DNA of 64,000 bases from Brachyspira intermedia PWS/A (GTDB lineage Bacteria > Spirochaetota > Brachyspiria > Brachyspirales > Brachyspiraceae), in NCBI RefSeq assembly GCF_000223215.1, contig NC_017243.1, forward strand, positions 2,046,001 to 2,110,000, in the 5' to 3' direction. Every line of letters starts with the position of its first letter. Position 1 is the stretch's first letter. The translations under genes and the position numbers were made by a program. The notes under the pieces are model-generated. The model made no database searches. It was not told where the DNA came from and was given only the letters and a program-made list of their open reading frames with translations. Positions 1 to 64,000 of this stretch are shown piece by piece.

Positions 1-1066
1 CATCATAAAAATCACCGCCGTTAATTCTGAAATCGCCATTAACATCATTAACAGCATAAGGCACCCAACCACCTGCAGGTTTTTGTCCGCCTTTAGTAAC
101 TTGTTCTACTATATAATTTCTATCTATAGCAAGTGATAATGCTTTTCTTACTCTAGGATCTTTTAAATATTGATTAGTAACATTTATAGGATAATAGTAT
201 GTAGCTATAAGAGGCTTAATCTGTATCAAACCCTCTTCTGTAAGTGTAGGTATATCCTTTTGAGGAGGTTCATAAGCCATATGTAAAGAACCGTCTTTTA
301 TTCCGGCAACAGCAGCAGCTCCATTTTGCATAAATACAAATGTTATCTTTTCTGCAACTATTGTATCAGCATTCCAATAATTAGGATTTTTTACCATTAT
401 GATATTTTCATCTATATTTCTTTCAGACATAACATAAGGTCCATTACCTATATAAGTTTCAGGGCTTAATGTCCATTTATCTCCATACTGCTCTATTATA
501 TCTTTTCTTAAAGGTGAAAATGTAGGGAAAGCAATTACTTCCAAGAAATATGCTGTAGGAGCTTCTAACTCTACAACTAATGTATGATCATCAACAGCTT
601 TTATTCCCAATGCATCAACAGGCAATTCTCCTCTTGTGATAGCCATAGCATTCTTTACAGGTTCATGCTGATAACTATACTCACTAGCAACTTTTGGATC
701 AACCTGTCTTTGCCAGCTGTATACAAAATCTTCAGCAACAACAGGTTTTCCGTCTGACCAAGTAGAATTAGTTCTCAAGAAAAATGTATAAGTTTTTCCA
801 TCTTCACTAATTTCCCAACTCTCAGCAACACCAGGAACAATTTTATTATTTCTATCTCTTACTGTTAATCCTTCAAACACATGAGATATATAAATTACAC
901 CGTATATTTGAGCATTCAAACTAGGGTCTATAGTTTTCGGTTCTACACTTAAATTTACGATTATTCCTTGATCATTAGTATTTCCTTTTTTGGAGCAAGA
1001 AGCTGCCAATAAAAGCACAAGACAAATACCAATGAAAAAAGATATGAAAATCTTTCTACTTTTCAT
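1..1066 (-). CDS. Oligopeptide ABC transporter substrate-binding lipoprotein (OppA/DppA family 5), C-terminus beyond window
   Basis: This is the N-terminal 355 or so codons of a family 5 extracellular solute-binding protein, which delivers peptides to an Opp/Dpp ABC importer at the outer face of the inner membrane. Seen: a basic N-terminus, a hydrophobic stretch and a lipobox LAAS-C with Cys24, so a lipoprotein. Family-type segments follow, including LSVEPKTIDP near residue 40, a GVAESWEISEDGKTYTF stretch near 75 and DPRVRKALSLAIDR near 320. The ATG is preceded by GGAG at good spacing. The gene runs off the left edge, so the missing part is about one third of the usual 530 residues. No permease or ATPase gene of the system is inside the window. 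The peptide preference cannot be read from sequence. Confidence 0.93.
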   Translation of the reverse strand, partial: MKSRKIFISFFIGICLVLLLAASCSKKGNTNDQGIIVNLSVEPKTIDPSLNAQIYGVIYISHVFEGLTVRDRNNKIVPGVAESWEISEDGKTYTFFLRTNSTWSDGKPVVAEDFVYSWQRQVDPKVASEYSYQHEPVKNAMAITRGELPVDALGIKAVDDHTLVVELEAPTAYFLEVIAFPTFSPLRKDIIEQYGDKWTLSPETYIGNGPYVMSERNIDENIIMVKNPNYWNADTIVAEKITFVFMQNGAAAVAGIKDGSLHMAYEPPQKDIPTLTEEGLIQIKPLIATYYYPINVTNQYLKDPRVRKALSLAIDRNYIVEQVTKGGQKPAGGWVPYAVNDVNGDFRINGGDFYD

Positions 1067-1100
1067 AATTGACTCCATTAAAATTAAACTTAGTAAATTA

Positions 1101-1129
1101 ATTTTATATAATTTTACAAACTTAGTCAA
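1101..1129 (-). promoter_or_regulatory. Sigma70-type promoter of the OppA-like gene
   Basis: On the minus strand there is TTGACT (1124-1129), a 17-base spacer and TAAAAT (1101-1106), 35 bases before the ATG. Inferred from consensus only. Confidence 0.6.
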
Positions 1130-1161
1130 TCAAAAAAAAATAGAAAAAATTATTACTAAAA

Positions 1162-2156
1162 TTAAATATTTTTTATTTGATTTATACATTTCCCTGTAAT
1201 TTTAAACTCAAAAATATTATCAATAGAAATACTTACCATATTAAGTAATGCCTCATCTGTATAAAATGCAAAATGAGGAGTTATTATAACATTATCCATT
1301 TTGAATAATTCTTCAATAATTTCATCTTTTAAAACTATATCTTTTATATCTTTATTAACATATTCTATTTCATTAGAGTATACGTCTAAAGCAGCTCCGC
1401 CTATATGTTCGCTTTTTAAACCTTCAAGCAAATCTTTATTATTAACTATTCCTCCCCTGCTCACATTAATAATATATACACCTTTTTTCATTTTATTTAT
1501 AGAATCTTTGCAAATCATATTTTCAGTTTCTTTACTATATGGTATATGATATATTATAGCATCACTATTTTTATATAATTCATCTAAACTGACATACTTT
1601 GCATATTGTTTTATTTCTTCTTTTTCTGTTCTTGAATATACAAATATATTCTTAGGCGAAAATCCTTTAAGATGTTTTACAGTTAAAGAACCTATTCTGC
1701 CTGTACCTATAACTCCAATATTTAAATTTCTTATCTCCTTTGCGACAAGTCCGGTTCTTGTATAATTTCTATTGTAGCCATTTATAAGAAGATTATTATA
1801 ATTCTTAATAAGAGATAACAAAGAAAGAATAGTAAACTCGCTCACAGAATTAGGAGAGTATGAAGGTACATTTGCTATTTTTATTCCTATTTTATTTGCA
1901 TAATCAATATCTATATTATCATATCCAACGGATCTGGTGCTCATATATTTTACGCCGTATTCTTTTAATTTATCAAGCACTTTATCAGTAATAGCATCTC
2001 TTGCATTGAAAACTACAGAATCAAAACCTTTGGCATCTTTGACATTATCAATATTTAAATGATGTTTATGTAATGTGAATTTGGTATTATATTTTTCTCC
2101 ATTAATTTAAAAAATTTTGCTTCATCATCTAGAAATGAATATACAACTATACTCAT
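1162..2156 (-). pseudogene. D-lactate dehydrogenase / D-2-hydroxyacid dehydrogenase, broken by a one-base frameshift
   Basis: NAD-dependent D-2-hydroxyacid dehydrogenase, of the D-lactate dehydrogenase type that reduces pyruvate to D-lactate. The long frame (272 codons from an internal ATG at 1980) has the Rossmann motif GTGRIGS, the catalytic-Arg segment NVSRGG, a Glu in the LDVYSNEIE segment and the catalytic His in TPHFAFYTDEA. The first 60 residues lie in another frame: an ATG at 2156 with a good AAGGA site starts MSIVVYSFLDDEAKFF, normal for the family, then hits a stop. One extra A in the A5 run (plus-strand T5, 2092-2096) joins both parts into one frame of about 331 codons, the usual family length. 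So this is a pseudogene, a phase-variable gene or a base-calling error. The catalytic part is otherwise intact, which argues for a recent or artefactual change. Confidence 0.85.
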
Positions 2157-2386
2157 AATTTTTCCTTAATAAACTACTATATAGTTTTTTTTAATATATT
2201 TATATACAAAAACATAATTTTTAAATATTATAAAGTCAATTATAAAAATTGTGAATCTCTGTAAAGTTCAATTTACAACACTTTTGCAACAGGCATACAG
2301 AACTAACAAACAATTTTTACTAGAAATAAACTATAAAAACTTATAGAAAAAGTTTGAATAAATAATATTAAATAATTAGTAATAAA

Positions 2387-3415
2387 TCAAGTTTGAAAGA
2401 AGAATACATATACTATAGCAATGAATACAAATATGATAATAGCACCAAGTCCAAACATAATCAATTTAAAAGTACCAATCTTAGAAAAGATTCTTTCAAA
2501 TAAACTTTTATTTTCCTCTTCCTTAGAAGGTTCTACATATAAATCTTTTTCAGGATTGAATAATTTTAATTTTATAGGTTCAATTTCTTCTATTAAACAG
2601 CAATATCCATCTATCAATTTTAATAAAATCTTAATAGATTTTTCTTCCACTGTTTTTTCTAAAACTTCAGCAGGAACTAAATATTTAGAATATTTATCTT
2701 TTTTTCCTTTAAGCTCAAGATATATTATATTTTCTTCTACTGTATTAGAATTTATAGTAACGATAACTTTATCACCTGGAACTATATCATTTATAGATTT
2801 TCCTCCTATAGGATCAACTACAAATGAAGCATTAATAAGTTTGTAAGTAGGAGGCTGAACTTCTTCTGCTTGTCCATTTTCAGCTTTAGTACCATCTCCA
2901 GTATTTTGATATGCTGCATGCATAGAATCTGTAGCTTCCATTTCTTTATTAACATTTTCTATAGTCGTACGTACAGCATTAATATCTATAATACTGCTGT
3001 TTATATCAAATGTACCTATATGAAAATCCATAAATCTATTCATGGTACTCGCAAATATATCAATAATAGAAATACTATTATTATTACTTTGATATATTAT
3101 AATATTATTTATATTTCTATCTTCATTAAATATATTTGAAATAAGTTCATTAAATTTATCAAAATATTGATTTTTTTCATTGTTTAATTTATTGTAAATT
3201 TTTATATGTTTGTATAATTCCAATAAATCAGTGTATGCATTTAAAAAAGTTAAAAGTTTTTTATCATCTGATATAACAAATGCAATATCTATCAAACTGC
3301 TATTATATTTATCTATAAAGAAAACAAGATATATATATTTGTTTAAATCAGTATACTCGGCTAATATTTTAATAGCTAATACTTCATCATTTGGACTTAT
3401 TTTTTGCTGTGACAT
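2387..3415 (-). CDS. Spirochaete-type hypothetical protein with C-terminal membrane anchor
   Basis: Function not recognised. The 342-residue protein has no signal peptide. Residues 1-150 look helical and cytoplasmic, a hydrophilic Gly/Glu/Gln linker lies near 165-185, and a beta-rich part near 190-290 holds GGKSINDIVPGDKV. The last 25 residues form one strong transmembrane helix ending FFFQT, so it is a tail-anchored type with the bulk in the cytoplasm. It is transcribed away from the TPR gene at 3603, and the 187-base gap holds a promoter for that gene. The start is the ATG giving MSQQKISPNDEV. No enzyme motif is visible. Confidence 0.75.
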   Translation of the reverse strand: MSQQKISPNDEVLAIKILAEYTDLNKYIYLVFFIDKYNSSLIDIAFVISDDKKLLTFLNAYTDLLELYKHIKIYNKLNNEKNQYFDKFNELISNIFNEDRNINNIIIYQSNNNSISIIDIFASTMNRFMDFHIGTFDINSSIIDINAVRTTIENVNKEMEATDSMHAAYQNTGDGTKAENGQAEEVQPPTYKLINASFVVDPIGGKSINDIVPGDKVIVTINSNTVEENIIYLELKGKKDKYSKYLVPAEVLEKTVEEKSIKILLKLIDGYCCLIEEIEPIKLKLFNPEKDLYVEPSKEEENKSLFERIFSKIGTFKLIMFGLGAIIIFVFIAIVYVFFFQT

Positions 3416-3522
3416 AAATTTATACCTATCATCAAAAATTCTAGCCGTTATTATATCATAAGTAATATAATAAACAATACCAAAACATCATCATATCAAA
3501 AAATAATTATTAAAATAAATAC

Positions 3523-3551
3523 TTGATTTTTTTATGTTTAATTATTATAAT
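3523..3551 (+). promoter_or_regulatory. Sigma70-type promoter of the TPR-helicase pair
   Basis: TTGATT (3523-3528), 17-base spacer, perfect TATAAT (3546-3551), 51 bases before the ATG at 3603. Consensus match only. Confidence 0.65.
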
Positions 3552-3602
3552 TGCTTATTCTAAATTAACAATTTTTAATAAATAGATTTTAAGAGGATTT
3601 TT

Positions 3603-4295
3603 ATGTCTGAAAATACAAATAAATTGCAAAAAAATGCTGAATTAATATTCACATACATATATAACAATAGAATAATATTCATATCAGGATTCGTTTTAAT
3701 AGTAGTAATAATAGCAGGAATTCTGCTTTATAGAGCAAATATAGAAAGCCAAGATGCTGCTAGTAATGTAGAATTTGAATCAGCATTAGCTTTATATAAT
3801 GTATATCAAAATGCACAATTACCGCCGGAACAATTAAATGATCCTGCCATAATAATAGATATTACTTCAAGATTTCAAAAAGTATATGGTGCTGCTAAAG
3901 GCAATAATCTTAAATTGAGAAGTGCTTATGCATTGGGCTGTGTTTATTATGATATAAATAATTATAAAGAAGCTGAAAAATACTATCAGGAAGTAGCAAA
4001 TTCTAGAGGGTTTTATTTACAGGAAACAGCAATGTATAATTTAGCTAATACACAAATAGGTTTAAGTAATTATACTCAGGCTGCATCTACTTTGGAAAAC
4101 TTTATAAAAGCATATCCTAAAAGCTATTTGCTTCCTCAAGCAACTTTAACATTATCTGATGTTTATCTAGCACAAAATGACAGAACAAAAGCATTAAATA
4201 CATTAAAATCTTGGACAACTAAAAACACAAATAATGTTGAATATCTTTCTTTATTTAGAGAAACTATCTCATTAATAGAAAATAATGTTTACTAA
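3603..4295 (+). CDS. Membrane-anchored tetratricopeptide protein (YfgM/BamD-like layout)
   Basis: A 230-residue protein with one transmembrane helix at about residues 22-45 (IIFISGFVLIVVIIAGILL) after a short cytoplasmic tail, then TPR-like helical pairs facing the periplasm. The repeats show as AYALGCVYYDINNYKEAEKYY and AMYNLANTQIGLSNYTQAAS, followed by a third unit with TLSDVYLAQNDRTKAL. This matches the layout of YfgM-type proteins, which help secreted proteins at the translocon, but the family assignment is inference. The ATG follows GAGG. The helicase gene starts 41 bases downstream in the same direction with no terminator seen, so the two are probably cotranscribed. Confidence 0.8.
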   Translation: MSENTNKLQKNAELIFTYIYNNRIIFISGFVLIVVIIAGILLYRANIESQDAASNVEFESALALYNVYQNAQLPPEQLNDPAIIIDITSRFQKVYGAAKGNNLKLRSAYALGCVYYDINNYKEAEKYYQEVANSRGFYLQETAMYNLANTQIGLSNYTQAASTLENFIKAYPKSYLLPQATLTLSDVYLAQNDRTKALNTLKSWTTKNTNNVEYLSLFRETISLIENNVY

Positions 4296-4336
4296 TAAAA
4301 TTATTATTATTAAATATTTCAAGTAAGGAAAAAAAA

Positions 4337-6031
4337 TTGAATAAGAATGCTCCTCTCATAGTTCAGGGCGATGGTACTATTCTATTAGATGTAAGTACTA
4401 AACATTTTGAAGAAATTAGAAATTTCATGCTAGTATTTGCAGAATTGGTAAAAAGCCCGGAATATATACATACATATAGAATAACATTGGTGTCTTTGTG
4501 GAATGCTGCTAGTTTGAATTATACATCAGAGCAAATACTTAGTTTTTTGAAGAAATATACATCTTATGAAATTCCTAAAAATATAGTAAAGCAGATTGAA
4601 ACTAGTATAGAAAAATACGGAAGAATAAAAATAATAAAAGAAGATGATAAATACTATCTTATAAGCGAAGATAAGAATATCATAGATGAAATTCTGCATT
4701 ATAAATTGATGATTAAATATATAAAATCACAAATTAATCCAAACAAATTGGAAATAGACGCTACATACAGAGGACATATAAAACTTGCTCTTATAAATAT
4801 AGGATACCCTGTTCAGGATTTAGCCGGATATAAAACAGGCGAAGAATATCATTTTCATATGAGAGATAAATTAGCATCAAGCGGAGATGATTTTGCTTTA
4901 AGAGATTATCAAAGAAATTCTGTAGATGCTTTCTATGCTGATGGAAAACCTGAAGGAGGTGCAGGAGTTATAGCTCTTCCATGCGGTACTGGTAAAACTG
5001 TTGTAGGAATTGCGGCAATGCATAAAACTCAGACAAAAACTCTTATAATAGTTACAGGCGTTACAGCATGTCGTCAATGGAGAGATGAAATATTGGATAA
5101 AACAGATATTCCTCCTGAAGATATAGGAGAATACAACGGACTCAATAAAGAAATAAAGCCTATAACAATAGCCACATACAAAATACTTACATACAGAAAA
5201 AACAAAGAATCTCCATTCGTGCATTTTGAATTATTCTTCCAGCATAATTGGGGATTAATAATATACGATGAAGTGCATTTGCTTCCTGCCCCTATAATAA
5301 AACTTACTAGTGAAATTCAAAGTATGAGAAGATTGGGGCTTACTGCTACTTTGGTAAGAGAGGACGGACTTGAAAAAGATGTATTCTGTCTTATAGGACC
5401 TAAAAAATTCGATATACCTTGGCGTGAATTGGAAGAAAAGAAATTCATAGCTGAGGCATACTGCTATGATATAAGAATACCATTAGATGATTCTCATAGA
5501 TCCGATTATGTTGTATCAAGCGACAAAGTGAAATTTAGAATAGCAAGTGAAAATGTATTTAAATATACAATAGTAAAAAAAATCATAGAAAAGCTTGAAG
5601 GTAAAAATATCCTTATAATAGGTCAGTATTTAGATCAATTAAATGAGATGAAAAAAAGAACAGGATATACTATAATCACAGGAAAAACTCCTCAAAGTGA
5701 AAGAGATATAATATACAAGAAATTTAAAACTGGTGAAATAAAAATACTTATAGTAAGTAAAGTTGCCAACTTAGCTGTTGATTTGCCTGATGCCAATGTT
5801 CTAATACAGATTTCTGGAACTTTTGGTTCAAGACAGGAAGAAGCTCAAAGATTAGGAAGAGTACTACGTCCTAAAAAAGGTGAAAATAAAAGCTACTTCT
5901 TTTCAATAATCACTACAGATACAAAAGAAGAAGATTTTGCTCATAAAAGACAATTATTTTTAACAGAACAAGGATATCATTACGAATTATTAGACAAAGA
6001 TTCATTTGAAGAATTGGAATTTAATAATTAA
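4337..6031 (+). CDS. XPB/Rad25-type DNA repair helicase
   Basis: Superfamily 2 helicase of the bacterial XPB group. Residues 1-170 match the XPB N-terminal damage-recognition-type region (start MNKNAPLIVQGDGTILLDV). The helicase core has Walker A GTGKT at 217-221, the DEVH box at 311-314 and a TATLVRED segment that contains the XPB RED motif. Helicase domain 2 has an arginine-finger segment (QRLGRVLRPKKGENKS). XPB enzymes unwind or translocate on DNA in repair; the substrate here is unknown. Start choice: the frame opens with TTG at 4337, six bases after AAGGAA, and there is no ATG at a fitting place, so TTG is the likely start. Length 564 residues is normal. It ends before a bidirectional hairpin. 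Confidence 0.92.
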   Translation: MNKNAPLIVQGDGTILLDVSTKHFEEIRNFMLVFAELVKSPEYIHTYRITLVSLWNAASLNYTSEQILSFLKKYTSYEIPKNIVKQIETSIEKYGRIKIIKEDDKYYLISEDKNIIDEILHYKLMIKYIKSQINPNKLEIDATYRGHIKLALINIGYPVQDLAGYKTGEEYHFHMRDKLASSGDDFALRDYQRNSVDAFYADGKPEGGAGVIALPCGTGKTVVGIAAMHKTQTKTLIIVTGVTACRQWRDEILDKTDIPPEDIGEYNGLNKEIKPITIATYKILTYRKNKESPFVHFELFFQHNWGLIIYDEVHLLPAPIIKLTSEIQSMRRLGLTATLVREDGLEKDVFCLIGPKKFDIPWRELEEKKFIAEAYCYDIRIPLDDSHRSDYVVSSDKVKFRIASENVFKYTIVKKIIEKLEGKNILIIGQYLDQLNEMKKRTGYTIITGKTPQSERDIIYKKFKTGEIKILIVSKVANLAVDLPDANVLIQISGTFGSRQEEAQRLGRVLRPKKGENKSYFFSIITTDTKEEDFAHKRQLFLTEQGYHYELLDKDSFEELEFNN

Positions 6032-6032
6032 A

Positions 6033-6072
6033 AAAGTTTAACGAATAAAAAATAATATATTCGTTAAACTTT
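6033..6072. terminator. Bidirectional terminator hairpin between helicase and EIIB gene
   Basis: A perfect 15-bp inverted repeat (6033-6047 with 6058-6072, arm AAAGTTTAACGAATA) lies between the two convergent genes. It is A/T-rich with A runs before and T runs after, so it can serve both strands. Confidence 0.7.
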
Positions 6073-6086
6073 ATAAATGATAATTA

Positions 6087-6344
6087 TTATAGAGTTGTTA
6101 CTCCTAGTTTTGCAATTTCATCATAAACATCTTTAACATTTTTACCTAAAACTACTTGATATTGTCCTGAATTATAGAAAACACCTGTTACACCTTCTAT
6201 TTTTTCAACTTCGGCATCTTTAATTTGTTCTCTATTTTTTACAATGAATCTTAATCTTGTAGCACAAAAACTAAGAGATTCTATATTATCTTTTCCTACT
6301 TTTGATAATATATCTTCTGCTATTTTTTTATAATTTAGTTCCAT
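6087..6344 (-). CDS. Orphan PTS EIIB domain (glucose/sucrose family)
   Basis: A single-domain, 85-residue EIIB of the glucose-sucrose phosphotransferase family. EIIB carries phosphate on a cysteine and passes it to the incoming sugar. Seen: the phospho-site segment LSFCATRLRF with Cys27, then VTGVFYNSGQYQVVLG, which is the conserved second half. The second ATG is taken as start because AGAGG sits six bases before it; the frame could open 15 bases earlier but without a ribosome site. No EIIC, EIIA, HPr or EI gene is nearby, so its membrane partner must be elsewhere or it has a regulatory role. Confidence 0.88.
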   Translation of the reverse strand: MELNYKKIAEDILSKVGKDNIESLSFCATRLRFIVKNREQIKDAEVEKIEGVTGVFYNSGQYQVVLGKNVKDVYDEIAKLGVTTL

Positions 6345-6440
6345 ATAAAACCTCTGCATATTTTAATATATTTTTATTTATTAATTATATATCTTTTTGA
6401 TATATTTACAATAAATATAAAAAATTACTTTATTAAAAAA

Positions 6441-6527
6441 TTAAGAAAATAAATCATTTAATCTAAAATCATAAATTAATATTTTGCTTATATCTTTTTT
6501 ATTTTTAGTTTTTTGAAATCTAACGAA
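6441..6527 (-). pseudogene. C-terminal scar of a DUF285-DUF4132 protein
   Basis: Directly after the stop of the neighbouring repeat gene, and in the same frame, translation continues FVRFQKTKNKKDISK and ends YDFRLNDLFS. The full-length paralogues end with ...ENKKEISKRF...DFRLTDLF, so this is their last 27 codons with a few residues missing. It shows that the truncated paralogue upstream lost its C-terminal domain by an internal deletion. Confidence 0.75.
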
Positions 6528-7691
6528 TTAAATATCTAGTGAAAAATCTTCTTCAAGTTTTTTTCTTAATTTTACAATTCTTCTATTTTTATCTTTTGCA
6601 ATAAGATCATATATTTCTTTGACATTATCTTTTGTTATAGTTATATAATCTTCTTTAGGATAAAATGCTTGCATATATATTTTAAGTCTTGTATGCAATT
6701 TATTTTCATCATCACAAATTAAAGTTATATCTTTTAATTTATCCAAATTCCAATGTTCTAAAGATTCATAATGATCAAACTTTTCTGCATATCCAAACAT
6801 AAACTCTATGTTAGTTACTTTTTTTGTATCCCATTTATCAAGCGGCTGATTAAAACTTTCTGCTGACAGAAACATACAGCTCATATAGTTTACATTAGAC
6901 ACATTCCAGCTATTTAAAGGCTGATTAAAGTTTTTACAATTATCAAACATTCTACACATATTTTCAACATTTGAAGTATCCCATTTATCTAAAGGCTGAT
7001 TAAAATTCTCACAGCTATTAAACAAATCTTCCATGTTTTTTACATTAGATACGTCCCAGTCATTAAGAGGCTGATTAAAAAAGGTACAATAACTAAGCAT
7101 ATTTGATAAATCTTCAACTTTACTAATATTCCAATTATTTAAAGGCTGATTAAAGTTTTTTGCCAGATTAAACATAAAGGACATATCTTCAACATTAGAA
7201 GTATCCCATTTATCTAAAGGCTGATTAAAACTTTCTGCTAACTTAAACATACCTCTCATATCTTTAACTTTAGATACATTCCAGTTATTTAAAGGCTGAT
7301 TAAAGTTTTTTGCCAAATTAAACATAAATGACATATCTTCAACATTAGAAACGTCCCACTTATCTAAAGGCTGATTAAAACTAGAACAATAAGCAAACAT
7401 ATTACTCATCTTTTTAACTTTAGATACATTCCAATTATTTAAATTAGGATTAAAATCTATTCTTGATAAGTCTAAAATAAAATTAAAGTCCATAGAGGCA
7501 AACATATAAGACATATCCTCAACATTAGAAACATCCCAATCTTCTATGCCTTCAAAATCTTTTCTTTTACTTTCATGAAAAAGATAACTCATATCTGTAA
7601 TAAGGCTTGTATCAACACAATCAAGCTTTATACCGTCTTTAAATACTAATTCTTTTAATTCTTCTTTTGTAGCTGGTTTGTATTTTTTCAT
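6528..7691 (-). CDS. BspA-like DUF285 repeat protein, truncated paralogue lacking the DUF4132 domain
   Basis: A 387-residue protein with the family header (MKKYKPATKEEL..., ...DVDTSLITDMSxLF in the paralogues, here with CVDTSL) and about eleven 25-residue DUF285 repeats of the type FNQPLDKWDTSNVEDMSFMF between residues 45 and 320. The post-repeat segment (DYITITKDNVKEIYDLI) is present, but the protein stops at LRKKLEEDFSLDI, exactly where the five full-length neighbours run on into 470 more residues. The remnant just downstream proves the loss. No signal peptide is seen, so it is probably cytoplasmic. Whether the repeat half still works alone is unknown. Expression is plausible: a promoter lies in the adjoining element end and the start has a usable ATG. 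Confidence 0.85.
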   Translation of the reverse strand: MKKYKPATKEELKELVFKDGIKLDCVDTSLITDMSYLFHESKRKDFEGIEDWDVSNVEDMSYMFASMDFNFILDLSRIDFNPNLNNWNVSKVKKMSNMFAYCSSFNQPLDKWDVSNVEDMSFMFNLAKNFNQPLNNWNVSKVKDMRGMFKLAESFNQPLDKWDTSNVEDMSFMFNLAKNFNQPLNNWNISKVEDLSNMLSYCTFFNQPLNDWDVSNVKNMEDLFNSCENFNQPLDKWDTSNVENMCRMFDNCKNFNQPLNSWNVSNVNYMSCMFLSAESFNQPLDKWDTKKVTNIEFMFGYAEKFDHYESLEHWNLDKLKDITLICDDENKLHTRLKIYMQAFYPKEDYITITKDNVKEIYDLIAKDKNRRIVKLRKKLEEDFSLDI

Positions 7692-7722
7692 AAATTAATC
7701 CTTATTTTAATTATGTACATTA

Positions 7723-7751
7723 TATATACCTAAACAATTATATTTAGTCAA
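7723..7751 (-). promoter_or_regulatory. Outward promoter in the left end of inverted-repeat element A
   Basis: Minus strand TTGACT (7746-7751), 17-base spacer, TATATA (7723-7728), 31 bases before the ATG at 7691. It lies wholly inside the terminal inverted repeat of the element. Confidence 0.55.
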
Positions 7752-7971
7752 TTTTAGTTCTTTCAATTTTACTGTTTGTGGTGGCTAGCCCCCACACCCC
7801 CAGTTCTTTTGTTGGCACAAAGAACCAAAAAGACTGCATTTTTTAACTTAAATCTAAGTTTGTTTATACTTTTCAAACATACATTCTTAATATAAAATAA
7901 TATTTTATACTATTTATAAATTATAATTACATCCATAAAGAACTAAAAATTGAAAATTGTTTAGGTATATA
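7723..7971. repeat. MITE-like inverted-repeat element A
   Basis: About 250 bp filling most of the 379-base gene gap. The left end TATATACCTAAACAATT is repeated in inverse at 7955-7971 (17 of 17), and the inverse repeat resumes with CAATTTT-AGTTCTTT further in. A G+C-rich island at 7778-7803 (GGTGGCTAGCCCCCACACCC) is followed by an inner hairpin (GTTCTTTTG...CAAAGAAC). No coding capacity. Related copies lie at 10799, 13842 and 19291. The right end lacks a clear -35, so only the left end looks like a promoter. Confidence 0.7.
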
Positions 7972-8024
7972 CCAAATTAAATAAAATATCTAACAGTTAA
8001 TTATATATTTTATTATTCTTAAAA

Positions 8025-8055
8025 AGAGCAGATAACAAAAAATGATACCTACTCT
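8025..8055 (-). terminator. Rho-independent terminator of the 8071 gene
   Basis: Read on the minus strand, AGAGTAGGTA pairs with TATCTGCTCT (two G-U pairs) around an A/T loop and is followed by TTTTT. The same stem family recurs at 16801-16840 after another paralogue. Confidence 0.7.
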
Positions 8056-8070
8056 ATTATTCATATACAA

Positions 8071-10659
8071 TTAAAATAAATCAGTCAATCTGAAATCAAA
8101 AATCATAAATACTAAAAAACTATAAACAAATCTTTTACTTATCTCTTCTTTGTTTTCGCCCTTTTGAAAATCAATAGTTATGTCTACCGGCTCATCATAT
8201 TCTGTATCAGCATCTACTTTTGCAGATATAGTAAAAATATCTCCGTCATTTGCAGGAAATGTATATGTTATAGTTTCATTATACCCCACTACATCATTGG
8301 TATACATATCATATTTCTTAGCAAAAAATTTAAAAGCTCCGTAACTTGCCTCTATATTTTTTATCTTCTTTATTTCCTTTTTCAAATTATTTTTATCTAA
8401 TTTTATAACTGTTAATTGATTTATAGGCTGTACTAATTCATAATCCTCTAGCTGTTTTTTCCATTTATTTATAGTATCATCGTCCATTTCTGCAGGAGTT
8501 GCTAAACTTATAAAATTATCAGCATTAATTTTTACTTCTTCATCTTCACAGTTTGAATAACTTCCATCGGCTGAATATCTAAAAGTCGTTATAAAGTTTT
8601 TATCTTTATCATGCAAGTTCCATATTAAAGCAGATGCAAATCTATTCATTAAATAATTATCAATAAATACTTCTTTAAATAAATCATAGCTGTATATATC
8701 TCCGTCTATTAATGTAATACTTAAAATACGGGCATTATGATTAATAAACTTCTGTACTTCTTTTCTTAATTCTTTTATTTCTTCTTTTAACTCTTTATCA
8801 AGATTTTGAGGAATCTTTTTTAATTCTTTATTATTTTTTATATCGAATAAAGTTAAACTATAATCAGTATTAACAATTAATTTATAATCATCATTTAAGA
8901 TTTTTTCACCTTGGGAATTAAATCCGTAATTAGGTGTGCATCTTAATCTAAATTCAGTATAACCAATATTCATTTTTTCAATCAATTCATTAATCATTCT
9001 TCCTGCTTCGCGTCTAATTTCTGCTGTCTTTGTATCTGAATATATTTCATATAATAAACTCTGAGCATATCTGCTTTCTATATTGAATTTGATCATTATA
9101 AGGAAAACTTTTGAATCAATACCTAATGATATTAATTCAGATATCTCTTTTAAAGCTTCATCTCCTCCGTACATAGCATAAAGAAAACCGGCAATCTCTT
9201 TGTTTTGATTTTCTAAATAAACATCTCTAACAAACTTTAAAAATGATTCAAAGTCAAGCAAATTAATTATATTATCAATTTTTTCTAATCTGTTAATTGT
9301 TCTTTTTAAAGATAAATACTCTGAATATATATACTTTATAACTGTAATATCTACTTCTCTTGATTTATCTTTTACTAAAACATGGCAATCTTTTATAAAT
9401 GTAAGTTTTTTATCTTCTCTTTTAGCATTGTATTTTTTTTGAGCATACTTTTCTGCTTTTTCTATAGTTGTAAAATTATAATCTTTTGTAACAAATGAAA
9501 GCTCTGATGAAAAATCACTTTCAATTCTTTTTCTTAATCTCACAATTCTTTTATTTTTATCTTTTGCAATAAGCTCATATATTTCTTTAACATTAAATTT
9601 TGTTATAGTTATATAATCTTCTTTAGGATAAAAGGCCTGCATATATACTTTAAGCCTTGTATGCAATTTCTCCTCGTCATCGCAAAAAGTACCAACTTCT
9701 TCCAAATTATCTAAATTCCAATGTTCTAAAGACTCATAACAATCATACTTATAAGCAAATCTGAATAATCCTACTGCAGTTATTACTTTTTCTGTATTCC
9801 ATTTATCAAGAGGCTGATTAAAGCTTTGAGCCATATAAAACATCATATCCATATTTTCTACATTAGACACATTCCAACTATTTAAAGGCTGATTAAATTC
9901 AGTACATGAGAAAAATGTCTTTTCCATGTTTACAACATTAGAAGTGTCCCATTTATCAAAAGGCTGATTTAATTTGTCGCATTGCCTAAATAAAGAATCC
10001 ATATTAGTAACATTAGAAACATCCCAATCATTAATATTCTGATTAAAAGCATCACAATATGCAAACATACTTGATAAATCTTTAACTTTTGATGTATTCC
10101 AAGTATTTAAAGGCTGATTAAATCTTTTTGCCCTAATAAACATATTAGACATATCTTCAACATTAGAAGTATCCCATTTATCCAAAGGCTGATTAAAAAA
10201 TTCACATTCCTCAAACATGCCTCTCATATTTTTCACTTTCGATGTGTTCCAGCTATTTAAAGGCTGATTAAACTCTTTGGCACCGCAAAACATAAATCTC
10301 ATATCTTCAACATTAGATACGTCCCAATTATCCAAAGGCTGATCAAAATTAGAACAATAAGCGAACATATTATTCATACTTTTCACTTTGGATACATTCC
10401 AATTACTTAAATCATGATCAAAATCTATATTTGAGTATCTTACCATTGCATTATATCCCATATAAGCAAACATCATATCCATATTAGTAACATTAGAAAC
10501 GTCCCAATCTTCTATGCCTTCAAAATCTTTTCTTTTACTTTCATAAAAGAGTTTACTCATATCTGTGATAAGACTTGTATCAACATCATAAAGTTTTATA
10601 CCGTCAGTAAATACTAGTTTTTTTAATTCTGTTTTTGTTTCTGGTTTATATTTTTTCAT
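8071..10659 (-). CDS. DUF285 repeat array fused to DUF4132-like (MolR/YehI) C-terminal domain, paralogue 2
   Basis: 862 residues. Residues 1-40 are the family header (MKKYKPETKTEL, DVDTSLITDMSKLF). About 45-320 hold eleven 25-residue BspA/DUF285 repeats such as FNQPLNSWNTSKVKNM. A linker with EYITITKFNVKEIYELI-type sequence and a Lys-rich helical part follows. The last 400 residues read like the DUF4132 family: the YGGDEAL segment, MNIGYTEFRL...GEKILNDDYKL, an LRKEVQKF helix, SALIWNL, FRYSADGSYS and the W..QLEDYELVQPINQL block. No signal peptide or membrane helix is seen, so a cytoplasmic location is likely. DUF4132 has no established activity; the repeats would serve binding. It follows its own promoter and ends at a hairpin. 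Confidence 0.88.
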   Translation of the reverse strand: MKKYKPETKTELKKLVFTDGIKLYDVDTSLITDMSKLFYESKRKDFEGIEDWDVSNVTNMDMMFAYMGYNAMVRYSNIDFDHDLSNWNVSKVKSMNNMFAYCSNFDQPLDNWDVSNVEDMRFMFCGAKEFNQPLNSWNTSKVKNMRGMFEECEFFNQPLDKWDTSNVEDMSNMFIRAKRFNQPLNTWNTSKVKDLSSMFAYCDAFNQNINDWDVSNVTNMDSLFRQCDKLNQPFDKWDTSNVVNMEKTFFSCTEFNQPLNSWNVSNVENMDMMFYMAQSFNQPLDKWNTEKVITAVGLFRFAYKYDCYESLEHWNLDNLEEVGTFCDDEEKLHTRLKVYMQAFYPKEDYITITKFNVKEIYELIAKDKNKRIVRLRKRIESDFSSELSFVTKDYNFTTIEKAEKYAQKKYNAKREDKKLTFIKDCHVLVKDKSREVDITVIKYIYSEYLSLKRTINRLEKIDNIINLLDFESFLKFVRDVYLENQNKEIAGFLYAMYGGDEALKEISELISLGIDSKVFLIMIKFNIESRYAQSLLYEIYSDTKTAEIRREAGRMINELIEKMNIGYTEFRLRCTPNYGFNSQGEKILNDDYKLIVNTDYSLTLFDIKNNKELKKIPQNLDKELKEEIKELRKEVQKFINHNARILSITLIDGDIYSYDLFKEVFIDNYLMNRFASALIWNLHDKDKNFITTFRYSADGSYSNCEDEEVKINADNFISLATPAEMDDDTINKWKKQLEDYELVQPINQLTVIKLDKNNLKKEIKKIKNIEASYGAFKFFAKKYDMYTNDVVGYNETITYTFPANDGDIFTISAKVDADTEYDEPVDITIDFQKGENKEEISKRFVYSFLVFMIFDFRLTDLF

Positions 10660-10703
10660 AATCTAATATCCTAATCATAAAAAATTAAATATAATCATAT
10701 AGT

Positions 10704-10732
10704 ACTATACTAAATTAAATAGAATTTGTCAA
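10704..10732 (-). promoter_or_regulatory. Sigma70-type promoter of paralogue 2
   Basis: Minus strand TTGACA (10727-10732), 17-base spacer, TATAGT (10704-10709), 44 bases before the ATG at 10659. It is separate from, and downstream of, the weaker promoter-like end of element B. Confidence 0.7.
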
Positions 10733-10798
10733 AATTAATTTAGTATTTTTATTATTGTTTGCTTCAGATAAAATATATTTTACAAATAAATAGTACAT

Positions 10799-11152
10799 CC
10801 TAAACAACTATATTTTATCAATTTTATGATGTTCTTTTTCCCGCCGCACGCCACAGGCGGGCTTCGCCAAGAACCAAAAAATGCAAGGATAGAATTAGTA
10901 CTAAATCATACTAAAATTGTCTACATGTAAGGTAATTTACTAATTTAAGCTAAAATATAGCCCTTCGCCGAAGGCGGGCTGTGCCTGCTTCTCGCCGTAG
11001 GCGGGCTTCGCCTGTGGCAATGCCACAGGCACTCCCTATGGTCGCAAAAGAAGTTGGGGTTCGGCACGTCTGTGTGCTTCGCAGGGCTAGTCCCCGAAAA
11101 TAATAACAATATAAAAAATAAAATTGACAAAATATAGTTGTTTAGCTATATA
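10799..11152. repeat. MITE-like inverted-repeat element B
   Basis: About 355 bp within the 511-base gap. The left end CCTAAACAACTATATTTT (10799-10816) continues ATCAATTTTA and is matched in inverse by 11119-11147 with one or two differences. The core is a strong G+C island (10840-10875 and 10965-11098) containing CGCCGAAGGCGGGCTGTGCC, CTCGCCGTAGGCGGGCTTCG and GTGGCAATGCCACAGGC, all able to fold into hairpins. The short frame across 10945-11130 is an accident of this G+C. A segment near 10885-10950 (TACTAAATCATACTAAAATTGT) also occurs in element C. Confidence 0.72.
11124..11152 (+). promoter_or_regulatory. Outward promoter-like right end of element B
   Basis: TTGACA (11124-11129), 17-base spacer, TATATA (11147-11152) on the plus strand. 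It would drive RNA into the 3' end of the next paralogue in antisense, starting within about 20 bases of its stop codon. Confidence 0.5.
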
Positions 11153-11170
11153 CTCTGTAACATATAAAAA

Positions 11171-13765
11171 TTAAAATAAATCAGGTAGTCTGAAATCAAA
11201 AATCATAAACACTAAAAATGTATAAATAAATCTCTTGCTTATCTCTTTTTTATTTTCACCCTTTTTGAAATCAATACTAATATTTACTAAATCATCATAT
11301 TCTACTTCCTCATCAACTTTTGCAGACATAGTAAAAATATCTCCATCATTTGCTGTAAATGTATATGTTATAGTGTCATTATCTCCTAATACATCATTGG
11401 TATGCATATCATATTTTTGAGCAAAAAACTTAAAAGCTCCGTAGCTTGTATCTATATTTTTTATTTTCTTTATTTCTTTTTTTAGATTATCTTTATTTAA
11501 TTTTATAGATGTTAATTGATTTATATCCTGTGATAATTTAGAATCTTCAAGCTGTTTTCTCCATTTATCTATAGTTTCATCGTCCATTTCTATAGGAGTT
11601 GCCAAACTCATGAAATTATCAGCATTAATTTTTATTTTTTCATTTTCTGTGTTTAAATATTTTCCATCGCTTGTATATCTAAAATTTGTTATAAAGTTTT
11701 TATCTTTATCATATAGATTCCATATTAAACCAGAACCAAATTTATTCATTAAATAGTTATCAATAAAGACTTCTTTAAACAAGTCATAACTCAATATATC
11801 ACCGTCTATTAACATAATACTTAAAATATGTGAGCTATGATTAATAAACTTATCTGCTTCTTTACCCAATTCTTTTATTTTATCTTTTAATTTTTTATCA
11901 AGATTTTGAGGTACTTTTTTTAATTCTTTATTATTTTTTATATCAAATAAAGTTAAAGTATAATCATTATTAACAATTAATTTATAATCATCATTTAATT
12001 TTTTTTCACCTTTAGAATTAAATCCCAAATTAGGCATACATCTTAATCTAAATTCAGTATAACCTATATTAATTTTTTCAAGTAACTCATTAATCATTTC
12101 TACTGCTTCTTTACGAATTGCACTTTTAGTTGAATTTAGATATATTTTATATAATAAACTCTGAGCATATCTGCTTTCTATATTGAAGCTTATCATTGTA
12201 AGTAGATTTTTTGATTCAATAGTATTCATTAATTCTGATATTTTCTTTAAAGCTTCATCTCCTCCGTACATAGCATAAACAAAAGCAGTGATAACTTCAT
12301 CTTGATTTTTTAAATAAATCTCTTTAGTAAAATTCACAAATGATTTTAAATCAAGTAAATTAACCATATTATCAATTTTTTCTAATTTTTTAATAGTTTT
12401 CTTTAAAGACAAATATTCTGAATATATATACTTTATAAGATTGATATTCACTTCTCTTGATTTATCTTTTACTAGAACAGGACAATTCTTTATAAATTCA
12501 AGTTTCTTATCATATTTTTTAGCATTGTAATTTCTTTCAGCATACTTTTCTGCTTTTTCTATAGTTTTGAAATTATAATTATTTGTAACAAATGAAAGCT
12601 CTGATGAGAAATCACTTTCAAGTCTTTTTTTCAATCTTACAACTTTTTTATTTTTATCATCTGCAATAAGCTCATATATTTCTTTAACATTAAATTTTGT
12701 TATACTTATAATATCGTCCTTAGGATAAAATGCCTGCCTATATACTTGAATTCTTGTAGGTAATTTATCCATATACTTATCATCACAAATTATACTTATA
12801 GCTTGTAAACTGTCTAAATTCCAATTTGCTAAAGATTCATAATGATCAAACTTGCGTGCATAGGCAAACAACAACATTACACTAATGACATTTCTTGTAT
12901 CCCATTTATCAAGAGGCTGATTAAATTCTTCTGTAAAAGCAAACATATGCTCTATATTTGTTACTTTAGACATATTCCAGCTATTTAAAGGCTGATTAAA
13001 TTTACCGCATGCTCTAAATGCAAATTCCATACTTTCAACATTAGAAGTATCCCATTTATCTAAAGGCTGATTAAAATTTTCACAGTCCTCAAATATATGT
13101 TGCATATTTTTCACATTAGATACGTCCCAATCATTAAGAGGCTGATCAAAAGCTTTACAATAACGAAAAGTCTTTGATAAATCTTCAACATTAGATACAT
13201 TCCAATTATTTATATTCTGATTAAATTTCAAAGCCACATTAAACATATTAGACATATCTTTAACATTAGAAACATCCCATTTGTCCAAAGGTCTATTAAA
13301 TGCTTCACAGTTATGAAACATATCGCTCATATCTTTCACTTTAGATACATTCCAATTATTTAAAGGCTGATTAAACTTTTTAGCACCAAAAAACATGCCA
13401 GACATATTTTCCACATTTGAAACGTCCCATTTATTTAAAGGCTTATTAAAATATGTACAACCAGCAAACATATAAATCATGTTTTTCACTTTTGATACAT
13501 TCCAATTATTTAAATTAGAATTAAACTCTGTCATTGAATATTGTCCCAAAACATTGTAGTTCATATATGCAAACATATAAGCCATATTCTCAACATTAGA
13601 AGTATCCCACTCTTCTATGCCATCAAAATCTCTTCTTTCACTTTTATTAAAAAGGTCGCTCATATCTGTAATAAGACTTGTATCAATATCACCAAGTTTT
13701 ATACCGTTGTTGGTGAATACTAATCTTTTTAATTCTTCTTTTGTTGTTGGTTTATATTTTTTCAT
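11171..13765 (-). CDS. DUF285 repeat array fused to DUF4132-like domain, paralogue 3
   Basis: 864 residues with the same order of parts as its neighbour: header with DIDTSLITDMSDLF, eleven 25-residue repeats (e.g. FNQPLNNWNVSKVKDM) to about residue 320, linker, and a DUF4132-like region from about 470 to the end with YGGDEALKKI, NIGYTEFRL, SGLIWNLYDKDKNFIT and MDDETIDKWRKQLED. It ends FDFRLPDLF. It is closest to paralogue 2 throughout, suggesting a recent tandem duplication, while the repeat tips differ most. No signal peptide. The ATG is followed by AAAAAATATAAACC; a promoter in element C lies 76 bases upstream. A role in binding a protein partner is inference. Confidence 0.88.
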   Translation of the reverse strand: MKKYKPTTKEELKRLVFTNNGIKLGDIDTSLITDMSDLFNKSERRDFDGIEEWDTSNVENMAYMFAYMNYNVLGQYSMTEFNSNLNNWNVSKVKNMIYMFAGCTYFNKPLNKWDVSNVENMSGMFFGAKKFNQPLNNWNVSKVKDMSDMFHNCEAFNRPLDKWDVSNVKDMSNMFNVALKFNQNINNWNVSNVEDLSKTFRYCKAFDQPLNDWDVSNVKNMQHIFEDCENFNQPLDKWDTSNVESMEFAFRACGKFNQPLNSWNMSKVTNIEHMFAFTEEFNQPLDKWDTRNVISVMLLFAYARKFDHYESLANWNLDSLQAISIICDDKYMDKLPTRIQVYRQAFYPKDDIISITKFNVKEIYELIADDKNKKVVRLKKRLESDFSSELSFVTNNYNFKTIEKAEKYAERNYNAKKYDKKLEFIKNCPVLVKDKSREVNINLIKYIYSEYLSLKKTIKKLEKIDNMVNLLDLKSFVNFTKEIYLKNQDEVITAFVYAMYGGDEALKKISELMNTIESKNLLTMISFNIESRYAQSLLYKIYLNSTKSAIRKEAVEMINELLEKINIGYTEFRLRCMPNLGFNSKGEKKLNDDYKLIVNNDYTLTLFDIKNNKELKKVPQNLDKKLKDKIKELGKEADKFINHSSHILSIMLIDGDILSYDLFKEVFIDNYLMNKFGSGLIWNLYDKDKNFITNFRYTSDGKYLNTENEKIKINADNFMSLATPIEMDDETIDKWRKQLEDSKLSQDINQLTSIKLNKDNLKKEIKKIKNIDTSYGAFKFFAQKYDMHTNDVLGDNDTITYTFTANDGDIFTMSAKVDEEVEYDDLVNISIDFKKGENKKEISKRFIYTFLVFMIFDFRLPDLF

Positions 13766-13841
13766 AATCTCATATCCTCATTATAAATTTTAATATATGT
13801 AAATAGTAGCAATCAATTAACTACCAATAATAATACTTATT

Positions 13842-13870
13842 TATATACTAAAAATTTTTAAGTTTGTCAA
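13842..13870 (-). promoter_or_regulatory. Outward promoter in the left end of element C (drives paralogue 3)
   Basis: Minus strand TTGACA (13865-13870), 17-base spacer, TATATA (13842-13847), 76 bases before the ATG at 13765, wholly inside the terminal repeat. Confidence 0.6.
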
Positions 13871-14246
13871 TTTTTTTTATTCAACTTTTTCCCGCCGCAA
13901 AAAGTTGCTGCCGCAGGCACGCTTCGCGAAAGTGCAAGTATAAAATTAATACTAAATCATACTAAAATTGTTTTACATGTAATATAAACTATTAATTTAA
14001 GCACACCTTCCTCAGGCACGCAGAGCGAAAAACACATATACTATAGTTTAATATTTTAAGAATATGTATTAAAATACCATACTTTTAGCTCAAAAATGCA
14101 GTCTTTCGGCGTAGGCGGACTTCGTCTGGTTCTTTTGGTCATACCTAAAAGTACTTTCCTTAGGTCGCAAAAGAACTGGGGGTGTTACGAAGTACGCAGA
14201 GCGGTGGGGCAAAGCCCCCACAAACAATAAAATTAAAAAACTAAAA

Positions 14247-14275
14247 TCGACAAACTTAAAATTTTTCAGTATATA
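14247..14275 (+). promoter_or_regulatory. Outward promoter-like right end of element C
   Basis: TCGACA (14247-14252), 17-base spacer, TATATA (14270-14275) on the plus strand, pointing into the 3' end of paralogue 4 in antisense. One mismatch in the -35. Confidence 0.4.
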
Positions 14276-14379
14276 TAACATTAAATACAATTTCTAACAA
14301 TTAATTATATATCTTATTATTAAAAAAATACAGAATGTTTCTTACAAAAACTTCATGCCTCCTCTTACTCATATAAAAA

Positions 14380-16767
14380 TTAAAATAAATCTGTCAATCT
14401 AAAATCCCATATAATTAATACTAATAAAGTATAAACAAATCTTTTACTTATCTCTTTTTTGTTTTCACTCTTTTTAAAATCAATAGTAATATTTACTTGC
14501 TCATCATATTCCCCCTGGATTTTTGAAGTCATAGTAAAAATATCTTCGTCATTTGATGAAAATGAATAAGTTATAATACCATCATATCCAATTACATTAC
14601 TAATATTCATTTTGTATTTTTTAGTAAAATATTTAAAAGAACTATAAGTTGCATTTATATTTTTTATTTTATTTATTTCTTTTTCCAAATTATTTTTATC
14701 TAATTTTATAACTGTTAATTGCTGTAAAGGCTGTGCTATTTCATAATCTTCAAGCTGCTTTCTCCATTTATTTATAGTATCATCGTCCATTTCTACAGGA
14801 CTTGCTAAACTTATAAAATTATTATCATTAATTTTAACTTCTTCATCTTCACAGTTTGAATAACTTCCGTCGCCTGAATATCTGAAAGTTGTTATAAAGT
14901 TATAATATTTGTCATATAGATTCCATATCAAAGATGAAGCAAATCTATTCATCATAACATTATCAATAAAAATGTCTTTGAATATATCATAACTATATTT
15001 ATTACCGTTTATTAATGTAATGGCTAAAATATTAGAATTATTTTTAATAAACTTTTTTATTTCTTTTCTTAATTTTATTATTTCTACTTTTAACTTTTTA
15101 TCAAGATTTTTAGGAATCTTTTTCAATTCTTTATTATTTTTTATATCAAACAAGCTCAAAGAATAATCACTATTCAAAATTAATTTATAATCATCACTTA
15201 ACTCTTTTTCACATTGAGAATTAAATCCGAAATCAAGAGCATATCTTAATCTAAATTCACTATAATCAATATTCATTTCTTTAAGTAATTCATTAATTAT
15301 TTTTTCTGCTTCGAGTCTAACTTCTGTTTTCTTCGTAGTCATAAATATTTCATATAACAATTTAAGTGCATATTTACTTTGATTATTTAATTTAATTATT
15401 ATAAGTGAAAGTTTTGTATCATGTGCTTTTTTATATATATTTTTTAAAGCCTCATCTCCTCCATATATTCCATAAACAAAAGCAGCAGTTTCTTTATTGG
15501 TTTCATCATAAATATTTTTAATAAACTTTATAAATGATTCTCTATCAAGTAAATTAACTATATTATCAATTTTTACTAATCTCTTAACATCTCTTTTGAG
15601 AGACAAATATTCCAAATATATATACTTTATAACATTAATATTAACTTCTCTTGATTTATCTTTTATTAAAACCTTATAATCATTATTTATAAAGCTCACT
15701 TTCTTATCATCTTTTTTATTATAATTATTTTCGATATACTTTTCTGCTTCTTCTATAGTTTTGAAATCATTTGTAACAGATGAAAGTACCAAAGAAAAAT
15801 CACTTTCAAGTTGTTTTCTTAATGCCACAATTTTTTTATTTGTGTCTTTTAATATAGAATAGTATATTTCTTTGACATTATCTTTTGTGATAGTTAAATA
15901 ATTTTTATTAGAACCATAAAATGCCTGAAGATATGCTCTAATTCTTAAAGGCAATTTTTCTTTATCATAACATAATTCATTCATATTTAATATTTTATTT
16001 AAATCCCAATTTGCTAATGACTCATAACAATCATAGCTTTTAGAATATTTAAACATTGAGTCAATTTTTTTTAATTTTTTTGTATCCCATTTATCAAGAG
16101 GCTTATTAAATGAAAGAGTATCGCAAAACATAGCTTCCATATTTTTTACATTAGATACATTCCAACTATTTAAAGTTTGATTAAAATCCTTGCATTGTAC
16201 AAACATCTCATGCATATTTTCAACTTTTGAGGTGTCCCATTTATATAAAGGCTGATTGAATTTATAAGCTCTTCTAAATGTACCTTCCATAGTATTTACA
16301 TTAGATACGTCCCAATTATTAAGAGGCTGATTAAAAACTTCGCACTCACAAAACATATAACTTAAATCTTCAACTTTACTAATATTCCAATTATTTATAT
16401 TTTGATTAAATGATTTAGCATAATTAAACATAAAGCTCATAGTCTTAACATTTGAAGTGTCCCATTTATATAAAGGCTGATTAAATTTCATAGCTGCCTG
16501 AAACATACCGCTCATATTTTTCACATTATATACATTCCAGTTATTTAAACTCTGATTAAACTCTATTGCCCAAAAAAACATAAATGACATATCATCAACA
16601 TTAGAAGTATCCCAATCTTCTATGCCTTCAAAATCTTTCCTTTCACTTTTATGAAAAAGATAACTCATATCAGTAATAAGGCTTGTATCTACATCATTAA
16701 GTTTTACACCGTCTGTAAATACCAAATTTTTTAATTCTTCTTTTGTTGCTGGTTTGTACTTATTCAT
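14380..16767 (-). CDS. DUF285 repeat array fused to DUF4132-like domain, paralogue 4
   Basis: 795 residues. Header MNKYKPATKEEL with DVDTSLITDMSYLF, then only about nine 25-residue repeats (two fewer than paralogues 2 and 3; the AYMxYN-type second unit is absent), which explains the shorter length. The linker has FYGSNKNYLTITKDNVKEIY. The C-terminal part keeps the DUF4132-like blocks (YGGDEALKNI, NIDYSEFRL, SSLIWNLYDKYYNFIT, MDDDTINKWRKQLED) and ends WDFRLTDLF. No signal peptide or membrane helix is seen. It follows paralogue 5 by only 83 bases, with a terminator hairpin but no clear promoter between, so read-through may supply it. Confidence 0.88.
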   Translation of the reverse strand: MNKYKPATKEELKNLVFTDGVKLNDVDTSLITDMSYLFHKSERKDFEGIEDWDTSNVDDMSFMFFWAIEFNQSLNNWNVYNVKNMSGMFQAAMKFNQPLYKWDTSNVKTMSFMFNYAKSFNQNINNWNISKVEDLSYMFCECEVFNQPLNNWDVSNVNTMEGTFRRAYKFNQPLYKWDTSKVENMHEMFVQCKDFNQTLNSWNVSNVKNMEAMFCDTLSFNKPLDKWDTKKLKKIDSMFKYSKSYDCYESLANWDLNKILNMNELCYDKEKLPLRIRAYLQAFYGSNKNYLTITKDNVKEIYYSILKDTNKKIVALRKQLESDFSLVLSSVTNDFKTIEEAEKYIENNYNKKDDKKVSFINNDYKVLIKDKSREVNINVIKYIYLEYLSLKRDVKRLVKIDNIVNLLDRESFIKFIKNIYDETNKETAAFVYGIYGGDEALKNIYKKAHDTKLSLIIIKLNNQSKYALKLLYEIFMTTKKTEVRLEAEKIINELLKEMNIDYSEFRLRYALDFGFNSQCEKELSDDYKLILNSDYSLSLFDIKNNKELKKIPKNLDKKLKVEIIKLRKEIKKFIKNNSNILAITLINGNKYSYDIFKDIFIDNVMMNRFASSLIWNLYDKYYNFITTFRYSGDGSYSNCEDEEVKINDNNFISLASPVEMDDDTINKWRKQLEDYEIAQPLQQLTVIKLDKNNLEKEINKIKNINATYSSFKYFTKKYKMNISNVIGYDGIITYSFSSNDEDIFTMTSKIQGEYDEQVNITIDFKKSENKKEISKRFVYTLLVLIIWDFRLTDLF

Positions 16768-16800
16768 AATTTAATCAAAATTAATTATGTGTATTTATTG

Positions 16801-16840
16801 TTTATAGAGCAGACATAAAACATGATGCCTACTCTATAAA
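16801..16840 (-). terminator. Hairpin terminator after paralogue 5
   Basis: TTTATAGAGCAGACAT (16801-16816) pairs with ATGCCTACTCTATAAA (16825-16840) with two G-U pairs. Same stem family as at 8025-8055. The U-tract is weak, so partial read-through into paralogue 4 is possible. Confidence 0.6.
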
Positions 16841-16850
16841 ATATCAAAAA

Positions 16851-19265
16851 TTAAAATAAATCTGTAAATCTAAAATCCAAAATCATTAATACCAATAAAG
16901 TATAAATAAATCTTTTACTTACTTCTTCACCATTTTCATTAGTAAAATAAATATCTATTTTTACTCTGTCATGAAAATCAGTGTTTGAATTAACATTAGC
17001 ATATATACTAAAAGTATCTCCATTCTTTGATTTTAATGAATAACTTGAAACTACATCATAGCCTATATACTCAGTATACATTCCATATCTTGCACCGAAA
17101 GCCTTGAAAGTACCATAAGCTATTTCTGAATTATCTATTTTTTCTAATTCGCTTTTCAAATTATCTTTATCTAATTTTATGATAGTTAATTGCTGTAAAG
17201 GCTGTGCTATTTCATAATCTTCAAGCTGTTTTCTCCATTTATTGATAGTGTCATCGTCCATTTCTATAGGACTCGCTAAACTTACAAAACTATTATCATC
17301 TATTTTTACTTCTTCATCTTCACAGTTTGAATAACTTCCGTCACCTGAATATCTGAAAGTTGTTACAAAATTATCATCTTTGTCATATAAATTCCATATC
17401 AAAGATGAAGCAAATCTATTCATAATAGCATTGTCAATAAAAATCTCTTTAAACAAATTATAACTGTATTTCTCACCGCTTGCTAATAAAACAGCCAAAA
17501 GAGAAGAAGTATTTTTCATAAAAGAAGGAATTTCTTTTCTTAATTTTGTTATTTCGTCTTTTAAATCTTCTGGAAGGTTTTGAAGAGCTTTTTTAAGTTC
17601 CTTATTATTTTTTATATCAAACAAACTCAAAGAATAATCACTATTCAAAATTAATTTATAATCTTCATTTAATACTTTTTCACCTTTAGAATTAAAGCTG
17701 AAATCAGGAGAAAATCTTAATTCAAACTCATTATAGCTAATATTCATTTTTTTAATAACTTCATCAATCAAATTATAAGCTTCATAACGTACTTCAGATT
17801 TTTTAGTATTTGAATATATTTCATGTAATATTCTAAGTGCATATTTACTTTCTATATTTAATTTGATTATTAAAAGAGAAAGTTTACTATCTTTTTCTTT
17901 TTTATATATATTTTTTATGGCCTTATCTCCTCCATATATACCATAAATAAAAGCAGCTGTTTCTTTATTAGTTTCATTATAAATATTTTTAATAAACTCT
18001 ATGAATGATTCTTTATCAAGTAAATTAACTATATTATCAACTTGTGTTAATATTTTAATATCTCTTTTTAGAACCAAATACTCTAAATATATATATTTTA
18101 AAACCTTATTTTCAACTTCTCTAGATTTATCTTTTATCAAAACCTTATAATTGTCATTTATAAAACTTACTTTCTTATCATCTTTTTTATTATAATTATT
18201 TTCAACATACTTTTCTGCTTCTTCTATAGTTTTGAAATTATAATCATCAGTAATAGATGAAAGCTCTCCGCTATACTCTGTTTCTAATTTCTTTTTTAAT
18301 GCCATAACTTTTTTATTTGTGTCTTTTGATATCGCATTATATACTTCTCTTACATTTTCTTTTGTGATAGTTATATAATCTCTTGATACTAAATCATATT
18401 CTTCTGATATAAAATCATATTCATCATCATCATATTCTTCATTATTTTCGATAGGAACATAAACTTTGTGAGAACCATAAAATGCCTGCATATATACTCT
18501 AAGTCTTAAAGGTAATTTTTCATAGAATCTTTCATAGTTAGCACAGAAATCACTAATATCTGATACTTTATTTAAATCCCAATTTGCTAATGAGTCATAA
18601 CAATCATAGCTATCAGTATATTTAAACATTGAGTACATTTTACTTAATTTTTTTGTATTCCATTTATCTAAGGGTTGATTAAAAGAATCTGCAGAATAAA
18701 ACATCGCTTCCATAGTTTTTACATTAGATACATTCCAGCTATTTAAAGGCTGATTAAATTGTTTACATCGGCAAAACATTTCATGCATGTTTTCAACTTT
18801 TGAAGTATTCCATTTATCTAAAGGCTGATTAAAAGAAAGAGCAGAATGAAACATTGCTTCCATAGTTTTTACATTGGATACATCCCAATCATTAAGAGGC
18901 TGATTAAAATAATCACATGCATTAAACATATAACTCATATCTGCAACTTTACTAACATTCCAATTATTTATATTCTGATTGAAAGCTTTAGCAAGACTAA
19001 ACATACCTTTCATATTTATAACATTAGAAGTATCCCATTTGTCTAAAGGCTCATTAAAACTAAAACATTCTCTAAACATCCATGACATATTTTCAACATT
19101 AGAAGTATCCCAATCTTCTATGCCTTCAAAATCTTTTCTTTGGCTTTTCTGAAAAAGCTCGCTCATATCTGTAATAAGGCTTGTATCTACATCACTAAGC
19201 TTTATACCGTCTGTAAATACTAAATTTTTTAATTCTTCTTTTGTTGATGGCTTGTGTTTCTCCAT
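16851..19265 (-). CDS. DUF285 repeat array fused to DUF4132-like domain, paralogue 5
   Basis: 804 residues with the fewest repeats of the set (about eight). Header MEKHKPSTKEEL with DVDTSLITDMSELF. After the repeats there is a private acidic insert near residues 275-300 (EEYDDDEYDFISEEYDLVS, itself partly duplicated) before DYITITKENVREVY. The DUF4132-like region follows with YGGDKAIKNI, NISYNEFEL, SSLIWNLYDKDDNFVT and the LEDYEIAQPLQQL block. Its last 100 residues (IDIYFTNENGEEVSKRF) belong to a second C-terminal subtype shared only with paralogue 6. The ATG is preceded by AGGAGGAAT. A promoter in element D lies just upstream. Confidence 0.88.
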   Translation of the reverse strand: MEKHKPSTKEELKNLVFTDGIKLSDVDTSLITDMSELFQKSQRKDFEGIEDWDTSNVENMSWMFRECFSFNEPLDKWDTSNVINMKGMFSLAKAFNQNINNWNVSKVADMSYMFNACDYFNQPLNDWDVSNVKTMEAMFHSALSFNQPLDKWNTSKVENMHEMFCRCKQFNQPLNSWNVSNVKTMEAMFYSADSFNQPLDKWNTKKLSKMYSMFKYTDSYDCYDSLANWDLNKVSDISDFCANYERFYEKLPLRLRVYMQAFYGSHKVYVPIENNEEYDDDEYDFISEEYDLVSRDYITITKENVREVYNAISKDTNKKVMALKKKLETEYSGELSSITDDYNFKTIEEAEKYVENNYNKKDDKKVSFINDNYKVLIKDKSREVENKVLKYIYLEYLVLKRDIKILTQVDNIVNLLDKESFIEFIKNIYNETNKETAAFIYGIYGGDKAIKNIYKKEKDSKLSLLIIKLNIESKYALRILHEIYSNTKKSEVRYEAYNLIDEVIKKMNISYNEFELRFSPDFSFNSKGEKVLNEDYKLILNSDYSLSLFDIKNNKELKKALQNLPEDLKDEITKLRKEIPSFMKNTSSLLAVLLASGEKYSYNLFKEIFIDNAIMNRFASSLIWNLYDKDDNFVTTFRYSGDGSYSNCEDEEVKIDDNSFVSLASPIEMDDDTINKWRKQLEDYEIAQPLQQLTIIKLDKDNLKSELEKIDNSEIAYGTFKAFGARYGMYTEYIGYDVVSSYSLKSKNGDTFSIYANVNSNTDFHDRVKIDIYFTNENGEEVSKRFIYTLLVLMILDFRFTDLF

Positions 19266-19290
19266 TAATTCCTCCTGATTTTAATACTGA

Positions 19291-19319
19291 TATATACCTA
19301 AACAAACATATTTTGTAAA
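19291..19319 (-). promoter_or_regulatory. Outward promoter in the left end of element D (drives paralogue 5)
   Basis: Minus strand TTTACA (19314-19319), 17-base spacer, TATATA (19291-19296), 25 bases before the ATG at 19265. Confidence 0.55.
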
Positions 19320-19590
19320 TTTTAGTTTTTTCAATTTTATTATTTGTGGTGGCTTTGCCCCAACCCCCCCAGTTCTTTTGTTGACACAGGCGAAGCCCGC
19401 CTGCGGCGAGAACAAAAAAGACTGCACTTTTTACATAAAACTAGGGTATTACACTAAGTTTGATGTATATTCTTAAAATATCAAGCTGTAATATATGCGT
19501 TTTTTGCTACTTTTTTGTGCGGCAAAAAAGTAGACAATATCTATATAAAATGTAGATGTTGACAAAGTACATTTGTTTTATGTTTAATAT
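19291..19590. repeat. MITE-like inverted-repeat element D
   Basis: About 300 bp of the 327-base gap. Left end TATATACCTAAACAAACATA is matched less exactly in inverse near 19559-19590 (shared AAACAAA..TA.TTTGT.AA). Inner arm: GTGGTGGCTTTGCCCCAACC at 19345-19364 and a hairpin-forming CGAAGCCCGCCTGCGGCGAG at 19391-19410, followed by AACAAAAAAGACTGCA, which also occurs in element A. The right end has TTGACA (19559-19564) and TTTAAT (19583-19588) on the plus strand, with an 18-base spacer. No coding capacity. Confidence 0.65.
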
Positions 19591-19592
19591 AG

Positions 19593-22166
19593 TTAAAATA
19601 AATCTGTCAATCTAAAATCCCAAATCATTAATACTAACAAAGTATAAATAAATCTTTTACTAACCTCCTCATCATTTTCATTAGTAAAATAAATATCTAT
19701 TTTTACTCTGTCATGAAAATCAGTTTTTGAATTAACATCAGCATCTATAGTGAAAGTATCTCCGTTCTTTGATTCTAATGAATAACTTTTAACAACATCA
19801 TATCCTATATATTCGCTATACATTTCATATCTCTCACCGAAAGCCTTGAAAGTACCATAAGCTATTTCTAAATTATCTATTTTTTCTATTTCGCTTTTCA
19901 AATTATCTTTATCTAATTTTATAATAGTTAATTGCTGTAAAGGCTGTGCTATTTCATAATCTTCAAGCTGTTTTCTCCATTTATTGATAGTTTCATCATC
20001 CATTTCTATAGGGCTTGCTAAACTTACAAAACTATTATCATCGATTTTTACTTCTTCATCTTCACAGTTTGAATAACTTCCATCGCCTGAATATCTGAAA
20101 GTCGTTATAAAATTAGAATCTTTATCATATAGATTCCATATTAAAGATGAAGCAAATCTATTCATCATGGCATTATCAATAAAAATCTCTTTAAATAAAT
20201 CATAACTGTATTTTTCTCCGCTTGCTAATAAAACAGCTAAAAGAGAAGAAGTATTTTTCATAAAAGAAGGAATTTCTTTTCTTAATTTTGTTATTTCTTC
20301 TTTTAAATCTTCATCAAAGTTTTGAGGAATCTTTTTTAATTCTTTATTATTTTTTATATCAAAAAGACTCAAAGAATAATCGCTATTCAAAATCAATTTA
20401 TAATCTTTATTCAACTCTTTTTCACCTTGAGAATTAAATCCAAAATCAGAAGAAAATCTTAATTGGAATTCATTATAACTAATATCCATTTTTTCCATCA
20501 CTTCATCAATCAATTTATCAGCTTCATAACTGACTTCAGATTTTTTTGTATTTGAATATATTTCATATAATACTCTAAGAGCATATTTACTTTGCATATT
20601 TAATTTAATTATTAAAAGAGAAAGTTTTGTGTCATGTTCTTTTTTATATATATTTTTTACTGCCTCATCTCCTCCGTATATGCCATAAATAAAAGCAGCT
20701 GTTTCTTTGTTATTTTCATCATAAATATTTTTAGCAAAATTTATAAATGATTCTTTATCAAGTAAATTAACTATATTATCAATCTGCACTAATTTTTTAA
20801 CATCTCTTTTAAGAAGCAAATATTCTAAATATATATATTTTAAAACTTTATTTGCAACTTCTCTAGATTTATCTTTTATTAAAACCTTATAATCATTTAT
20901 AAAGCTTACTTTTTTATCATCTTTTTTATTATAATTATCTTCAACATACTTTTCTGCTTCTTCTATAGTTTTAAAATTATAATTATCAGTAACAGATGAA
21001 AGTTCTTCGCTAAACTCGCTTTCTAATCTCTTTTTAAATGACAAAACTTTTTTATTTGTATCTTTTGAAATAAGATCATATACTTCTTTTACATTCTCTT
21101 TTGTGATAGTTAAATAATCTTTATAAGAACCATAAAACGCTTGAAGATATGCTTTGATTCTTAAAGGCAGTTCTTCATACCTTTTAAAACATAAATTACT
21201 CATTTCTGATACTTTATTTAAATCCCAGTTTGCTAATGAGTCAAAACTATTATAACCTTCGGCAAAGTCAAACATGCCAAACATTGTTTTTAATTTTTTT
21301 GTATCCCATTTATCCAAAGGCTGATTAAAAGATTCAGTACCTCGAAACATAGATTCCATAGTTTTTACATTGGAAACATTCCAGCTATTTAAAGGCTGAT
21401 TAAATTTTAAAGCCTCATTAAACATCTGATTCATATTTTCAACCTTTGAAGTATTCCATTTATCTAAAGGCTGATTGAATTTGAAAGCATTTCTAAACAT
21501 ACCTTCCATAGTTTTTATTTTAGATACGTCCCAATCATTAAGAGGCTGATTAAAATTGACGCATATACTAAACATATAACCCATATCTTCAACTTTACTA
21601 ACATCCCAATTACTTATATCTTGATTAAAAGCTTTAGCATAATTAAACATAGCCCTCATAGTTGTAACTTTTGAAACGTCCCACTTGTCTAAAGGCTGAT
21701 TAAAACTTTCTGCTACCTGAAACATACCGCTCATATTTGTTACGTTGGATACATTCCAACTATTTAAAGGCTGATTGAATTTCTTACAATTATCAAACAT
21801 TCTAAATGTATCCTGAACATTAGAAACATCCCATTTATCTAAAGGCTGATTAAAATCCTGACAATAATAAAACATAAAACTCATATGCTTAACTTTGGAA
21901 ACATTCCAATTATTAAGATTATGATTAAACTTAGCCTTAGAACGGTTTTCAAAACTATCATAACTCATATGGGCAAACATATATGACATATCCTCAACAT
22001 TAGAAACGTCCCAATCTTCTATGCCTTCAAAATCTTTTCTGGTGCTGTTATGAAAAAGCTCGCTCATATCTGTAATAAGGCTTGTATCTACATCATAGAG
22101 TTTTATTCCGTCAGTATATACTAATTGTTCTAATTCTTGTTTTGTTTCAGGCTTGTATTTCTTCAT
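19593..22166 (-). CDS. DUF285 repeat array fused to DUF4132-like domain, paralogue 6
   Basis: 857 residues with about eleven repeats. The start is the ATG with AGGAG six bases before it; the frame could open one codon earlier at TTG. Header MKKYKPETKQEL with DVDTSLITDMSELF. Repeats run to about residue 330, e.g. FNQPLDKWDVSKVTTM. The linker has FYGSYKDYLTITKENVKEVY. The DUF4132-like region has YGGDEAVKNI, DISYNEFQL, SSLIWNLYDKDSNFIT, YSGDGSYSNCEDEEVKI and LEDYEIAQPLQQL. The C-terminal end is the IYFTNEN subtype shared with paralogue 5. It is the promoter-proximal end of the array, divergent from hsdM; no strong promoter was found in the 226-base gap. Confidence 0.88.
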   Translation of the reverse strand: MKKYKPETKQELEQLVYTDGIKLYDVDTSLITDMSELFHNSTRKDFEGIEDWDVSNVEDMSYMFAHMSYDSFENRSKAKFNHNLNNWNVSKVKHMSFMFYYCQDFNQPLDKWDVSNVQDTFRMFDNCKKFNQPLNSWNVSNVTNMSGMFQVAESFNQPLDKWDVSKVTTMRAMFNYAKAFNQDISNWDVSKVEDMGYMFSICVNFNQPLNDWDVSKIKTMEGMFRNAFKFNQPLDKWNTSKVENMNQMFNEALKFNQPLNSWNVSNVKTMESMFRGTESFNQPLDKWDTKKLKTMFGMFDFAEGYNSFDSLANWDLNKVSEMSNLCFKRYEELPLRIKAYLQAFYGSYKDYLTITKENVKEVYDLISKDTNKKVLSFKKRLESEFSEELSSVTDNYNFKTIEEAEKYVEDNYNKKDDKKVSFINDYKVLIKDKSREVANKVLKYIYLEYLLLKRDVKKLVQIDNIVNLLDKESFINFAKNIYDENNKETAAFIYGIYGGDEAVKNIYKKEHDTKLSLLIIKLNMQSKYALRVLYEIYSNTKKSEVSYEADKLIDEVMEKMDISYNEFQLRFSSDFGFNSQGEKELNKDYKLILNSDYSLSLFDIKNNKELKKIPQNFDEDLKEEITKLRKEIPSFMKNTSSLLAVLLASGEKYSYDLFKEIFIDNAMMNRFASSLIWNLYDKDSNFITTFRYSGDGSYSNCEDEEVKIDDNSFVSLASPIEMDDETINKWRKQLEDYEIAQPLQQLTIIKLDKDNLKSEIEKIDNLEIAYGTFKAFGERYEMYSEYIGYDVVKSYSLESKNGDTFTIDADVNSKTDFHDRVKIDIYFTNENDEEVSKRFIYTLLVLMIWDFRLTDLF

Positions 22167-22337
22167 CAATTTCTCCTCATAATAAGTTTACATAATTATA
22201 ATACAGATTTATAGTATAATATATATCGTATAAATTTTCTAGATAAAAAAGAGTTTTATTTTTATATTATAATACTAGGCTTATATTATTAATTTATATT
22301 GAACATTAATTATAATTCAATAAAATATATGAAAATG

Positions 22338-22365
22338 TTGAGAAAATCATTTAATATGTTAAAAT
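22338..22365 (+). promoter_or_regulatory. Candidate promoter of the hsd operon
   Basis: TTGAGA (22338-22343), 16-base spacer, TAAAAT (22360-22365), 30 bases before the hsdM ATG, with GGAG at 22386-22389. Moderate match. Confidence 0.45.
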
Positions 22366-22395
22366 AAGATGGATTTGTATAATTTGGAGTAAAAA

Positions 22396-23985
22396 ATGGC
22401 AGATAATAAAAGCATAATACAACGCGATGAGCTTCATAGCAAAATATGGAAAATAGCGGACGACTTGAGAGGAAGCGTTGACGGCTGGGATTTTAAACAG
22501 TATGTACTTGGAATGCTGTTTTACAGATATATTTCTGAACATCTAGCAAACTATATAAATCAAAATGAATGGGACTCTGGAAATAAAGAATTTAATTATA
22601 CAGATTTAGACGATAAAGATGTTGAAGATGTAAAAGCTGATATTATAACAGAACAAGGATTTTTTATATATCCTAGCGAACTTTTTGAAAATATAAGAAA
22701 AGAAGCTAATAATAAAATCAATAAAGAAGACAGCAAAGACAAACATAATCTAAACGAAAGACTTCAGAAAATATTTAAAGATATAGAAAACTCGGCTAAA
22801 GGAACAAAAAGCGAAACAAAAATTGCAGGGCTTTTTGATGATATAGATGTAAACAGCAATAAATTAGGCCCTACAGTATTAAAAAGAAATGAAAGATTAA
22901 TAAAACTTATAAATGGTATTGCTGATATAGAACTTGGAGATTTTAAAGATCATTCAATCGATGCATTCGGTGATGCTTATGAATATTTGATGGGTATGTA
23001 TGCATCAAGTGCAGGCAAAAGCGGAGGAGAGTTTTTTACGCCTCAGGAAGTTTCTGAACTTCTTACAAGAATTACTGTTACCGGAAAAAGCGAAATAAGA
23101 AGAGTATACGACCCCGCATGCGGAAGCGGTTCATTACTTTTAAAGTTCAAAAAAATATTAAATGATGAAGAAAGAAAAATATTTTATTTCGGACAGGAAA
23201 TAAATATCACCACATACAACCTATGCAGAATAAATATGTTTTTGCATGATATAGGTTATGAAAAATTCGATATAGCTCACGGAGATACTTTAACAGAACC
23301 CAAACATGTAGACGATGAACCTTTTGATGCAATAGTTTCAAATCCTCCATACTCTATAAAATGGGCAGGTGAAGACAATACTCTTTTAATAAATGATCCG
23401 CGTTATGCTCCTGCCGGAATATTGGCACCAAAATCGAAAGCAGATTTTGCATTTATTCTTCATTCACTTTCTTGGCTTGATACTGCAGCACTTGCGGCAA
23501 TAGTATGTTTCCCAGGTATAATGTACAGAGGCGGAGCAGAACAGAAAATAAGAAAATATTTAATAGACAATAATTTTATAGAATGCATTATACAGCTTCC
23601 GGACAATTTATTTTATGGTACATCAATAGCCACTTGTATAATGGTATTATCAAAATCAAAGATAGACGGCAAAACTTTATTTATAGATGCAAGCGAAGAT
23701 TATGAAAAGGCAACTAATAATAACAAATTAAGCGATAAGAATATACAAGATATTTTATCTTATTTTACCAAAAGAGAAACTAAAAAACATAAATGCTATT
23801 TAGCTAAAAAGGAAGAGATAGAAGCACAGGACTATAATTTATCAGTATCCACTTATGTAGAGCAGAAAGACACAAGGGAAAAAGTAGATATAAAAGTATT
23901 GAATAAAGAAATTGAAGAAATAGTTTTGAAGGAAGAGAAACTACGCAAAGAAATAGATAAAATCATCAAAGAAATAGAGGAATAA
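22396..23985 (+). CDS. hsdM: Type I restriction-modification system methyltransferase subunit HsdM
   Basis: N6-adenine DNA methyltransferase subunit of a type I system; with HsdS it marks host DNA and with HsdR it cuts foreign DNA. Seen: the N-terminal helical HsdM domain (LHSKIWKIADDLRGS...WDFKQYVLGMLFYRYIS), GGEFFTPQEVSELL near residue 215, the SAM-binding motif DPACGSGS from residue 239 and the catalytic NPPYS from residue 316. The C-terminus is a Lys/Glu coiled coil. Length 529 is normal. GGAG precedes the ATG. The next gene starts 10 bases after the stop, so the operon continues. All key residues are present, so HsdM itself should work if a specificity subunit is made. Confidence 0.95.
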   Translation: MADNKSIIQRDELHSKIWKIADDLRGSVDGWDFKQYVLGMLFYRYISEHLANYINQNEWDSGNKEFNYTDLDDKDVEDVKADIITEQGFFIYPSELFENIRKEANNKINKEDSKDKHNLNERLQKIFKDIENSAKGTKSETKIAGLFDDIDVNSNKLGPTVLKRNERLIKLINGIADIELGDFKDHSIDAFGDAYEYLMGMYASSAGKSGGEFFTPQEVSELLTRITVTGKSEIRRVYDPACGSGSLLLKFKKILNDEERKIFYFGQEINITTYNLCRINMFLHDIGYEKFDIAHGDTLTEPKHVDDEPFDAIVSNPPYSIKWAGEDNTLLINDPRYAPAGILAPKSKADFAFILHSLSWLDTAALAAIVCFPGIMYRGGAEQKIRKYLIDNNFIECIIQLPDNLFYGTSIATCIMVLSKSKIDGKTLFIDASEDYEKATNNNKLSDKNIQDILSYFTKRETKKHKCYLAKKEEIEAQDYNLSVSTYVEQKDTREKVDIKVLNKEIEEIVLKEEKLRKEIDKIIKEIEE

Positions 23986-23995
23986 TATATAATTA

Positions 23996-24784
23996 ATGAG
24001 ATTATCAGATGTATTATCAAAAAAAGTATCATCAGAGTTTGTACCAGTTGATAATTTTTTTGGATATAGAAAATATAAAATGGGTAAATCCAAAAAAATA
24101 GACATTGGTACTGTAGCATTAAACTTTTTTTGTGAAAAATGTGATGAATATAGAACTTTTTATTCTAGATATGAAGCAGATTGTATATACATAGATGAAA
24201 AAAAAGCTAATATAAATTGTATGTTATTTGATAAATGTAATACTTTTGTTGTTGTTATTTTCTTAATAGAGATAGAGAATAGTATAACTGATAATTTACC
24301 AAAAGTAAGAATATTAAAAAAATATATAAATAAATTTGATAATGTTAAATTAATTGATAATATATATGGAGAATATACAGATAAACTAGAAATGGCAAAT
24401 ATAGCATTTAATGCCAATTTAGGTGCTGGTTCTATTATATATTTACGAAAACTATTTGAATTAATTACAGAAGAAATTGCAGTTAAGTCAGGAATAAGCA
24501 TTGATTTTACAACTAAAAATGGGAAAAATAAAAAGAAAATTTTCAAAGATTTACTTAAAGAAGTTGATGAAAAATGTAATATAATACCTGTAGAATTTTC
24601 AAAAAATAGATATGATTTATTTAGAAAACTTAGTGATATAATACATGGAGAATATGATGAAAATACTGCTATTGAAAAATTCGATGCTTTTTATAGATTA
24701 ATAACTGGAATATTAGATAATATAAAAAATAGAGAAGAATTAATTGAAACTGCTAAAAAAGTGGGGTTAAAAAAAGATGAGTAA
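23996..24784 (+). CDS. HEPN-like protein with Cys-pair region, embedded in the hsd operon
   Basis: Not a core type I subunit. The 262-residue protein has an N-terminal half with Cys pairs C46-x2-C49 and C75-x5-C81, suggesting a small zinc-binding fold. The helical C-terminal half has AGSIIYLRKLFELITEEIA and then R210-x6-H217 (RKLSDIIH), the Rx4-6H motif of HEPN RNases and the layout of DUF4145-type proteins often found inside type I loci. The role in such loci is not established; a toxin or accessory defence role is inference. It lies between hsdM and hsdS and overlaps the hsdS start by 8 bases, so it is translationally coupled. The ribosome site is a distant GAGG only. Confidence 0.72.
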   Translation: MRLSDVLSKKVSSEFVPVDNFFGYRKYKMGKSKKIDIGTVALNFFCEKCDEYRTFYSRYEADCIYIDEKKANINCMLFDKCNTFVVVIFLIEIENSITDNLPKVRILKKYINKFDNVKLIDNIYGEYTDKLEMANIAFNANLGAGSIIYLRKLFELITEEIAVKSGISIDFTTKNGKNKKKIFKDLLKEVDEKCNIIPVEFSKNRYDLFRKLSDIIHGEYDENTAIEKFDAFYRLITGILDNIKNREELIETAKKVGLKKDE

Positions 24785-25399
24785 TTTTGAAGATTTAATA
24801 AAAAACATTGTCCAGATGGTGTAGAATACATACCTATTGGTAGTTTAATGGAACGTGTTAAAGAAAAAGGTAAAGATGATTTAAATGTAAAACAAGTATA
24901 TGTCGTTAGTAATGTAAAAGGAATAGTGAGATCTGAAGATTATCATGATAATAATATCCATAGTGATGATACTTCAAACTATACAATTTTAAGACAAGAT
25001 ATGTTTGCGTATAATCCTTCAAGATTAAATGTTGGTTCTATTGGTAGACTAAAAAAAACAATATCTGGTTTAGTCAGTCCTATGTACGTAGTTTTTTCAG
25101 TAGATAAATCTATAGTAGACGTGACATATTTTGAATATTTTATTAAATCACCTAAAATAATAAATAAAATAGATTCACTAAAGGAAGAAGGGGCAAGATT
25201 TAGATTTGATTATAATCGTTGGAATTGGATAAAAATACCAGTACCTCCAATAGAAATACAAAAAGAGATTGTACGTATATTAGATATTTTAACAGAATAT
25301 CAAGATTACCTTAATGAAGAAGTAATACTTAGAAAAAAACAATACGAATATTATAGAGATAAACTATTTACTTTTAAGGAAAAGAAAATTAAAGATTAA
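24777..25399 (+). pseudogene. hsdS: Type I specificity subunit HsdS, half-length and frameshifted
   Basis: HsdS chooses the DNA target. An ATG at 24777 starts MSNFEDLIK and then meets a stop after 15 codons. One extra A in the A6 run (24800-24805) would give MSNFEDLIKKHCPDGVEYIPIG and read through to the stop at 25399. That start is the standard HsdS opening, so the frame is broken at this run. Even repaired, the protein has only about 207 residues: one target-recognition domain and one conserved helix (IPVPPIEIQKEIVRILDIL, then RKKQYEYYRDKL). Typical HsdS has two of each at about 400 residues, so this is a half subunit that would have to dimerise. As written, translation could only restart at the internal ATG at 24848. 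Confidence 0.85.
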
Positions 25400-25562
25400 T
25401 AAACCGCATACTTACAGTATCGCTTACAGTGGGCGTTTGATAAGGTTAAGCGTTACCGTACGGGAAGCCGACACGAAGTGTACCCGTAGAGTATAGGCAA
25501 GTATAAAGGACATATCATTAAAGAGATTTGTAATAATAAAAATACAAATAAGAGGTTATTTT
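25400..25562. other. hsdS-hsdR gap with imperfect palindromic G+C-rich motif
   Basis: Between hsdS and hsdR there is a stretch unlike its A+T-rich surroundings (25404-25500). It contains ACGGG...CCCGT arms around ACAC-GAA-GTGT (about 25458-25485), so a compound hairpin is possible, plus TACAGTATCGCTTACAGTGG. No frame of note. AAGAGG at 25550-25555 serves the hsdR ATG. What it does is unknown; it may be a remnant of a repeat or of lost hsdS sequence. Confidence 0.4.
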
Positions 25563-28500
25563 ATGGAAAATAAAGAAAACATTGATATCATTAAAATGTC
25601 TGAGGAAAGTACTGTTGTCGCTAAATATATACCGGTAGAGAGAACAAGAACTAAATATCAAACAGAAGAAGAACTTGAACAAGAATTTATCAAACAGCTT
25701 ACAGAACAAGGCTATGAATATATAAATATAAAAAATGAAAATGATTTGATTAAAAACCTTAGAAAGCAATTAGAAAAATTAAATAATTATACTTTTTTTG
25801 ATACTGAATGGGAAATTTTTTTTAATACTACTATAGCGAATGGCAACGAAGATATAATAAATAAAACTGAAAGAATACAAGAGAATTATATTCAAGCTAT
25901 AACTTTAGAAAACGGATACACTAAAAATATTAAACTCATAGATAAAGACGATATATATAATAATAATTTACAAGTTATTAATCAATATAAAGAAGAAAGT
26001 TCAGAGAAAAAAGCCAGATACGATGTTACTATTTTAATAAACGGCTTGCCTATGGTTCATATTGAGCTGAAAAGAAGAGGCGTTAATATAAGAGAGGCAT
26101 TCAATCAAATAAACAGATACGGGGAAGAAAATTTCTGGGCAGGTTCAGGGCTTTATCAATATGTACAATTATTCGTTATATCAAATGGTACTAATACAAA
26201 ATATTATTCAAATACCACAAGATATAGACATATAAAGAATAGCGAACGTCAAGTAAAAACTTCAAATACTTTTGAGTTTACGAGTTTTTGGGCTGATGCT
26301 AGAAATAAAATTATTCCAGACTTGGTGGATTTTACTAAAACTTTCTTTTCAAAATTTACTCTATTAAATATATTAACTAAATATTGTGTATTTACTTCAG
26401 ACAAAGCACTTTTAGTTATGCGTCCTTATCAGATTGCAGCAGCAGAGAAGATCATAAACAAGATTATACTATCTGAAAATCATAAAATAAGATCAAAAAA
26501 AGAATCAGGCGGTTATATTTGGCATACCACAGGAAGCGGAAAAACTCTTACAAGTTTTAAAACTGCAACTTTAGCTAGATCGCTTAATTTTGTAGATAAA
26601 GTACTTTTTGTAGTTGATAGAAAAGACCTCGATTATCAAACTATGAAAGAATATGATAAATTTCAAAAAGGTGCAGCCAACAGCAATACTTCTACAAAAA
26701 TATTAAAAGAACAATTAGAAGACGATAATGCAAAAATAATTATTACTACCATTCAGAAATTATCAAGATTCATTCAGAAAAATGAAAATCATGAAGTTTA
26801 TAAAAAGCATATTGTTATGATTTTTGATGAATGTCATCGTTCTCAATTTGGTGAGATGAATGAGAAAATAAAAAAGGCTTTCAAAAATTATAATATATTC
26901 GGATTTACAGGCACACCTATTTTCAAAAAAGAAAAAGACGATGAAAAATATCCGAATCTAAAAACCACTGAAAATGCTTTCGGAGAAAAACTTCACACAT
27001 ATACTATAGTAGATGCCATTCGTGATAAAAATGTTTTGCCTTTTAGAATAGATTATATTAATACTGTGAAAGAAGCTAAAGATTTTGAAGATAAAAAAGT
27101 TAAAGGCATAAATACAGATGATGTACTTTTAAATGATGAAAGAATAAGATTAATAGTAAAATACATAATAGAACATTTTGATCAGAAAACTTACAGAAAT
27201 TCCAATAATGCCGCTTATAGTCATGATATTATTGTAAATGTAGAGGATATGGCTAAATCAAAGCATAATACTGTTAAAGAAAAGAAAGAGAAAAGAGAAG
27301 TTAAAGGATTCAATTCCATTTTTGCAGTATCTTCTATAAAAGCAGCTAAGAAATATTATAAAGAGTTCCAAAAACAAATAAGCGAAACTTCAAGCAATTT
27401 AAAAGTCGCTACAATATTTAGTTTTGTACAAAATGATAACAATGACAATTATGATGATACAATTCAAGAGGAAAATTTTGAACCTAAAAATCTTGATGAA
27501 GATTCAAGAGAGTTTCTTGAAAGTGCTATAAAAGATTATAATCAAATATTTGAAACAAGTTATGATACATCTGATGAGAAATTTGAAAATTATTATAGAG
27601 ATGTTTCATTGCAGATGAAAAACAATAGAATTGATATTTTAATAGTAGTAAATATGTTTTTAACTGGTTTTGACGCCCCTACTTTAAATACTTTATGGGT
27701 TGATAAGAGATTACAAATGCATGGTCTTATACAGGCATTTTCGAGAACGAACAGAATTTTAAACTCTGTTAAAACTTTCGGAAATATAGTTTCTTTCATG
27801 AACTTAGAAGAAAATACAAACAAAGCTCTTTCTGTTTTTGGTGATAAAGATGCCAACTCTATAGCATTGCTTAAAATTTATAAAGATTATTTTAACGGCT
27901 ACGATGAAAACGGTGAGCATGTTTTAGGATATACAGAAATTGTTGATTTACTTAAAACTAAATTCCCTATTAATGAAGCTATTGTTACAGAAGACGATAA
28001 AAAATTATTTATTAAATTATTTGGGGATTTATTAAAAATAAGAAACACTCTTTCTGCTTTCGATAGTTTTAGAGAAGACAGAGAAAAAATACTGTCTGAC
28101 ATAGATTTTCAGGATTACAGCGGAAAATATTCTGATTTATATACAGAGATTACTCAAAGCAAAGAAAAAAATAAAAATAATCCTGAAATAGAAAATATAC
28201 AAGATGATGTTGTATTTGAAATAGAACTCATCAAACAAGTTGAAGTAAATATTGACTATATACTTCTAATAGTGGCAAGATACAAAAATGAAAATAAAGA
28301 CAAAGATACTATAATAGAACATGTTAGAAAATTAATTAATGCTGGTATTGAATTAAGAAGCAAGAGAGAATTGATTGAAAACTTCATTAATCAAATGAAT
28401 GCTTCCGACACAGATATTCAAGAAGAATTCTATCAATATGTAAAAGAAGAAAAAGAAAAAGATTTAATAAAGATAATTAAAGATGAAAATTTAAAAGAAA

Positions 28501-28685
28501 AAGAAACAAATGATTTTATAACCAGCTGTTTTGAATATGGAGAAATAAGAACTTCAGGAACAGATATTGATAAAATACTTCCTCCAATATCAAGATTCAG
28601 CAAGCAAGGAAATAAAATCGAGAAAAAGCAAATTGTTGTAGAAAAATTGCAGTCTTTCTTTGAAAAATATTCAGGTTTAATATAG
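25563..28685 (+). CDS. hsdR: Type I restriction enzyme subunit HsdR
   Basis: Motor and nuclease subunit of the type I system, which translocates DNA using ATP and cleaves at a distance. Seen: the N-terminal PD-(D/E)xK nuclease domain with YDVTILINGLPMVHIELK (E168 and K170), Walker A TGSGKT near 323-328, the DEAH-type box DECH from 422, GFTGTP as motif III, and the helicase motif VI-like segment QAFSRTNRI. A C-terminal helical domain follows. Length 1040 is normal. AAGAGG precedes the ATG. It ends 4 bases before the stop of the convergent flavoprotein gene. All catalytic motifs are intact, so the weak point of the locus is hsdS. Confidence 0.95.
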   Translation: MENKENIDIIKMSEESTVVAKYIPVERTRTKYQTEEELEQEFIKQLTEQGYEYINIKNENDLIKNLRKQLEKLNNYTFFDTEWEIFFNTTIANGNEDIINKTERIQENYIQAITLENGYTKNIKLIDKDDIYNNNLQVINQYKEESSEKKARYDVTILINGLPMVHIELKRRGVNIREAFNQINRYGEENFWAGSGLYQYVQLFVISNGTNTKYYSNTTRYRHIKNSERQVKTSNTFEFTSFWADARNKIIPDLVDFTKTFFSKFTLLNILTKYCVFTSDKALLVMRPYQIAAAEKIINKIILSENHKIRSKKESGGYIWHTTGSGKTLTSFKTATLARSLNFVDKVLFVVDRKDLDYQTMKEYDKFQKGAANSNTSTKILKEQLEDDNAKIIITTIQKLSRFIQKNENHEVYKKHIVMIFDECHRSQFGEMNEKIKKAFKNYNIFGFTGTPIFKKEKDDEKYPNLKTTENAFGEKLHTYTIVDAIRDKNVLPFRIDYINTVKEAKDFEDKKVKGINTDDVLLNDERIRLIVKYIIEHFDQKTYRNSNNAAYSHDIIVNVEDMAKSKHNTVKEKKEKREVKGFNSIFAVSSIKAAKKYYKEFQKQISETSSNLKVATIFSFVQNDNNDNYDDTIQEENFEPKNLDEDSREFLESAIKDYNQIFETSYDTSDEKFENYYRDVSLQMKNNRIDILIVVNMFLTGFDAPTLNTLWVDKRLQMHGLIQAFSRTNRILNSVKTFGNIVSFMNLEENTNKALSVFGDKDANSIALLKIYKDYFNGYDENGEHVLGYTEIVDLLKTKFPINEAIVTEDDKKLFIKLFGDLLKIRNTLSAFDSFREDREKILSDIDFQDYSGKYSDLYTEITQSKEKNKNNPEIENIQDDVVFEIELIKQVEVNIDYILLIVARYKNENKDKDTIIEHVRKLINAGIELRSKRELIENFINQMNASDTDIQEEFYQYVKEEKEKDLIKIIKDENLKEKETNDFITSCFEYGEIRTSGTDIDKILPPISRFSKQGNKIEKKQIVVEKLQSFFEKYSGLI

Positions 28686-28689
28686 ATAA

Positions 28690-30045
28690 TTATTTATGCT
28701 TGGCATTATCTATTATTTTTTTATAAGGCATTAAAATATATTCATTCATTTTATTTTTCATTTTCTTTTGCATTGAAGGAATAGATATTAAAGCACCTAC
28801 TAATTTTATCTGAAGCATTTTCATTCTCTGCTTCTGAGGGAAATCATATATATTATGTTTCTTATAATATTTATGATCCTCTTTCATAAGCCCCTGCATT
28901 ACATATATTAAATCTCTGAATATTTTCATGCCTCCTACACCATAGAAATTTTTAGGACGAGTGCATTTATTATCTATAGCATATTTCATAATAGAAGATA
29001 ATTTTTCAAGTTCATTATATATATCTTTATTATAATCATTAGCGATATGTGTTAAAAAATTTCCTCCTACTTCTGCACGCGATTCTATAAGTGTCTGTAA
29101 ATTATATTCACTGTCATAATCACCACTTATAATATATCCTATAGGCATACCTTCTGTAACTGTTCTATGTCCATTGCAAAATTGTCTATCTTCATAAAGT
29201 TTAAAACTAGAATGTGTATAATGATTTTCTATAGTGAATGCATATATTATAGCATCAGCTTTTTGTATCTCATTACGAAGAAAATCATCGAATCCATCTT
29301 TATAAACACATTTACCTGTTATAGCACATCCGAAACAGCCTAAACATCCGCCATGAAAATTATACTCTCTTATATTTATCTCTCTTGTTTTATATGGAAT
29401 AATATTTTTAAAATCCTCTATGATATTTTTTAAATTTTCATCATCTTTTGAAGTATTACTTAATATTAAAACATCTTTACTTCTGTCTTTATTCTCAATA
29501 TTATTATTAAATCTTCTTTTATATATAATTTTATCTTGTGGTTTTGAATTAATGCTTTGTGTATATAGATTATTTTCTATAGAGAATATTAAATAATTAA
29601 AAAAGTTTATGGCATCATCCTGCCCTTCTTTTTTCATTAAATCTTCCATATCAGCAGAAAGCCCTTTTATATATTTAAATCCCAAATCCAAACAATTTTC
29701 CTCCAAAAACTTATGAGCAGTTACATCATAAAAATGCTTAGATGTAGAAAACTGCGTTGCAAATTTATCCTTAACTTCTGTATTATTTTCTTTTAGTAAT
29801 TCTATAAATCTATGCAATTGATATGGTATTAAAAATGTATATACAGGATAGGAAAAAATTATTATATTTGCTTTTTCAAATGCTTCTTTTATTTCATTAA
29901 AATTTTTTTCATAATATTTTATTTTTTGCCCAACATTTAAAAATTCAAATTTATGTTCTATAAATAATTTCTCCAAAAATAATAATGTCTGTAATGTTAT
30001 GCTGTTATTTCCTTTAGGACTTCCGTTTATAACTAAAATGTTCAT
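28690..30045 (-). CDS. Two-domain flavodoxin-like / NADPH-dependent FMN reductase protein
   Basis: A 451-residue protein with two flavodoxin-like halves. The first opens MNILVINGSPKGNNSIT, the FMN phosphate-binding loop of NADPH-dependent FMN reductases, and has FSYPVYTFLIPYQLHRF near residue 90. The second begins near 190 with VLILSNTSKDDENLKN and carries a Cys cluster HGGCLGCFGCAITGKC near 240, as in iron-sulfur flavoproteins. The likely role is electron transfer or oxidative-stress reduction in the cytoplasm; partner unknown. The first half lacks the Cys cluster, and the second lacks a canonical GSPR loop, so the halves may have split duties. GGAG precedes the ATG. It is convergent with hsdR. 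Confidence 0.75.
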   Translation of the reverse strand: MNILVINGSPKGNNSITLQTLLFLEKLFIEHKFEFLNVGQKIKYYEKNFNEIKEAFEKANIIIFSYPVYTFLIPYQLHRFIELLKENNTEVKDKFATQFSTSKHFYDVTAHKFLEENCLDLGFKYIKGLSADMEDLMKKEGQDDAINFFNYLIFSIENNLYTQSINSKPQDKIIYKRRFNNNIENKDRSKDVLILSNTSKDDENLKNIIEDFKNIIPYKTREINIREYNFHGGCLGCFGCAITGKCVYKDGFDDFLRNEIQKADAIIYAFTIENHYTHSSFKLYEDRQFCNGHRTVTEGMPIGYIISGDYDSEYNLQTLIESRAEVGGNFLTHIANDYNKDIYNELEKLSSIMKYAIDNKCTRPKNFYGVGGMKIFRDLIYVMQGLMKEDHKYYKKHNIYDFPQKQRMKMLQIKLVGALISIPSMQKKMKNKMNEYILMPYKKIIDNAKHK

Positions 30046-30273
30046 AAATACTCCAAATTACAAATAAATATTAAATAATTATAATAATATAGAAAAAAAT
30101 AACAACTATATTTGATAATCTATAATATTAAAATTAACATCATCTTGTGAAAATATATAATTACATAATAGTTTTTATTAGAAAAAATAAAAAACAATAA
30201 TTTTAGTGATAAAAAAACAATAAAATGATATATTTGAAAATTTGTATTATAATTTTATAAAATAAAAAAAATA

Positions 30274-30302
30274 TTGATTTTTTTACATAATTATAATATA
30301 GT
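30274..30302 (+). promoter_or_regulatory. Promoter of the LacI-FGGY pair
   Basis: TTGATT (30274-30279), 17-base spacer, TATAGT (30297-30302), 39 bases before the TTG start at 30342. Confidence 0.55.
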
Positions 30303-30341
30303 TTTAACATTTATATAAAAAATATTTAAGGAAATATAAAA

Positions 30342-31325
30342 TTGAAAATAAGAGAATTATCAAGAATAAGCGGAATATCACCAGCAACTATCTCAAGAAT
30401 GCTCAAAGACCCAAATTCTGTTAAAGAATCTACTAGAAATAAAATTAATGATATTCTAAAAAATAATGATATTGATAAATACTTTAATACAAAATGTATA
30501 AAAAGAATAATGCTTATAATACCAGATTTAAGCAATACATTTTATTTAGATTTATTTAATGGTATAGTATCCATTGTACAAAAAAATAATATACCATTTG
30601 AAATATACCTTACCAATGAATCAATAAAAGAAGAAGAAAAAATTTTCTCAAGAATAAAAACAAGCAGAGATATAGGAGTAATATGGGTTCCGGCTTCAAA
30701 CGAAAGAGATAAATTACCTTATGATAAAAATACAAACTTAGTGTCATTAGTTGATAGGAATTTACCATTTGATAATATATATATAAAAAATTTATCTGAC
30801 AATTTTAATGCTGCCAAAAAATCTACAGATTTATTAATAGAAGGCGGAGCAAAAAACCCAATAATAATAACCGGCGGTTTAAGTCTAAGTAATGCTCAAG
30901 AAAGAAAAGAAGGATTTTTAGAAAGTATAAAAAATCATAACTTGGATAATGGCGTAAATAGAGTATATTACGGTGATTTTAATGACAGTGAAAGCGGTTA
31001 TAATATCATCAAAAAATTAGTTAAAGAAAAATTTGAATTTGACTCTATATTAGCAGCTAATCAGATACTGGCTGTAGGAATATTAAAAGCCTTGAATGAA
31101 TTAAAATTATCAATACCAGATGATGTATCTATAATAACTTTTGATAAACTTGTAAATTTATATTCATTCTATGAAAATAATAATATATCTGAAGTGGTAT
31201 TTCCAGCATTCGATATAGGAAGTAATGCAACATCTATGTTATTAGAACAAAAAACTTTTAATATTCAAAAGCAAATATTCAATTATTCTGCTGAGTTCCA
31301 TTTAAAAGGAAGCGAGAAAAAATAG
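30342..31325 (+). CDS. LacI/GalR-family transcriptional regulator
   Basis: A 327-residue LacI-type regulator. Residues 1-46 form the helix-turn-helix with hinge (MKIRELSRISGISPATISR, then MLKDPNSVKESTR). The rest is a periplasmic-binding-protein-like effector domain, for example GVIWVPAS and LAANQILAVGILKAL. Start: TTG at 30342 following AAGGAAAT; it is chosen because the DNA-binding domain begins exactly there. The kinase gene starts 9 bases after its stop, so both form one operon and the effector is probably a sugar or sugar phosphate of that pathway. The fucose genes lie close by, but control of them is only a guess. Confidence 0.9.
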   Translation: MKIRELSRISGISPATISRMLKDPNSVKESTRNKINDILKNNDIDKYFNTKCIKRIMLIIPDLSNTFYLDLFNGIVSIVQKNNIPFEIYLTNESIKEEEKIFSRIKTSRDIGVIWVPASNERDKLPYDKNTNLVSLVDRNLPFDNIYIKNLSDNFNAAKKSTDLLIEGGAKNPIIITGGLSLSNAQERKEGFLESIKNHNLDNGVNRVYYGDFNDSESGYNIIKKLVKEKFEFDSILAANQILAVGILKALNELKLSIPDDVSIITFDKLVNLYSFYENNNISEVVFPAFDIGSNATSMLLEQKTFNIQKQIFNYSAEFHLKGSEKK

Positions 31326-31334
31326 GAATAAATT

Positions 31335-32918
31335 ATGAAATATATAATAGGTATAGATGTAGGCTCTGGAAGTTCAAGGGCCGGAGTTTTCTCATTAGAT
31401 GGAAATAGCCTAGGATTTGAAAGCATACCTATAAAATTACGCAAAATTGATGAGAATTTCGTTGAACAATCTTCTAATGATATATGGAATAGCGTATGTC
31501 AATCGGTAAAAAAAGTTATATCAAAATCAAAAATTAATGCTGATGATGTTATAGCCATAGGATTTGATGCCACTTGTTCGCTTGTAGCTTTAGATAAAGA
31601 TGATAATCCTGTAAGTGTAAATAAAGACTGTTTAGATGATTGGAATATAATAATGTGGATGGATCATAGAGCTATAAAAGAAGCTGATGAGATTAATTCA
31701 AAAAAATTCGATGTGCTAAAATACGTAGGCGGAAAAATAAGCGTTGAAATGGAAATACCTAAAATTTTATGGCTTAAAAGAAATTTACCTGAAAATTATA
31801 AAAGAGTTAAACAATTTTTTGATTTGGCAGATTTTCTTCAATATAAAGCATGCGGAAGCAATATAAGAAGTTCCTGTACTGTTGCATGCAAATGGACATA
31901 TTTAGCCCATGAAAATAAATGGGACGAAAAGTTTTTTAAGAGTTTAGATTTATATGATCTTATAGAAGAAAATAAAATAGGAAATATTATAAAAGAACCG
32001 GGGATATTTGCCGGCAATCTTACAGAAGAAAGCAGTAAAGAATTAGGTTTATCAACAAATGTTAAAGTAGCAGTAGGTATGATAGATGCCCATGCCGGAG
32101 GACTTGGCTCATTAATAGGAAAAGCTGAAAATACTCTTGTAATAGTAGCTGGTACTTCTGCATGCCATATGATGAATAGTAAAGAGGCAATATTTGTTAA
32201 TGGAGTTTGGGGCCCTTATTATAATGCTATGGTATCTGGTATGTGGCTTAATGAAGGCGGACAAAGTGCTTATGGAAGTTTAATAGATTATAATATAAAA
32301 AAACATCCTTATTTTTATAACCTTATAAAAGAAGGAAAAACATTTAAAGATATATATAAAATTCTAAATGATGAAGTGTATAAATTAAAAAATATTAATA
32401 AATTTTATATAAAAGATATTCATATACTTGATTATCATTATGGAAACAGATCTCCTATAGCAGACCCAAAAGAAAGAGGCATTGAAATAGGTTTAGATAT
32501 GTCAGAAGATATTATATCTATGGCAAAATTATATTGGGCAACTATAGATAGTATATGTTTCGGTACAAGAAATATTATAGAAACTTCAAAAAATAATGGC
32601 TATACTATAGACACTATAATAGTATGCGGAGGTGCTGCTAAAAATCCATTATTTATGAGAGAGCTTGCTGATATATGTCAATGCAAAATATACACAGCAG
32701 GACATGAAGAGTCTGTTGTATTCGGCAGTGCTATTTTAGCTTCTATAGCTTCCGGAGAATATAAAAATTATGAAGAGGCATTATCAAAAATATCTAAAAA
32801 AGGCGAATGTATAGAGGCTGATAAAACTATGAAAGAATATTTTGATAAAAAGTATCAAATTTATTTAGAGCTATATAAAGATAAATTAAAATATGAAAAA
32901 TTAATGAGTGATTTTTAA
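31335..32918 (+). CDS. FGGY-family pentulose kinase (D-ribulokinase-like)
   Basis: A 527-residue FGGY carbohydrate kinase that phosphorylates a ketopentose in the cytoplasm. Seen: phosphate-1 loop IGIDVGSGSSRAGVF at residues 5-19, the segment VIAIGFDATCSLVALD, IIMWMDHRA (the WMDHRA block marks the ribulokinase-like subgroup), ATCC-like AGTSACHMM, and GGAAKNP near residue 432 as the adenosine site. Length fits the 520-550 residue D-ribulokinase-like subgroup better than the 470-500 residue xylulose or fuculose kinases. It is cotranscribed with a LacI regulator and ends at a strong hairpin. No isomerase or epimerase for its substrate is adjacent, so the substrate is uncertain. Confidence 0.85.
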   Translation: MKYIIGIDVGSGSSRAGVFSLDGNSLGFESIPIKLRKIDENFVEQSSNDIWNSVCQSVKKVISKSKINADDVIAIGFDATCSLVALDKDDNPVSVNKDCLDDWNIIMWMDHRAIKEADEINSKKFDVLKYVGGKISVEMEIPKILWLKRNLPENYKRVKQFFDLADFLQYKACGSNIRSSCTVACKWTYLAHENKWDEKFFKSLDLYDLIEENKIGNIIKEPGIFAGNLTEESSKELGLSTNVKVAVGMIDAHAGGLGSLIGKAENTLVIVAGTSACHMMNSKEAIFVNGVWGPYYNAMVSGMWLNEGGQSAYGSLIDYNIKKHPYFYNLIKEGKTFKDIYKILNDEVYKLKNINKFYIKDIHILDYHYGNRSPIADPKERGIEIGLDMSEDIISMAKLYWATIDSICFGTRNIIETSKNNGYTIDTIIVCGGAAKNPLFMRELADICQCKIYTAGHEESVVFGSAILASIASGEYKNYEEALSKISKKGECIEADKTMKEYFDKKYQIYLELYKDKLKYEKLMSDF

Positions 32919-32938
32919 GTTATTAAAATAATAAAAAA

Positions 32939-32971
32939 AATAGGCTGCCTGCATAAAACAGACAGCCTATT
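32939..32971. terminator. Bidirectional terminator between the FGGY kinase and fucO
   Basis: AATAGGCTG (32939-32947) pairs with CAGCCTATT (32963-32971), and CCTG/CAGA extend the stem imperfectly. A run of eight A before and TTTT after allow use on both strands. Confidence 0.75.
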
Positions 32972-33017
32972 TTAATGAAGTTTAAGAATAATTAATTAAT
33001 TTACAATTATTAAATTA

Positions 33018-34166
33018 TTAATAAGCCTTCTTATATAAAGCCAATATATCATCTAATGTTACATCTCTAGGATTTCCGCCAGTACATACATCAGCTAAAG
33101 CGTCTTTTGCCAATCTTGGTAAATCTTCTTCTTTTATTTTTAATTCTCTTAAATTAGCAGGAATATTAACATCTTTAGAAAGTTTTCTAACAGCTTCTAC
33201 AGCAAGTTTAGCAGCTTCCTCTTTGCTTAATCCATCAACTTTTTCACCCATTGCCACAGCTATATCAACATATTTATCTATACAAACAGGCATATTAAAT
33301 TCCATAACAGTAGGAAGAAGTACAGCATTAGCAACACCATGAGGAATATCAAATATAGCTCCAAGTGGGTGAGCCATAGAGTGAACAATACCAAGTCCTA
33401 CATTACTAAAACCCATACCAGCAACATACTGAGCAATGCTCATTCCATCCATATCAGTCATATTTTTATCTTTAACAGCACCTCTTAAGTGTTTAGAAAT
33501 AAGCTGCATAGCTTTATATTCAAACATATCAGAAATAGTATGAGCACCTTTAGTGATATAACCTTCAATAGCATGAGTTAAAGCATCCATACCAGTAGCA
33601 GCAACAAGACTATTAGGCATAGAAGCCATAAGTTCAGCATCTACAAAAGCAACTATAGGTATATCTTTAGGGTCAACACAAACCATTTTTCTATTTTCTT
33701 CTTCATTAATGATTACATAGTTAATAGTAACTTCAGCAGCAGTACCGCAAGTAGTAGGAAGAGCCATAATAGGTACGCTTTTATTTTTAGTAGCAGCTAC
33801 TCCTTCAAGAGATTTAACATCAGCAAAATCAGGGTTATTTTTTGTAATACCTATAGCTTTAGCAACGTCCATTACAGAACCGCCTCCAACAGCAATCAAG
33901 AAATCAGCACCTGATTCATTATATTTTGCTAAACCGTCTTTACAGTTCTTAATAGTAGGGTTTTGCTTAATATCTAAAAATGTATCATAAGATATACCAG
34001 CACCATCTAAAACATCTTTTACTTTTTTAAGAACTCCGCAAGAATCCAAAACTTTATCACTAACTAATAATGCTTTTTTAAATCCTCTTGCCTTAATTTC
34101 AGTAGCAAGCTCGCTTCTTATACCAATACCAAAATAACTTGTTTCATTTAAAATATATCTAGCCAT
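33018..34166 (-). CDS. fucO: Lactaldehyde reductase (L-1,2-propanediol oxidoreductase), iron-dependent ADH
   Basis: Group III iron-dependent alcohol dehydrogenase that reduces L-lactaldehyde to L-1,2-propanediol with NADH in anaerobic fucose use. Seen: GGGSVMDVAKAIG (NAD-binding), ATGMDALTHAIEGY with the Asp and His metal ligands, and HSMAHPLGAIFDIPHG with two more His ligands, the full FucO set. Length 382 is normal. The start has AGGAGGAAT before the ATG. It is the last gene of a fucK-fucA-fucO operon (61 bases after fucA) and ends at the bidirectional hairpin. Related iron alcohol dehydrogenases are hard to tell apart by motif; the operon decides the call. Confidence 0.92.
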   Translation of the reverse strand: MARYILNETSYFGIGIRSELATEIKARGFKKALLVSDKVLDSCGVLKKVKDVLDGAGISYDTFLDIKQNPTIKNCKDGLAKYNESGADFLIAVGGGSVMDVAKAIGITKNNPDFADVKSLEGVAATKNKSVPIMALPTTCGTAAEVTINYVIINEEENRKMVCVDPKDIPIVAFVDAELMASMPNSLVAATGMDALTHAIEGYITKGAHTISDMFEYKAMQLISKHLRGAVKDKNMTDMDGMSIAQYVAGMGFSNVGLGIVHSMAHPLGAIFDIPHGVANAVLLPTVMEFNMPVCIDKYVDIAVAMGEKVDGLSKEEAAKLAVEAVRKLSKDVNIPANLRELKIKEEDLPRLAKDALADVCTGGNPRDVTLDDILALYKKAY

Positions 34167-34227
34167 AAAATTCCTCCTATTATATTTTTTATTTTATTAT
34201 ATCTTCTATAGCTTTAAAAGATTTAAT

Positions 34228-34932
34228 TTATTTTTTAGTTTTTGCTTTAGATTTTGTTTTAGGTTTATCCTTAGTTTTATGCTTAACATTTAATCCATAG
34301 TTTTTGAATTTTTCCAAAACTATTTCCATTTCAGCATCAGATAAAACTGAATAATCCCCTATTCCTCTTACTCCCATATATAATCTTGCCAAATTCTCAA
34401 CTTCCATCATTACATGATATGCTTTAGGTAAAGTTTCATCAGCAGCAAGAAGTCCATGATTTTTTAATATACAAGCTTTATATCCTTTCATAGATTCAGA
34501 AATATTGTCGCATAATTCCTGAGTACCATAAGTAGCGTATTTAACACAAGGAATTTTATTTCCTCCTGCAACACCTACCATATAATGTATAGCTGGTATA
34601 TAATCTATATTTAATATAGAAACCATAGAAGAATAAATAGCATGATTATGTATCACAGCATTAAAATTAGGATTATCTTTAAGTATTGATAAATGGAATC
34701 TCCATTCGCTTGAAGGTATTTTATCTTTTTCAGGAGTACCATTTTCATCAACAAAAACAATATCATCTGGAGTCATAATCTCATAAGGCATACCGGAAGG
34801 TGTAATAAGCATACCATTTTCATATCTAAGACTGATATTACCGGCAGTTCCCTGATTAACTCCATCTTTTCTCATACTTAAACAAGCATCTATTATACTT
34901 TTAGCTAAATCTTTTCTACTATTTTTAGACAT
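34228..34932 (-). CDS. fucA: L-fuculose-1-phosphate aldolase (class II)
   Basis: Zinc-dependent class II aldolase that splits L-fuculose 1-phosphate into dihydroxyacetone phosphate and L-lactaldehyde. Seen: the phosphate-binding NQGTAGNISLR, ITPSGMPYE, then the zinc ligands in AVIHNHAIYSS and LKNHGLL. Length 234 is slightly longer than the usual 215 because of a Lys-rich tail (KPKTKSKAKTKK) not needed for catalysis. AAGGAG precedes the ATG. It sits 39 bases after fucK in one operon. A rhamnulose- or ribulose-phosphate aldolase is possible by family, but fucI and fucU in the same locus favour fuculose. Confidence 0.9.
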   Translation of the reverse strand: MSKNSRKDLAKSIIDACLSMRKDGVNQGTAGNISLRYENGMLITPSGMPYEIMTPDDIVFVDENGTPEKDKIPSSEWRFHLSILKDNPNFNAVIHNHAIYSSMVSILNIDYIPAIHYMVGVAGGNKIPCVKYATYGTQELCDNISESMKGYKACILKNHGLLAADETLPKAYHVMMEVENLARLYMGVRGIGDYSVLSDAEMEIVLEKFKNYGLNVKHKTKDKPKTKSKAKTKK

Positions 34933-34971
34933 TTTTTCTCCTTAAAAAAATAAATAATTTATAATACTATA

Positions 34972-36381
34972 TCATATTTCACTTATTTCAAAACTATTTA
35001 TAACTAATTTTCTCATTTCTTCAACATCTTTTAAAACCCCTAAAGCTTTAAATTGTGATAAAATATTACCAGTAGCGGTACATTCTATAGGACCTATTGA
35101 AACAGTTAAATTAGTTTTTTCTTTAGTAAGTTCGCATATTAATTTATCTCTAGTTCCGCCGCCTACAATACATAATTTCTTAATATCTTTATTCAAAAGT
35201 TTTTTAAGACTATTAATATATTTAGCATAACTTTCTGCCAAAGAATTATATACGGAAGCTATTATAACACCTCTTGAATCTTTTGATACATTAGGCTGAT
35301 TTGTATCTTTATAATAAGATAATATTTCATCTTCTATGTCTTTAGGATTATAGAATCTATTATCATTAATATCTATTCTGTGTTCATCTTTAATATTATC
35401 TCTTGCTAATTTCTCCATATCATTAAATGAGATTTGATATTTCTTCTGCAAGAGTTGTATAGTCCAAAGTCCATTAATATTTTCTAAGAATCTTATAGTA
35501 TTATTATAACCCATTTCATTTGTGAAGTTATTTTCAAAAGCTTCATCAATTAATACAGCCTCTTTCAATTCCACTCCAAGCAAAGACCATGAACCTGAAG
35601 ATAAATATGCTGTATTATCATCAAAAATAGGTGCTGATAATACAGCAGAAGCAGTATCATGGGAAGCAACAGATATAATATCAAATGGCTTGCATCCCAG
35701 ATAATCTGCTATCTCTTGTTTTAATAAACCTTTTTTCGTACCAGCTTCAATTAAAGGAGGAAGCTTATTAATATCAAAATGAATTTTTTGCAAAATTTCT
35801 TCAGACCATACCTTTTTCTTCACATCTATTAATTGGGAAGTTGAAGATATAGTATATTCAGATGAAATATTTCCTGTCAAAAAATATCCGAATAAATCAG
35901 GAGTAAATAATAACTTTGAAGCATTATTTACAATATCTGCTCTGCCTTGTATATCTTCATATATTTGCATTATACTGTTAAAAGGCATGCATGATATACC
36001 AGTTATATTAAATAATTCTCTAGCACCTAAACCTATTTTCTCTAATTTTTTTATAGTATCTATAGTTCTAGTATCTCTGTAATTTACTGGATTAGATAAC
36101 AATTCTCCATTTTTATCTATATAGCCATAATCAACACCCCAAGAATTTATACCTAGAGATGAAGGCTGCACTCCCATATCTACAACTTTTTTAATACCTT
36201 TCAATAGTTCATTATACATATATATAAAATCTGTATAATAATAATTATTAATTTTTATAGGAGTTAAAGAAAATCTGTGAACTTCTTCCAAAGACATTTT
36301 ATCATTTTCAAATTTGGATAAGAATATTTTACCGCCAGATGAACCGAAATCGCAAGCTATAGAATAAACTTTATTACTCAT
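34972..36381 (-). CDS. fucK: L-fuculokinase of the rhamnulokinase-like FGGY subgroup
   Basis: 469-residue FGGY kinase, ATP-dependent phosphorylation of L-fuculose (inferred from context). Seen: ACDFGSSGGKIF as the phosphate loop, LGINSWGVDYGYID and NYRDTRT, both hallmarks of the RhaB-like group, then CMPFNSIMQIYED, and GGGTRDKLICE near 400. By sequence alone it would be called rhamnulokinase; the fucose isomerase, mutarotase and aldolase in the same locus, and the absence of rhaA or rhaD, point to fuculose. It is first in the leftward operon with promoter at 36412-36440. It is divergent from the importer genes. Confidence 0.85.
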   Translation of the reverse strand: MSNKVYSIACDFGSSGGKIFLSKFENDKMSLEEVHRFSLTPIKINNYYYTDFIYMYNELLKGIKKVVDMGVQPSSLGINSWGVDYGYIDKNGELLSNPVNYRDTRTIDTIKKLEKIGLGARELFNITGISCMPFNSIMQIYEDIQGRADIVNNASKLLFTPDLFGYFLTGNISSEYTISSTSQLIDVKKKVWSEEILQKIHFDINKLPPLIEAGTKKGLLKQEIADYLGCKPFDIISVASHDTASAVLSAPIFDDNTAYLSSGSWSLLGVELKEAVLIDEAFENNFTNEMGYNNTIRFLENINGLWTIQLLQKKYQISFNDMEKLARDNIKDEHRIDINDNRFYNPKDIEDEILSYYKDTNQPNVSKDSRGVIIASVYNSLAESYAKYINSLKKLLNKDIKKLCIVGGGTRDKLICELTKEKTNLTVSIGPIECTATGNILSQFKALGVLKDVEEMRKLVINSFEISEI

Positions 36382-36411
36382 AATAACCTACCATAATAAA
36401 TATATGTTTAT

Positions 36412-36440
36412 AATATAATACATTTTTGTTTCATATTCAA
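36412..36440 (-). promoter_or_regulatory. Promoter of the fucK-fucA-fucO operon
   Basis: Minus strand TTGAAT (36435-36440), 17-base spacer, TATATT (36412-36417), 30 bases before the fucK ATG. Confidence 0.55.
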
Positions 36441-36492
36441 TAAAAAAAGTGTTTTTTTTAACAAAAAATAAAACAAAACTATAAAAAATAAA

Positions 36493-36514
36493 AAAATGAA
36501 ATTTATTTCATTTT
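36493..36514. promoter_or_regulatory. Candidate operator palindrome in the divergent fucose promoter region
   Basis: A perfect 9-bp inverted repeat, AAAATGAAA-TTTA-TTTCATTTT, lies between the two divergent promoters (53 bases upstream of one -35 and 25 bases upstream of the other). It could bind a regulator controlling both operons. The binder is unknown; the LacI-type protein at 30342 is one candidate. Confidence 0.4.
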
Positions 36515-36538
36515 TGATTCAAAAAAAACAATATGATA

Positions 36539-36567
36539 TTGATTATGTCTTTTTTTTTTACTAGAAT
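36539..36567 (+). promoter_or_regulatory. Promoter of the sugar importer-fucI operon
   Basis: TTGATT (36539-36544), 17-base spacer, TAGAAT (36562-36567), 46 bases before the ATG. A competing TTGATT at 36514 has a poorer -10. Confidence 0.45.
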
Positions 36568-36613
36568 ATAGAATATAAATAAAAATTTAAAACTTAAGGA
36601 TTAATTTATTCTT

Positions 36614-38110
36614 ATGAGTGATAATGTAATATTAAAAATGACAGGTATTGAAAAAAGGTTCAAAGGTGTTTATGCTTTGAAAAATTTCAATTTCTCTTTA
36701 GAAAAAGGCGAAATTTTGGCTTTAATAGGAGAAAATGGAGCAGGTAAATCAACACTTATGAAAATTCTATCCGGTATATACAAAAAAGATGCTGGAACTA
36801 TAGAATATTTCGGAAAACCTTTAGAAGTATCTGGACCTAAAGAAGCTGAAGAAAATGGTATATCAATAGTGCATCAGGAATTAAATTTAATGAATCATTT
36901 AACTGTAGCACAGAATATATTCATAGGACATGAACCTTTAAATAAATTTGGATTGATAGATGATAAATTGATGATAAAAAGAGCAAGAAAAATATTTGAA
37001 GGTATGAATGTTGATATAAATCCGGCTGCTAAAATAGGATCTCTAACTGTTGGAAAACAGCAATTAGTAGAAATAGCAAAAGCATTGACTCACAATTCTA
37101 AAATATTAATATTAGATGAGCCTACTGCTGCATTAACAGAATCAGAAACAAAAGAACTCTTTAGAATAATTAAAGACTTACAAATAACAGGCGTATCAAT
37201 AGTATATATTTCTCATAGATTAGATGAATTATTTATATTATCTGACAGAATAACTGTAATAAGAGACGGTGAATATATAGATACAAAAATCACTAAAGAA
37301 ACAAATAAAGATGAAATAGTTAATCTAATGGTTGGACGTGTTATATATGAAACACCTAAAACTGAAAGTAAAGTAGCAAAAGATGCTAAAGAAATATTAA
37401 GAGTAGAAAATTTAGTTGTACCGGGTGTAGTAAAAGATGTAAGTTTCTCTTTAAAACATGGAGAAATTTTAGGATTTGCAGGACTTATGGGAGCTGGAAG
37501 AACAGAAACAGCAAGAGCTATTTTCGGAGCAGATAAATTTGAAAGCGGAAAAATATTCGTTGAAGGAAAAGAAGTTTCAATAAAATCACCAGTTGATGCT
37601 ATAAAAAGCGGTATAGGTTATCTTTCTGAAGATAGAAAAAGATATGGTTTAGCATTAGGACTTCCTGTATTTGAAAATATGATGATGGGTAACTATGATA
37701 AATTTTCAAATATGCTTATGGTACAAAATTCAAAAGTAAAAAACATCGCTGAAGAAGAAGTACAATCTTTAAATATCAAAACTCCTTCCATAGATCAATT
37801 AGTAAAAAACCTATCAGGTGGTAATCAGCAAAAAGTAGTAATAGCTAATTGGCTTATAAAAGAATGCAAAGTATTAATATTCGATGAGCCTACAAGAGGA
37901 ATAGATGTAGGTGCTAGAAGTGAAATCTATAACCTTATGGAAAAATTAGTTTCTATGGGCAAATCTATAATAATGATTTCCTCTGACTTAGTAGAGATAT
38001 TAAGAATGAGTGACAGAATATTAGTTATGTCTGAAGGTAAAAAAACAGGCGAATTAGACATAAAAGGAACTACTCAAGATGATATTATGAAATATGCTAC
38101 TATGAGATAA
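36614..38110 (+). CDS. Sugar ABC importer ATPase (RbsA/MglA type), probably for L-fucose
   Basis: 498-residue double ATPase of the CUT2 sugar importer family. First half: Walker A GENGAGKST near residues 36-44, a modified signature LTVGKQQLV, and Walker B ILILDEPTAALTE near 164. Second half: degenerate Walker A GLMGAGRTE (Lys replaced, usual in this family), good signature LSGGNQQKV, and FDEPTRGIDVGA. It energises the importer at the inner membrane with the permease and binding protein that follow. Genes downstream are spaced for one operon leading to fucI. Fucose as substrate is inferred from the locus; RbsA-type proteins alone do not show it. Confidence 0.92.
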   Translation: MSDNVILKMTGIEKRFKGVYALKNFNFSLEKGEILALIGENGAGKSTLMKILSGIYKKDAGTIEYFGKPLEVSGPKEAEENGISIVHQELNLMNHLTVAQNIFIGHEPLNKFGLIDDKLMIKRARKIFEGMNVDINPAAKIGSLTVGKQQLVEIAKALTHNSKILILDEPTAALTESETKELFRIIKDLQITGVSIVYISHRLDELFILSDRITVIRDGEYIDTKITKETNKDEIVNLMVGRVIYETPKTESKVAKDAKEILRVENLVVPGVVKDVSFSLKHGEILGFAGLMGAGRTETARAIFGADKFESGKIFVEGKEVSIKSPVDAIKSGIGYLSEDRKRYGLALGLPVFENMMMGNYDKFSNMLMVQNSKVKNIAEEEVQSLNIKTPSIDQLVKNLSGGNQQKVVIANWLIKECKVLIFDEPTRGIDVGARSEIYNLMEKLVSMGKSIIMISSDLVEILRMSDRILVMSEGKKTGELDIKGTTQDDIMKYATMR

Positions 38111-38156
38111 GAATAATATCATATAAAAATATAAAAAATAATAATTGGAGAGGTAT

Positions 38157-39251
38157 ATGTATAATATTGAAACTAACACTTTTACTGGAAAACTATGCTT
38201 TAAGGCTAAAATGAGGAGAAAAGTTAGAAATTCATTAATATATTTAAAGAAAAATGGATTACAAAAATTTCTTACTGTAGTAGCACTTCTTATATTGTAT
38301 GTATTTTTTGTTATAGCAGGAAGAAACTTTTTTACATTCGATACATTTTCATTAATATTACGAAACTCATATTTTATCGGTTTTTTAGCTATAGGAGTAA
38401 CATTTGTTATAATAACAGGCGGTATAGATCTGTCAATTGGTTCGTTATCTCTGTTTGCTGCAATGGTTGGCGGTGTGCTTATAACTAATTTTAAAGTTCC
38501 TATGTGGGCTATACTTATTATAGTTATAGCAGTGGCTACTTTGGGAGGATTTATAAACGGATTTTTAATTTCATATTTCAATTTGCCTCCGTTTATAGCA
38601 ACATTAGGTATGCTTATGGTTACTAAAGGTTTATCTGGTATAGTTTCAAAATCTCAAACTATATACTACCCTACTATAACAGATCCAGATTATGGTTGGT
38701 TCAGAGTATTATTCAATGCTACAGAATCAAATTTCCCTTCCGGATTTATTATGCTAGCCATATTCACTATAATATCAGTATTGGTATTGACTAAAACAAT
38801 AGTGGGAAGATATATATTTGCTTTAGGTAGTAATGAAGAAGCTGCAAGACTTTCAGGTATAAAAACTAATAAATGGAAAATAATAGCATATACAATATCA
38901 GGTTTCTTCTGCGGTATAGGGGGTTTAACTTTTGCTGCTAGTTATTCAAGCATAAGCCCTGGAGCAGGTCAAGGTTATGAATTTGATGCCATTGCTGCTG
39001 TAGTTATAGGAGGTACTTCTCTTTCAGGCGGTGTTGGTTCTATAATAGGTACAATAATCGGTGTATATATAATGTCAGTATTAAAAGTAGGACTTCCTTC
39101 AGTTGGTGTTGAACAGTTCTTCCAATACTTCACTATAGGTATAGTAGTTATTATAGCGGTTCTTATAGACGTTTACAGAATAAAAATGTCTAATAAAGTT
39201 AAAAAAGTAGATGTAAAAAAGAAAGACGAGAACAACTTGAAGAAGAAATAG
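38157..39251 (+). CDS. Sugar ABC importer permease (RbsC type); possible C-terminal extension in another frame
   Basis: 364-residue CUT2 permease with eight to ten membrane helices. Seen: ITGGIDLSIGSL near residue 90 (conserved in RbsC), GFINGFLISYFNLPPFIATLG, and VVIGGTSLSGGVGS near 285 (the ATPase-contact EAA-like region). Start: ATG at 38157 with GGAGAGG just before; an upstream TTG overlaps that site and is unlikely. After the tail KKKDENNLKKK the gene stops. One more A in the A6 run (39215-39220) would instead read on in another frame for about 50 Glu/Lys-rich codons (QLEEEIEAFRIKIDYMI...) to a stop at 39373. Either the extension is real and this copy is frameshifted, or it is fossil coding DNA. 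Confidence 0.88.
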   Translation: MYNIETNTFTGKLCFKAKMRRKVRNSLIYLKKNGLQKFLTVVALLILYVFFVIAGRNFFTFDTFSLILRNSYFIGFLAIGVTFVIITGGIDLSIGSLSLFAAMVGGVLITNFKVPMWAILIIVIAVATLGGFINGFLISYFNLPPFIATLGMLMVTKGLSGIVSKSQTIYYPTITDPDYGWFRVLFNATESNFPSGFIMLAIFTIISVLVLTKTIVGRYIFALGSNEEAARLSGIKTNKWKIIAYTISGFFCGIGGLTFAASYSSISPGAGQGYEFDAIAAVVIGGTSLSGGVGSIIGTIIGVYIMSVLKVGLPSVGVEQFFQYFTIGIVVIIAVLIDVYRIKMSNKVKKVDVKKKDENNLKKK

Positions 39252-39398
39252 AAGCCTTTAGAATAAAAATTGATTATATGATATCAGACAGCGGTAAAGA
39301 TTATTCTAAAGAGATATCAGAAATACAATCAAAAATTAATAGCTTAATAGAAGAAAAGAAAAAATTAAAATAAAAACAACTTAAAAAAGGAGAATAAA

Positions 39399-40421
39399 AT
39401 GAAAAGAATTTTATTACTAGCTACTACTTTAATAGGATTAACAGTTATGTTGGCAAGCTGCGGCAACAAAGAGCCTTATATAGCTGTTGTTTCCAAAGGA
39501 TTCCAGCACAAGTTCTGGGTAACTGTTAGAGACGGTGCTGAAGCTGCTGCTAAACAAAATGGTGTAAAAATTAGCTTTGTAGGTCCTGAAACTGAGTCTG
39601 ACTCAAAAATACAGCAGGATTTATTGGATAGTGAAATTAACAAATCACCTGATGCTATAGCTTTTGCTGCTGTAACAGGAGATTTCACTGAACAAATTAA
39701 AAGAATAAAAGAAAAAAATATACCTTTAATCGGTTTTGACTCTGGTATATTACCTGATCAAGCTCAAGGTGCTGTACTTGCTACTGCTTCTACTGACAAC
39801 AGAGCTGCTGCTGCTATAGTTGCTGATAAAATGTTTGAAGCTTTAAAAACAAGAATAGCTACTTTCACTGCTGCTAATAAAGCTAAAATTGCTGTACTTC
39901 AATTAGATAACTCTGATACTGGTATAGGAAGAGCTGAAGGTTTCGTAAAAAGATTTACTGAATTAGCTGACGGTGATGCTACTACTGCTGGAAAATACAC
40001 TTTACAAGTTATAGTTCCTACTACTCAAAATGAAGCTGATATAGCTAATGAAGTTAATGCTTTAAGAGGAAAAAGCTGCTTAGGTATATATTTATCTAAT
40101 GAAGCTATGGCTAGAGGTTTCTTAGTAGTATACAAAAGTGCTGAAGCTGGTGCTGCTAACACTATAGTTGGCGATGCTCAGGATGGCGGTGATTTAATAG
40201 CTATGGGATTTGACTCTGGAAAACCTCAATTAGATGCTATAAGAAGCGGTATAATAAAAGGTTCTGTTACTCAAGACCCTTACAGCATTGGTTTCCAAGC
40301 TGTTACTTTAGCTTACAAAGCTTCTAAAGGTGAATCTGTTGCTAATGTTGACACTGGTGCTAAATGGTATGATAGTACAAATATAGATGATCCAGAAATA
40401 GCTAAATTATTATACGAATAA
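39399..40421 (+). CDS. Sugar-binding lipoprotein of the importer (RbsB/periplasmic-binding type 1)
   Basis: 340-residue substrate-binding protein. Signal sequence with lipobox LAS-C, Cys21, so membrane-anchored outside the inner membrane. The mature part starts PYIAVVSKGFQHKFWVTV and shows DLLDSEINKSPDAIAFAA, IPLIGFDSG and the late GSVTQDPYSIGFQAV block typical of the ribose/galactose-binding family. A good GGAG site precedes the ATG. The coding region uses Ala/Thr codons ending in T far more than its neighbours (GCT, ACT), a sign of high expression. It supplies the ligand specificity of the importer; L-fucose is inferred from the downstream fucI. Confidence 0.92.
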   Translation: MKRILLLATTLIGLTVMLASCGNKEPYIAVVSKGFQHKFWVTVRDGAEAAAKQNGVKISFVGPETESDSKIQQDLLDSEINKSPDAIAFAAVTGDFTEQIKRIKEKNIPLIGFDSGILPDQAQGAVLATASTDNRAAAAIVADKMFEALKTRIATFTAANKAKIAVLQLDNSDTGIGRAEGFVKRFTELADGDATTAGKYTLQVIVPTTQNEADIANEVNALRGKSCLGIYLSNEAMARGFLVVYKSAEAGAANTIVGDAQDGGDLIAMGFDSGKPQLDAIRSGIIKGSVTQDPYSIGFQAVTLAYKASKGESVANVDTGAKWYDSTNIDDPEIAKLLYE

Positions 40422-40450
40422 TTTAAATTAAGGAGGATTTTTAATTAATT

Positions 40451-42232
40451 ATGTTTAGAATGCAAAATAATTTACCAAAAGTAGGTATTAGACCTGTTAT
40501 AGATGGTAGAAGAAATGGTGTTAGAGAATCTCTCGAAGACACTACTATGAATATGGCTAAAATAGCTGCAAAACTTATAGAAGAAAATATTAAACATCCT
40601 AGCGGTGAAAAAGTTGAATGCGTAATATCTGATACTACAATCGGTGGAGTTGCTGAAGCTGCTAGATGTCAGAAAAAATTTGATGAAAACAATGTTAAAT
40701 TAACTCTTACTGTTACACCTTGTTGGTGTTATGGTTCTGAAACTATTGATATGACTCCTGCTATACCTAAAGCAATTTGGGGTTTCAATGGTACTGAAAG
40801 ACCTGGTGCTGTTTACTTGGCTGCTGCTGATGCTGGACATACTCAATTAGGACTTCCTGTATTCTCTATCTATGGTAAAGATGTTCAAGATGCAGGCGAT
40901 GAAAATGTTCCTGATGATGTTAAAGAAAAAATACTTAGATTCGTAAGAGCTGGTCTTGCTGTTGCTACTATGAAAGATCAATCATACATAAGTATGGGTT
41001 ATGTTGCTATGGGTATTATGGGTTCTATGGTTGATGCTGAATTCTTACTTGACTATTTAGGAATGAGAACTGAATTCGTAGATATGAGTGAAATCAAAAG
41101 AAGATTAGAATTAGAAATCTATGATAAAGAAGAATTCAAAAAAGCTTGGGAATGGGCTAAACAATGCAAATTTGGTGCTGATAACAATAAAGTAAAAGCT
41201 TCTGATGAAGAGAAAGAAAAAGAATGGGCTACTTCTATTAAAATGGCTATGATTATGCGTGATTTAATGGTAGGCAATCCTAAATTAGCTGAAATGGGAT
41301 ATATAGAAGAAGCACAAGGTCATAATGCTATAGTTGGCGGTTTCCAAGGTCAAAGACATTGGACTGACTATATGCCTAACGGCGACTTTGCTGAAGCTAT
41401 TCTTAACTCATCTTTCGACTGGAACGGTATAAGAGAACCTTATGTTGTTGCTACTGAAAATGACTCTTTGAATGGTCTTTCTATGTTATTCGCTCATTTA
41501 CTAACTTGTAAATCTCAATTATTTGCTGATGTTAGAACTTATTGGAGTCCTGAAGCAGTTAAAAGAGTTACAGGAAAAGAACTTACTGGAAAAGCTAAAG
41601 ACGGTATTATTCACTTAATCAATTCAGGTGCTGCATCTTTAGACTGGACTGGTGAAGAAAAAGTTAATGGAAATCCTGCTTTAAAAGAATTCTGGAATAT
41701 CACTGAAGAAGAAGCTAAAAAATGTCTTGATGCAACTCAATTCTCTCCTGCTAACAGAGAATATTTCAGAGGAGGCGGATTCTCATCTACTTTCTTAACT
41801 AAAGGTGAAATGCCAATGACTATAATCAGACTTAACTTAGTTAAAGGTTATGGTCCTGTACTTCAAGTAGCTGAAGGTTATGCTGTTAATATTGATGATA
41901 GTATATTTGATCCTATTAACAAAAGAACTGACTCTACTTGGCCTACTACTTGGTTTGCTCCTATACTTACAGGTAAAGACTCTTTCAAAGACGTTTATTC
42001 TGTAATGAATGATTGGGGTGCTAACCACTGTGCTGCTGCTTATGGACATATAGGTGCTGATTTAATTACATTAGCTTCTATGTTACGTATACCTGTAAGC
42101 ATGCATAATGTTAGTGAAGATAGAATATTTAGACCTAAAGCTTGGAAAGCATTTGGTACAAAAGATTTAGAAGGTGCTGATTTCAGAGCTTGTAAACATT
42201 TTGGACCTTTATTTGGAAAAGTAACTAGGTAA
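40451..42232 (+). CDS. fucI: L-fucose isomerase
   Basis: Converts L-fucose to L-fuculose in the cytoplasm, Mn-dependent. The 593-residue protein tracks the E. coli enzyme closely: [28 protein letters not shown], the [14 protein letters not shown] block, [26 protein letters not shown], and late TENDSLNG and PMTIIRLNL blocks. Length is normal (E. coli about 591). The ATG at 40451 is 13 bases after AAGGAGGA, a long gap, but upstream in-frame starts are absent. It is the fourth gene of the importer operon and is followed by an intrinsic terminator before fucU. Codon use is strongly T-biased like the binding protein, so it is probably highly expressed. Confidence 0.97.
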
Positions 42233-42251
42233 CAATATACAATCTTTTTTG

Positions 42252-42285
42252 ATCCCATTTAATATGTAACAATATTAAATGGGAT
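42252..42285 (+). terminator. Intrinsic terminator between fucI and fucU
   Basis: ATCCCATTTAATAT (42252-42265) pairs perfectly with ATATTAAATGGGAT (42272-42285) around a six-base loop, followed by TTTTTATT. It probably lowers, but need not stop, expression of fucU. Confidence 0.8.
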
Positions 42286-42316
42286 TTTTATTAAAATTAA
42301 ATTAAAGGATTTAAAT

Positions 42317-42754
42317 ATGTTAAAAGGAATAGATCCTGTTGTTTCTCCTGAACTATTAAAAATATTATGTGAAATGGGTCATGGAAGTGAAATATTATTC
42401 GCTGATGGAAATTTTCCTTCTTATGATTATAATGCAAAAAAAATAATAAGACTTGATGGTATAGATATACCTACAGTTTTAAAAGCAATCATGCCTTTAT
42501 TTCCTTTAGATACTTTTGTAGAAAGCCCTGTTGTATTGATGCAGCCTAATGCTGATTTTGGAAGGGAACCTGATGTATGGGCTAAATATAAAGACATCAT
42601 AGGAAAACATCAAAAAGTAAATTATGAATATTTGGAGAGATTTGCTTATTATGACAGATGTAAAAATGTTTATGCTATTGTAGCTACAAGCGAACTTGAA
42701 ATATATGCAAATATTATACTCAAAAAAGGCGTAATTTTTCCAGACAAAAAATGA
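42317..42754 (+). CDS. fucU: L-fucose mutarotase
   Basis: RbsD/FucU family enzyme that interconverts the alpha and beta anomers of L-fucose so FucI receives its preferred form. Seen: MLKGIDPVVSPELLKILCEMGHGSEILFADGNFPS-type opening with the catalytic His in MGHG and Asp in ADGNFP, then VVLMQPN and EYLERFAYYDR near the C-terminus. Length 145 is typical. The ATG follows AAGGATT at good spacing. It lies 84 bases after fucI, beyond a terminator hairpin, so it may depend on read-through or a promoter not seen. It is the last gene of the fucose locus and is followed by a hairpin. Confidence 0.95.
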   Translation: MLKGIDPVVSPELLKILCEMGHGSEILFADGNFPSYDYNAKKIIRLDGIDIPTVLKAIMPLFPLDTFVESPVVLMQPNADFGREPDVWAKYKDIIGKHQKVNYEYLERFAYYDRCKNVYAIVATSELEIYANIILKKGVIFPDKK

Positions 42755-42771
42755 TATCTCCAAAATATAAA

Positions 42772-42801
42772 AGCAAGTCTTTATTAATTTAAAGGCTTGC
42801 T
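42772..42801. terminator. Hairpin after fucU
   Basis: AGCAAGTCTTTA (42772-42783) pairs with TAAAGGCTTGCT (42790-42801) with one G-T pair, in the gap between convergent fucU and the gamma-glutamyltransferase-like gene. No U-run, so it is moderate support. Confidence 0.55.
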
Positions 42802-42863
42802 ATTATAAATTAAATAAAAATTCTCTACTGCTTTAATATAAAAAACAGACTTATAATTATATT

Positions 42864-44483
42864 TTAAAATGCTGCAATTCCAGAATCTGTTCTTCCATCG
42901 CATCCTGCACAATAAACATTATTATAATTATTTAGTATAACTTGTCCGCGTCCGAAATATCCGAAATTTGTAATATGAGGCTTTTTAGTAATATTATGCC
43001 CCAATGATGAAAGCTCTGAAAATAATATATCATCAAAATTATATTCTAATTCAATATTCTTCTCCCCTACCCATTGCCATCTAGGTTTATCTAATGCCGC
43101 TTGAGGATTTAAATTATGATCTATTAAATTACTCATAACCTGTAAATGTCCCTGAGGCTGCATGAAAGCTCCCATAACACCTAAAGCTGCATAAGGTTTT
43201 GAGTCCTTACATATAAATGCCGGTATTATTGTATGATAAGGCTTTTTATGTGGGGCTATAAAATTATCTGAATTAGGGTCTAGTGAAAAATTAGCTCCCC
43301 TATTTTGTAACGCTATTCCTGTTTCTGGAATAACTATACCAGAACCGAATGCACAGTAATTACTTTGTATATAAGAAACCATATTTCCTTCACTATCTGC
43401 AGTTGCTAGATACACAGTGTCGCCTGATGAGAATATATGATTTATAGGTTCTAATGCTTTATTTATTCTTATTAATGAAGCCCTTTTCATAGCATATTCT
43501 TTTGAAAGCATTTCTTCAATAGAAGTTTTCATATGATAAATATCAGCAACATATTTTTTTGTGTCTATGAATGCCAATTTTAATGCCTCTATTTTATAAT
43601 GAGTACTTTCTAATGGTGTCAAATCTTTTAAATCAAAATGAGATAGAATATTTAAAGCCATTAATACTGTAATGCCATGTCCGTTAGGAGGTATCTCATA
43701 AATATCGTATCCTCTGTAATTGGTTGTTATAGGAGTAACAAATTCAGGATAATATTCGTTTAAATCTTCTTTATATAAATATCCTCCATACTTCTTCATA
43801 AATGCATCTATCTTTTCAGAGTACTCTCCTCTATAAATACATTCTGCATTTGTGTTTCCTATATCTTCTAAAGTTTTGGCATGATATGGAAGTTTAACTA
43901 TTTCACCAAGTTCCGGAGTTCTGCCATTAAAGGTAAAGGTATCAAACCAATATCTGAACTCTTCTTTTTTTAATTTATCAGATTCTTTTAAATATGTATA
44001 ATAAGATTCTTTCCAATCGAGAGCCACTTGAGGCTGAACTGCATAACCTTCATTAGCATATCTAATAGCAGGTTCAAGTACATCTATAAGTTTTAATTTT
44101 CCGAACTTTTTTACAAGTGTTGCCCAAGTTGCTGGTATTCCTCCAACAGTTACAGGTAAAAGTCCGTAAGTAGGCATTTGATCAAGATTAAGCGATAATA
44201 TTTTATCAACATCTAAATTCTTTGGAGAAAATCCGCTTCCATTGATAGCATATAAATTATTTTCAAAATTTATTATAGCAAAAGCATCGCCTCCCAAACC
44301 GTTTGAAGTAGGCTCAACAACTGTAAGTGCAGCTGCAGTTGCAATTGCCGCATCAATAGCATTTCCTCCTTTTTTTAATATTTCAAGTCCTGCCTGAGAA
44401 GCTAATATATTGCTTGTAGAAACTATATTTTTTCCAAAAACTACATTTCTTTTAGATGGGTAAGTATTATCATAAAAATCCAT
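42864..44483 (-). CDS. Gamma-glutamyltransferase family protein (Ggt/YwrD-like)
   Basis: N-terminal nucleophile hydrolase that acts on gamma-glutamyl compounds such as glutathione. Seen: ILKKGGNAIDAAIATAAAL near residue 40, NGLGGDAFAI, and the nucleophile segment SGDTVYLATAD with Thr356 as the likely self-cleavage residue, then SYIQSNYCAFGSGI. No signal peptide is seen, so unlike E. coli Ggt it is probably cytoplasmic, as in the YwrD-like branch. Start: the second candidate, an ATG at 44483 with GGAT upstream; an in-frame TTG 12 bases earlier has no ribosome site. About 540 residues is a normal length. Its link to neighbouring genes is unclear. Confidence 0.85.
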   Translation of the reverse strand: MDFYDNTYPSKRNVVFGKNIVSTSNILASQAGLEILKKGGNAIDAAIATAAALTVVEPTSNGLGGDAFAIINFENNLYAINGSGFSPKNLDVDKILSLNLDQMPTYGLLPVTVGGIPATWATLVKKFGKLKLIDVLEPAIRYANEGYAVQPQVALDWKESYYTYLKESDKLKKEEFRYWFDTFTFNGRTPELGEIVKLPYHAKTLEDIGNTNAECIYRGEYSEKIDAFMKKYGGYLYKEDLNEYYPEFVTPITTNYRGYDIYEIPPNGHGITVLMALNILSHFDLKDLTPLESTHYKIEALKLAFIDTKKYVADIYHMKTSIEEMLSKEYAMKRASLIRINKALEPINHIFSSGDTVYLATADSEGNMVSYIQSNYCAFGSGIVIPETGIALQNRGANFSLDPNSDNFIAPHKKPYHTIIPAFICKDSKPYAALGVMGAFMQPQGHLQVMSNLIDHNLNPQAALDKPRWQWVGEKNIELEYNFDDILFSELSSLGHNITKKPHITNFGYFGRGQVILNNYNNVYCAGCDGRTDSGIAAF

Positions 44484-44513
44484 AATAAAATCCAATACTT
44501 TATTTTAAATATT

Positions 44514-44573
44514 AGACTTGCAGCAAAACTTCTTAAAAATAATGTTTTATAATATTAGCTTTACAGCAAGTCT
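44514..44573. repeat. Imperfect inverted repeat between Ggt-like and TPR genes
   Basis: AGACTTGCAGCAAAACT (44514-44530) is repeated in inverse as AGCTTTACAGCAAGTCT (44557-44573), 14 of 17 pairs, with a 26-base loop. It may end the upstream TPR transcript or be an RNA leader of the Ggt-like gene. Confidence 0.5.
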
Positions 44574-44622
44574 ATTATGTACATATTTTATTATACTAAC
44601 AAAAATATAATTGTCAAAAATT

Positions 44623-46722
44623 TTATATATTCAATTTTTCTAAACATTCTTTTGCTTCATCATCATAAATATTGATTTCTAAAATTTTTTTGTAACATTC
44701 TTTGGCATTTTCTTTATCATCAATTTTTAAATATAATTCAGCCATTTCTTTTAAAGTATCACATCTATATGGACGAGTCTCAAAATATTTTTTATCAATA
44801 TCTATAGCCTTTTTATAATATTCTTTTGACAAGTCCTTTTCATTAATATCATTATAAACTTTAGCAATTGATATATAATACTCTTCACGATTAGGTTCTA
44901 ATGAAACAGCATGTTTATAGCACTTTAATGCCTTATTTTTATTATCTATTTTCATATATAAATCGCCTATCTTTCTTGAATAATAACCTTTAAATTCTTT
45001 TCTCTCCCATATGTTTTCTCTTCTGAACATACAACTAGCACTTTTTATTTCAAGTTTTATAGCTTTTTTATATGCTTCAATAGCTTTGTTTTTATTACCT
45101 ATAGAATTATATAAATCTCCTATACTCTCTAAATCCCAATAATTTTTATCTTTTTTATTTTCATAAATCTCTATTGCTTTTTTATAATATTCTTCTGCAT
45201 TTTCCTTTTCTCCCAAGCTTTCATAAATTTCTGCAATAGATGTAAAATCATACTTATATTTTTTATTATCATCTAATAAATTTATATATTTTTGATAATA
45301 TTCAATAGCCTTATATTTTTCGCCTATATGCAGATATAACTTGGCAGCATTAATATACTTATTATTATCAATATAATAATTAAGAGCTTTATTAATAAAT
45401 AAATCTCTTTTATCCATTTCTGAAACCTGCTCATATAAATCCAATAATTTTGCCATATTACAATAAACATTTCCACTGCTTCTGCATTCAAAATTCAAAT
45501 ATTTTTCGTACATCTCTATAGCCTTATCATAATTTTTAATTTCTTGATAAATATGTCCTAAAAGAGAATAATAATAACTATCAAAATCATTAATTTCCAT
45601 AAGTTTATTACACATTTCAATAGCTTTATCATATCTATAAATCTCTTCATATAAATGAGCCAGAGTTCCATAAACTTGATGTTTAATATTATCAGTATTA
45701 TTTAGTAAATATTTCTCAAGTACATTAGCCGCTTTATCAGATATTCTCAAATCATAAGAATATATAGTTTCTAATCCATCATAATATTCAAAATTACTAG
45801 GCTCTTCATCTATAAGCTGATTAAATGCTTCTATCAAATATTTATAATCTTCAATATCTTTATTATATAGATATCTTATCCAACGCCATTCATGTTTTTT
45901 AATATATTCTTTATATGCATCAATACCTTTCTGATACTCTCCTAAAGCCATATAAGATTTAGCTAATGCATTTATTGCACTAGTATTTTCAATATAATCA
46001 CAAGAAGGATGAATTTCTAATACTTTCTCATAATTTTCTATTGCCTTATCATATTCTTTTTTCGCAAAATATGATAATCCTAAATACATAAAATCGCTTT
46101 GATCATGTCGAGGAAGTTTTATTATTTCTTTAAACACTTTTATTGCTTCATCATATTTACCCAATTTAAAATATGATTCTCCTATCACAGTAAGATAATA
46201 TTCCATATAATTACCATCATCAACAACATAACTTTTATTTAACTTAACTGCTTTTTCAGAATACTCTATTGCCGCATAATAATTTTTATTTTCCCGATTA
46301 ATATATCCTAAAAGATGCCAATATGCTGAATCATTTGCATTTAATTCTATAGCCTTTTTAATAAGTTTTAATGCTTCATTATATTTTTCATTTCCTCTAA
46401 AATTATATAGATAATTGACTGCTGTATAGTATAATGCTTTATCATCATTAGGGTTTATTAACAAAGCTTTTCTAAACTGCTTTTCTGCTTTTTTATTATC
46501 TCGATTAGAATAATATGCTCTTCCTAATAGAGTTAAAGCTTTTACATTATTTTTATCTTTTTTAATATACTCTTTTAGTACTTCTATAACTTGATCAATT
46601 ATATTTTCATTATTATCTAACTTGTCATCTGCTTCAGTTGAATCAGTTTCATCAACTTCATAAGAACACTCTTTGTTTATTATATTTTCAATTTCTTCTA
46701 AAGTGTAATTTTTATTTTGCAT
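44623..46722 (-). CDS. TPR protein, paralogue 1 of the YTLEEI group
   Basis: 699-residue protein built almost entirely of tetratricopeptide repeats, with no signal peptide or membrane helix, so a cytoplasmic scaffold is likely. It opens MQNKNYTLEEIENII, a header shared by the next three genes and not part of a TPR. The TPRs show as ALYYTAVNYLYNF, AIEYSEKAVKLNKSY, AIKVFKEIIKLPRHDQ, SYYKLGKYDEAI-type units and, late, ALKCYKHAVSLEPNREEY. Pairwise helices fit roughly 34-residue units throughout. No enzymatic domain is seen. AAGGAGAAT precedes the ATG. The partner is unknown. Confidence 0.88.
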   Translation of the reverse strand: MQNKNYTLEEIENIINKECSYEVDETDSTEADDKLDNNENIIDQVIEVLKEYIKKDKNNVKALTLLGRAYYSNRDNKKAEKQFRKALLINPNDDKALYYTAVNYLYNFRGNEKYNEALKLIKKAIELNANDSAYWHLLGYINRENKNYYAAIEYSEKAVKLNKSYVVDDGNYMEYYLTVIGESYFKLGKYDEAIKVFKEIIKLPRHDQSDFMYLGLSYFAKKEYDKAIENYEKVLEIHPSCDYIENTSAINALAKSYMALGEYQKGIDAYKEYIKKHEWRWIRYLYNKDIEDYKYLIEAFNQLIDEEPSNFEYYDGLETIYSYDLRISDKAANVLEKYLLNNTDNIKHQVYGTLAHLYEEIYRYDKAIEMCNKLMEINDFDSYYYSLLGHIYQEIKNYDKAIEMYEKYLNFECRSSGNVYCNMAKLLDLYEQVSEMDKRDLFINKALNYYIDNNKYINAAKLYLHIGEKYKAIEYYQKYINLLDDNKKYKYDFTSIAEIYESLGEKENAEEYYKKAIEIYENKKDKNYWDLESIGDLYNSIGNKNKAIEAYKKAIKLEIKSASCMFRRENIWERKEFKGYYSRKIGDLYMKIDNKNKALKCYKHAVSLEPNREEYYISIAKVYNDINEKDLSKEYYKKAIDIDKKYFETRPYRCDTLKEMAELYLKIDDKENAKECYKKILEINIYDDEAKECLEKLNI

Positions 46723-46790
46723 TTTTTATTCTCCTTAAAATTATTTTCATTCTAATAAAAAATTATTAATATTATGACAGTAAATGACAT

Positions 46791-49073
46791 CTAAATACAA
46801 AACTTTTTTAATACCATTTCTGTTTGACCATGTTGAATATATTTTCTATGAGATAGTTTAAATATATTGGCGGTTATTATTTTATTTCCTGATTGTATAT
46901 CTTTTATTTTATCTGCTGCATCATTATATTTATCTATTTCTAAAATTCTTTTATATGTTTTTAAAGCATCGTCTTCTTTATTTAATTTTATATAAAGCTC
47001 TGCAATAGATTCTAAATAAAATATACTATCCTCACTATCTGTTACTTTTTCCTCATATATTTTTATAAGCTCTTCATAGGCAAGATTAGATTCTTCATAT
47101 CTTGAAACTTTTTGATAGAATAATGCTAAATATGATAAATCTTCCATACAAAAACTTATTTTATCTTCATATTCTTCATCTGTATCTGATATTTTTGTCT
47201 TTTTAAATCTTTCTATTTTTTTGAGACAAAGCCCTATAGCTTTATTGTATATTTCAAATGCTTTTTCTTTATTATCAATTTTGACATATAAGTCACCCTG
47301 TTTTTCTAAAAGCTCATAGTCCTTTTTATTTTTTAATATTTCTTTATCATACTTTTTTATTAAATCATGATATATTTCAAATGCTTCTTCTTTGCATCCG
47401 ATTTTCATATAAATATCAGCCATTTCTTCTAAATACATTTTTTTATAAGATTTATACTTTTTTATAAGTTCTCCACATCTTTCAATAGCTTTCTCATAAT
47501 AGAGATTTCTATTTTCTATATCATTTAACTTATCATATAAATGAGCAATATTTTTTAATGTATTTAATTTAAAGCATACTGTATATAAAAATGAAACCTC
47601 ATGCTCATTATTAACTATCTTTAAATATTCCTTATATGCTTCTATTGCCTTTTCATATTTTCCAATATTTTTATAAGCTTCTGCCAATTTTTTATAATAT
47701 CTGCATGGCCCATTATAAAGTTCTATAGTCTTATTATAATAATTGGCGGCTTCTTCATAATTTTTTATCTTTTCATAAGTTTCAGCAATATTAATATAAT
47801 AGTCTGTATTTTTACTATCAGTTTCTATAGCTTTTCTATAATAATTAATTGCTTCTTCATAATTTTTTATTTTTTTATAAATATAGGCAATATTAGAATA
47901 GTAACTTGAAGCATCATCTGGATACATATTTATAAGCATTTTATATATATCTATTGACTTATAATAATTTTTAGTTTTCTCATATATTGTAGCTATATTT
48001 TCATAACTATCTTTAGATATTTTATTATATAATTCTATAGCCTTATCATATTCTTTGTATAGTTCATAGAAATATGATAATTGATGTATATAACCTTCTG
48101 CATTATACGAATTATTTTTTATAACATTAGTATATGCTTTGACTATATCATTGTAAATTTCGCTTCCTTTGAAATTTTTATATTCTTCTTTTCTATTAGG
48201 AAAAGGTATAAAATAAAATGGAATATATGAATCTTTTTCTATACTATTTTCTAATGCATATACTGCTTCATCATTTTTACCTAACTTTTTATATAAATCG
48301 TACAATGATTTTACCGTGTAAAGACTGCCGTAAAAATAATCGTCTAATCTGGTGTCTGCATTAATATACAATGCATTTTCATAACTTTTTACAGCTTCAT
48401 CATATTGATTATTTTTTTCATAACTCAATCCTAAATAATACCAAGCATCAGAAAGGTTATAGCTATAGTCAAAATTATCTATAGCCTTTTTCAAATTTTT
48501 TATAGCATCTATATTGCTTCCTACATACAAATTTATTTTTCCTAATTCATAATGATAATATTTTTTACTATTATACATTGTTTCTGTATAATTTATTTCA
48601 GCGGCTTTTTTATAACAGAATATAGATTTATCATAATCTTTTATATGATAAAAATATGTTCTACCAAGTAAGTACCAATATTCAGAATCTCTGTCATTTA
48701 ATTCTATGGCATTTTCCAGTAATTCAATAATTTTTTTAATTAATATTTTACTATTAGGTTTATTATAATAATATAATACCGCTAAATAGTATAAAACTTT
48801 ATCTTTTTCATAATCTAATCTCAAAAGTTTTTTAAATGTTTCTATTGATTTTCCTTCATCTCCACTAGAAGAGTAAATACCATACTGAACTAATCCTAAT
48901 AAAAATAATAATTCTTTATTATTAACATCATTTTTTAACTGTTTCTTTATTATTTTTTCAGATTCTTTATAACAATACTCATCATCTTCTTCAATATCTT
49001 CATTATTTATACCTTTATTTATTAAGTATTTTATTTCTTCTATTGTATAATTTTTATAATTTTTATTTTCCAT
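46791..49073 (-). CDS. TPR protein, paralogue 2 of the YTLEEI group
   Basis: 760 residues with the header KNYTIEEIKYLI and TPR units such as YYLGLSYEKNNQYDEAV, ENIATIYEKTKNYYKSI and YYINIAETYEKIKNYEEA, the last repeated with small changes near residues 380-440, so the array has partly duplicated inside the gene. Two longer helical pieces near 560-650 break the regular period. The last 30 residues are unlike the other paralogues (NIFKLSHRKYIQHGQ) and may come from a small shift or fusion at the end. No signal peptide. Same strand as, and 25 bases upstream of, the next copy in transcription order, so cotranscription is likely. Confidence 0.86.
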   Translation of the reverse strand: MENKNYKNYTIEEIKYLINKGINNEDIEEDDEYCYKESEKIIKKQLKNDVNNKELLFLLGLVQYGIYSSSGDEGKSIETFKKLLRLDYEKDKVLYYLAVLYYYNKPNSKILIKKIIELLENAIELNDRDSEYWYLLGRTYFYHIKDYDKSIFCYKKAAEINYTETMYNSKKYYHYELGKINLYVGSNIDAIKNLKKAIDNFDYSYNLSDAWYYLGLSYEKNNQYDEAVKSYENALYINADTRLDDYFYGSLYTVKSLYDLYKKLGKNDEAVYALENSIEKDSYIPFYFIPFPNRKEEYKNFKGSEIYNDIVKAYTNVIKNNSYNAEGYIHQLSYFYELYKEYDKAIELYNKISKDSYENIATIYEKTKNYYKSIDIYKMLINMYPDDASSYYSNIAYIYKKIKNYEEAINYYRKAIETDSKNTDYYINIAETYEKIKNYEEAANYYNKTIELYNGPCRYYKKLAEAYKNIGKYEKAIEAYKEYLKIVNNEHEVSFLYTVCFKLNTLKNIAHLYDKLNDIENRNLYYEKAIERCGELIKKYKSYKKMYLEEMADIYMKIGCKEEAFEIYHDLIKKYDKEILKNKKDYELLEKQGDLYVKIDNKEKAFEIYNKAIGLCLKKIERFKKTKISDTDEEYEDKISFCMEDLSYLALFYQKVSRYEESNLAYEELIKIYEEKVTDSEDSIFYLESIAELYIKLNKEDDALKTYKRILEIDKYNDAADKIKDIQSGNKIITANIFKLSHRKYIQHGQTEMVLKKFCI

Positions 49074-49097
49074 TTTTTATTCTCCATAAAAATATGA

Positions 49098-51173
49098 TTA
49101 TTGTTCTAATTTAATGCATCTAATTTTTTCTTTTGCCTCATCATTATCCGCATCTCTTTCTAAAATTTTTTCATACATTTTTAAAGCATTATCTTTTTGA
49201 TTTAATTTCATATAGAACTCTGCAACAGTTTTTAAATAGAATACATGCTCAACATCATCTGTCATTTTATCTTCATATATTTTTATAAGCTCTTCATAAA
49301 TAGGAATGTACTCATCATCTCTTGAAACTTTCTCAAACAATAAAGCTAAATTAGATAGATACCTAATATAATGAAAATCAATTTTTTTATATACATCTAA
49401 TTTTGATATATTTCTATATTCATCTATTTTCTTTGTTAATAATTCTATAGATTTATTATAATTTTCTAATGACTTTTCTTTATCATCAATTTTTAAATAT
49501 ATATCACCAAGATATTGATAAATACGATAGCATTCTCCATATTTTTTTAATTTTTCTCTAAATACTCTTATAGCTATATCATAAACCTCTAATAATTTTC
49601 CTTTCTCTCCAATTTCCAAATAAATACTTTCTATTTCTTCTAAATCTTCTTTTGTATCATATTCATCATATTCAACTTTTATAAAGCCTTTTAGTATTTC
49701 AAGATATTTTTCATAATACAAATTTCTATTTTCTATATCATTGAGTTTATTATATAAATTGGCAATATTTTTTAATACATAAAAATCATTTTTAGAAAAA
49801 TCAATATATTTTGTATAAAAGTATATAGCTTTACTATATTCATTTATATTTTCATAAAGTTCAGCAATTCTTCTGCTGCAGCCAAGATTTCCTTTTTCAA
49901 AAGACTTATTATAATAATTAATAGCCTCTTCATAGTTTTTTATTTTCTCATAAATATAGGCAATGTCAGAATAGTAACTTGAATCATCATCAGGATATAT
50001 TTTTATGATAGTTTTATATGTATCTATTGCCTTATCATAGTTTTCATCTTCTGCATACATTCTAGCTATATTTTTATAACTTTCTATAGATATTATTTTA
50101 TACAATTCTTCAGCTTTATCATACTCTTTATATGTTTTATAAAAATCAGCAAGCTCTTCTCGGCATGGCATAATATATTGCATGTTATGAAAGCTCCTTT
50201 CTTCGATTCTTAAAGTATATGCCTGAACTATATCATTATAAGCATCACTTCCTTTAAAATCTTTTTCTTCTATATCTGAAGGTATAATTTTTAAAGGATA
50301 TGATATATCGTATAAAATACTTGCTTTTAAAAATCGAATAGCTTCTCTATTTTTGCCAATCTTTTTATACAAATCATATATGGATTTTATTATATGCTCT
50401 CTATTTCTGTCAGATTCAATATCGATACAACTGTTTTGATAAATACTCCATGATTTTTTATAACTTTTTATAGCTTCATCATATTGTCCATTTTTTTCAT
50501 AGCTTAATCCTAAATAATGTATATAATTAGCTTCTTCATCACGGGATATTGAATATTTAAAATATTCTGATTCTCTAAAATCTTTTATAGTTTTTTGAAA
50601 AATTTCTATTGCATCATCATAGTTTCCTAAATATAAATTCACTTTTCCCAATGTGTAATAATATTTTTCTTTATGATTTTTTATTATTTCACTATGATTT
50701 ATTTCATAAGCCTTTTTATAATAGTATAGAGCTTTATTATAATCTTTATTAGTGTATAAATTTATGCCTCCCAACAAGTACCAATACTCAGAATCATTAT
50801 TATTTAATTCAATAGCATTTTCTATTAATTTGCATATCTCTTCTATATTGATTTTAGCAGAAAAATGAAACATACTTGAATCTTCATAATATAACGAAGC
50901 AAGATAATACATAACTTTATCTTTTTGATAATTTACATCTAAAAGTCTTGCAAATATTTTTTCTGCTTCTTCTATATAATTTCTGTCATATTCCATTAAT
51001 CCTAACATAAATAATAATTCTTTATTATCAGGATCATTTTCTGAATATTCTTTTAATGCCTTATATGCATCTATTTCATAATAAACTGTATCAGCATCAT
51101 TATAAATGATATCATTATTTATTTTTCTATTTATTAAGTCTTTGATTTCTTCTAAAGTATATATTTTTTTCAT
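49098..51173 (-). CDS. TPR protein, paralogue 3 of the YTLEEI group
   Basis: 691 residues; header MKKIYTLEEIKDLINRKI. It is the closest relative of paralogue 2: both share YPDD-SSYYS-IAY blocks, IENRNLYYEKYLE-type units and the late YEELIKIYEDKMTDD segment, so they arose by tandem duplication. TPR units run from about residue 50 to the end. The C-terminus ends DADNDEAKEKIRCIKLEQ, as expected for the group (compare the odd tail of paralogue 2). No signal peptide, membrane helix or catalytic motif. It is 56 bases downstream of paralogue 4 in transcription order. Confidence 0.87.
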   Translation of the reverse strand: MKKIYTLEEIKDLINRKINNDIIYNDADTVYYEIDAYKALKEYSENDPDNKELLFMLGLMEYDRNYIEEAEKIFARLLDVNYQKDKVMYYLASLYYEDSSMFHFSAKINIEEICKLIENAIELNNNDSEYWYLLGGINLYTNKDYNKALYYYKKAYEINHSEIIKNHKEKYYYTLGKVNLYLGNYDDAIEIFQKTIKDFRESEYFKYSISRDEEANYIHYLGLSYEKNGQYDEAIKSYKKSWSIYQNSCIDIESDRNREHIIKSIYDLYKKIGKNREAIRFLKASILYDISYPLKIIPSDIEEKDFKGSDAYNDIVQAYTLRIEERSFHNMQYIMPCREELADFYKTYKEYDKAEELYKIISIESYKNIARMYAEDENYDKAIDTYKTIIKIYPDDDSSYYSDIAYIYEKIKNYEEAINYYNKSFEKGNLGCSRRIAELYENINEYSKAIYFYTKYIDFSKNDFYVLKNIANLYNKLNDIENRNLYYEKYLEILKGFIKVEYDEYDTKEDLEEIESIYLEIGEKGKLLEVYDIAIRVFREKLKKYGECYRIYQYLGDIYLKIDDKEKSLENYNKSIELLTKKIDEYRNISKLDVYKKIDFHYIRYLSNLALLFEKVSRDDEYIPIYEELIKIYEDKMTDDVEHVFYLKTVAEFYMKLNQKDNALKMYEKILERDADNDEAKEKIRCIKLEQ

Positions 51174-51229
51174 AGTATAGCTCCTATATTTTATTTATTA
51201 AGCTTGAAATAGATAATACAAAATAAATT

Positions 51230-52954
51230 TTACTTATTGAAAAATTTATTTGCTTCATGATCATTAGGGTTTAATATTAAAACTCTTTTATATATATCTC
51301 CTACAGCTTTCATTCTTTTTTCTAAATCTATTTCTATATTATTTTCATTTTCTAAAAATGATTTTGCTAATTTTCTTAAACGTTTAATATATTTAGGATC
51401 TTCAGCAAAACGTTTTTTAAGAAGTTCTGTATATTTGTTATAGTATTCTTTTGCTTTGTCAGGCTGATTTATTTTCTTATAAATTTCTGAAATTGTTTCT
51501 AAGACATATATATCTTCTGGATTTTCTATATAATATTTTTCATAATATGATAAAGACTTCTCATCTTCATCAATTTTAGCATATAAATCGGCAGTCTCTT
51601 CAAGATAATATTCTATACTCTCTTTTTTATAAAGTTCTATTATCTTTGAAATTAAAATATCTCTCTCTTCAAATCTTGATAATTTATTAAACACATATAT
51701 AATTCCCTCATAACAACGTATAATATTTTCATCATCTAAATGTATAGCTTTATTATAATATTCTAATGCCTCATTAAATTTATTCATTTTATAACAATAT
51801 ATATCAGCTATATTCAGAAAAATTCTGTTATTATTATTATCAGCATCCATTATGTTTACAGCTTTAATATAATATTCAATAGCTTTATCGTACTGTTTTG
51901 TTCTATAATATAAAAAGCCTAGATCATAATAAAAATCATAATCAAAACTATTATTTTTCTTAATACAATCTTCACATACTTCTATAGCTTTATTCAAATC
52001 AAAAATAAATTCATACACACCTGATAACCCTTCATAATAAACTATTTTATGAGGTTCTTCTTCGATAAGCTCATTATACGCTTTAATACAATACTCATAA
52101 TTATCAATTTCTTTGAATCCTGTAGTAAATTTGAAAAACCTATATGCTATAGATGTATCTTCTTTTATATATTTTTTATATAACTCTACAGGCTTTCTAT
52201 ATTCTTTTATTTTTGTATAGACAAGAATCAAAGAATCAAAAGCAGAATGCATACAATGAAAATATGACTTATTATTTCTTTCTAATATTTCATTGAAGCA
52301 TTTTATTGAATTATCATATTCTTCATTTTCTAAATAAGCTTCTCCCAATACACATAAAGTTTCATCATTATTATAGATACTAATCAATCTTTTAAGGAAA
52401 TCTACAGCATATTTATGTTTTTTTAATTTTAAACATGTTTTTAATATTAAATTAACTCCATAAGATAAAACTTCTGATGAAATAGATGTATTATTAATAT
52501 TTGAAGCCTTTTGATAATTATAAAATGCATCATTATGTTTACTCATACGAGTATAAATGAAGCCTAATATATAAAAATAGATATAGTCATTATCATTTAT
52601 TCCTATAGCTTTTTTAATATTTATTAATGCCTTTTTATGTTCACCTATACAGTAATAAGAATATGATAAATAAAACCAATTTTTATCATCATAAGCATCT
52701 AATTTAACAACTCTCTTTAATATTCTAATAGCTTCTTCTGACTGATAAATACTATTATATACCTTAGCAAGAAGAAGCATTAACTTTATATTTTGACTAT
52801 CTTTTTTTAAGTATTCTTCTAGTATTTTTGCTATATATTTTTTCTCATCTAAAATTTGTATTATATCTTCATTTTCATCTTTATTTTTATTAACTCCTCT
52901 TTCATTTTCATCAATAATTTTTTCAATTTCTTCTAAAGTGTATGATTTTTTCAT
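51230..52954 (-). CDS. TPR protein, paralogue 4 of the YTLEEI group
   Basis: 574 residues; header MKKSYTLEEIEKIID followed by TPR units such as FYLSYSYYCIGEHKKAL, GFIYTRMSKHNDAF, LGFLYYRTKQYDKAIEYY and IADIYCYKMNKFNEALEYY. It is the shortest and most divergent of the four but has the same all-TPR layout and no signal peptide. It is first in transcription order, so a promoter for the set is expected in the duplicated region upstream. The first 12 codons and the DNA before them are copied at 53135-53282. Function unknown. Confidence 0.87.
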   Translation of the reverse strand: MKKSYTLEEIEKIIDENERGVNKNKDENEDIIQILDEKKYIAKILEEYLKKDSQNIKLMLLLAKVYNSIYQSEEAIRILKRVVKLDAYDDKNWFYLSYSYYCIGEHKKALINIKKAIGINDNDYIYFYILGFIYTRMSKHNDAFYNYQKASNINNTSISSEVLSYGVNLILKTCLKLKKHKYAVDFLKRLISIYNNDETLCVLGEAYLENEEYDNSIKCFNEILERNNKSYFHCMHSAFDSLILVYTKIKEYRKPVELYKKYIKEDTSIAYRFFKFTTGFKEIDNYEYCIKAYNELIEEEPHKIVYYEGLSGVYEFIFDLNKAIEVCEDCIKKNNSFDYDFYYDLGFLYYRTKQYDKAIEYYIKAVNIMDADNNNNRIFLNIADIYCYKMNKFNEALEYYNKAIHLDDENIIRCYEGIIYVFNKLSRFEERDILISKIIELYKKESIEYYLEETADLYAKIDEDEKSLSYYEKYYIENPEDIYVLETISEIYKKINQPDKAKEYYNKYTELLKKRFAEDPKYIKRLRKLAKSFLENENNIEIDLEKRMKAVGDIYKRVLILNPNDHEANKFFNK

Positions 52955-53068
52955 AGTGTAGCTCCTATATTTTTATTATTTTTAATTATATAGAGGTACA
53001 AAAAACGGCTTTCAAGGGAGGTTTTTAAATAATAAATCAGTATAAATGATTACAGCTTATATAAAAAT
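52921..53068. repeat. Direct duplication, copy 1
   Basis: This 148-base segment covers the first codons of TPR paralogue 4, its ribosome site and the DNA upstream (TAGCTCCTATATTTTTATTA, TAGAGGTACAAAAAACGGCT, AGGGAGGTTTTTAAATAATA). It is copied at 53135-53282 with about ten differences. It ends with the last codons of the 53264-type gene. Confidence 0.75.
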
Positions 53069-53168
53069 ATCTTATAGCCTTTTAAATATCTTTCTAATTT
53101 TCTTTTATATATTTTTTTAATACATAAAGATATTTTTCAATTTCTTCTAAAGTGTATGATTTTTTCAT
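53050..53168 (-). pseudogene. Chimeric gene remnant: TPR header joined to the end of the 53264-type gene
   Basis: An ATG at 53168 starts MKKSYTLEEIEK, identical to TPR paralogue 4, and switches directly to YLYVLKKYIKEN and a stop; the second part matches ALYVLKEYIKEN of the neighbouring 389-residue protein. After the stop, RKLERYLKGYKIFLYKL still matches the last residues of that protein (DKLIERYYKGDKRFLYKL). So this is a fusion left by deletion between two duplicated units, not a working gene. Confidence 0.7.
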
Positions 53169-53282
53169 AGTATAGCTCCTGTATTTTTATTATTTTTTAA
53201 TTGTATAGAGGTACAAAAAACGGCTTCACGGGAGGTTTTTAAATAATAAATAAGTATAAATAATTACAGCTTATATAAAAAT
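53135..53282. repeat. Direct duplication, copy 2
   Basis: Second copy of the 148-base segment, 214 bases from the first. It runs from the remnant's first codons into the end of the 53264 gene. With copy 1 it accounts for the whole 309-base gap between TPR paralogue 4 and the 53264 gene. Confidence 0.75.
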
Positions 53283-54433
53283 CTCTTATCACCTTTATAA
53301 TATCTTTCTATAAGTTTATCCCTGTCTAAATGTCTTGTATAATTCATAATATATCTTAAAGCCAAATCAATATACTCTTTGGAATTATCTTTGTAATTTT
53401 CTTTGATATATTCTTTTAATACATAAAGGGCTTTATTAGGAGCAAATCTATGATTAGGACTGTAACCCAAAATATAATCATATAATAGTTTGTCGCATTT
53501 CTCTTTTATATCATCATTTATAGAATTATTAACTTCTTCCCTGTCTTTCATCAGCTTTTTATAAAAATGCTCAAATAATTCATTGTATCCTGTTATAAAA
53601 AATGGAAATGAAAATAAATCTCTATTTTCAAAATAATAATCAATATCTTCTTCATCATATATAATATAAGTTTTCATACAGTCATCATCATCTGTGATAT
53701 TGTATTTATCCAATTCTCTTTGGTATTCTTCTTCCCAATGTTTATCAAGCCTTTCGTCAAAATACTTCATTGCTTCATTTTTATTTTCGCTTCCCCATTC
53801 CATATACCATCTTCTTGAATCAACTTCCCCACTTTCAAAAAACTCATCAACTAATTCTTTAGTTTCAAAATATATAACTCCATTTTTCCTATATTTTTCA
53901 GAAATCATCTCTTCTTTAGCATATTTTTTATCATCTTCTTTTTCTATAAAATCTCTGTACTCGCCATCATCATATTCATAATGCCAAGAAGGAATTAATA
54001 GTTCATAGCCTCCAATAAAATTATTTTCTTCACTAGGCTCTGAATATACATGCAATTCTGAAAACTCATCATCTAGTATAGGAAATTTATCATTATGATA
54101 CTCTTCATAAATATCTGGAAATTTATCCTTTTCTAATAAACATTTATATTCACCCCAATCCAATAAATCTTTCTGAGTTTCTGGGTCTGGATGCACAAAC
54201 TGTTCAAAGTTAATTCTTATTAAATATTTTTCTAATACTCTTATAAAAGTATATACTGAACAATTATGATGATCATTTATTATGAGTTTATCTTCTTCTT
54301 TTATTTCTATATTATTTTTCTTTATAAGTTTATCAAGTTCTTCTAAAAAATAATTTAATGAATGTTTAGTAGAATAGTAATCGTTTTTATCTTGTATAAT
54401 ATATTTTTTATTTTGTCTGTTTAATTCTTCCAT
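53264..54433 (-). CDS. Acidic hypothetical protein
   Basis: Not recognised. The 389-residue protein is very rich in Asp, Glu, Lys and Tyr, with no signal peptide or membrane helix. Visible features: FLEELDKLIKKNNIEIKEE near residue 30, IPSWHYEYDDGEYRDF near 150, RRWYMEWGSENKNEAM near 205, a CMKTYIIYDEED segment near 255, and a helical C-terminus with YVLKEYIKENYKDNSKEY. No known catalytic pattern. A ruined second copy of its end lies just downstream, so it belonged to a duplicated unit together with the TPR genes. AAGGAT precedes the ATG at a slightly long spacing. Confidence 0.7.
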   Translation of the reverse strand: MEELNRQNKKYIIQDKNDYYSTKHSLNYFLEELDKLIKKNNIEIKEEDKLIINDHHNCSVYTFIRVLEKYLIRINFEQFVHPDPETQKDLLDWGEYKCLLEKDKFPDIYEEYHNDKFPILDDEFSELHVYSEPSEENNFIGGYELLIPSWHYEYDDGEYRDFIEKEDDKKYAKEEMISEKYRKNGVIYFETKELVDEFFESGEVDSRRWYMEWGSENKNEAMKYFDERLDKHWEEEYQRELDKYNITDDDDCMKTYIIYDEEDIDYYFENRDLFSFPFFITGYNELFEHFYKKLMKDREEVNNSINDDIKEKCDKLLYDYILGYSPNHRFAPNKALYVLKEYIKENYKDNSKEYIDLALRYIMNYTRHLDRDKLIERYYKGDKRFLYKL

Positions 54434-54480
54434 AAGATTATATCCTTTTAAATTTTTAATTTAATTATAATCTGTAGGTA

Positions 54481-54486
54481 TGACAA
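54481..54486 (-). promoter_or_regulatory. Candidate half operator / -35 of the 53264 gene
   Basis: Minus strand TTGTCATA, the same half-site as the palindrome at 54568, stands 17 bases before TAAATT. Weak promoter, but the shared half-site suggests shared control. Confidence 0.3.
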
Positions 54487-54567
54487 ATTTTGACGCTTTT
54501 TTGAATATAAATTTAATAGAAGAATTTTTTTTAATTTTTTTATCACTTTTTTATAAAAGCAAAATTA

Positions 54568-54607
54568 TATGACAATTTTTGTCATAGTAATATGCTATGT
54601 TAATAAT
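54568..54607 (+). promoter_or_regulatory. Palindromic operator overlapping the promoter of the zinc-finger-like gene
   Basis: TATGACAA-TTT-TTGTCATA (54568-54586) is a perfect 8-bp palindrome. Its right arm contains TTGTCA (54579-54584), which with a 17-base spacer and AATAAT (54602-54607) makes a promoter 33 bases before the ATG. A protein bound here would block the -35. Confidence 0.5.
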
Positions 54608-54640
54608 CATAAAATAAATATTAAATACAGGAGGCTTTAT

Positions 54641-54895
54641 ATGGCTCAAAATTTTTACTGCGAATACTGCGGAACAATATATTCTTCAATAGGTGCTCTT
54701 ACAGGAGGAGCTTGTATCAAACATCCAGATGGCCCAAATAAAGGAAAGCATAAACTATATGAAGGCGGAGAAAAATCAGATTATTTCTGTAAATATTGCG
54801 GAAATAAGTATCATACAATAGCTTCATTAACAAATGGACATTGTATTAAACATCCAAATGGTCCTAACAAAGGGTATCATTCACCAGCTTTATAA
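54641..54895 (+). CDS. Small protein with two tandem CxxC...CxxH zinc-finger-like repeats
   Basis: 84 residues, made of two near-identical 40-residue units. Unit 1: FYCEYCGTIYSSIGALTGG then ACIKHPDGPNKGKH. Unit 2: YFCKYCGNKYHTIASLTNG then HCIKHPNGPNKGYH. Each has C-x2-C, about 14 residues, C-x2-H, which suits one zinc ion per unit. The start is the ATG after AGGAGGC; an upstream in-frame ATG would cut through the palindromic operator. No signal peptide. Nucleic-acid or protein binding is likely but unproven. It is a single-gene unit ending at a hairpin. Confidence 0.85.
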   Translation: MAQNFYCEYCGTIYSSIGALTGGACIKHPDGPNKGKHKLYEGGEKSDYFCKYCGNKYHTIASLTNGHCIKHPNGPNKGYHSPAL

Positions 54896-54914
54896 ACAAA
54901 TTATTTTTTATTTT

Positions 54915-54944
54915 TGTGCATAGTAATTGATTTTATTATGCACA
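54915..54944 (+). terminator. Terminator after the zinc-finger-like gene
   Basis: TGTGCATA (54915-54922) pairs with TATGCACA (54937-54944), followed by TGTTTTATTT. Confidence 0.6.
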
Positions 54945-55016
54945 TGTTTTATTTATCAATAAAGTAAAAACTCCTGAAAATATGGCTGCAAAAATAATAG
55001 ATATAATTAATGCCAT
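54936..55016 (-). CDS. Possible 26-residue hydrophobic peptide
   Basis: On the minus strand an ATG opens MALIISIIFAAIFSGVF and the frame ends LLINKTCA. Nearly the whole peptide would be one membrane helix. There is no clear ribosome site, so this is weak; it could be chance in A+T-rich DNA or a small membrane peptide of the type seen in type I toxin genes. Its end overlaps the hairpin of the opposite gene. Confidence 0.25.
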   Translation of the reverse strand: MALIISIIFAAIFSGVFTLLINKTCA

Positions 55017-55050
55017 ATCTAATGAATTTAATAAATAAAATTAAGTAATA

Positions 55051-55089
55051 TTAAAGTGCTTGATTACGGCTTTTAATCAGGCACTTTAA
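55051..55089 (-). terminator. Terminator after the Pr6Pr gene
   Basis: TTAAAGTGCTTGATTA (55051-55066) pairs with TAATCAGGCACTTTAA (55074-55089), with one mispair, just beyond the stop of the membrane-protein gene. Confidence 0.65.
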
Positions 55090-55092
55090 AAA

Positions 55093-55734
55093 TTATTTAT
55101 TATGTTTACTAAACAGCTTATTAAAAAATCTGTCAATAAAATATTCTATATAACCCAATAAAGCAAAAAATAAAGTTATAAAAAATACATTTCTTAATAC
55201 CGTTTTAAGTCCATATTTATTTATATCAACAAAAAAGTAAGGATAATAACTTCCATCAGAAAAAGGACTTCCTATTCTAGCCCTTATAAGTATAAAAGCA
55301 AAATATACAAATGGAATTATAAGCCAAAGCAGAGGATCAATTATTTTATAAATTCCTTTCTTATCAAAAATTATATAATCAAAAATAGTCATAATTGGAA
55401 CTATATAATGAACTATTAAATTTCTTATATATGACAAACCTTCATATTTATCAGCTGTAGGACTTAATAAAAAATGATATACTAAAAATGTAACAGTTAT
55501 TGACATTGTAACTGCACCTTTAAATCTTGGATAAAATGTTTCTTTTTTATTTATAATAGTAAAAATATCCAAAATAAAATAAACTATTACAAGTATATTA
55601 CTTTGATATGTAAAATAATATGCAGTTTCTATATCAAGCTTAAAATTATCATAGAAAAATCCATGAAGCACTGCAAAAGTACCAATTATAATAATTATTA
55701 TTTTGTATATTATAGAAAAATTAGTTCTTGTCAT
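55093..55734 (-). CDS. Pr6Pr family six-helix membrane protein
   Basis: 213-residue integral membrane protein with six predicted helices, matching the Pr6Pr (FAR-17a/AIG1-like) family. Seen: YFTYQSNILVIVYFILDIF near residue 40, the conserved RNLIVHYIVPIMTIFDYIIF near 105, LLWLIIPFVYFAFILIRA and YPYFFVDINKYG near 165, which are the family hallmarks. AIG1-type relatives include serine or threonine hydrolases of lipids in eukaryotes; bacterial members are uncharacterised. The hydrolase gene starts 20 bases upstream in the same direction, so cotranscription is likely. No signal peptide is cleaved. Confidence 0.85.
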   Translation of the reverse strand: MTRTNFSIIYKIIIIIIGTFAVLHGFFYDNFKLDIETAYYFTYQSNILVIVYFILDIFTIINKKETFYPRFKGAVTMSITVTFLVYHFLLSPTADKYEGLSYIRNLIVHYIVPIMTIFDYIIFDKKGIYKIIDPLLWLIIPFVYFAFILIRARIGSPFSDGSYYPYFFVDINKYGLKTVLRNVFFITLFFALLGYIEYFIDRFFNKLFSKHNK

Positions 55735-55754
55735 CTTAATTCCAATAAATATAA

Positions 55755-56696
55755 TTATTTCAAAAATTTATAGCAAATATTTATTATCAATTCTTTATTA
55801 ATTAAAATATCAATCCAATTAGTTGGAATATTGTCTATACTATAATATAAACCAGCAAGCCCTCCAGTAACTGCCGCAGTAGTATCAGTATCATTTCCCA
55901 GATTAACTGCTTTTAATACCGCGTCCTTATAATTTGAAGTATTTAATAATACCCATATAGAAGCCTCTAATGTATGTACAACATATCCGCTACTTTCTAT
56001 TTTTGTATCATTTAGTTTTTTAAAATTAGAGTCAAATATTCTTTTGTAATTATTAATCTCTTTTTCATTTTTATAATAATTGAAAGAGTCTTTTAATGCT
56101 TTATTAATAGCTTCTTCAATATTCATGTCATTTATTAAATTCAATGCTATTGCAGTATATATTACACAAGCTATCAAACTTCTTTTATGAGAATGAGTTA
56201 ATGAAGAAATATTATATATTATATTTATAACTTCACTATTATCAAATAATTTACCATAAAAATATTTATTTATATAAAATGCAATAGGAAGTATCCTCAT
56301 AAGAGAACCATTTCCATTACTATATTCATCAGAAAGTCCGCATTTTATAGGATTTTTTTCGCTTTTATAATTATTTATAGCATCACTTGTAGTTATTCCA
56401 ATATCAAATGTATGTCCGTCAGCAGTATAATAGCCTTTATCATACCACATAGCAAAACTATTCATAATATCATTATAATTTATATTTTTATTATTCAAAT
56501 TATCAAGTAAACATAATGTTAAACTTGTATCATCAGACCAAGTACCTGGCTTTTTATTATGAGTACCGTATCCAATCATATCTTTACAAGGATCTTTTTT
56601 AATAATATTTCTTGTTATAAATTCATAAGGAACACCTAAAGCATCTCCAATGGCAAGTCCTAATATTGCAGATTTTAACTTATTTTCTAAACTCAT
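55755..56696 (-). CDS. ADP-ribosylglycohydrolase family protein (DraG-like)
   Basis: 313-residue hydrolase that removes ADP-ribose from proteins or small molecules, with two magnesium ions. Seen: GLAIGDALGVPYEF near residue 14, WSDDTSLTLCLLDNL near 55 (the TDDT-type metal site), NGNGSLMRILPIAF near 130, and LGNDTDTTAAVTGGLAGLYYS near 270 (the second metal site). Length is typical. The substrate cannot be told. It is upstream of and probably cotranscribed with the Pr6Pr membrane protein. No ADP-ribosyltransferase gene is nearby, so it is not an obvious DraT/DraG pair. Confidence 0.93.
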   Translation of the reverse strand: MSLENKLKSAILGLAIGDALGVPYEFITRNIIKKDPCKDMIGYGTHNKKPGTWSDDTSLTLCLLDNLNNKNINYNDIMNSFAMWYDKGYYTADGHTFDIGITTSDAINNYKSEKNPIKCGLSDEYSNGNGSLMRILPIAFYINKYFYGKLFDNSEVINIIYNISSLTHSHKRSLIACVIYTAIALNLINDMNIEEAINKALKDSFNYYKNEKEINNYKRIFDSNFKKLNDTKIESSGYVVHTLEASIWVLLNTSNYKDAVLKAVNLGNDTDTTAAVTGGLAGLYYSIDNIPTNWIDILINKELIINICYKFLK

Positions 56697-56792
56697 ATAA
56701 AATTAAACCTAGCATCAAATATAGTAAATTAATAATTATAATAAATATACTAAAACTATCAATAGATTAAATAAAAAATATATAATAAAAAA

Positions 56793-56817
56793 GCGTATCT
56801 AAAAATATTAGATACGC
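56793..56817 (-). terminator. Intrinsic terminator of the FMN-binding protein gene
   Basis: Minus strand GCGTATCTAA pairs with TTAGATACGC around a five-base loop and is followed by six T. Confidence 0.8.
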
Positions 56818-56846
56818 CAGGGTTAGTGAATTTCTTATTAATTTAA

Positions 56847-57203
56847 TTACTTAGCAGGAGTTAATTTAGTTAAAGCATCTTCTACTAATGCAACCCAAGT
56901 AGCACCGCTTACGCCGTCAACATAAATGTTGTTAGCTTTGATCATTTTGTCATAAGCAGCTTTTCCTCTTGCAGGACCACTGCTGTGTCCACATTTTGTT
57001 AACACAACTTTTGTTAATTTACCGCCAGCAACAGTAACTTTAGCTTGATAGTCGCCTTGTCTTGTTTTATAAGTAGCTTTGTAATTTCCTAAATATGTAC
57101 CGTCAGGTATTTTAGCCAAGTCAATTTTTCCTTGAGCAAATAGGAATAAGCTAGCTGCAAAAAGAACAGTAACTACCAAAAATAAAACTTTTTTAAGACT
57201 CAT
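56847..57203 (-). CDS. Secreted FMN-binding domain protein (covalent flavin type)
   Basis: 118 residues. Residues 1-23 are a signal peptide (KKVLFLVVTVLFAASLFLFA). The rest is one FMN-binding domain: IPDGTYLGNYKATYKT, VTVAGGKLTKVVL, and the flavinylation site DGVSGAT with Thr102, which ApbE-type enzymes load with FMN by a phosphoester bond. It would act outside the inner membrane as a flavin carrier, e.g. in extracellular electron transfer or fumarate-type reduction; the partner is unknown. GAGG-like AAAAAGGGG precedes the ATG. No apbE or reductase is adjacent. Confidence 0.88.
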   Translation of the reverse strand: MSLKKVLFLVVTVLFAASLFLFAQGKIDLAKIPDGTYLGNYKATYKTRQGDYQAKVTVAGGKLTKVVLTKCGHSSGPARGKAAYDKMIKANNIYVDGVSGATWVALVEDALTKLTPAK

Positions 57204-57278
57204 ACATTTCCCCTTTTTAATATAGTTGTCTATTAAAACTACATAAGTAAGAAAAAGTAAAAAGTTTGTAAAACTAAT

Positions 57279-57689
57279 TTAACATTTTTTTATATTTCCA
57301 TTTCTAAGCAGTCCCAATAAGTTATTATATTCTACAGTTGTCTTTATTTGGCAGTATCTATCATCTACAAAGCTAGAATATTCCACTTTTATATATTTTT
57401 CTACTATATTTTTTAACTCATCATTTTCATATTTTTTATTTGGAAGTTCTTTGGCAAAGGCATTTTCTATTTTTACTTTTGATAAGGCTAATGCGGCATT
57501 AAAAGCACTTGTTTCAATTTCATCTTTAGTTACAGCATAACCATTAGGATATCCTATAGAAGTAGCTATAAATTTATTCTCATTAACCCAGCCTTCATTA
57601 AAATTTATATTATTATTGACAGTTTTTTCAGCGGATTTGCATGATACAAGTAAAGCAAAAATAATTATAATTATATAGCCGTATTTCAT
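57279..57689 (-). CDS. Small lipoprotein with LPP20-like core
   Basis: 136 residues after choosing the ATG with GGAGGAT immediately upstream; the frame is open 75 bases further but without a site. The signal sequence ends LLVS-C (Cys17), so it is a lipoprotein. The mature part has FIATSIGYPNGYAV and SAFNAALALSKVKIENAF, resembling the LPP20/FlgO-like alpha-beta fold, followed by RYCQIKTTVEYNNLLGLL. Function unknown. It is divergent from the beta-propeller-like gene, and a promoter for both must lie in the 147-base gap. Confidence 0.75.
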   Translation of the reverse strand: MKYGYIIIIIFALLVSCKSAEKTVNNNINFNEGWVNENKFIATSIGYPNGYAVTKDEIETSAFNAALALSKVKIENAFAKELPNKKYENDELKNIVEKYIKVEYSSFVDDRYCQIKTTVEYNNLLGLLRNGNIKKC

Positions 57690-57836
57690 ATATCCTCCAA
57701 ATTTAAAATAACTCTCCCAAATATTCGTCAAAATTTTATTTTTTTTAAGCACATAATTATACATAATTATTAATTTTAGAGTATAATAGTTCCGAATATA
57801 TAGAAAAATATATAAATATTAGCAGCGGGAATTATT

Positions 57837-59453
57837 ATGAAAAAGTTATACATTATATCTATAGTATTTCTTTTATTATGTGCAAGAGGTTTTACTCAAA
57901 TATACACATTTCAAATCGGAGAAAAACTAAATAACTCATATATTTTATCAGAAAGCAATTATGCAATTATAATAGAAAAAAATAATGCTAATTCTGGAAA
58001 AACTTTTGATATAATATATAAAGATGCCAGATTAACAGGTTATAAAGATGCAGGCAGTATAAAAATACTTCCTAATGGTACTTTAGTTGCCACTATGCTA
58101 AAAACTTCTCTTGGTAAAGATATGTGGGTTTTAATATATGGAAATGTTGAACAAGAATTTGACTCTATAGAGAGAGAAATTTACTCAGGAAACAATTCTA
58201 TAATATTTACTAGATTAATGAATTATGGAATAGCTGTTATAAATGGAGAAGCTAAAGTACAGTATTCTGAATTATATGACAGTGTTATTAATGATAATTC
58301 TTATGCTTTCTCTTATTCAAGAGACGGACAATATTTTGTTAATATTAATGGTGAAGAAAAACAAGTATCAGCTAAAGCGGACAGACTCAAATTCTCAAAT
58401 GACGGAAATAATATAGTATATGTTATAGAAAATGAAGGAAATGCTGTTATATTTACAGGAAGTACTGACAGTGAAGGTTTTAGATTAGTGGATGATTTAG
58501 CTTCATTCAACAATAACAGTATAGCTTATGCTGTAAAAGCTATACCGGGAATGGATACTAATTCAACAAATATGATTAGTTCAAATGATTCTATGTCAAA
58601 TACTTTCATTACAAATAATATGACTAATGAAGTTATAACAAATACAACAACAATAACAAATTATAATCTTTCAAATATCAGTGTATATACAAATGAAGAA
58701 GGTGTAACAGTAAAAGGACAATCAAATACTATAGCTTTAATGGTTGTAACAAATGTAATAACAAATATAAGATATAATGAATTAACAGATCTTCCTGCTG
58801 CTGCCGTTTCTACAAATTCAATTATAAGCAATGAATTTATTATGACTAGTGTTATAGCTAATGGAAGAAATTATGGAGAATTTAATTTAGTAACTAATAT
58901 GTCATTCTCTCCTGATGGTAAAACATTAGTATTTGTAAATATTAATAGTAATAACACTATGCAGCTATATGTTGGCGGTAATATGACTACTAATTATGAT
59001 ATGATACATAATTATAAATATTCAGACGACAGTAAAATATTAGCCTACTCTGCACAAACAAATAATGTATCATTCTTAGTAGTTAATGGTAAAAGACTTC
59101 CTAGAACTTTTGATAAAATAAATGATATATATTTCTCTACAAATAATAGCTTAGTTTATAATGCTTCTATGAATGAAAGAGAATATATAATAGCAAATGA
59201 CTTTGAAAGCCCTTCCTATAACAAAATAACTTCATTCAAGTTTGTAGGAGATTCATTTGCATTCACAGCAGAAAGACTTGGAAAACATTATTACTTTATA
59301 TTAAATAAAAACAACTCTGTAAGAAGAGAATTCGGCGGATATGATTATGTGTCAGCTATGGATAATAATCAAGAAGATGCTTTATCAATAGTATCTGACG
59401 GAAAGAACATTTTTATAATAAAAAATGGCGTAATAGTAAATAATCAACAATAG
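57837..59453 (+). CDS. Secreted beta-propeller-like protein with Asn/Thr-rich insert
   Basis: 538 residues with a signal peptide (LYIISIVFLLLCARGF). The mature part has repeated WD40/TolB-like strands: LKFSNDGNNIVYVIEN near residue 183, MSFSPDGKTLVFVNIN near 355, YKYSDDSKILAYSAQT near 395, and a late IVSDGKNIFIIKNG. They fit a propeller of several blades. Between blades, near residues 235-310, lies a low-complexity Asn/Thr/Ile-rich stretch (NTFITNNMTNEVITNTTT) that looks disordered and surface-exposed. The ATG follows GGGA. Function unknown, probably a periplasmic binding protein. Confidence 0.75.
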   Translation: MKKLYIISIVFLLLCARGFTQIYTFQIGEKLNNSYILSESNYAIIIEKNNANSGKTFDIIYKDARLTGYKDAGSIKILPNGTLVATMLKTSLGKDMWVLIYGNVEQEFDSIEREIYSGNNSIIFTRLMNYGIAVINGEAKVQYSELYDSVINDNSYAFSYSRDGQYFVNINGEEKQVSAKADRLKFSNDGNNIVYVIENEGNAVIFTGSTDSEGFRLVDDLASFNNNSIAYAVKAIPGMDTNSTNMISSNDSMSNTFITNNMTNEVITNTTTITNYNLSNISVYTNEEGVTVKGQSNTIALMVVTNVITNIRYNELTDLPAAAVSTNSIISNEFIMTSVIANGRNYGEFNLVTNMSFSPDGKTLVFVNINSNNTMQLYVGGNMTTNYDMIHNYKYSDDSKILAYSAQTNNVSFLVVNGKRLPRTFDKINDIYFSTNNSLVYNASMNEREYIIANDFESPSYNKITSFKFVGDSFAFTAERLGKHYYFILNKNNSVRREFGGYDYVSAMDNNQEDALSIVSDGKNIFIIKNGVIVNNQQ

Positions 59454-59479
59454 TTATTATAATCTTCTACCTATATTTT

Positions 59480-59517
59480 AATGCGTAAATCTGGATAAGG
59501 TTTACGCATTATGTTTT
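59480..59517 (+). terminator. Intrinsic terminator of the beta-propeller gene
   Basis: AATGCGTAAA (59480-59489) pairs with TTTACGCATT (59501-59510), followed by ATGTTTTTAA. Confidence 0.75.
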
Positions 59518-59546
59518 TAAACCTATTTCTTGTAAAAAATTATAAC

Positions 59547-59574
59547 TTGACTTAATTTCGATTATAGTTAAAAT
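59547..59574 (+). promoter_or_regulatory. Promoter of the RNase J operon
   Basis: TTGACT (59547-59552), 16-base spacer, TAAAAT (59569-59574), 54 bases before the start at 59629. Confidence 0.5.
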
Positions 59575-59628
59575 AAAAAATAAATTTGAATTTTGTTTAT
59601 AGTAATTTAAATATAAAGTAGTTAATGA

Positions 59629-61542
59629 ATGAATAATAATAATGATAAAATAAGAATCATACCTCTTGGCGGAGTACAAGAAATAGGTATGAACATGACT
59701 GTTATAGAATATGGAAATGAACTTTTAATAGTAGACTGCGGATTTATGTTCCCAAGATACCATATGCTAGGTATAGATTATGTTATTCCTGATACTTCAT
59801 ATTTAGAAGATAAAAATATCATAGGACTTATACTTACTCATGGGCATGAAGATCATATAGGTGCTATACCTCATTTCCTTAGAAAATTCCCTGATATTCC
59901 TATATACGGTTCAAGACTTACTTTGGCTTTTTTAAGAGCTAAATTAAATGATTATAAAAACGAATACAAAGATACAAAATTATATGAAGTTGAGCCTAGA
60001 AATAAAATACAATTGGGAATGAATTTTGATATAGAGTTTATAAGGGTTAATCATAGTATACCTGACGGAGTTGGAATAGCCATAACAACACCATTAGGAG
60101 TTATAATACATACAGGTGATTTCAAAATAGATTTAAACCCTACAACAGATAAATTTATAGACCTTTATAAATTTGCTGAATATGGAGAAAATGGTGTTCT
60201 TCTTATGCTGGCAGATTCGACAAACTGCCAGAGAGATGGTTTTTCTATGAGTGAAAGTGTTGTCCAAAACAATATGACTCCACTATTCGCTTATGAAGAC
60301 GGAATGATTATTGTTGCAGTATTTGCAAGCAGTATAGAAAGAATACAAGATTTAGTGACTGCAGCAAAAGTCAATAATAAATTTGTGGCATTCTCTGGAA
60401 GAAGTTTAATCAAATTCACAAAGATTGCACAGGATATGGGTTATTTAAATCTTTATGATATAGTTATACCAATAGATAAAATAAACAAATATCCTAGAGA
60501 AAAAATAGTATGCATAACTACAGGAACTCAAGGAGAACCTTATTCTTCACTATCTCTAATAGCGGCAGAGGCACATAAACATATAAAAGTAGAAGACGGC
60601 GATATGGTAATATTCTCATCAAGCGTTATACCTGGTAATGAAATGGCTGTTACTAGAATGATAAATAATCTCTTTGATCTTGGGGCTAAAATGGTTGGAG
60701 AGGATAAAAAACTTCTTCATGTATCAGGACATGCTTCAAGCGAAGATTTAAAATTAATGTATAGATTAGTAAAGCCTAAATATTTTATTCCTATACATGG
60801 TGAGAAAAGACATTTAATCACTCATATAAAATTAGTTGAAAATTTAAATGGTTTAGATACAAAAGGATTCCTACTTTATAACGGAGATGTACTTGAAATA
60901 GATGAAACTTTAGAAGCAAAAATCACAGAGCCTATAGAGATAAGAAATATATATGTTGATGGAAAAGGTGTTGGAGATTTAGAAGAAAGTATATTCTATG
61001 ACAGAGAACAATTATCACTTAATGGAGTGGTAGTTGCCAATGTTGTAGCAAAGAAAAATGCCGCAGGACAATACGATATAAAAGTAGATTTGGAAAGTAA
61101 AGGTTTCACATACACCGGAGGAGAAAAAGAAAGAATTATCAATAAGACTGAACAGTTAAGAGAAGAGGGAATAAGCTCTGCAATAGAAGCAGTTAGAAAA
61201 TTATTAAATAGAAATAAAAGAACTCCTTCTACAATAAAATATGAAGTAAGGGAAGCTCTTCGTAAAAAATTTATTCAGATAATAGGAAGAGAACCTGTAA
61301 TATTTGTATGCCTATATATGGATCATGTTTATATAGAACAATCACATAGCAGTAATGATGATAATGATAATATTGATAAAAATAATATAGAAAATATAGA
61401 AATTGAAAACAATAATGATGAGGAGAAAGAAAAATGTCATACGAAGAAGAAAAAGAGAATCAAGAAAACAGTGATAAAGAAGAATACATCACAGATAAAA
61501 AGATTGAAATCAAAAAAGAAAAAAGCAGTAAAAGAGAGCTAA
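59629..61542 (+). CDS. rnj: Ribonuclease J
   Basis: Metallo-beta-lactamase-fold ribonuclease with 5'-3' exo- and endonuclease action in mRNA turnover and rRNA maturation. Seen: IIPLGGVQEIGMN, VDCGFMFP, the zinc site HGHEDH at residues 71-76, HTGDFKID near 165, a beta-CASP domain with CITTGTQGEPYSSL, then the late HVSGHASSEDLKL and IPIHGEKRHL. The catalytic part ends by about residue 555. The tail is unusual: an Asn/Asp stretch (DDNDNIDKNNIENIE), then a very basic end (KKKKRIKKTVIKKN). The last 109 bases overlap the start of sppA in another frame. The start is the ATG after a short stop-ended ATG; the ribosome site is weak. Confidence 0.93.
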   Translation: MNNNNDKIRIIPLGGVQEIGMNMTVIEYGNELLIVDCGFMFPRYHMLGIDYVIPDTSYLEDKNIIGLILTHGHEDHIGAIPHFLRKFPDIPIYGSRLTLAFLRAKLNDYKNEYKDTKLYEVEPRNKIQLGMNFDIEFIRVNHSIPDGVGIAITTPLGVIIHTGDFKIDLNPTTDKFIDLYKFAEYGENGVLLMLADSTNCQRDGFSMSESVVQNNMTPLFAYEDGMIIVAVFASSIERIQDLVTAAKVNNKFVAFSGRSLIKFTKIAQDMGYLNLYDIVIPIDKINKYPREKIVCITTGTQGEPYSSLSLIAAEAHKHIKVEDGDMVIFSSSVIPGNEMAVTRMINNLFDLGAKMVGEDKKLLHVSGHASSEDLKLMYRLVKPKYFIPIHGEKRHLITHIKLVENLNGLDTKGFLLYNGDVLEIDETLEAKITEPIEIRNIYVDGKGVGDLEESIFYDREQLSLNGVVVANVVAKKNAAGQYDIKVDLESKGFTYTGGEKERIINKTEQLREEGISSAIEAVRKLLNRNKRTPSTIKYEVREALRKKFIQIIGREPVIFVCLYMDHVYIEQSHSSNDDNDNIDKNNIENIEIENNNDEEKEKCHTKKKKRIKKTVIKKNTSQIKRLKSKKKKAVKES

Positions 61543-62531
61543 TATTTACTCTACTTATAATAATATCAATAATAGTTGGGGCTGCAAGTATATTTTTAAA
61601 AAATGAAAATAAAAATATATCTGTCAACATTAATTCTTCTGAAAAATCATATTCCGTTTTAAAAGAAGGAATAGCAATAATAGATTTGAATGGAATAATA
61701 ACTCATACAAAAAGAAAAAATGGTTTAGGTATAGAATATCCTTCTGTAACAGAACAACTTGTTTCAGATTTTGAATATTATTTACAGCATCCAAAAGTTA
61801 AAGCCATTGTACTTCAGGTTGATAGTCCTGGAGGTTCTTTAACTTCATGCGAAGAAGCTTTAAAATATTTGAAAGAATTAAAAGAAAAATATCCTAAACC
61901 AATAGTAGCTTCTTTCAGATCAATGGCTGCAAGCGGAGGATATTATATATCTATGATAGCAGATAAAATATATGCTAATGAATCTACTCTTACAGGAAGT
62001 ATAGGGGTTATATCTCAATTCTTTAATATATCAGAATTGATGGATAAATATGGAATAAAAATGTACACTATAAAAAGCGGAAGGAATAAAGATTCACTCT
62101 CCCCTTTCAGAGCACCTAGAGAAGATGAACTTGCATACTGGCAAGATATGACAGATGAATTTGTAGGACAATTTACAAATGTAGTTGAACAGTCTAGAGG
62201 TGATAAAATAAAGGGTAATAGAGAAGATATATTTGATGGAAGAGTATTCAGCGGAAAAAAAGCATTAGAAATAGGACTTATAGATTCTATAGGAACTCTA
62301 CATGATGCTGTAAAAGATGCTGCACAAATGGGCGGAATAGAAGATGAAGAACCTTATATAATAAAGAAGCCTAAAGAAAAAAATGATGTACTTAATTTGT
62401 TTTTCTCAAATATTTCGGAAGCTATTAAACCTAAATCAAGCTTTCCTTTCCCTTATGAAGAAATAATGAATACTAAATATATTGGGGTTCCTATGTATAT
62501 TTATATTCCAAATTATAATGGAGCAAATTAA
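61434..62531 (+). CDS. sppA: Signal peptide peptidase SppA (S49 family)
   Basis: Membrane-bound serine protease that clears spent signal peptides. 365 residues: an acidic cytoplasmic N-terminus, one membrane helix at about residues 36-55 (LIFTLLIIISIIVGAASIF), then the S49 domain with VDSPGGSLTSCEEAL, catalytic Ser167 in MAASGGYYIS and Lys219 in the SGRNKD segment. The Ser-Lys spacing of 52 matches the B. subtilis single-domain SppA. GAGGAG precedes the ATG, which sits inside the RNase J frame, so the two are translationally linked. It overlaps the next gene by one base. Confidence 0.92.
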   Translation: MSYEEEKENQENSDKEEYITDKKIEIKKEKSSKRELIFTLLIIISIIVGAASIFLKNENKNISVNINSSEKSYSVLKEGIAIIDLNGIITHTKRKNGLGIEYPSVTEQLVSDFEYYLQHPKVKAIVLQVDSPGGSLTSCEEALKYLKELKEKYPKPIVASFRSMAASGGYYISMIADKIYANESTLTGSIGVISQFFNISELMDKYGIKMYTIKSGRNKDSLSPFRAPREDELAYWQDMTDEFVGQFTNVVEQSRGDKIKGNREDIFDGRVFSGKKALEIGLIDSIGTLHDAVKDAAQMGGIEDEEPYIIKKPKEKNDVLNLFFSNISEAIKPKSSFPFPYEEIMNTKYIGVPMYIYIPNYNGAN

Positions 62532-63094
62532 TGCAGTTACATGAAGCTATATACTATTATTTATTAAAACCTAAAGAAGCTATAAAAAAATCTATAAATT
62601 TTGAATATTCTTTTTTTGTATATTTATTGGCTTCTTTAAGTATATCTATATCAGCAATATATACTATTAATAATAAATCTAATATATTAAATTTATTAAT
62701 ATTGACATTTGGAATAGCTGCATATATGGCAATATCTAATATAGTAAAAATAGCTGTTATCAATTTAACAGTATCATTATTTTTCAAAAATAGTAGTAAT
62801 AACATAAAAATATTTATTAATAATTGTTTTGGTATATATGGTATATTTATATTTATACTGCCTATAACATTATTATTTAGCAGATTCTCAACTCTTTACT
62901 TTATTCAAGTTATCATGTTTTTTATATTAGGATTATATTATATTGTATTGATGTTTAATAATATAAAACATTCATTTAATATAGATAGTTCATTTAAAGC
63001 ATTTTTAGTTTTAATTACACCTATAATATGTGATTATTTAACTTACATATCATTAGGAATATTAATATTTGGAAGTATTATTAATTATATATAA
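62531..63094 (+). CDS. Polytopic membrane protein (Yip1-like layout)
   Basis: 187 residues with five or six membrane helices and little else. It opens MQLHEAIYYYLLKPKEAIKKS, then FVYLLASLSISISAIY, a middle set of helices, and ends LGILIFGSIINYI. The layout resembles the Yip1-like superfamily, but the match is weak and no function is claimed. The ATG shares its A with the sppA stop (TAATG), so it is translationally coupled. The lptF/G-type gene follows by 2 bases; the four genes form one operon. Confidence 0.7.
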   Translation: MQLHEAIYYYLLKPKEAIKKSINFEYSFFVYLLASLSISISAIYTINNKSNILNLLILTFGIAAYMAISNIVKIAVINLTVSLFFKNSSNNIKIFINNCFGIYGIFIFILPITLLFSRFSTLYFIQVIMFFILGLYYIVLMFNNIKHSFNIDSSFKAFLVLITPIICDYLTYISLGILIFGSIINYI

Positions 63095-63096
63095 TT

Positions 63097-64000
63097 ATGA
63101 AAAAAATTAATAAATATATTATATTAGAAACTATAGGACCTTTTCTAGCAGGTATTTTATTTTTTACATTTGTATTTGTAATACAGCTTTTACCTGAATT
63201 AATAAGACTCATTGTAAATAATGGTGCTCCTTTATTAATGTCATTAGAAGTGTTTGTATATATGCTTCCTTTCAATATTGCCATAACAATACCTATGTCT
63301 ATACTTATGGCAAGCATTATCGGATATGGTCGACTTTCTTCAGATAATGAAATAATAGTAATGCGTGCTTTAGGATTTCCTCATATGAGGATATATATGC
63401 CTATTATAATATTGGGATTTATTACTTTTTGTTTTTCATTATTTTTTAATAATGTTGTTATGTCTGAATCTAATTATAGGTATAGAACCTTAATTTCATA
63501 TATGGTAAATATCAAACCTTCCATTGCTGTTGGAAAATTGGAATTCTCTGAAATTAAAGATATGGGATTATCAATAGGTTCTAAATATGCTAATGATACA
63601 AGTATGTCAAATGTTGTAATATACGACAAATCCAAAACTAAAAGAGTAATTACTGCCAAATATGGACTTTGGAAAAATAATGAGGCAAATGCTCAAGTAG
63701 TAACTTTAACTTTATATGATGGTGTTGTACAAGAGATGCCGGATTATGGTTTTGTATCTAATGATTATACCGTATTTGATTCTATGGATATTAATATTGT
63801 TAGAAATGTCAGCACATTAACCTCTCATGAAAGAGGATTAAGAGAAATGCCTTCTTGGAAAATTATGGAAAAAATCAAAGATTCAAAAGCGGCAGCAAAT
63901 AAATCTGTAGATGAACAAATAAGTGGAATGATAAATAATGCGTATAAAAATGTAAAAAAAACAGGAATAGATATTACATCTTTTTCAAATGAATATATAC
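63097..64000 (+). CDS. LptF/LptG-family permease, C-terminus beyond window
   Basis: The first 301 codons of a YjgP/YjgQ-type permease, part of the LptBFG complex that extracts lipopolysaccharide or lipo-oligosaccharide from the inner membrane for transport outward. Seen: MKKINKYIILETIGPFLAG as the first helix, FVFVIQLLPELIRLI, LPFNIAITIPMSILMASII, LSSDNEIIVMRALGF (the cytoplasmic coupling segment that contacts LptB) and the start of the periplasmic jellyroll with KPSIAVGKLEF. It begins 2 bases after the previous stop. LptF and LptG cannot be told apart here. Confidence 0.92.
   Translation, partial: MKKINKYIILETIGPFLAGILFFTFVFVIQLLPELIRLIVNNGAPLLMSLEVFVYMLPFNIAITIPMSILMASIIGYGRLSSDNEIIVMRALGFPHMRIYMPIIILGFITFCFSLFFNNVVMSESNYRYRTLISYMVNIKPSIAVGKLEFSEIKDMGLSIGSKYANDTSMSNVVIYDKSKTKRVITAKYGLWKNNEANAQVVTLTLYDGVVQEMPDYGFVSNDYTVFDSMDINIVRNVSTLTSHERGLREMPSWKIMEKIKDSKAAANKSVDEQISGMINNAYKNVKKTGIDITSFSNEYI

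Follow-up and report, generated by a model that had tools for sequence, protein, structure and literature searches.

A chimeric gene remnant within a doubled acidic-TPR gene junction of Brachyspira intermedia

Gene layout at the locus

The DNA considered here, called the window throughout, is a stretch of 64,000 nucleotides from the gut spirochaete Brachyspira intermedia PWS/A. The genome of this strain (G000) comprises 3.31 Mb in two contigs, of which the window-bearing contig has 3,304,788 bp. On the minus strand, a gene for an acidic protein of 389 amino acids (aa) is followed by TPR genes of 574, 691, 760 and 699 aa, and a doubled stretch of DNA sits between the acidic gene and the 574-aa TPR gene. 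The features are listed below in minus-strand order, with the basis of each assignment in brackets.

53264..54433, minus strand: intact acidic gene, 389 aa, source (by its 3' end) of the remnant (ORF)
53396..53428, minus strand: acidic-gene segment that matches the first block of the remnant (gapped alignment)
53311..53395, minus strand: 85 bp of the acidic gene, the counterpart of which is deleted from the remnant, with a 2-bp TA overlap at the deletion ends (gapped alignment)
53133..53310, minus strand: copy B, made up of the acidic gene's final 47 nt, a 95-nt spacer and 12 TPR-start codons (53133-53168) (BLAST, 92.7% identity to copy A)
53094..53168, minus strand: chimeric remnant ORF of 24 codons, MKKSYTLEEIEK-Y-LYVLKKYIKEN-stop (sequence; both halves placed by alignment)
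53050..53129, minus strand: acidic-gene tail remnant, 33 nt and 47 nt with 85 bp missing in between (gapped alignment)
52919..53096, minus strand: copy A, with the second block of the remnant tail, the spacer and the first 12 codons of the intact 574-aa TPR gene (BLAST)
51230..52954, minus strand: TPR gene, 574 aa, downstream of copy A (ORF and TPR families)
49098-51173, minus strand: TPR gene, 691 aa (ORF and TPR families)
46791-49073, minus strand: TPR gene, 760 aa, TPR760 (ORF and TPR families)
44623..46722, minus strand: TPR gene, 699 aa, TPR699 (its ortholog directly follows the acidic gene in seven relatives)

Both parents of the chimeric joint are therefore complete, as the acidic ORF (53264-54433) and the TPR ORF (51230-52954) show. 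Window positions 54641-54892 encode an 84-aa protein with two CxxC...H repeats, which has no NCBIfam match and a best PHROG match at E 3e-4, where no function is assigned; a related 84-aa ORF adjoins the acidic gene in four of eight relatives' loci. Farther along the window, ORFs at 14380-16767, 16851-19265 and 19593-22169 match the same ORFs of locus L015 at 51-67% identity, and these window ORFs look like tandem paralogs. At a second site in the same genome (L110, G000:C2 354000-362000), two genes related to the 760-aa TPR gene stand in tandem, at 62-63% identity.

The doubled junction

Comparison of the window with itself (BLAST, dust off) identifies a repeat of 178 bp in direct orientation, 52919-53096 (copy A) against 53133-53310 (copy B). 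The alignment spans 179 columns with 92.7% identity, 11 mismatches and 2 gaps (E = 1e-70), and the copies are offset by 214 bp from start to start. The original prediction had described a 148-bp direct duplication; the duplication, and with it the double occurrence of the surrounding DNA, is borne out, and the length needs correction to the values given here. Nine of 26 Brachyspira genomes, the comparison set used throughout (one genome per species), match the junction at 89% or more along almost the entire 178 bp, and two such matches occur solely in the window's genome. Copy B has single-copy counterparts in the eight other genomes at 89-96% identity. Within its own genome, the repeat has six matches at E up to 0.01 among the best 32 of 171 candidates: two full, two partial at the TPR starts of this cluster, and two short and weak. 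A dispersed or mobile repeat element of REP or MITE type was considered and rejected, since these 32 candidates do not include many copies at unrelated places.

The remnant and its internal deletion

A minus-strand ATG at 53168 opens the reading frame MKKSYTLEEIEK, which continues through a single Y into LYVLKKYIKEN and a stop codon. The MKKSYTLEEIEK codons are nucleotide-identical to the first 12 codons of the TPR gene at 51230-52954. Gapped alignment identifies the rest as the last ~165 nt of the acidic gene minus one internal deletion of 85 bp: 53097-53129 corresponds to 53396-53428, and 53050-53096 corresponds to 53264-53310, up to the stop codon. Comparison of the window with itself by BLAST gives an additional 46-nt match between 53084-53129 and 53383-53428 (91%). 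Past the 85-bp deletion, the remnant leaves the frame of the acidic gene. An in-frame fusion of this kind has about one-in-three odds of arising anyway.

The junction of a TPR-paralogue start with the end of the acidic gene had been proposed from the sequence, together with the caution that the resemblance might be a chance match of a few residues. Alignment of both halves confirms the junction, and chance is rejected by the scores. The first block scores 34, against a maximum of 20 in 1000 dinucleotide shuffles and a best of 20 elsewhere in the window; the second block scores 36, against 22 and 18, respectively. The whole remnant, compared with shuffles alone, scores 58.3 against a maximum of 29.5 in 1000 dinucleotide shuffles.

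The 75-bp joint is present whole solely in the window's genome among the 26 genomes (35 candidates scored per genome), and its two halves occur apart in the other eight carriers of the junction. Remaining matches to it, in 22 of the 26 genomes, are short or weak, and viral_contigs contains no exact match for it. Near the point where the 85-bp deletion of the remnant begins, the acidic gene tail has a 12-nt in-frame repeat (KDNS/KDNY, codons ~347-353), which is present in one or two copies depending on the species.

The acidic gene and TPR699 across Brachyspira

The acidic gene occurs in nine of the 26 Brachyspira genomes with one gene in each, including a single match in the window's own genome; a second match in G006 overlaps the first and is the 5' end read in another frame. 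The TPR699 ortholog (44623-46722) is present in the same nine genomes at 76-100% identity. Among the other 17 genomes, only G007 has a TPR699 match at E up to 1e-80, with 45% identity. Seven of the nine carriers have the order acidic gene, spacer and TPR699 ortholog with a single junction; the exceptions are the window and G017 (L012, L107 and L108). Some of these pairs are not intact: the TPR start codon of B. innocens (L014) is other than ATG, the TPR gene of G79 (L016) is interrupted, and the acidic gene of B. hampsonii 30446 (L017, G006) is frameshifted near its start. The 574-aa TPR gene has at most 37% identity to other Brachyspira genomes among the matches listed (E up to 1e-30), and its first 18-20 codons are also present in G017.

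Occurrence in the same nine genomes supports the acidic gene and the TPR gene as a linked pair. Because all 26 genomes have both genes or neither, apart from scars, the distribution also suggests that the acidic protein and TPR699 may work together as a functional pair. Searches of NCBIfam, PADLOC and PHROGs give no match for the acidic protein itself, and in Pfam no family reaches the curated cut-off; the one Pfam hit, to DUF2623, lies below threshold (E 0.4; 11.3 bits, where the cut-off is 25.7). The best match of its profile to solved structures has E 0.18, which is not meaningful, and its AlphaFold model has a mean pLDDT of 52.3 and is too poor for a fold search. Plasmids contain no match at E up to 1e-3.

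The acidic profile was run over 296 genomes of the phylum, sampled from a larger group, and matches 11 of them: nine with full genes, all Brachyspira, G005 with a fragment and G055 with a weak hit. No complete acidic gene was found outside Brachyspira in this set. The G055 protein, from another family of the phylum (L125, G055:C20, 1289-2395), has 368 aa and matches acidic positions 82-196 only. In a five-protein comparison, it has 29% identity to the acidic protein over 127 columns (E 3e-4), and a distant shared domain is possible. No title among the matches listed for the literature on Brachyspira concerns this locus, and the main text of PMC3163572 has no word beginning with TPR.

Other scars and remodelling at the locus

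The window is not alone in bearing a scar at this spot. In G017 (Brachyspira sp. MAG cluster1_bin.18; L108 and L107), the acidic gene and one spacer are followed by an 18-codon start of the 574 type that runs into TPR760 sequence, and a second contig contains the TPR760 tail and TPR699. This arrangement implies that at least part of the same TPR array stood behind a single junction. The two contig ends have the apparent ends of an insertion element and a likely short target duplication and, judged from these two ends, an insertion element looks to have split the G017 locus. The G017 scar resembles that of the window in its location and in a chimeric fragment that opens with the same TPR start. 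It differs in that a deletion within the array brought the TPR start up against the tail of a later TPR gene, and the junction is not doubled.

In G005 (L119, about 200-1005), a fragment of the acidic gene runs into the 3' end of TPR699 through a short stretch common to both, and a decayed acidic start lies next to it. As in the window, acidic and TPR pieces are fused at the same locus. The order in G005 is acidic then TPR, unlike that of the window, so deletion alone explains it and duplication is absent. These fused pieces indicate that the pair was lost by deletion, at least in G005.

The flanking 213-aa and 543-aa genes are separated by 10.6 kb in the window. In six of the 17 pair-less genomes (G004, G005, G007, G009, G023 and G025), they share a contig and have 0.6-2.7 kb between them. 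Stretches were compared in eight of these 17 genomes (the same six together with G020 and G024). G004 retains the region upstream of the acidic gene together with the first ~50 bases of that gene, and also matches the TPR699 end over a short length; G020 retains a short 3' end of TPR699; and G007 has a complete distant TPR gene at the locus. Matches in G025, G023, G009 and G024 are short, weak or outside the pair, and are not counted as scars.

Divergence of the two copies

Alignment of the two copies had been proposed as a means of dating the event. Copies A and B differ at 15 of 212 aligned positions, of which 8 look changed in A, 6 in B and 1 is undecided (the 212 columns leave out the 85-bp deletion and a TAT at the joint). 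With changes on both copies, the duplication is not recent on the scale of these species. The same differences make an assembly duplicate unlikely. Within the spacer and start (135 columns), A and B have 6 mismatches and 2 indels; A differs from L011 by 3 mismatches and 1 indel, and B differs from it by 5 and 1, respectively. L011 and L018 are identical in this part, and the acidic gene differs from that of L011 by about 3%. A tree of both copies and eight relatives does not make A and B sisters when all 212 columns are used; when restricted to the spacer and start, it does so with weak support (76/35).

Origin of the remnant

A TPR start placed before an acidic tail reverses the gene order, and it lies between complete parents; a tandem duplication is therefore required, and deletion within a single pair cannot produce the joint. 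Tandem duplications with short junctions followed by later deletion are a known kind of event in bacterial chromosomes. They likewise have direct repeats, a novel joint between the end and start of the unit, intact parents on both sides and a small overlap at the deletion ends. The present case stands apart by its age and by its very small unit of about 0.3 kb, and so does not resemble selected gene amplification.

The remnant is moderately likely to be a non-functional scar of an old, short tandem duplication. The stretch copied in tandem would have measured about 296 bp, beginning at acidic codon ~336, crossing the 95-bp spacer and ending at codon 12 of the TPR gene that follows; before the internal deletion, the copied source would have extended from about 53428 to 53133. 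The acidic gene would have stayed intact upstream and the TPR gene intact downstream, with a TPR start running into an acidic tail in between. A deletion of 85 bp with a 2-bp overlap would then have shortened the acidic part of the second copy, after which copies A and B would both have drifted. We infer a single short step and this order of events, and "short" rests on parsimony because the same sequence would result from a long duplication and a later deletion.

Further observations count against this account. The 3-nt TAT at the joint matches neither the 574-type TPR start nor the acidic gene, and it would fit a 699-type start given one extra A. Moreover, trees do not group copies A and B with support. 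In addition, copy B shares a derived base with G017 at two spacer sites (at one of them also with L016), and copy A has neither, which fits poorly with a copying of B later than the divergence of the window and G017 lineages.

The original prediction envisaged a larger history, in which a whole acidic-TPR unit was duplicated and a deletion then removed what lay between TPR codon 12 in the first unit and the acidic tail in the second. This would yield the same product, large deletions that fuse gene parts occur here in G017 and G005, and the TPR genes are themselves a tandem set of related genes. It is also the longer explanation, in that it needs a larger duplication and a deletion of at least 1 kb besides that of 85 bp, and none of the nine carriers has a second acidic gene. 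Repeats that flank the acidic gene are all at most 53 nt long with at most 88% identity (six hits, E up to 0.1); the best direct-repeat pair between 54434-58000 and 42000-53168 is 41 nt at 80% (E 8e-4), and no long direct repeat able to duplicate all of the acidic gene was found flanking it. A broader repeat scan listed 20 of 54 families. No intact intermediate was found in the 26 Brachyspira genomes, each of which represents one species. A whole-unit origin thus seems rather unlikely. What endures of the prediction is that both duplication and deletion took place, as the novel joint and the 85 bp lost inside the remnant attest, and that the acidic and TPR genes are a linked pair. A deletion between whole units is not needed to make the joint, for which a duplication of ~296 bp suffices, and repetition of whole genes finds no support in the single acidic gene of every carrier.

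Recombination with incoming DNA is a further candidate. An acidic tail, spacer and TPR array from another lineage would have joined a single acidic-TPR699 junction and thereby doubled it, with the gene-transfer agent VSH-1, which carries 7.5-kb fragments (PMC3163572), as a possible carrier. In both the window and G017, a 574-type start follows the acidic gene and TPR760 precedes TPR699. G022 has neither feature, yet DNA identity of the flanking 543-aa gene to that of the window is 85.6% in G017 and 96.1% in G022. The pair is also closer between species than its flank: in G017 the acidic gene has 93.4% and TPR699 89.1% identity against 85.6% for the flank, and in B. hampsonii the corresponding values are 93.1%, 89.7% and 83.8%. 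The distance between A and B is about equal to that from other species' copies. Against this origin, copy A is unlike the G017 junction, copy B is not closest to that of G022, and the two derived sites point in the opposite direction; trees of the copies fail to resolve, and parts of the G017 array differ by 5-11% from those of the window, so no recent transfer is seen between these two. Such an incoming array is improbable as the source of the remnant. More generally, the spacer sites shared by B and G017, and the closer similarity of the pair's genes across species than of the flank, leave room for recombination between lineages.

There is also a slim chance that the conserved TPR start motif YTLEEIE acts as a recombination point, through which entire TPR genes enter and leave downstream of a common spacer and start. 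In G000 and G017, the spacer and first 11-12 codons precede a 574-type gene, and in seven other genomes they precede TPR699; TPR699 of G000 and G017 begins with MQNKN rather than MKKS just before the same motif. If true, the locus would be a site of slow cassette exchange beside the acidic gene, and the present remnant would be a by-product.

Function of the remnant and spacer

The remnant is probably functionless, and none of the other 25 Brachyspira genomes contains its 24-codon joined ORF whole. The doubled spacer could instead have been kept as a working part that controls how the TPR array is expressed, either as a second promoter or through a short leader ORF. All nine carriers share a conserved spacer, interrupted in two of them by a 10-bp gap, and the TPR691 start holds a 55-nt piece of it at 89%. 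Such a role is nevertheless very improbable, given that promoter-like sites number 5 compared to 5.2 in shuffles and that the other eight carriers manage with a single copy. RNA folding is no better than in shuffles (z 0.55 and 0.50) and there is no terminator-like site, so a structured RNA or terminator in the spacer has no support.

Implications

The remnant alone is one more scar of tandem duplication and decay, and as such is ordinary. It is useful mainly because related species bear different scars at the same spot. As judged from sequence comparison, the locus is a conserved acidic-TPR pair that repeatedly gains TPR genes and loses pieces; the pair, found in the same nine of 26 Brachyspira genomes and not seen complete beyond the genus among 296 genomes of the phylum, occupies a spot that has been repeatedly expanded and eroded. 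The linkage of the acidic gene with TPR699 hints at a function that the acidic protein, otherwise an orphan, may share with its TPR partner.
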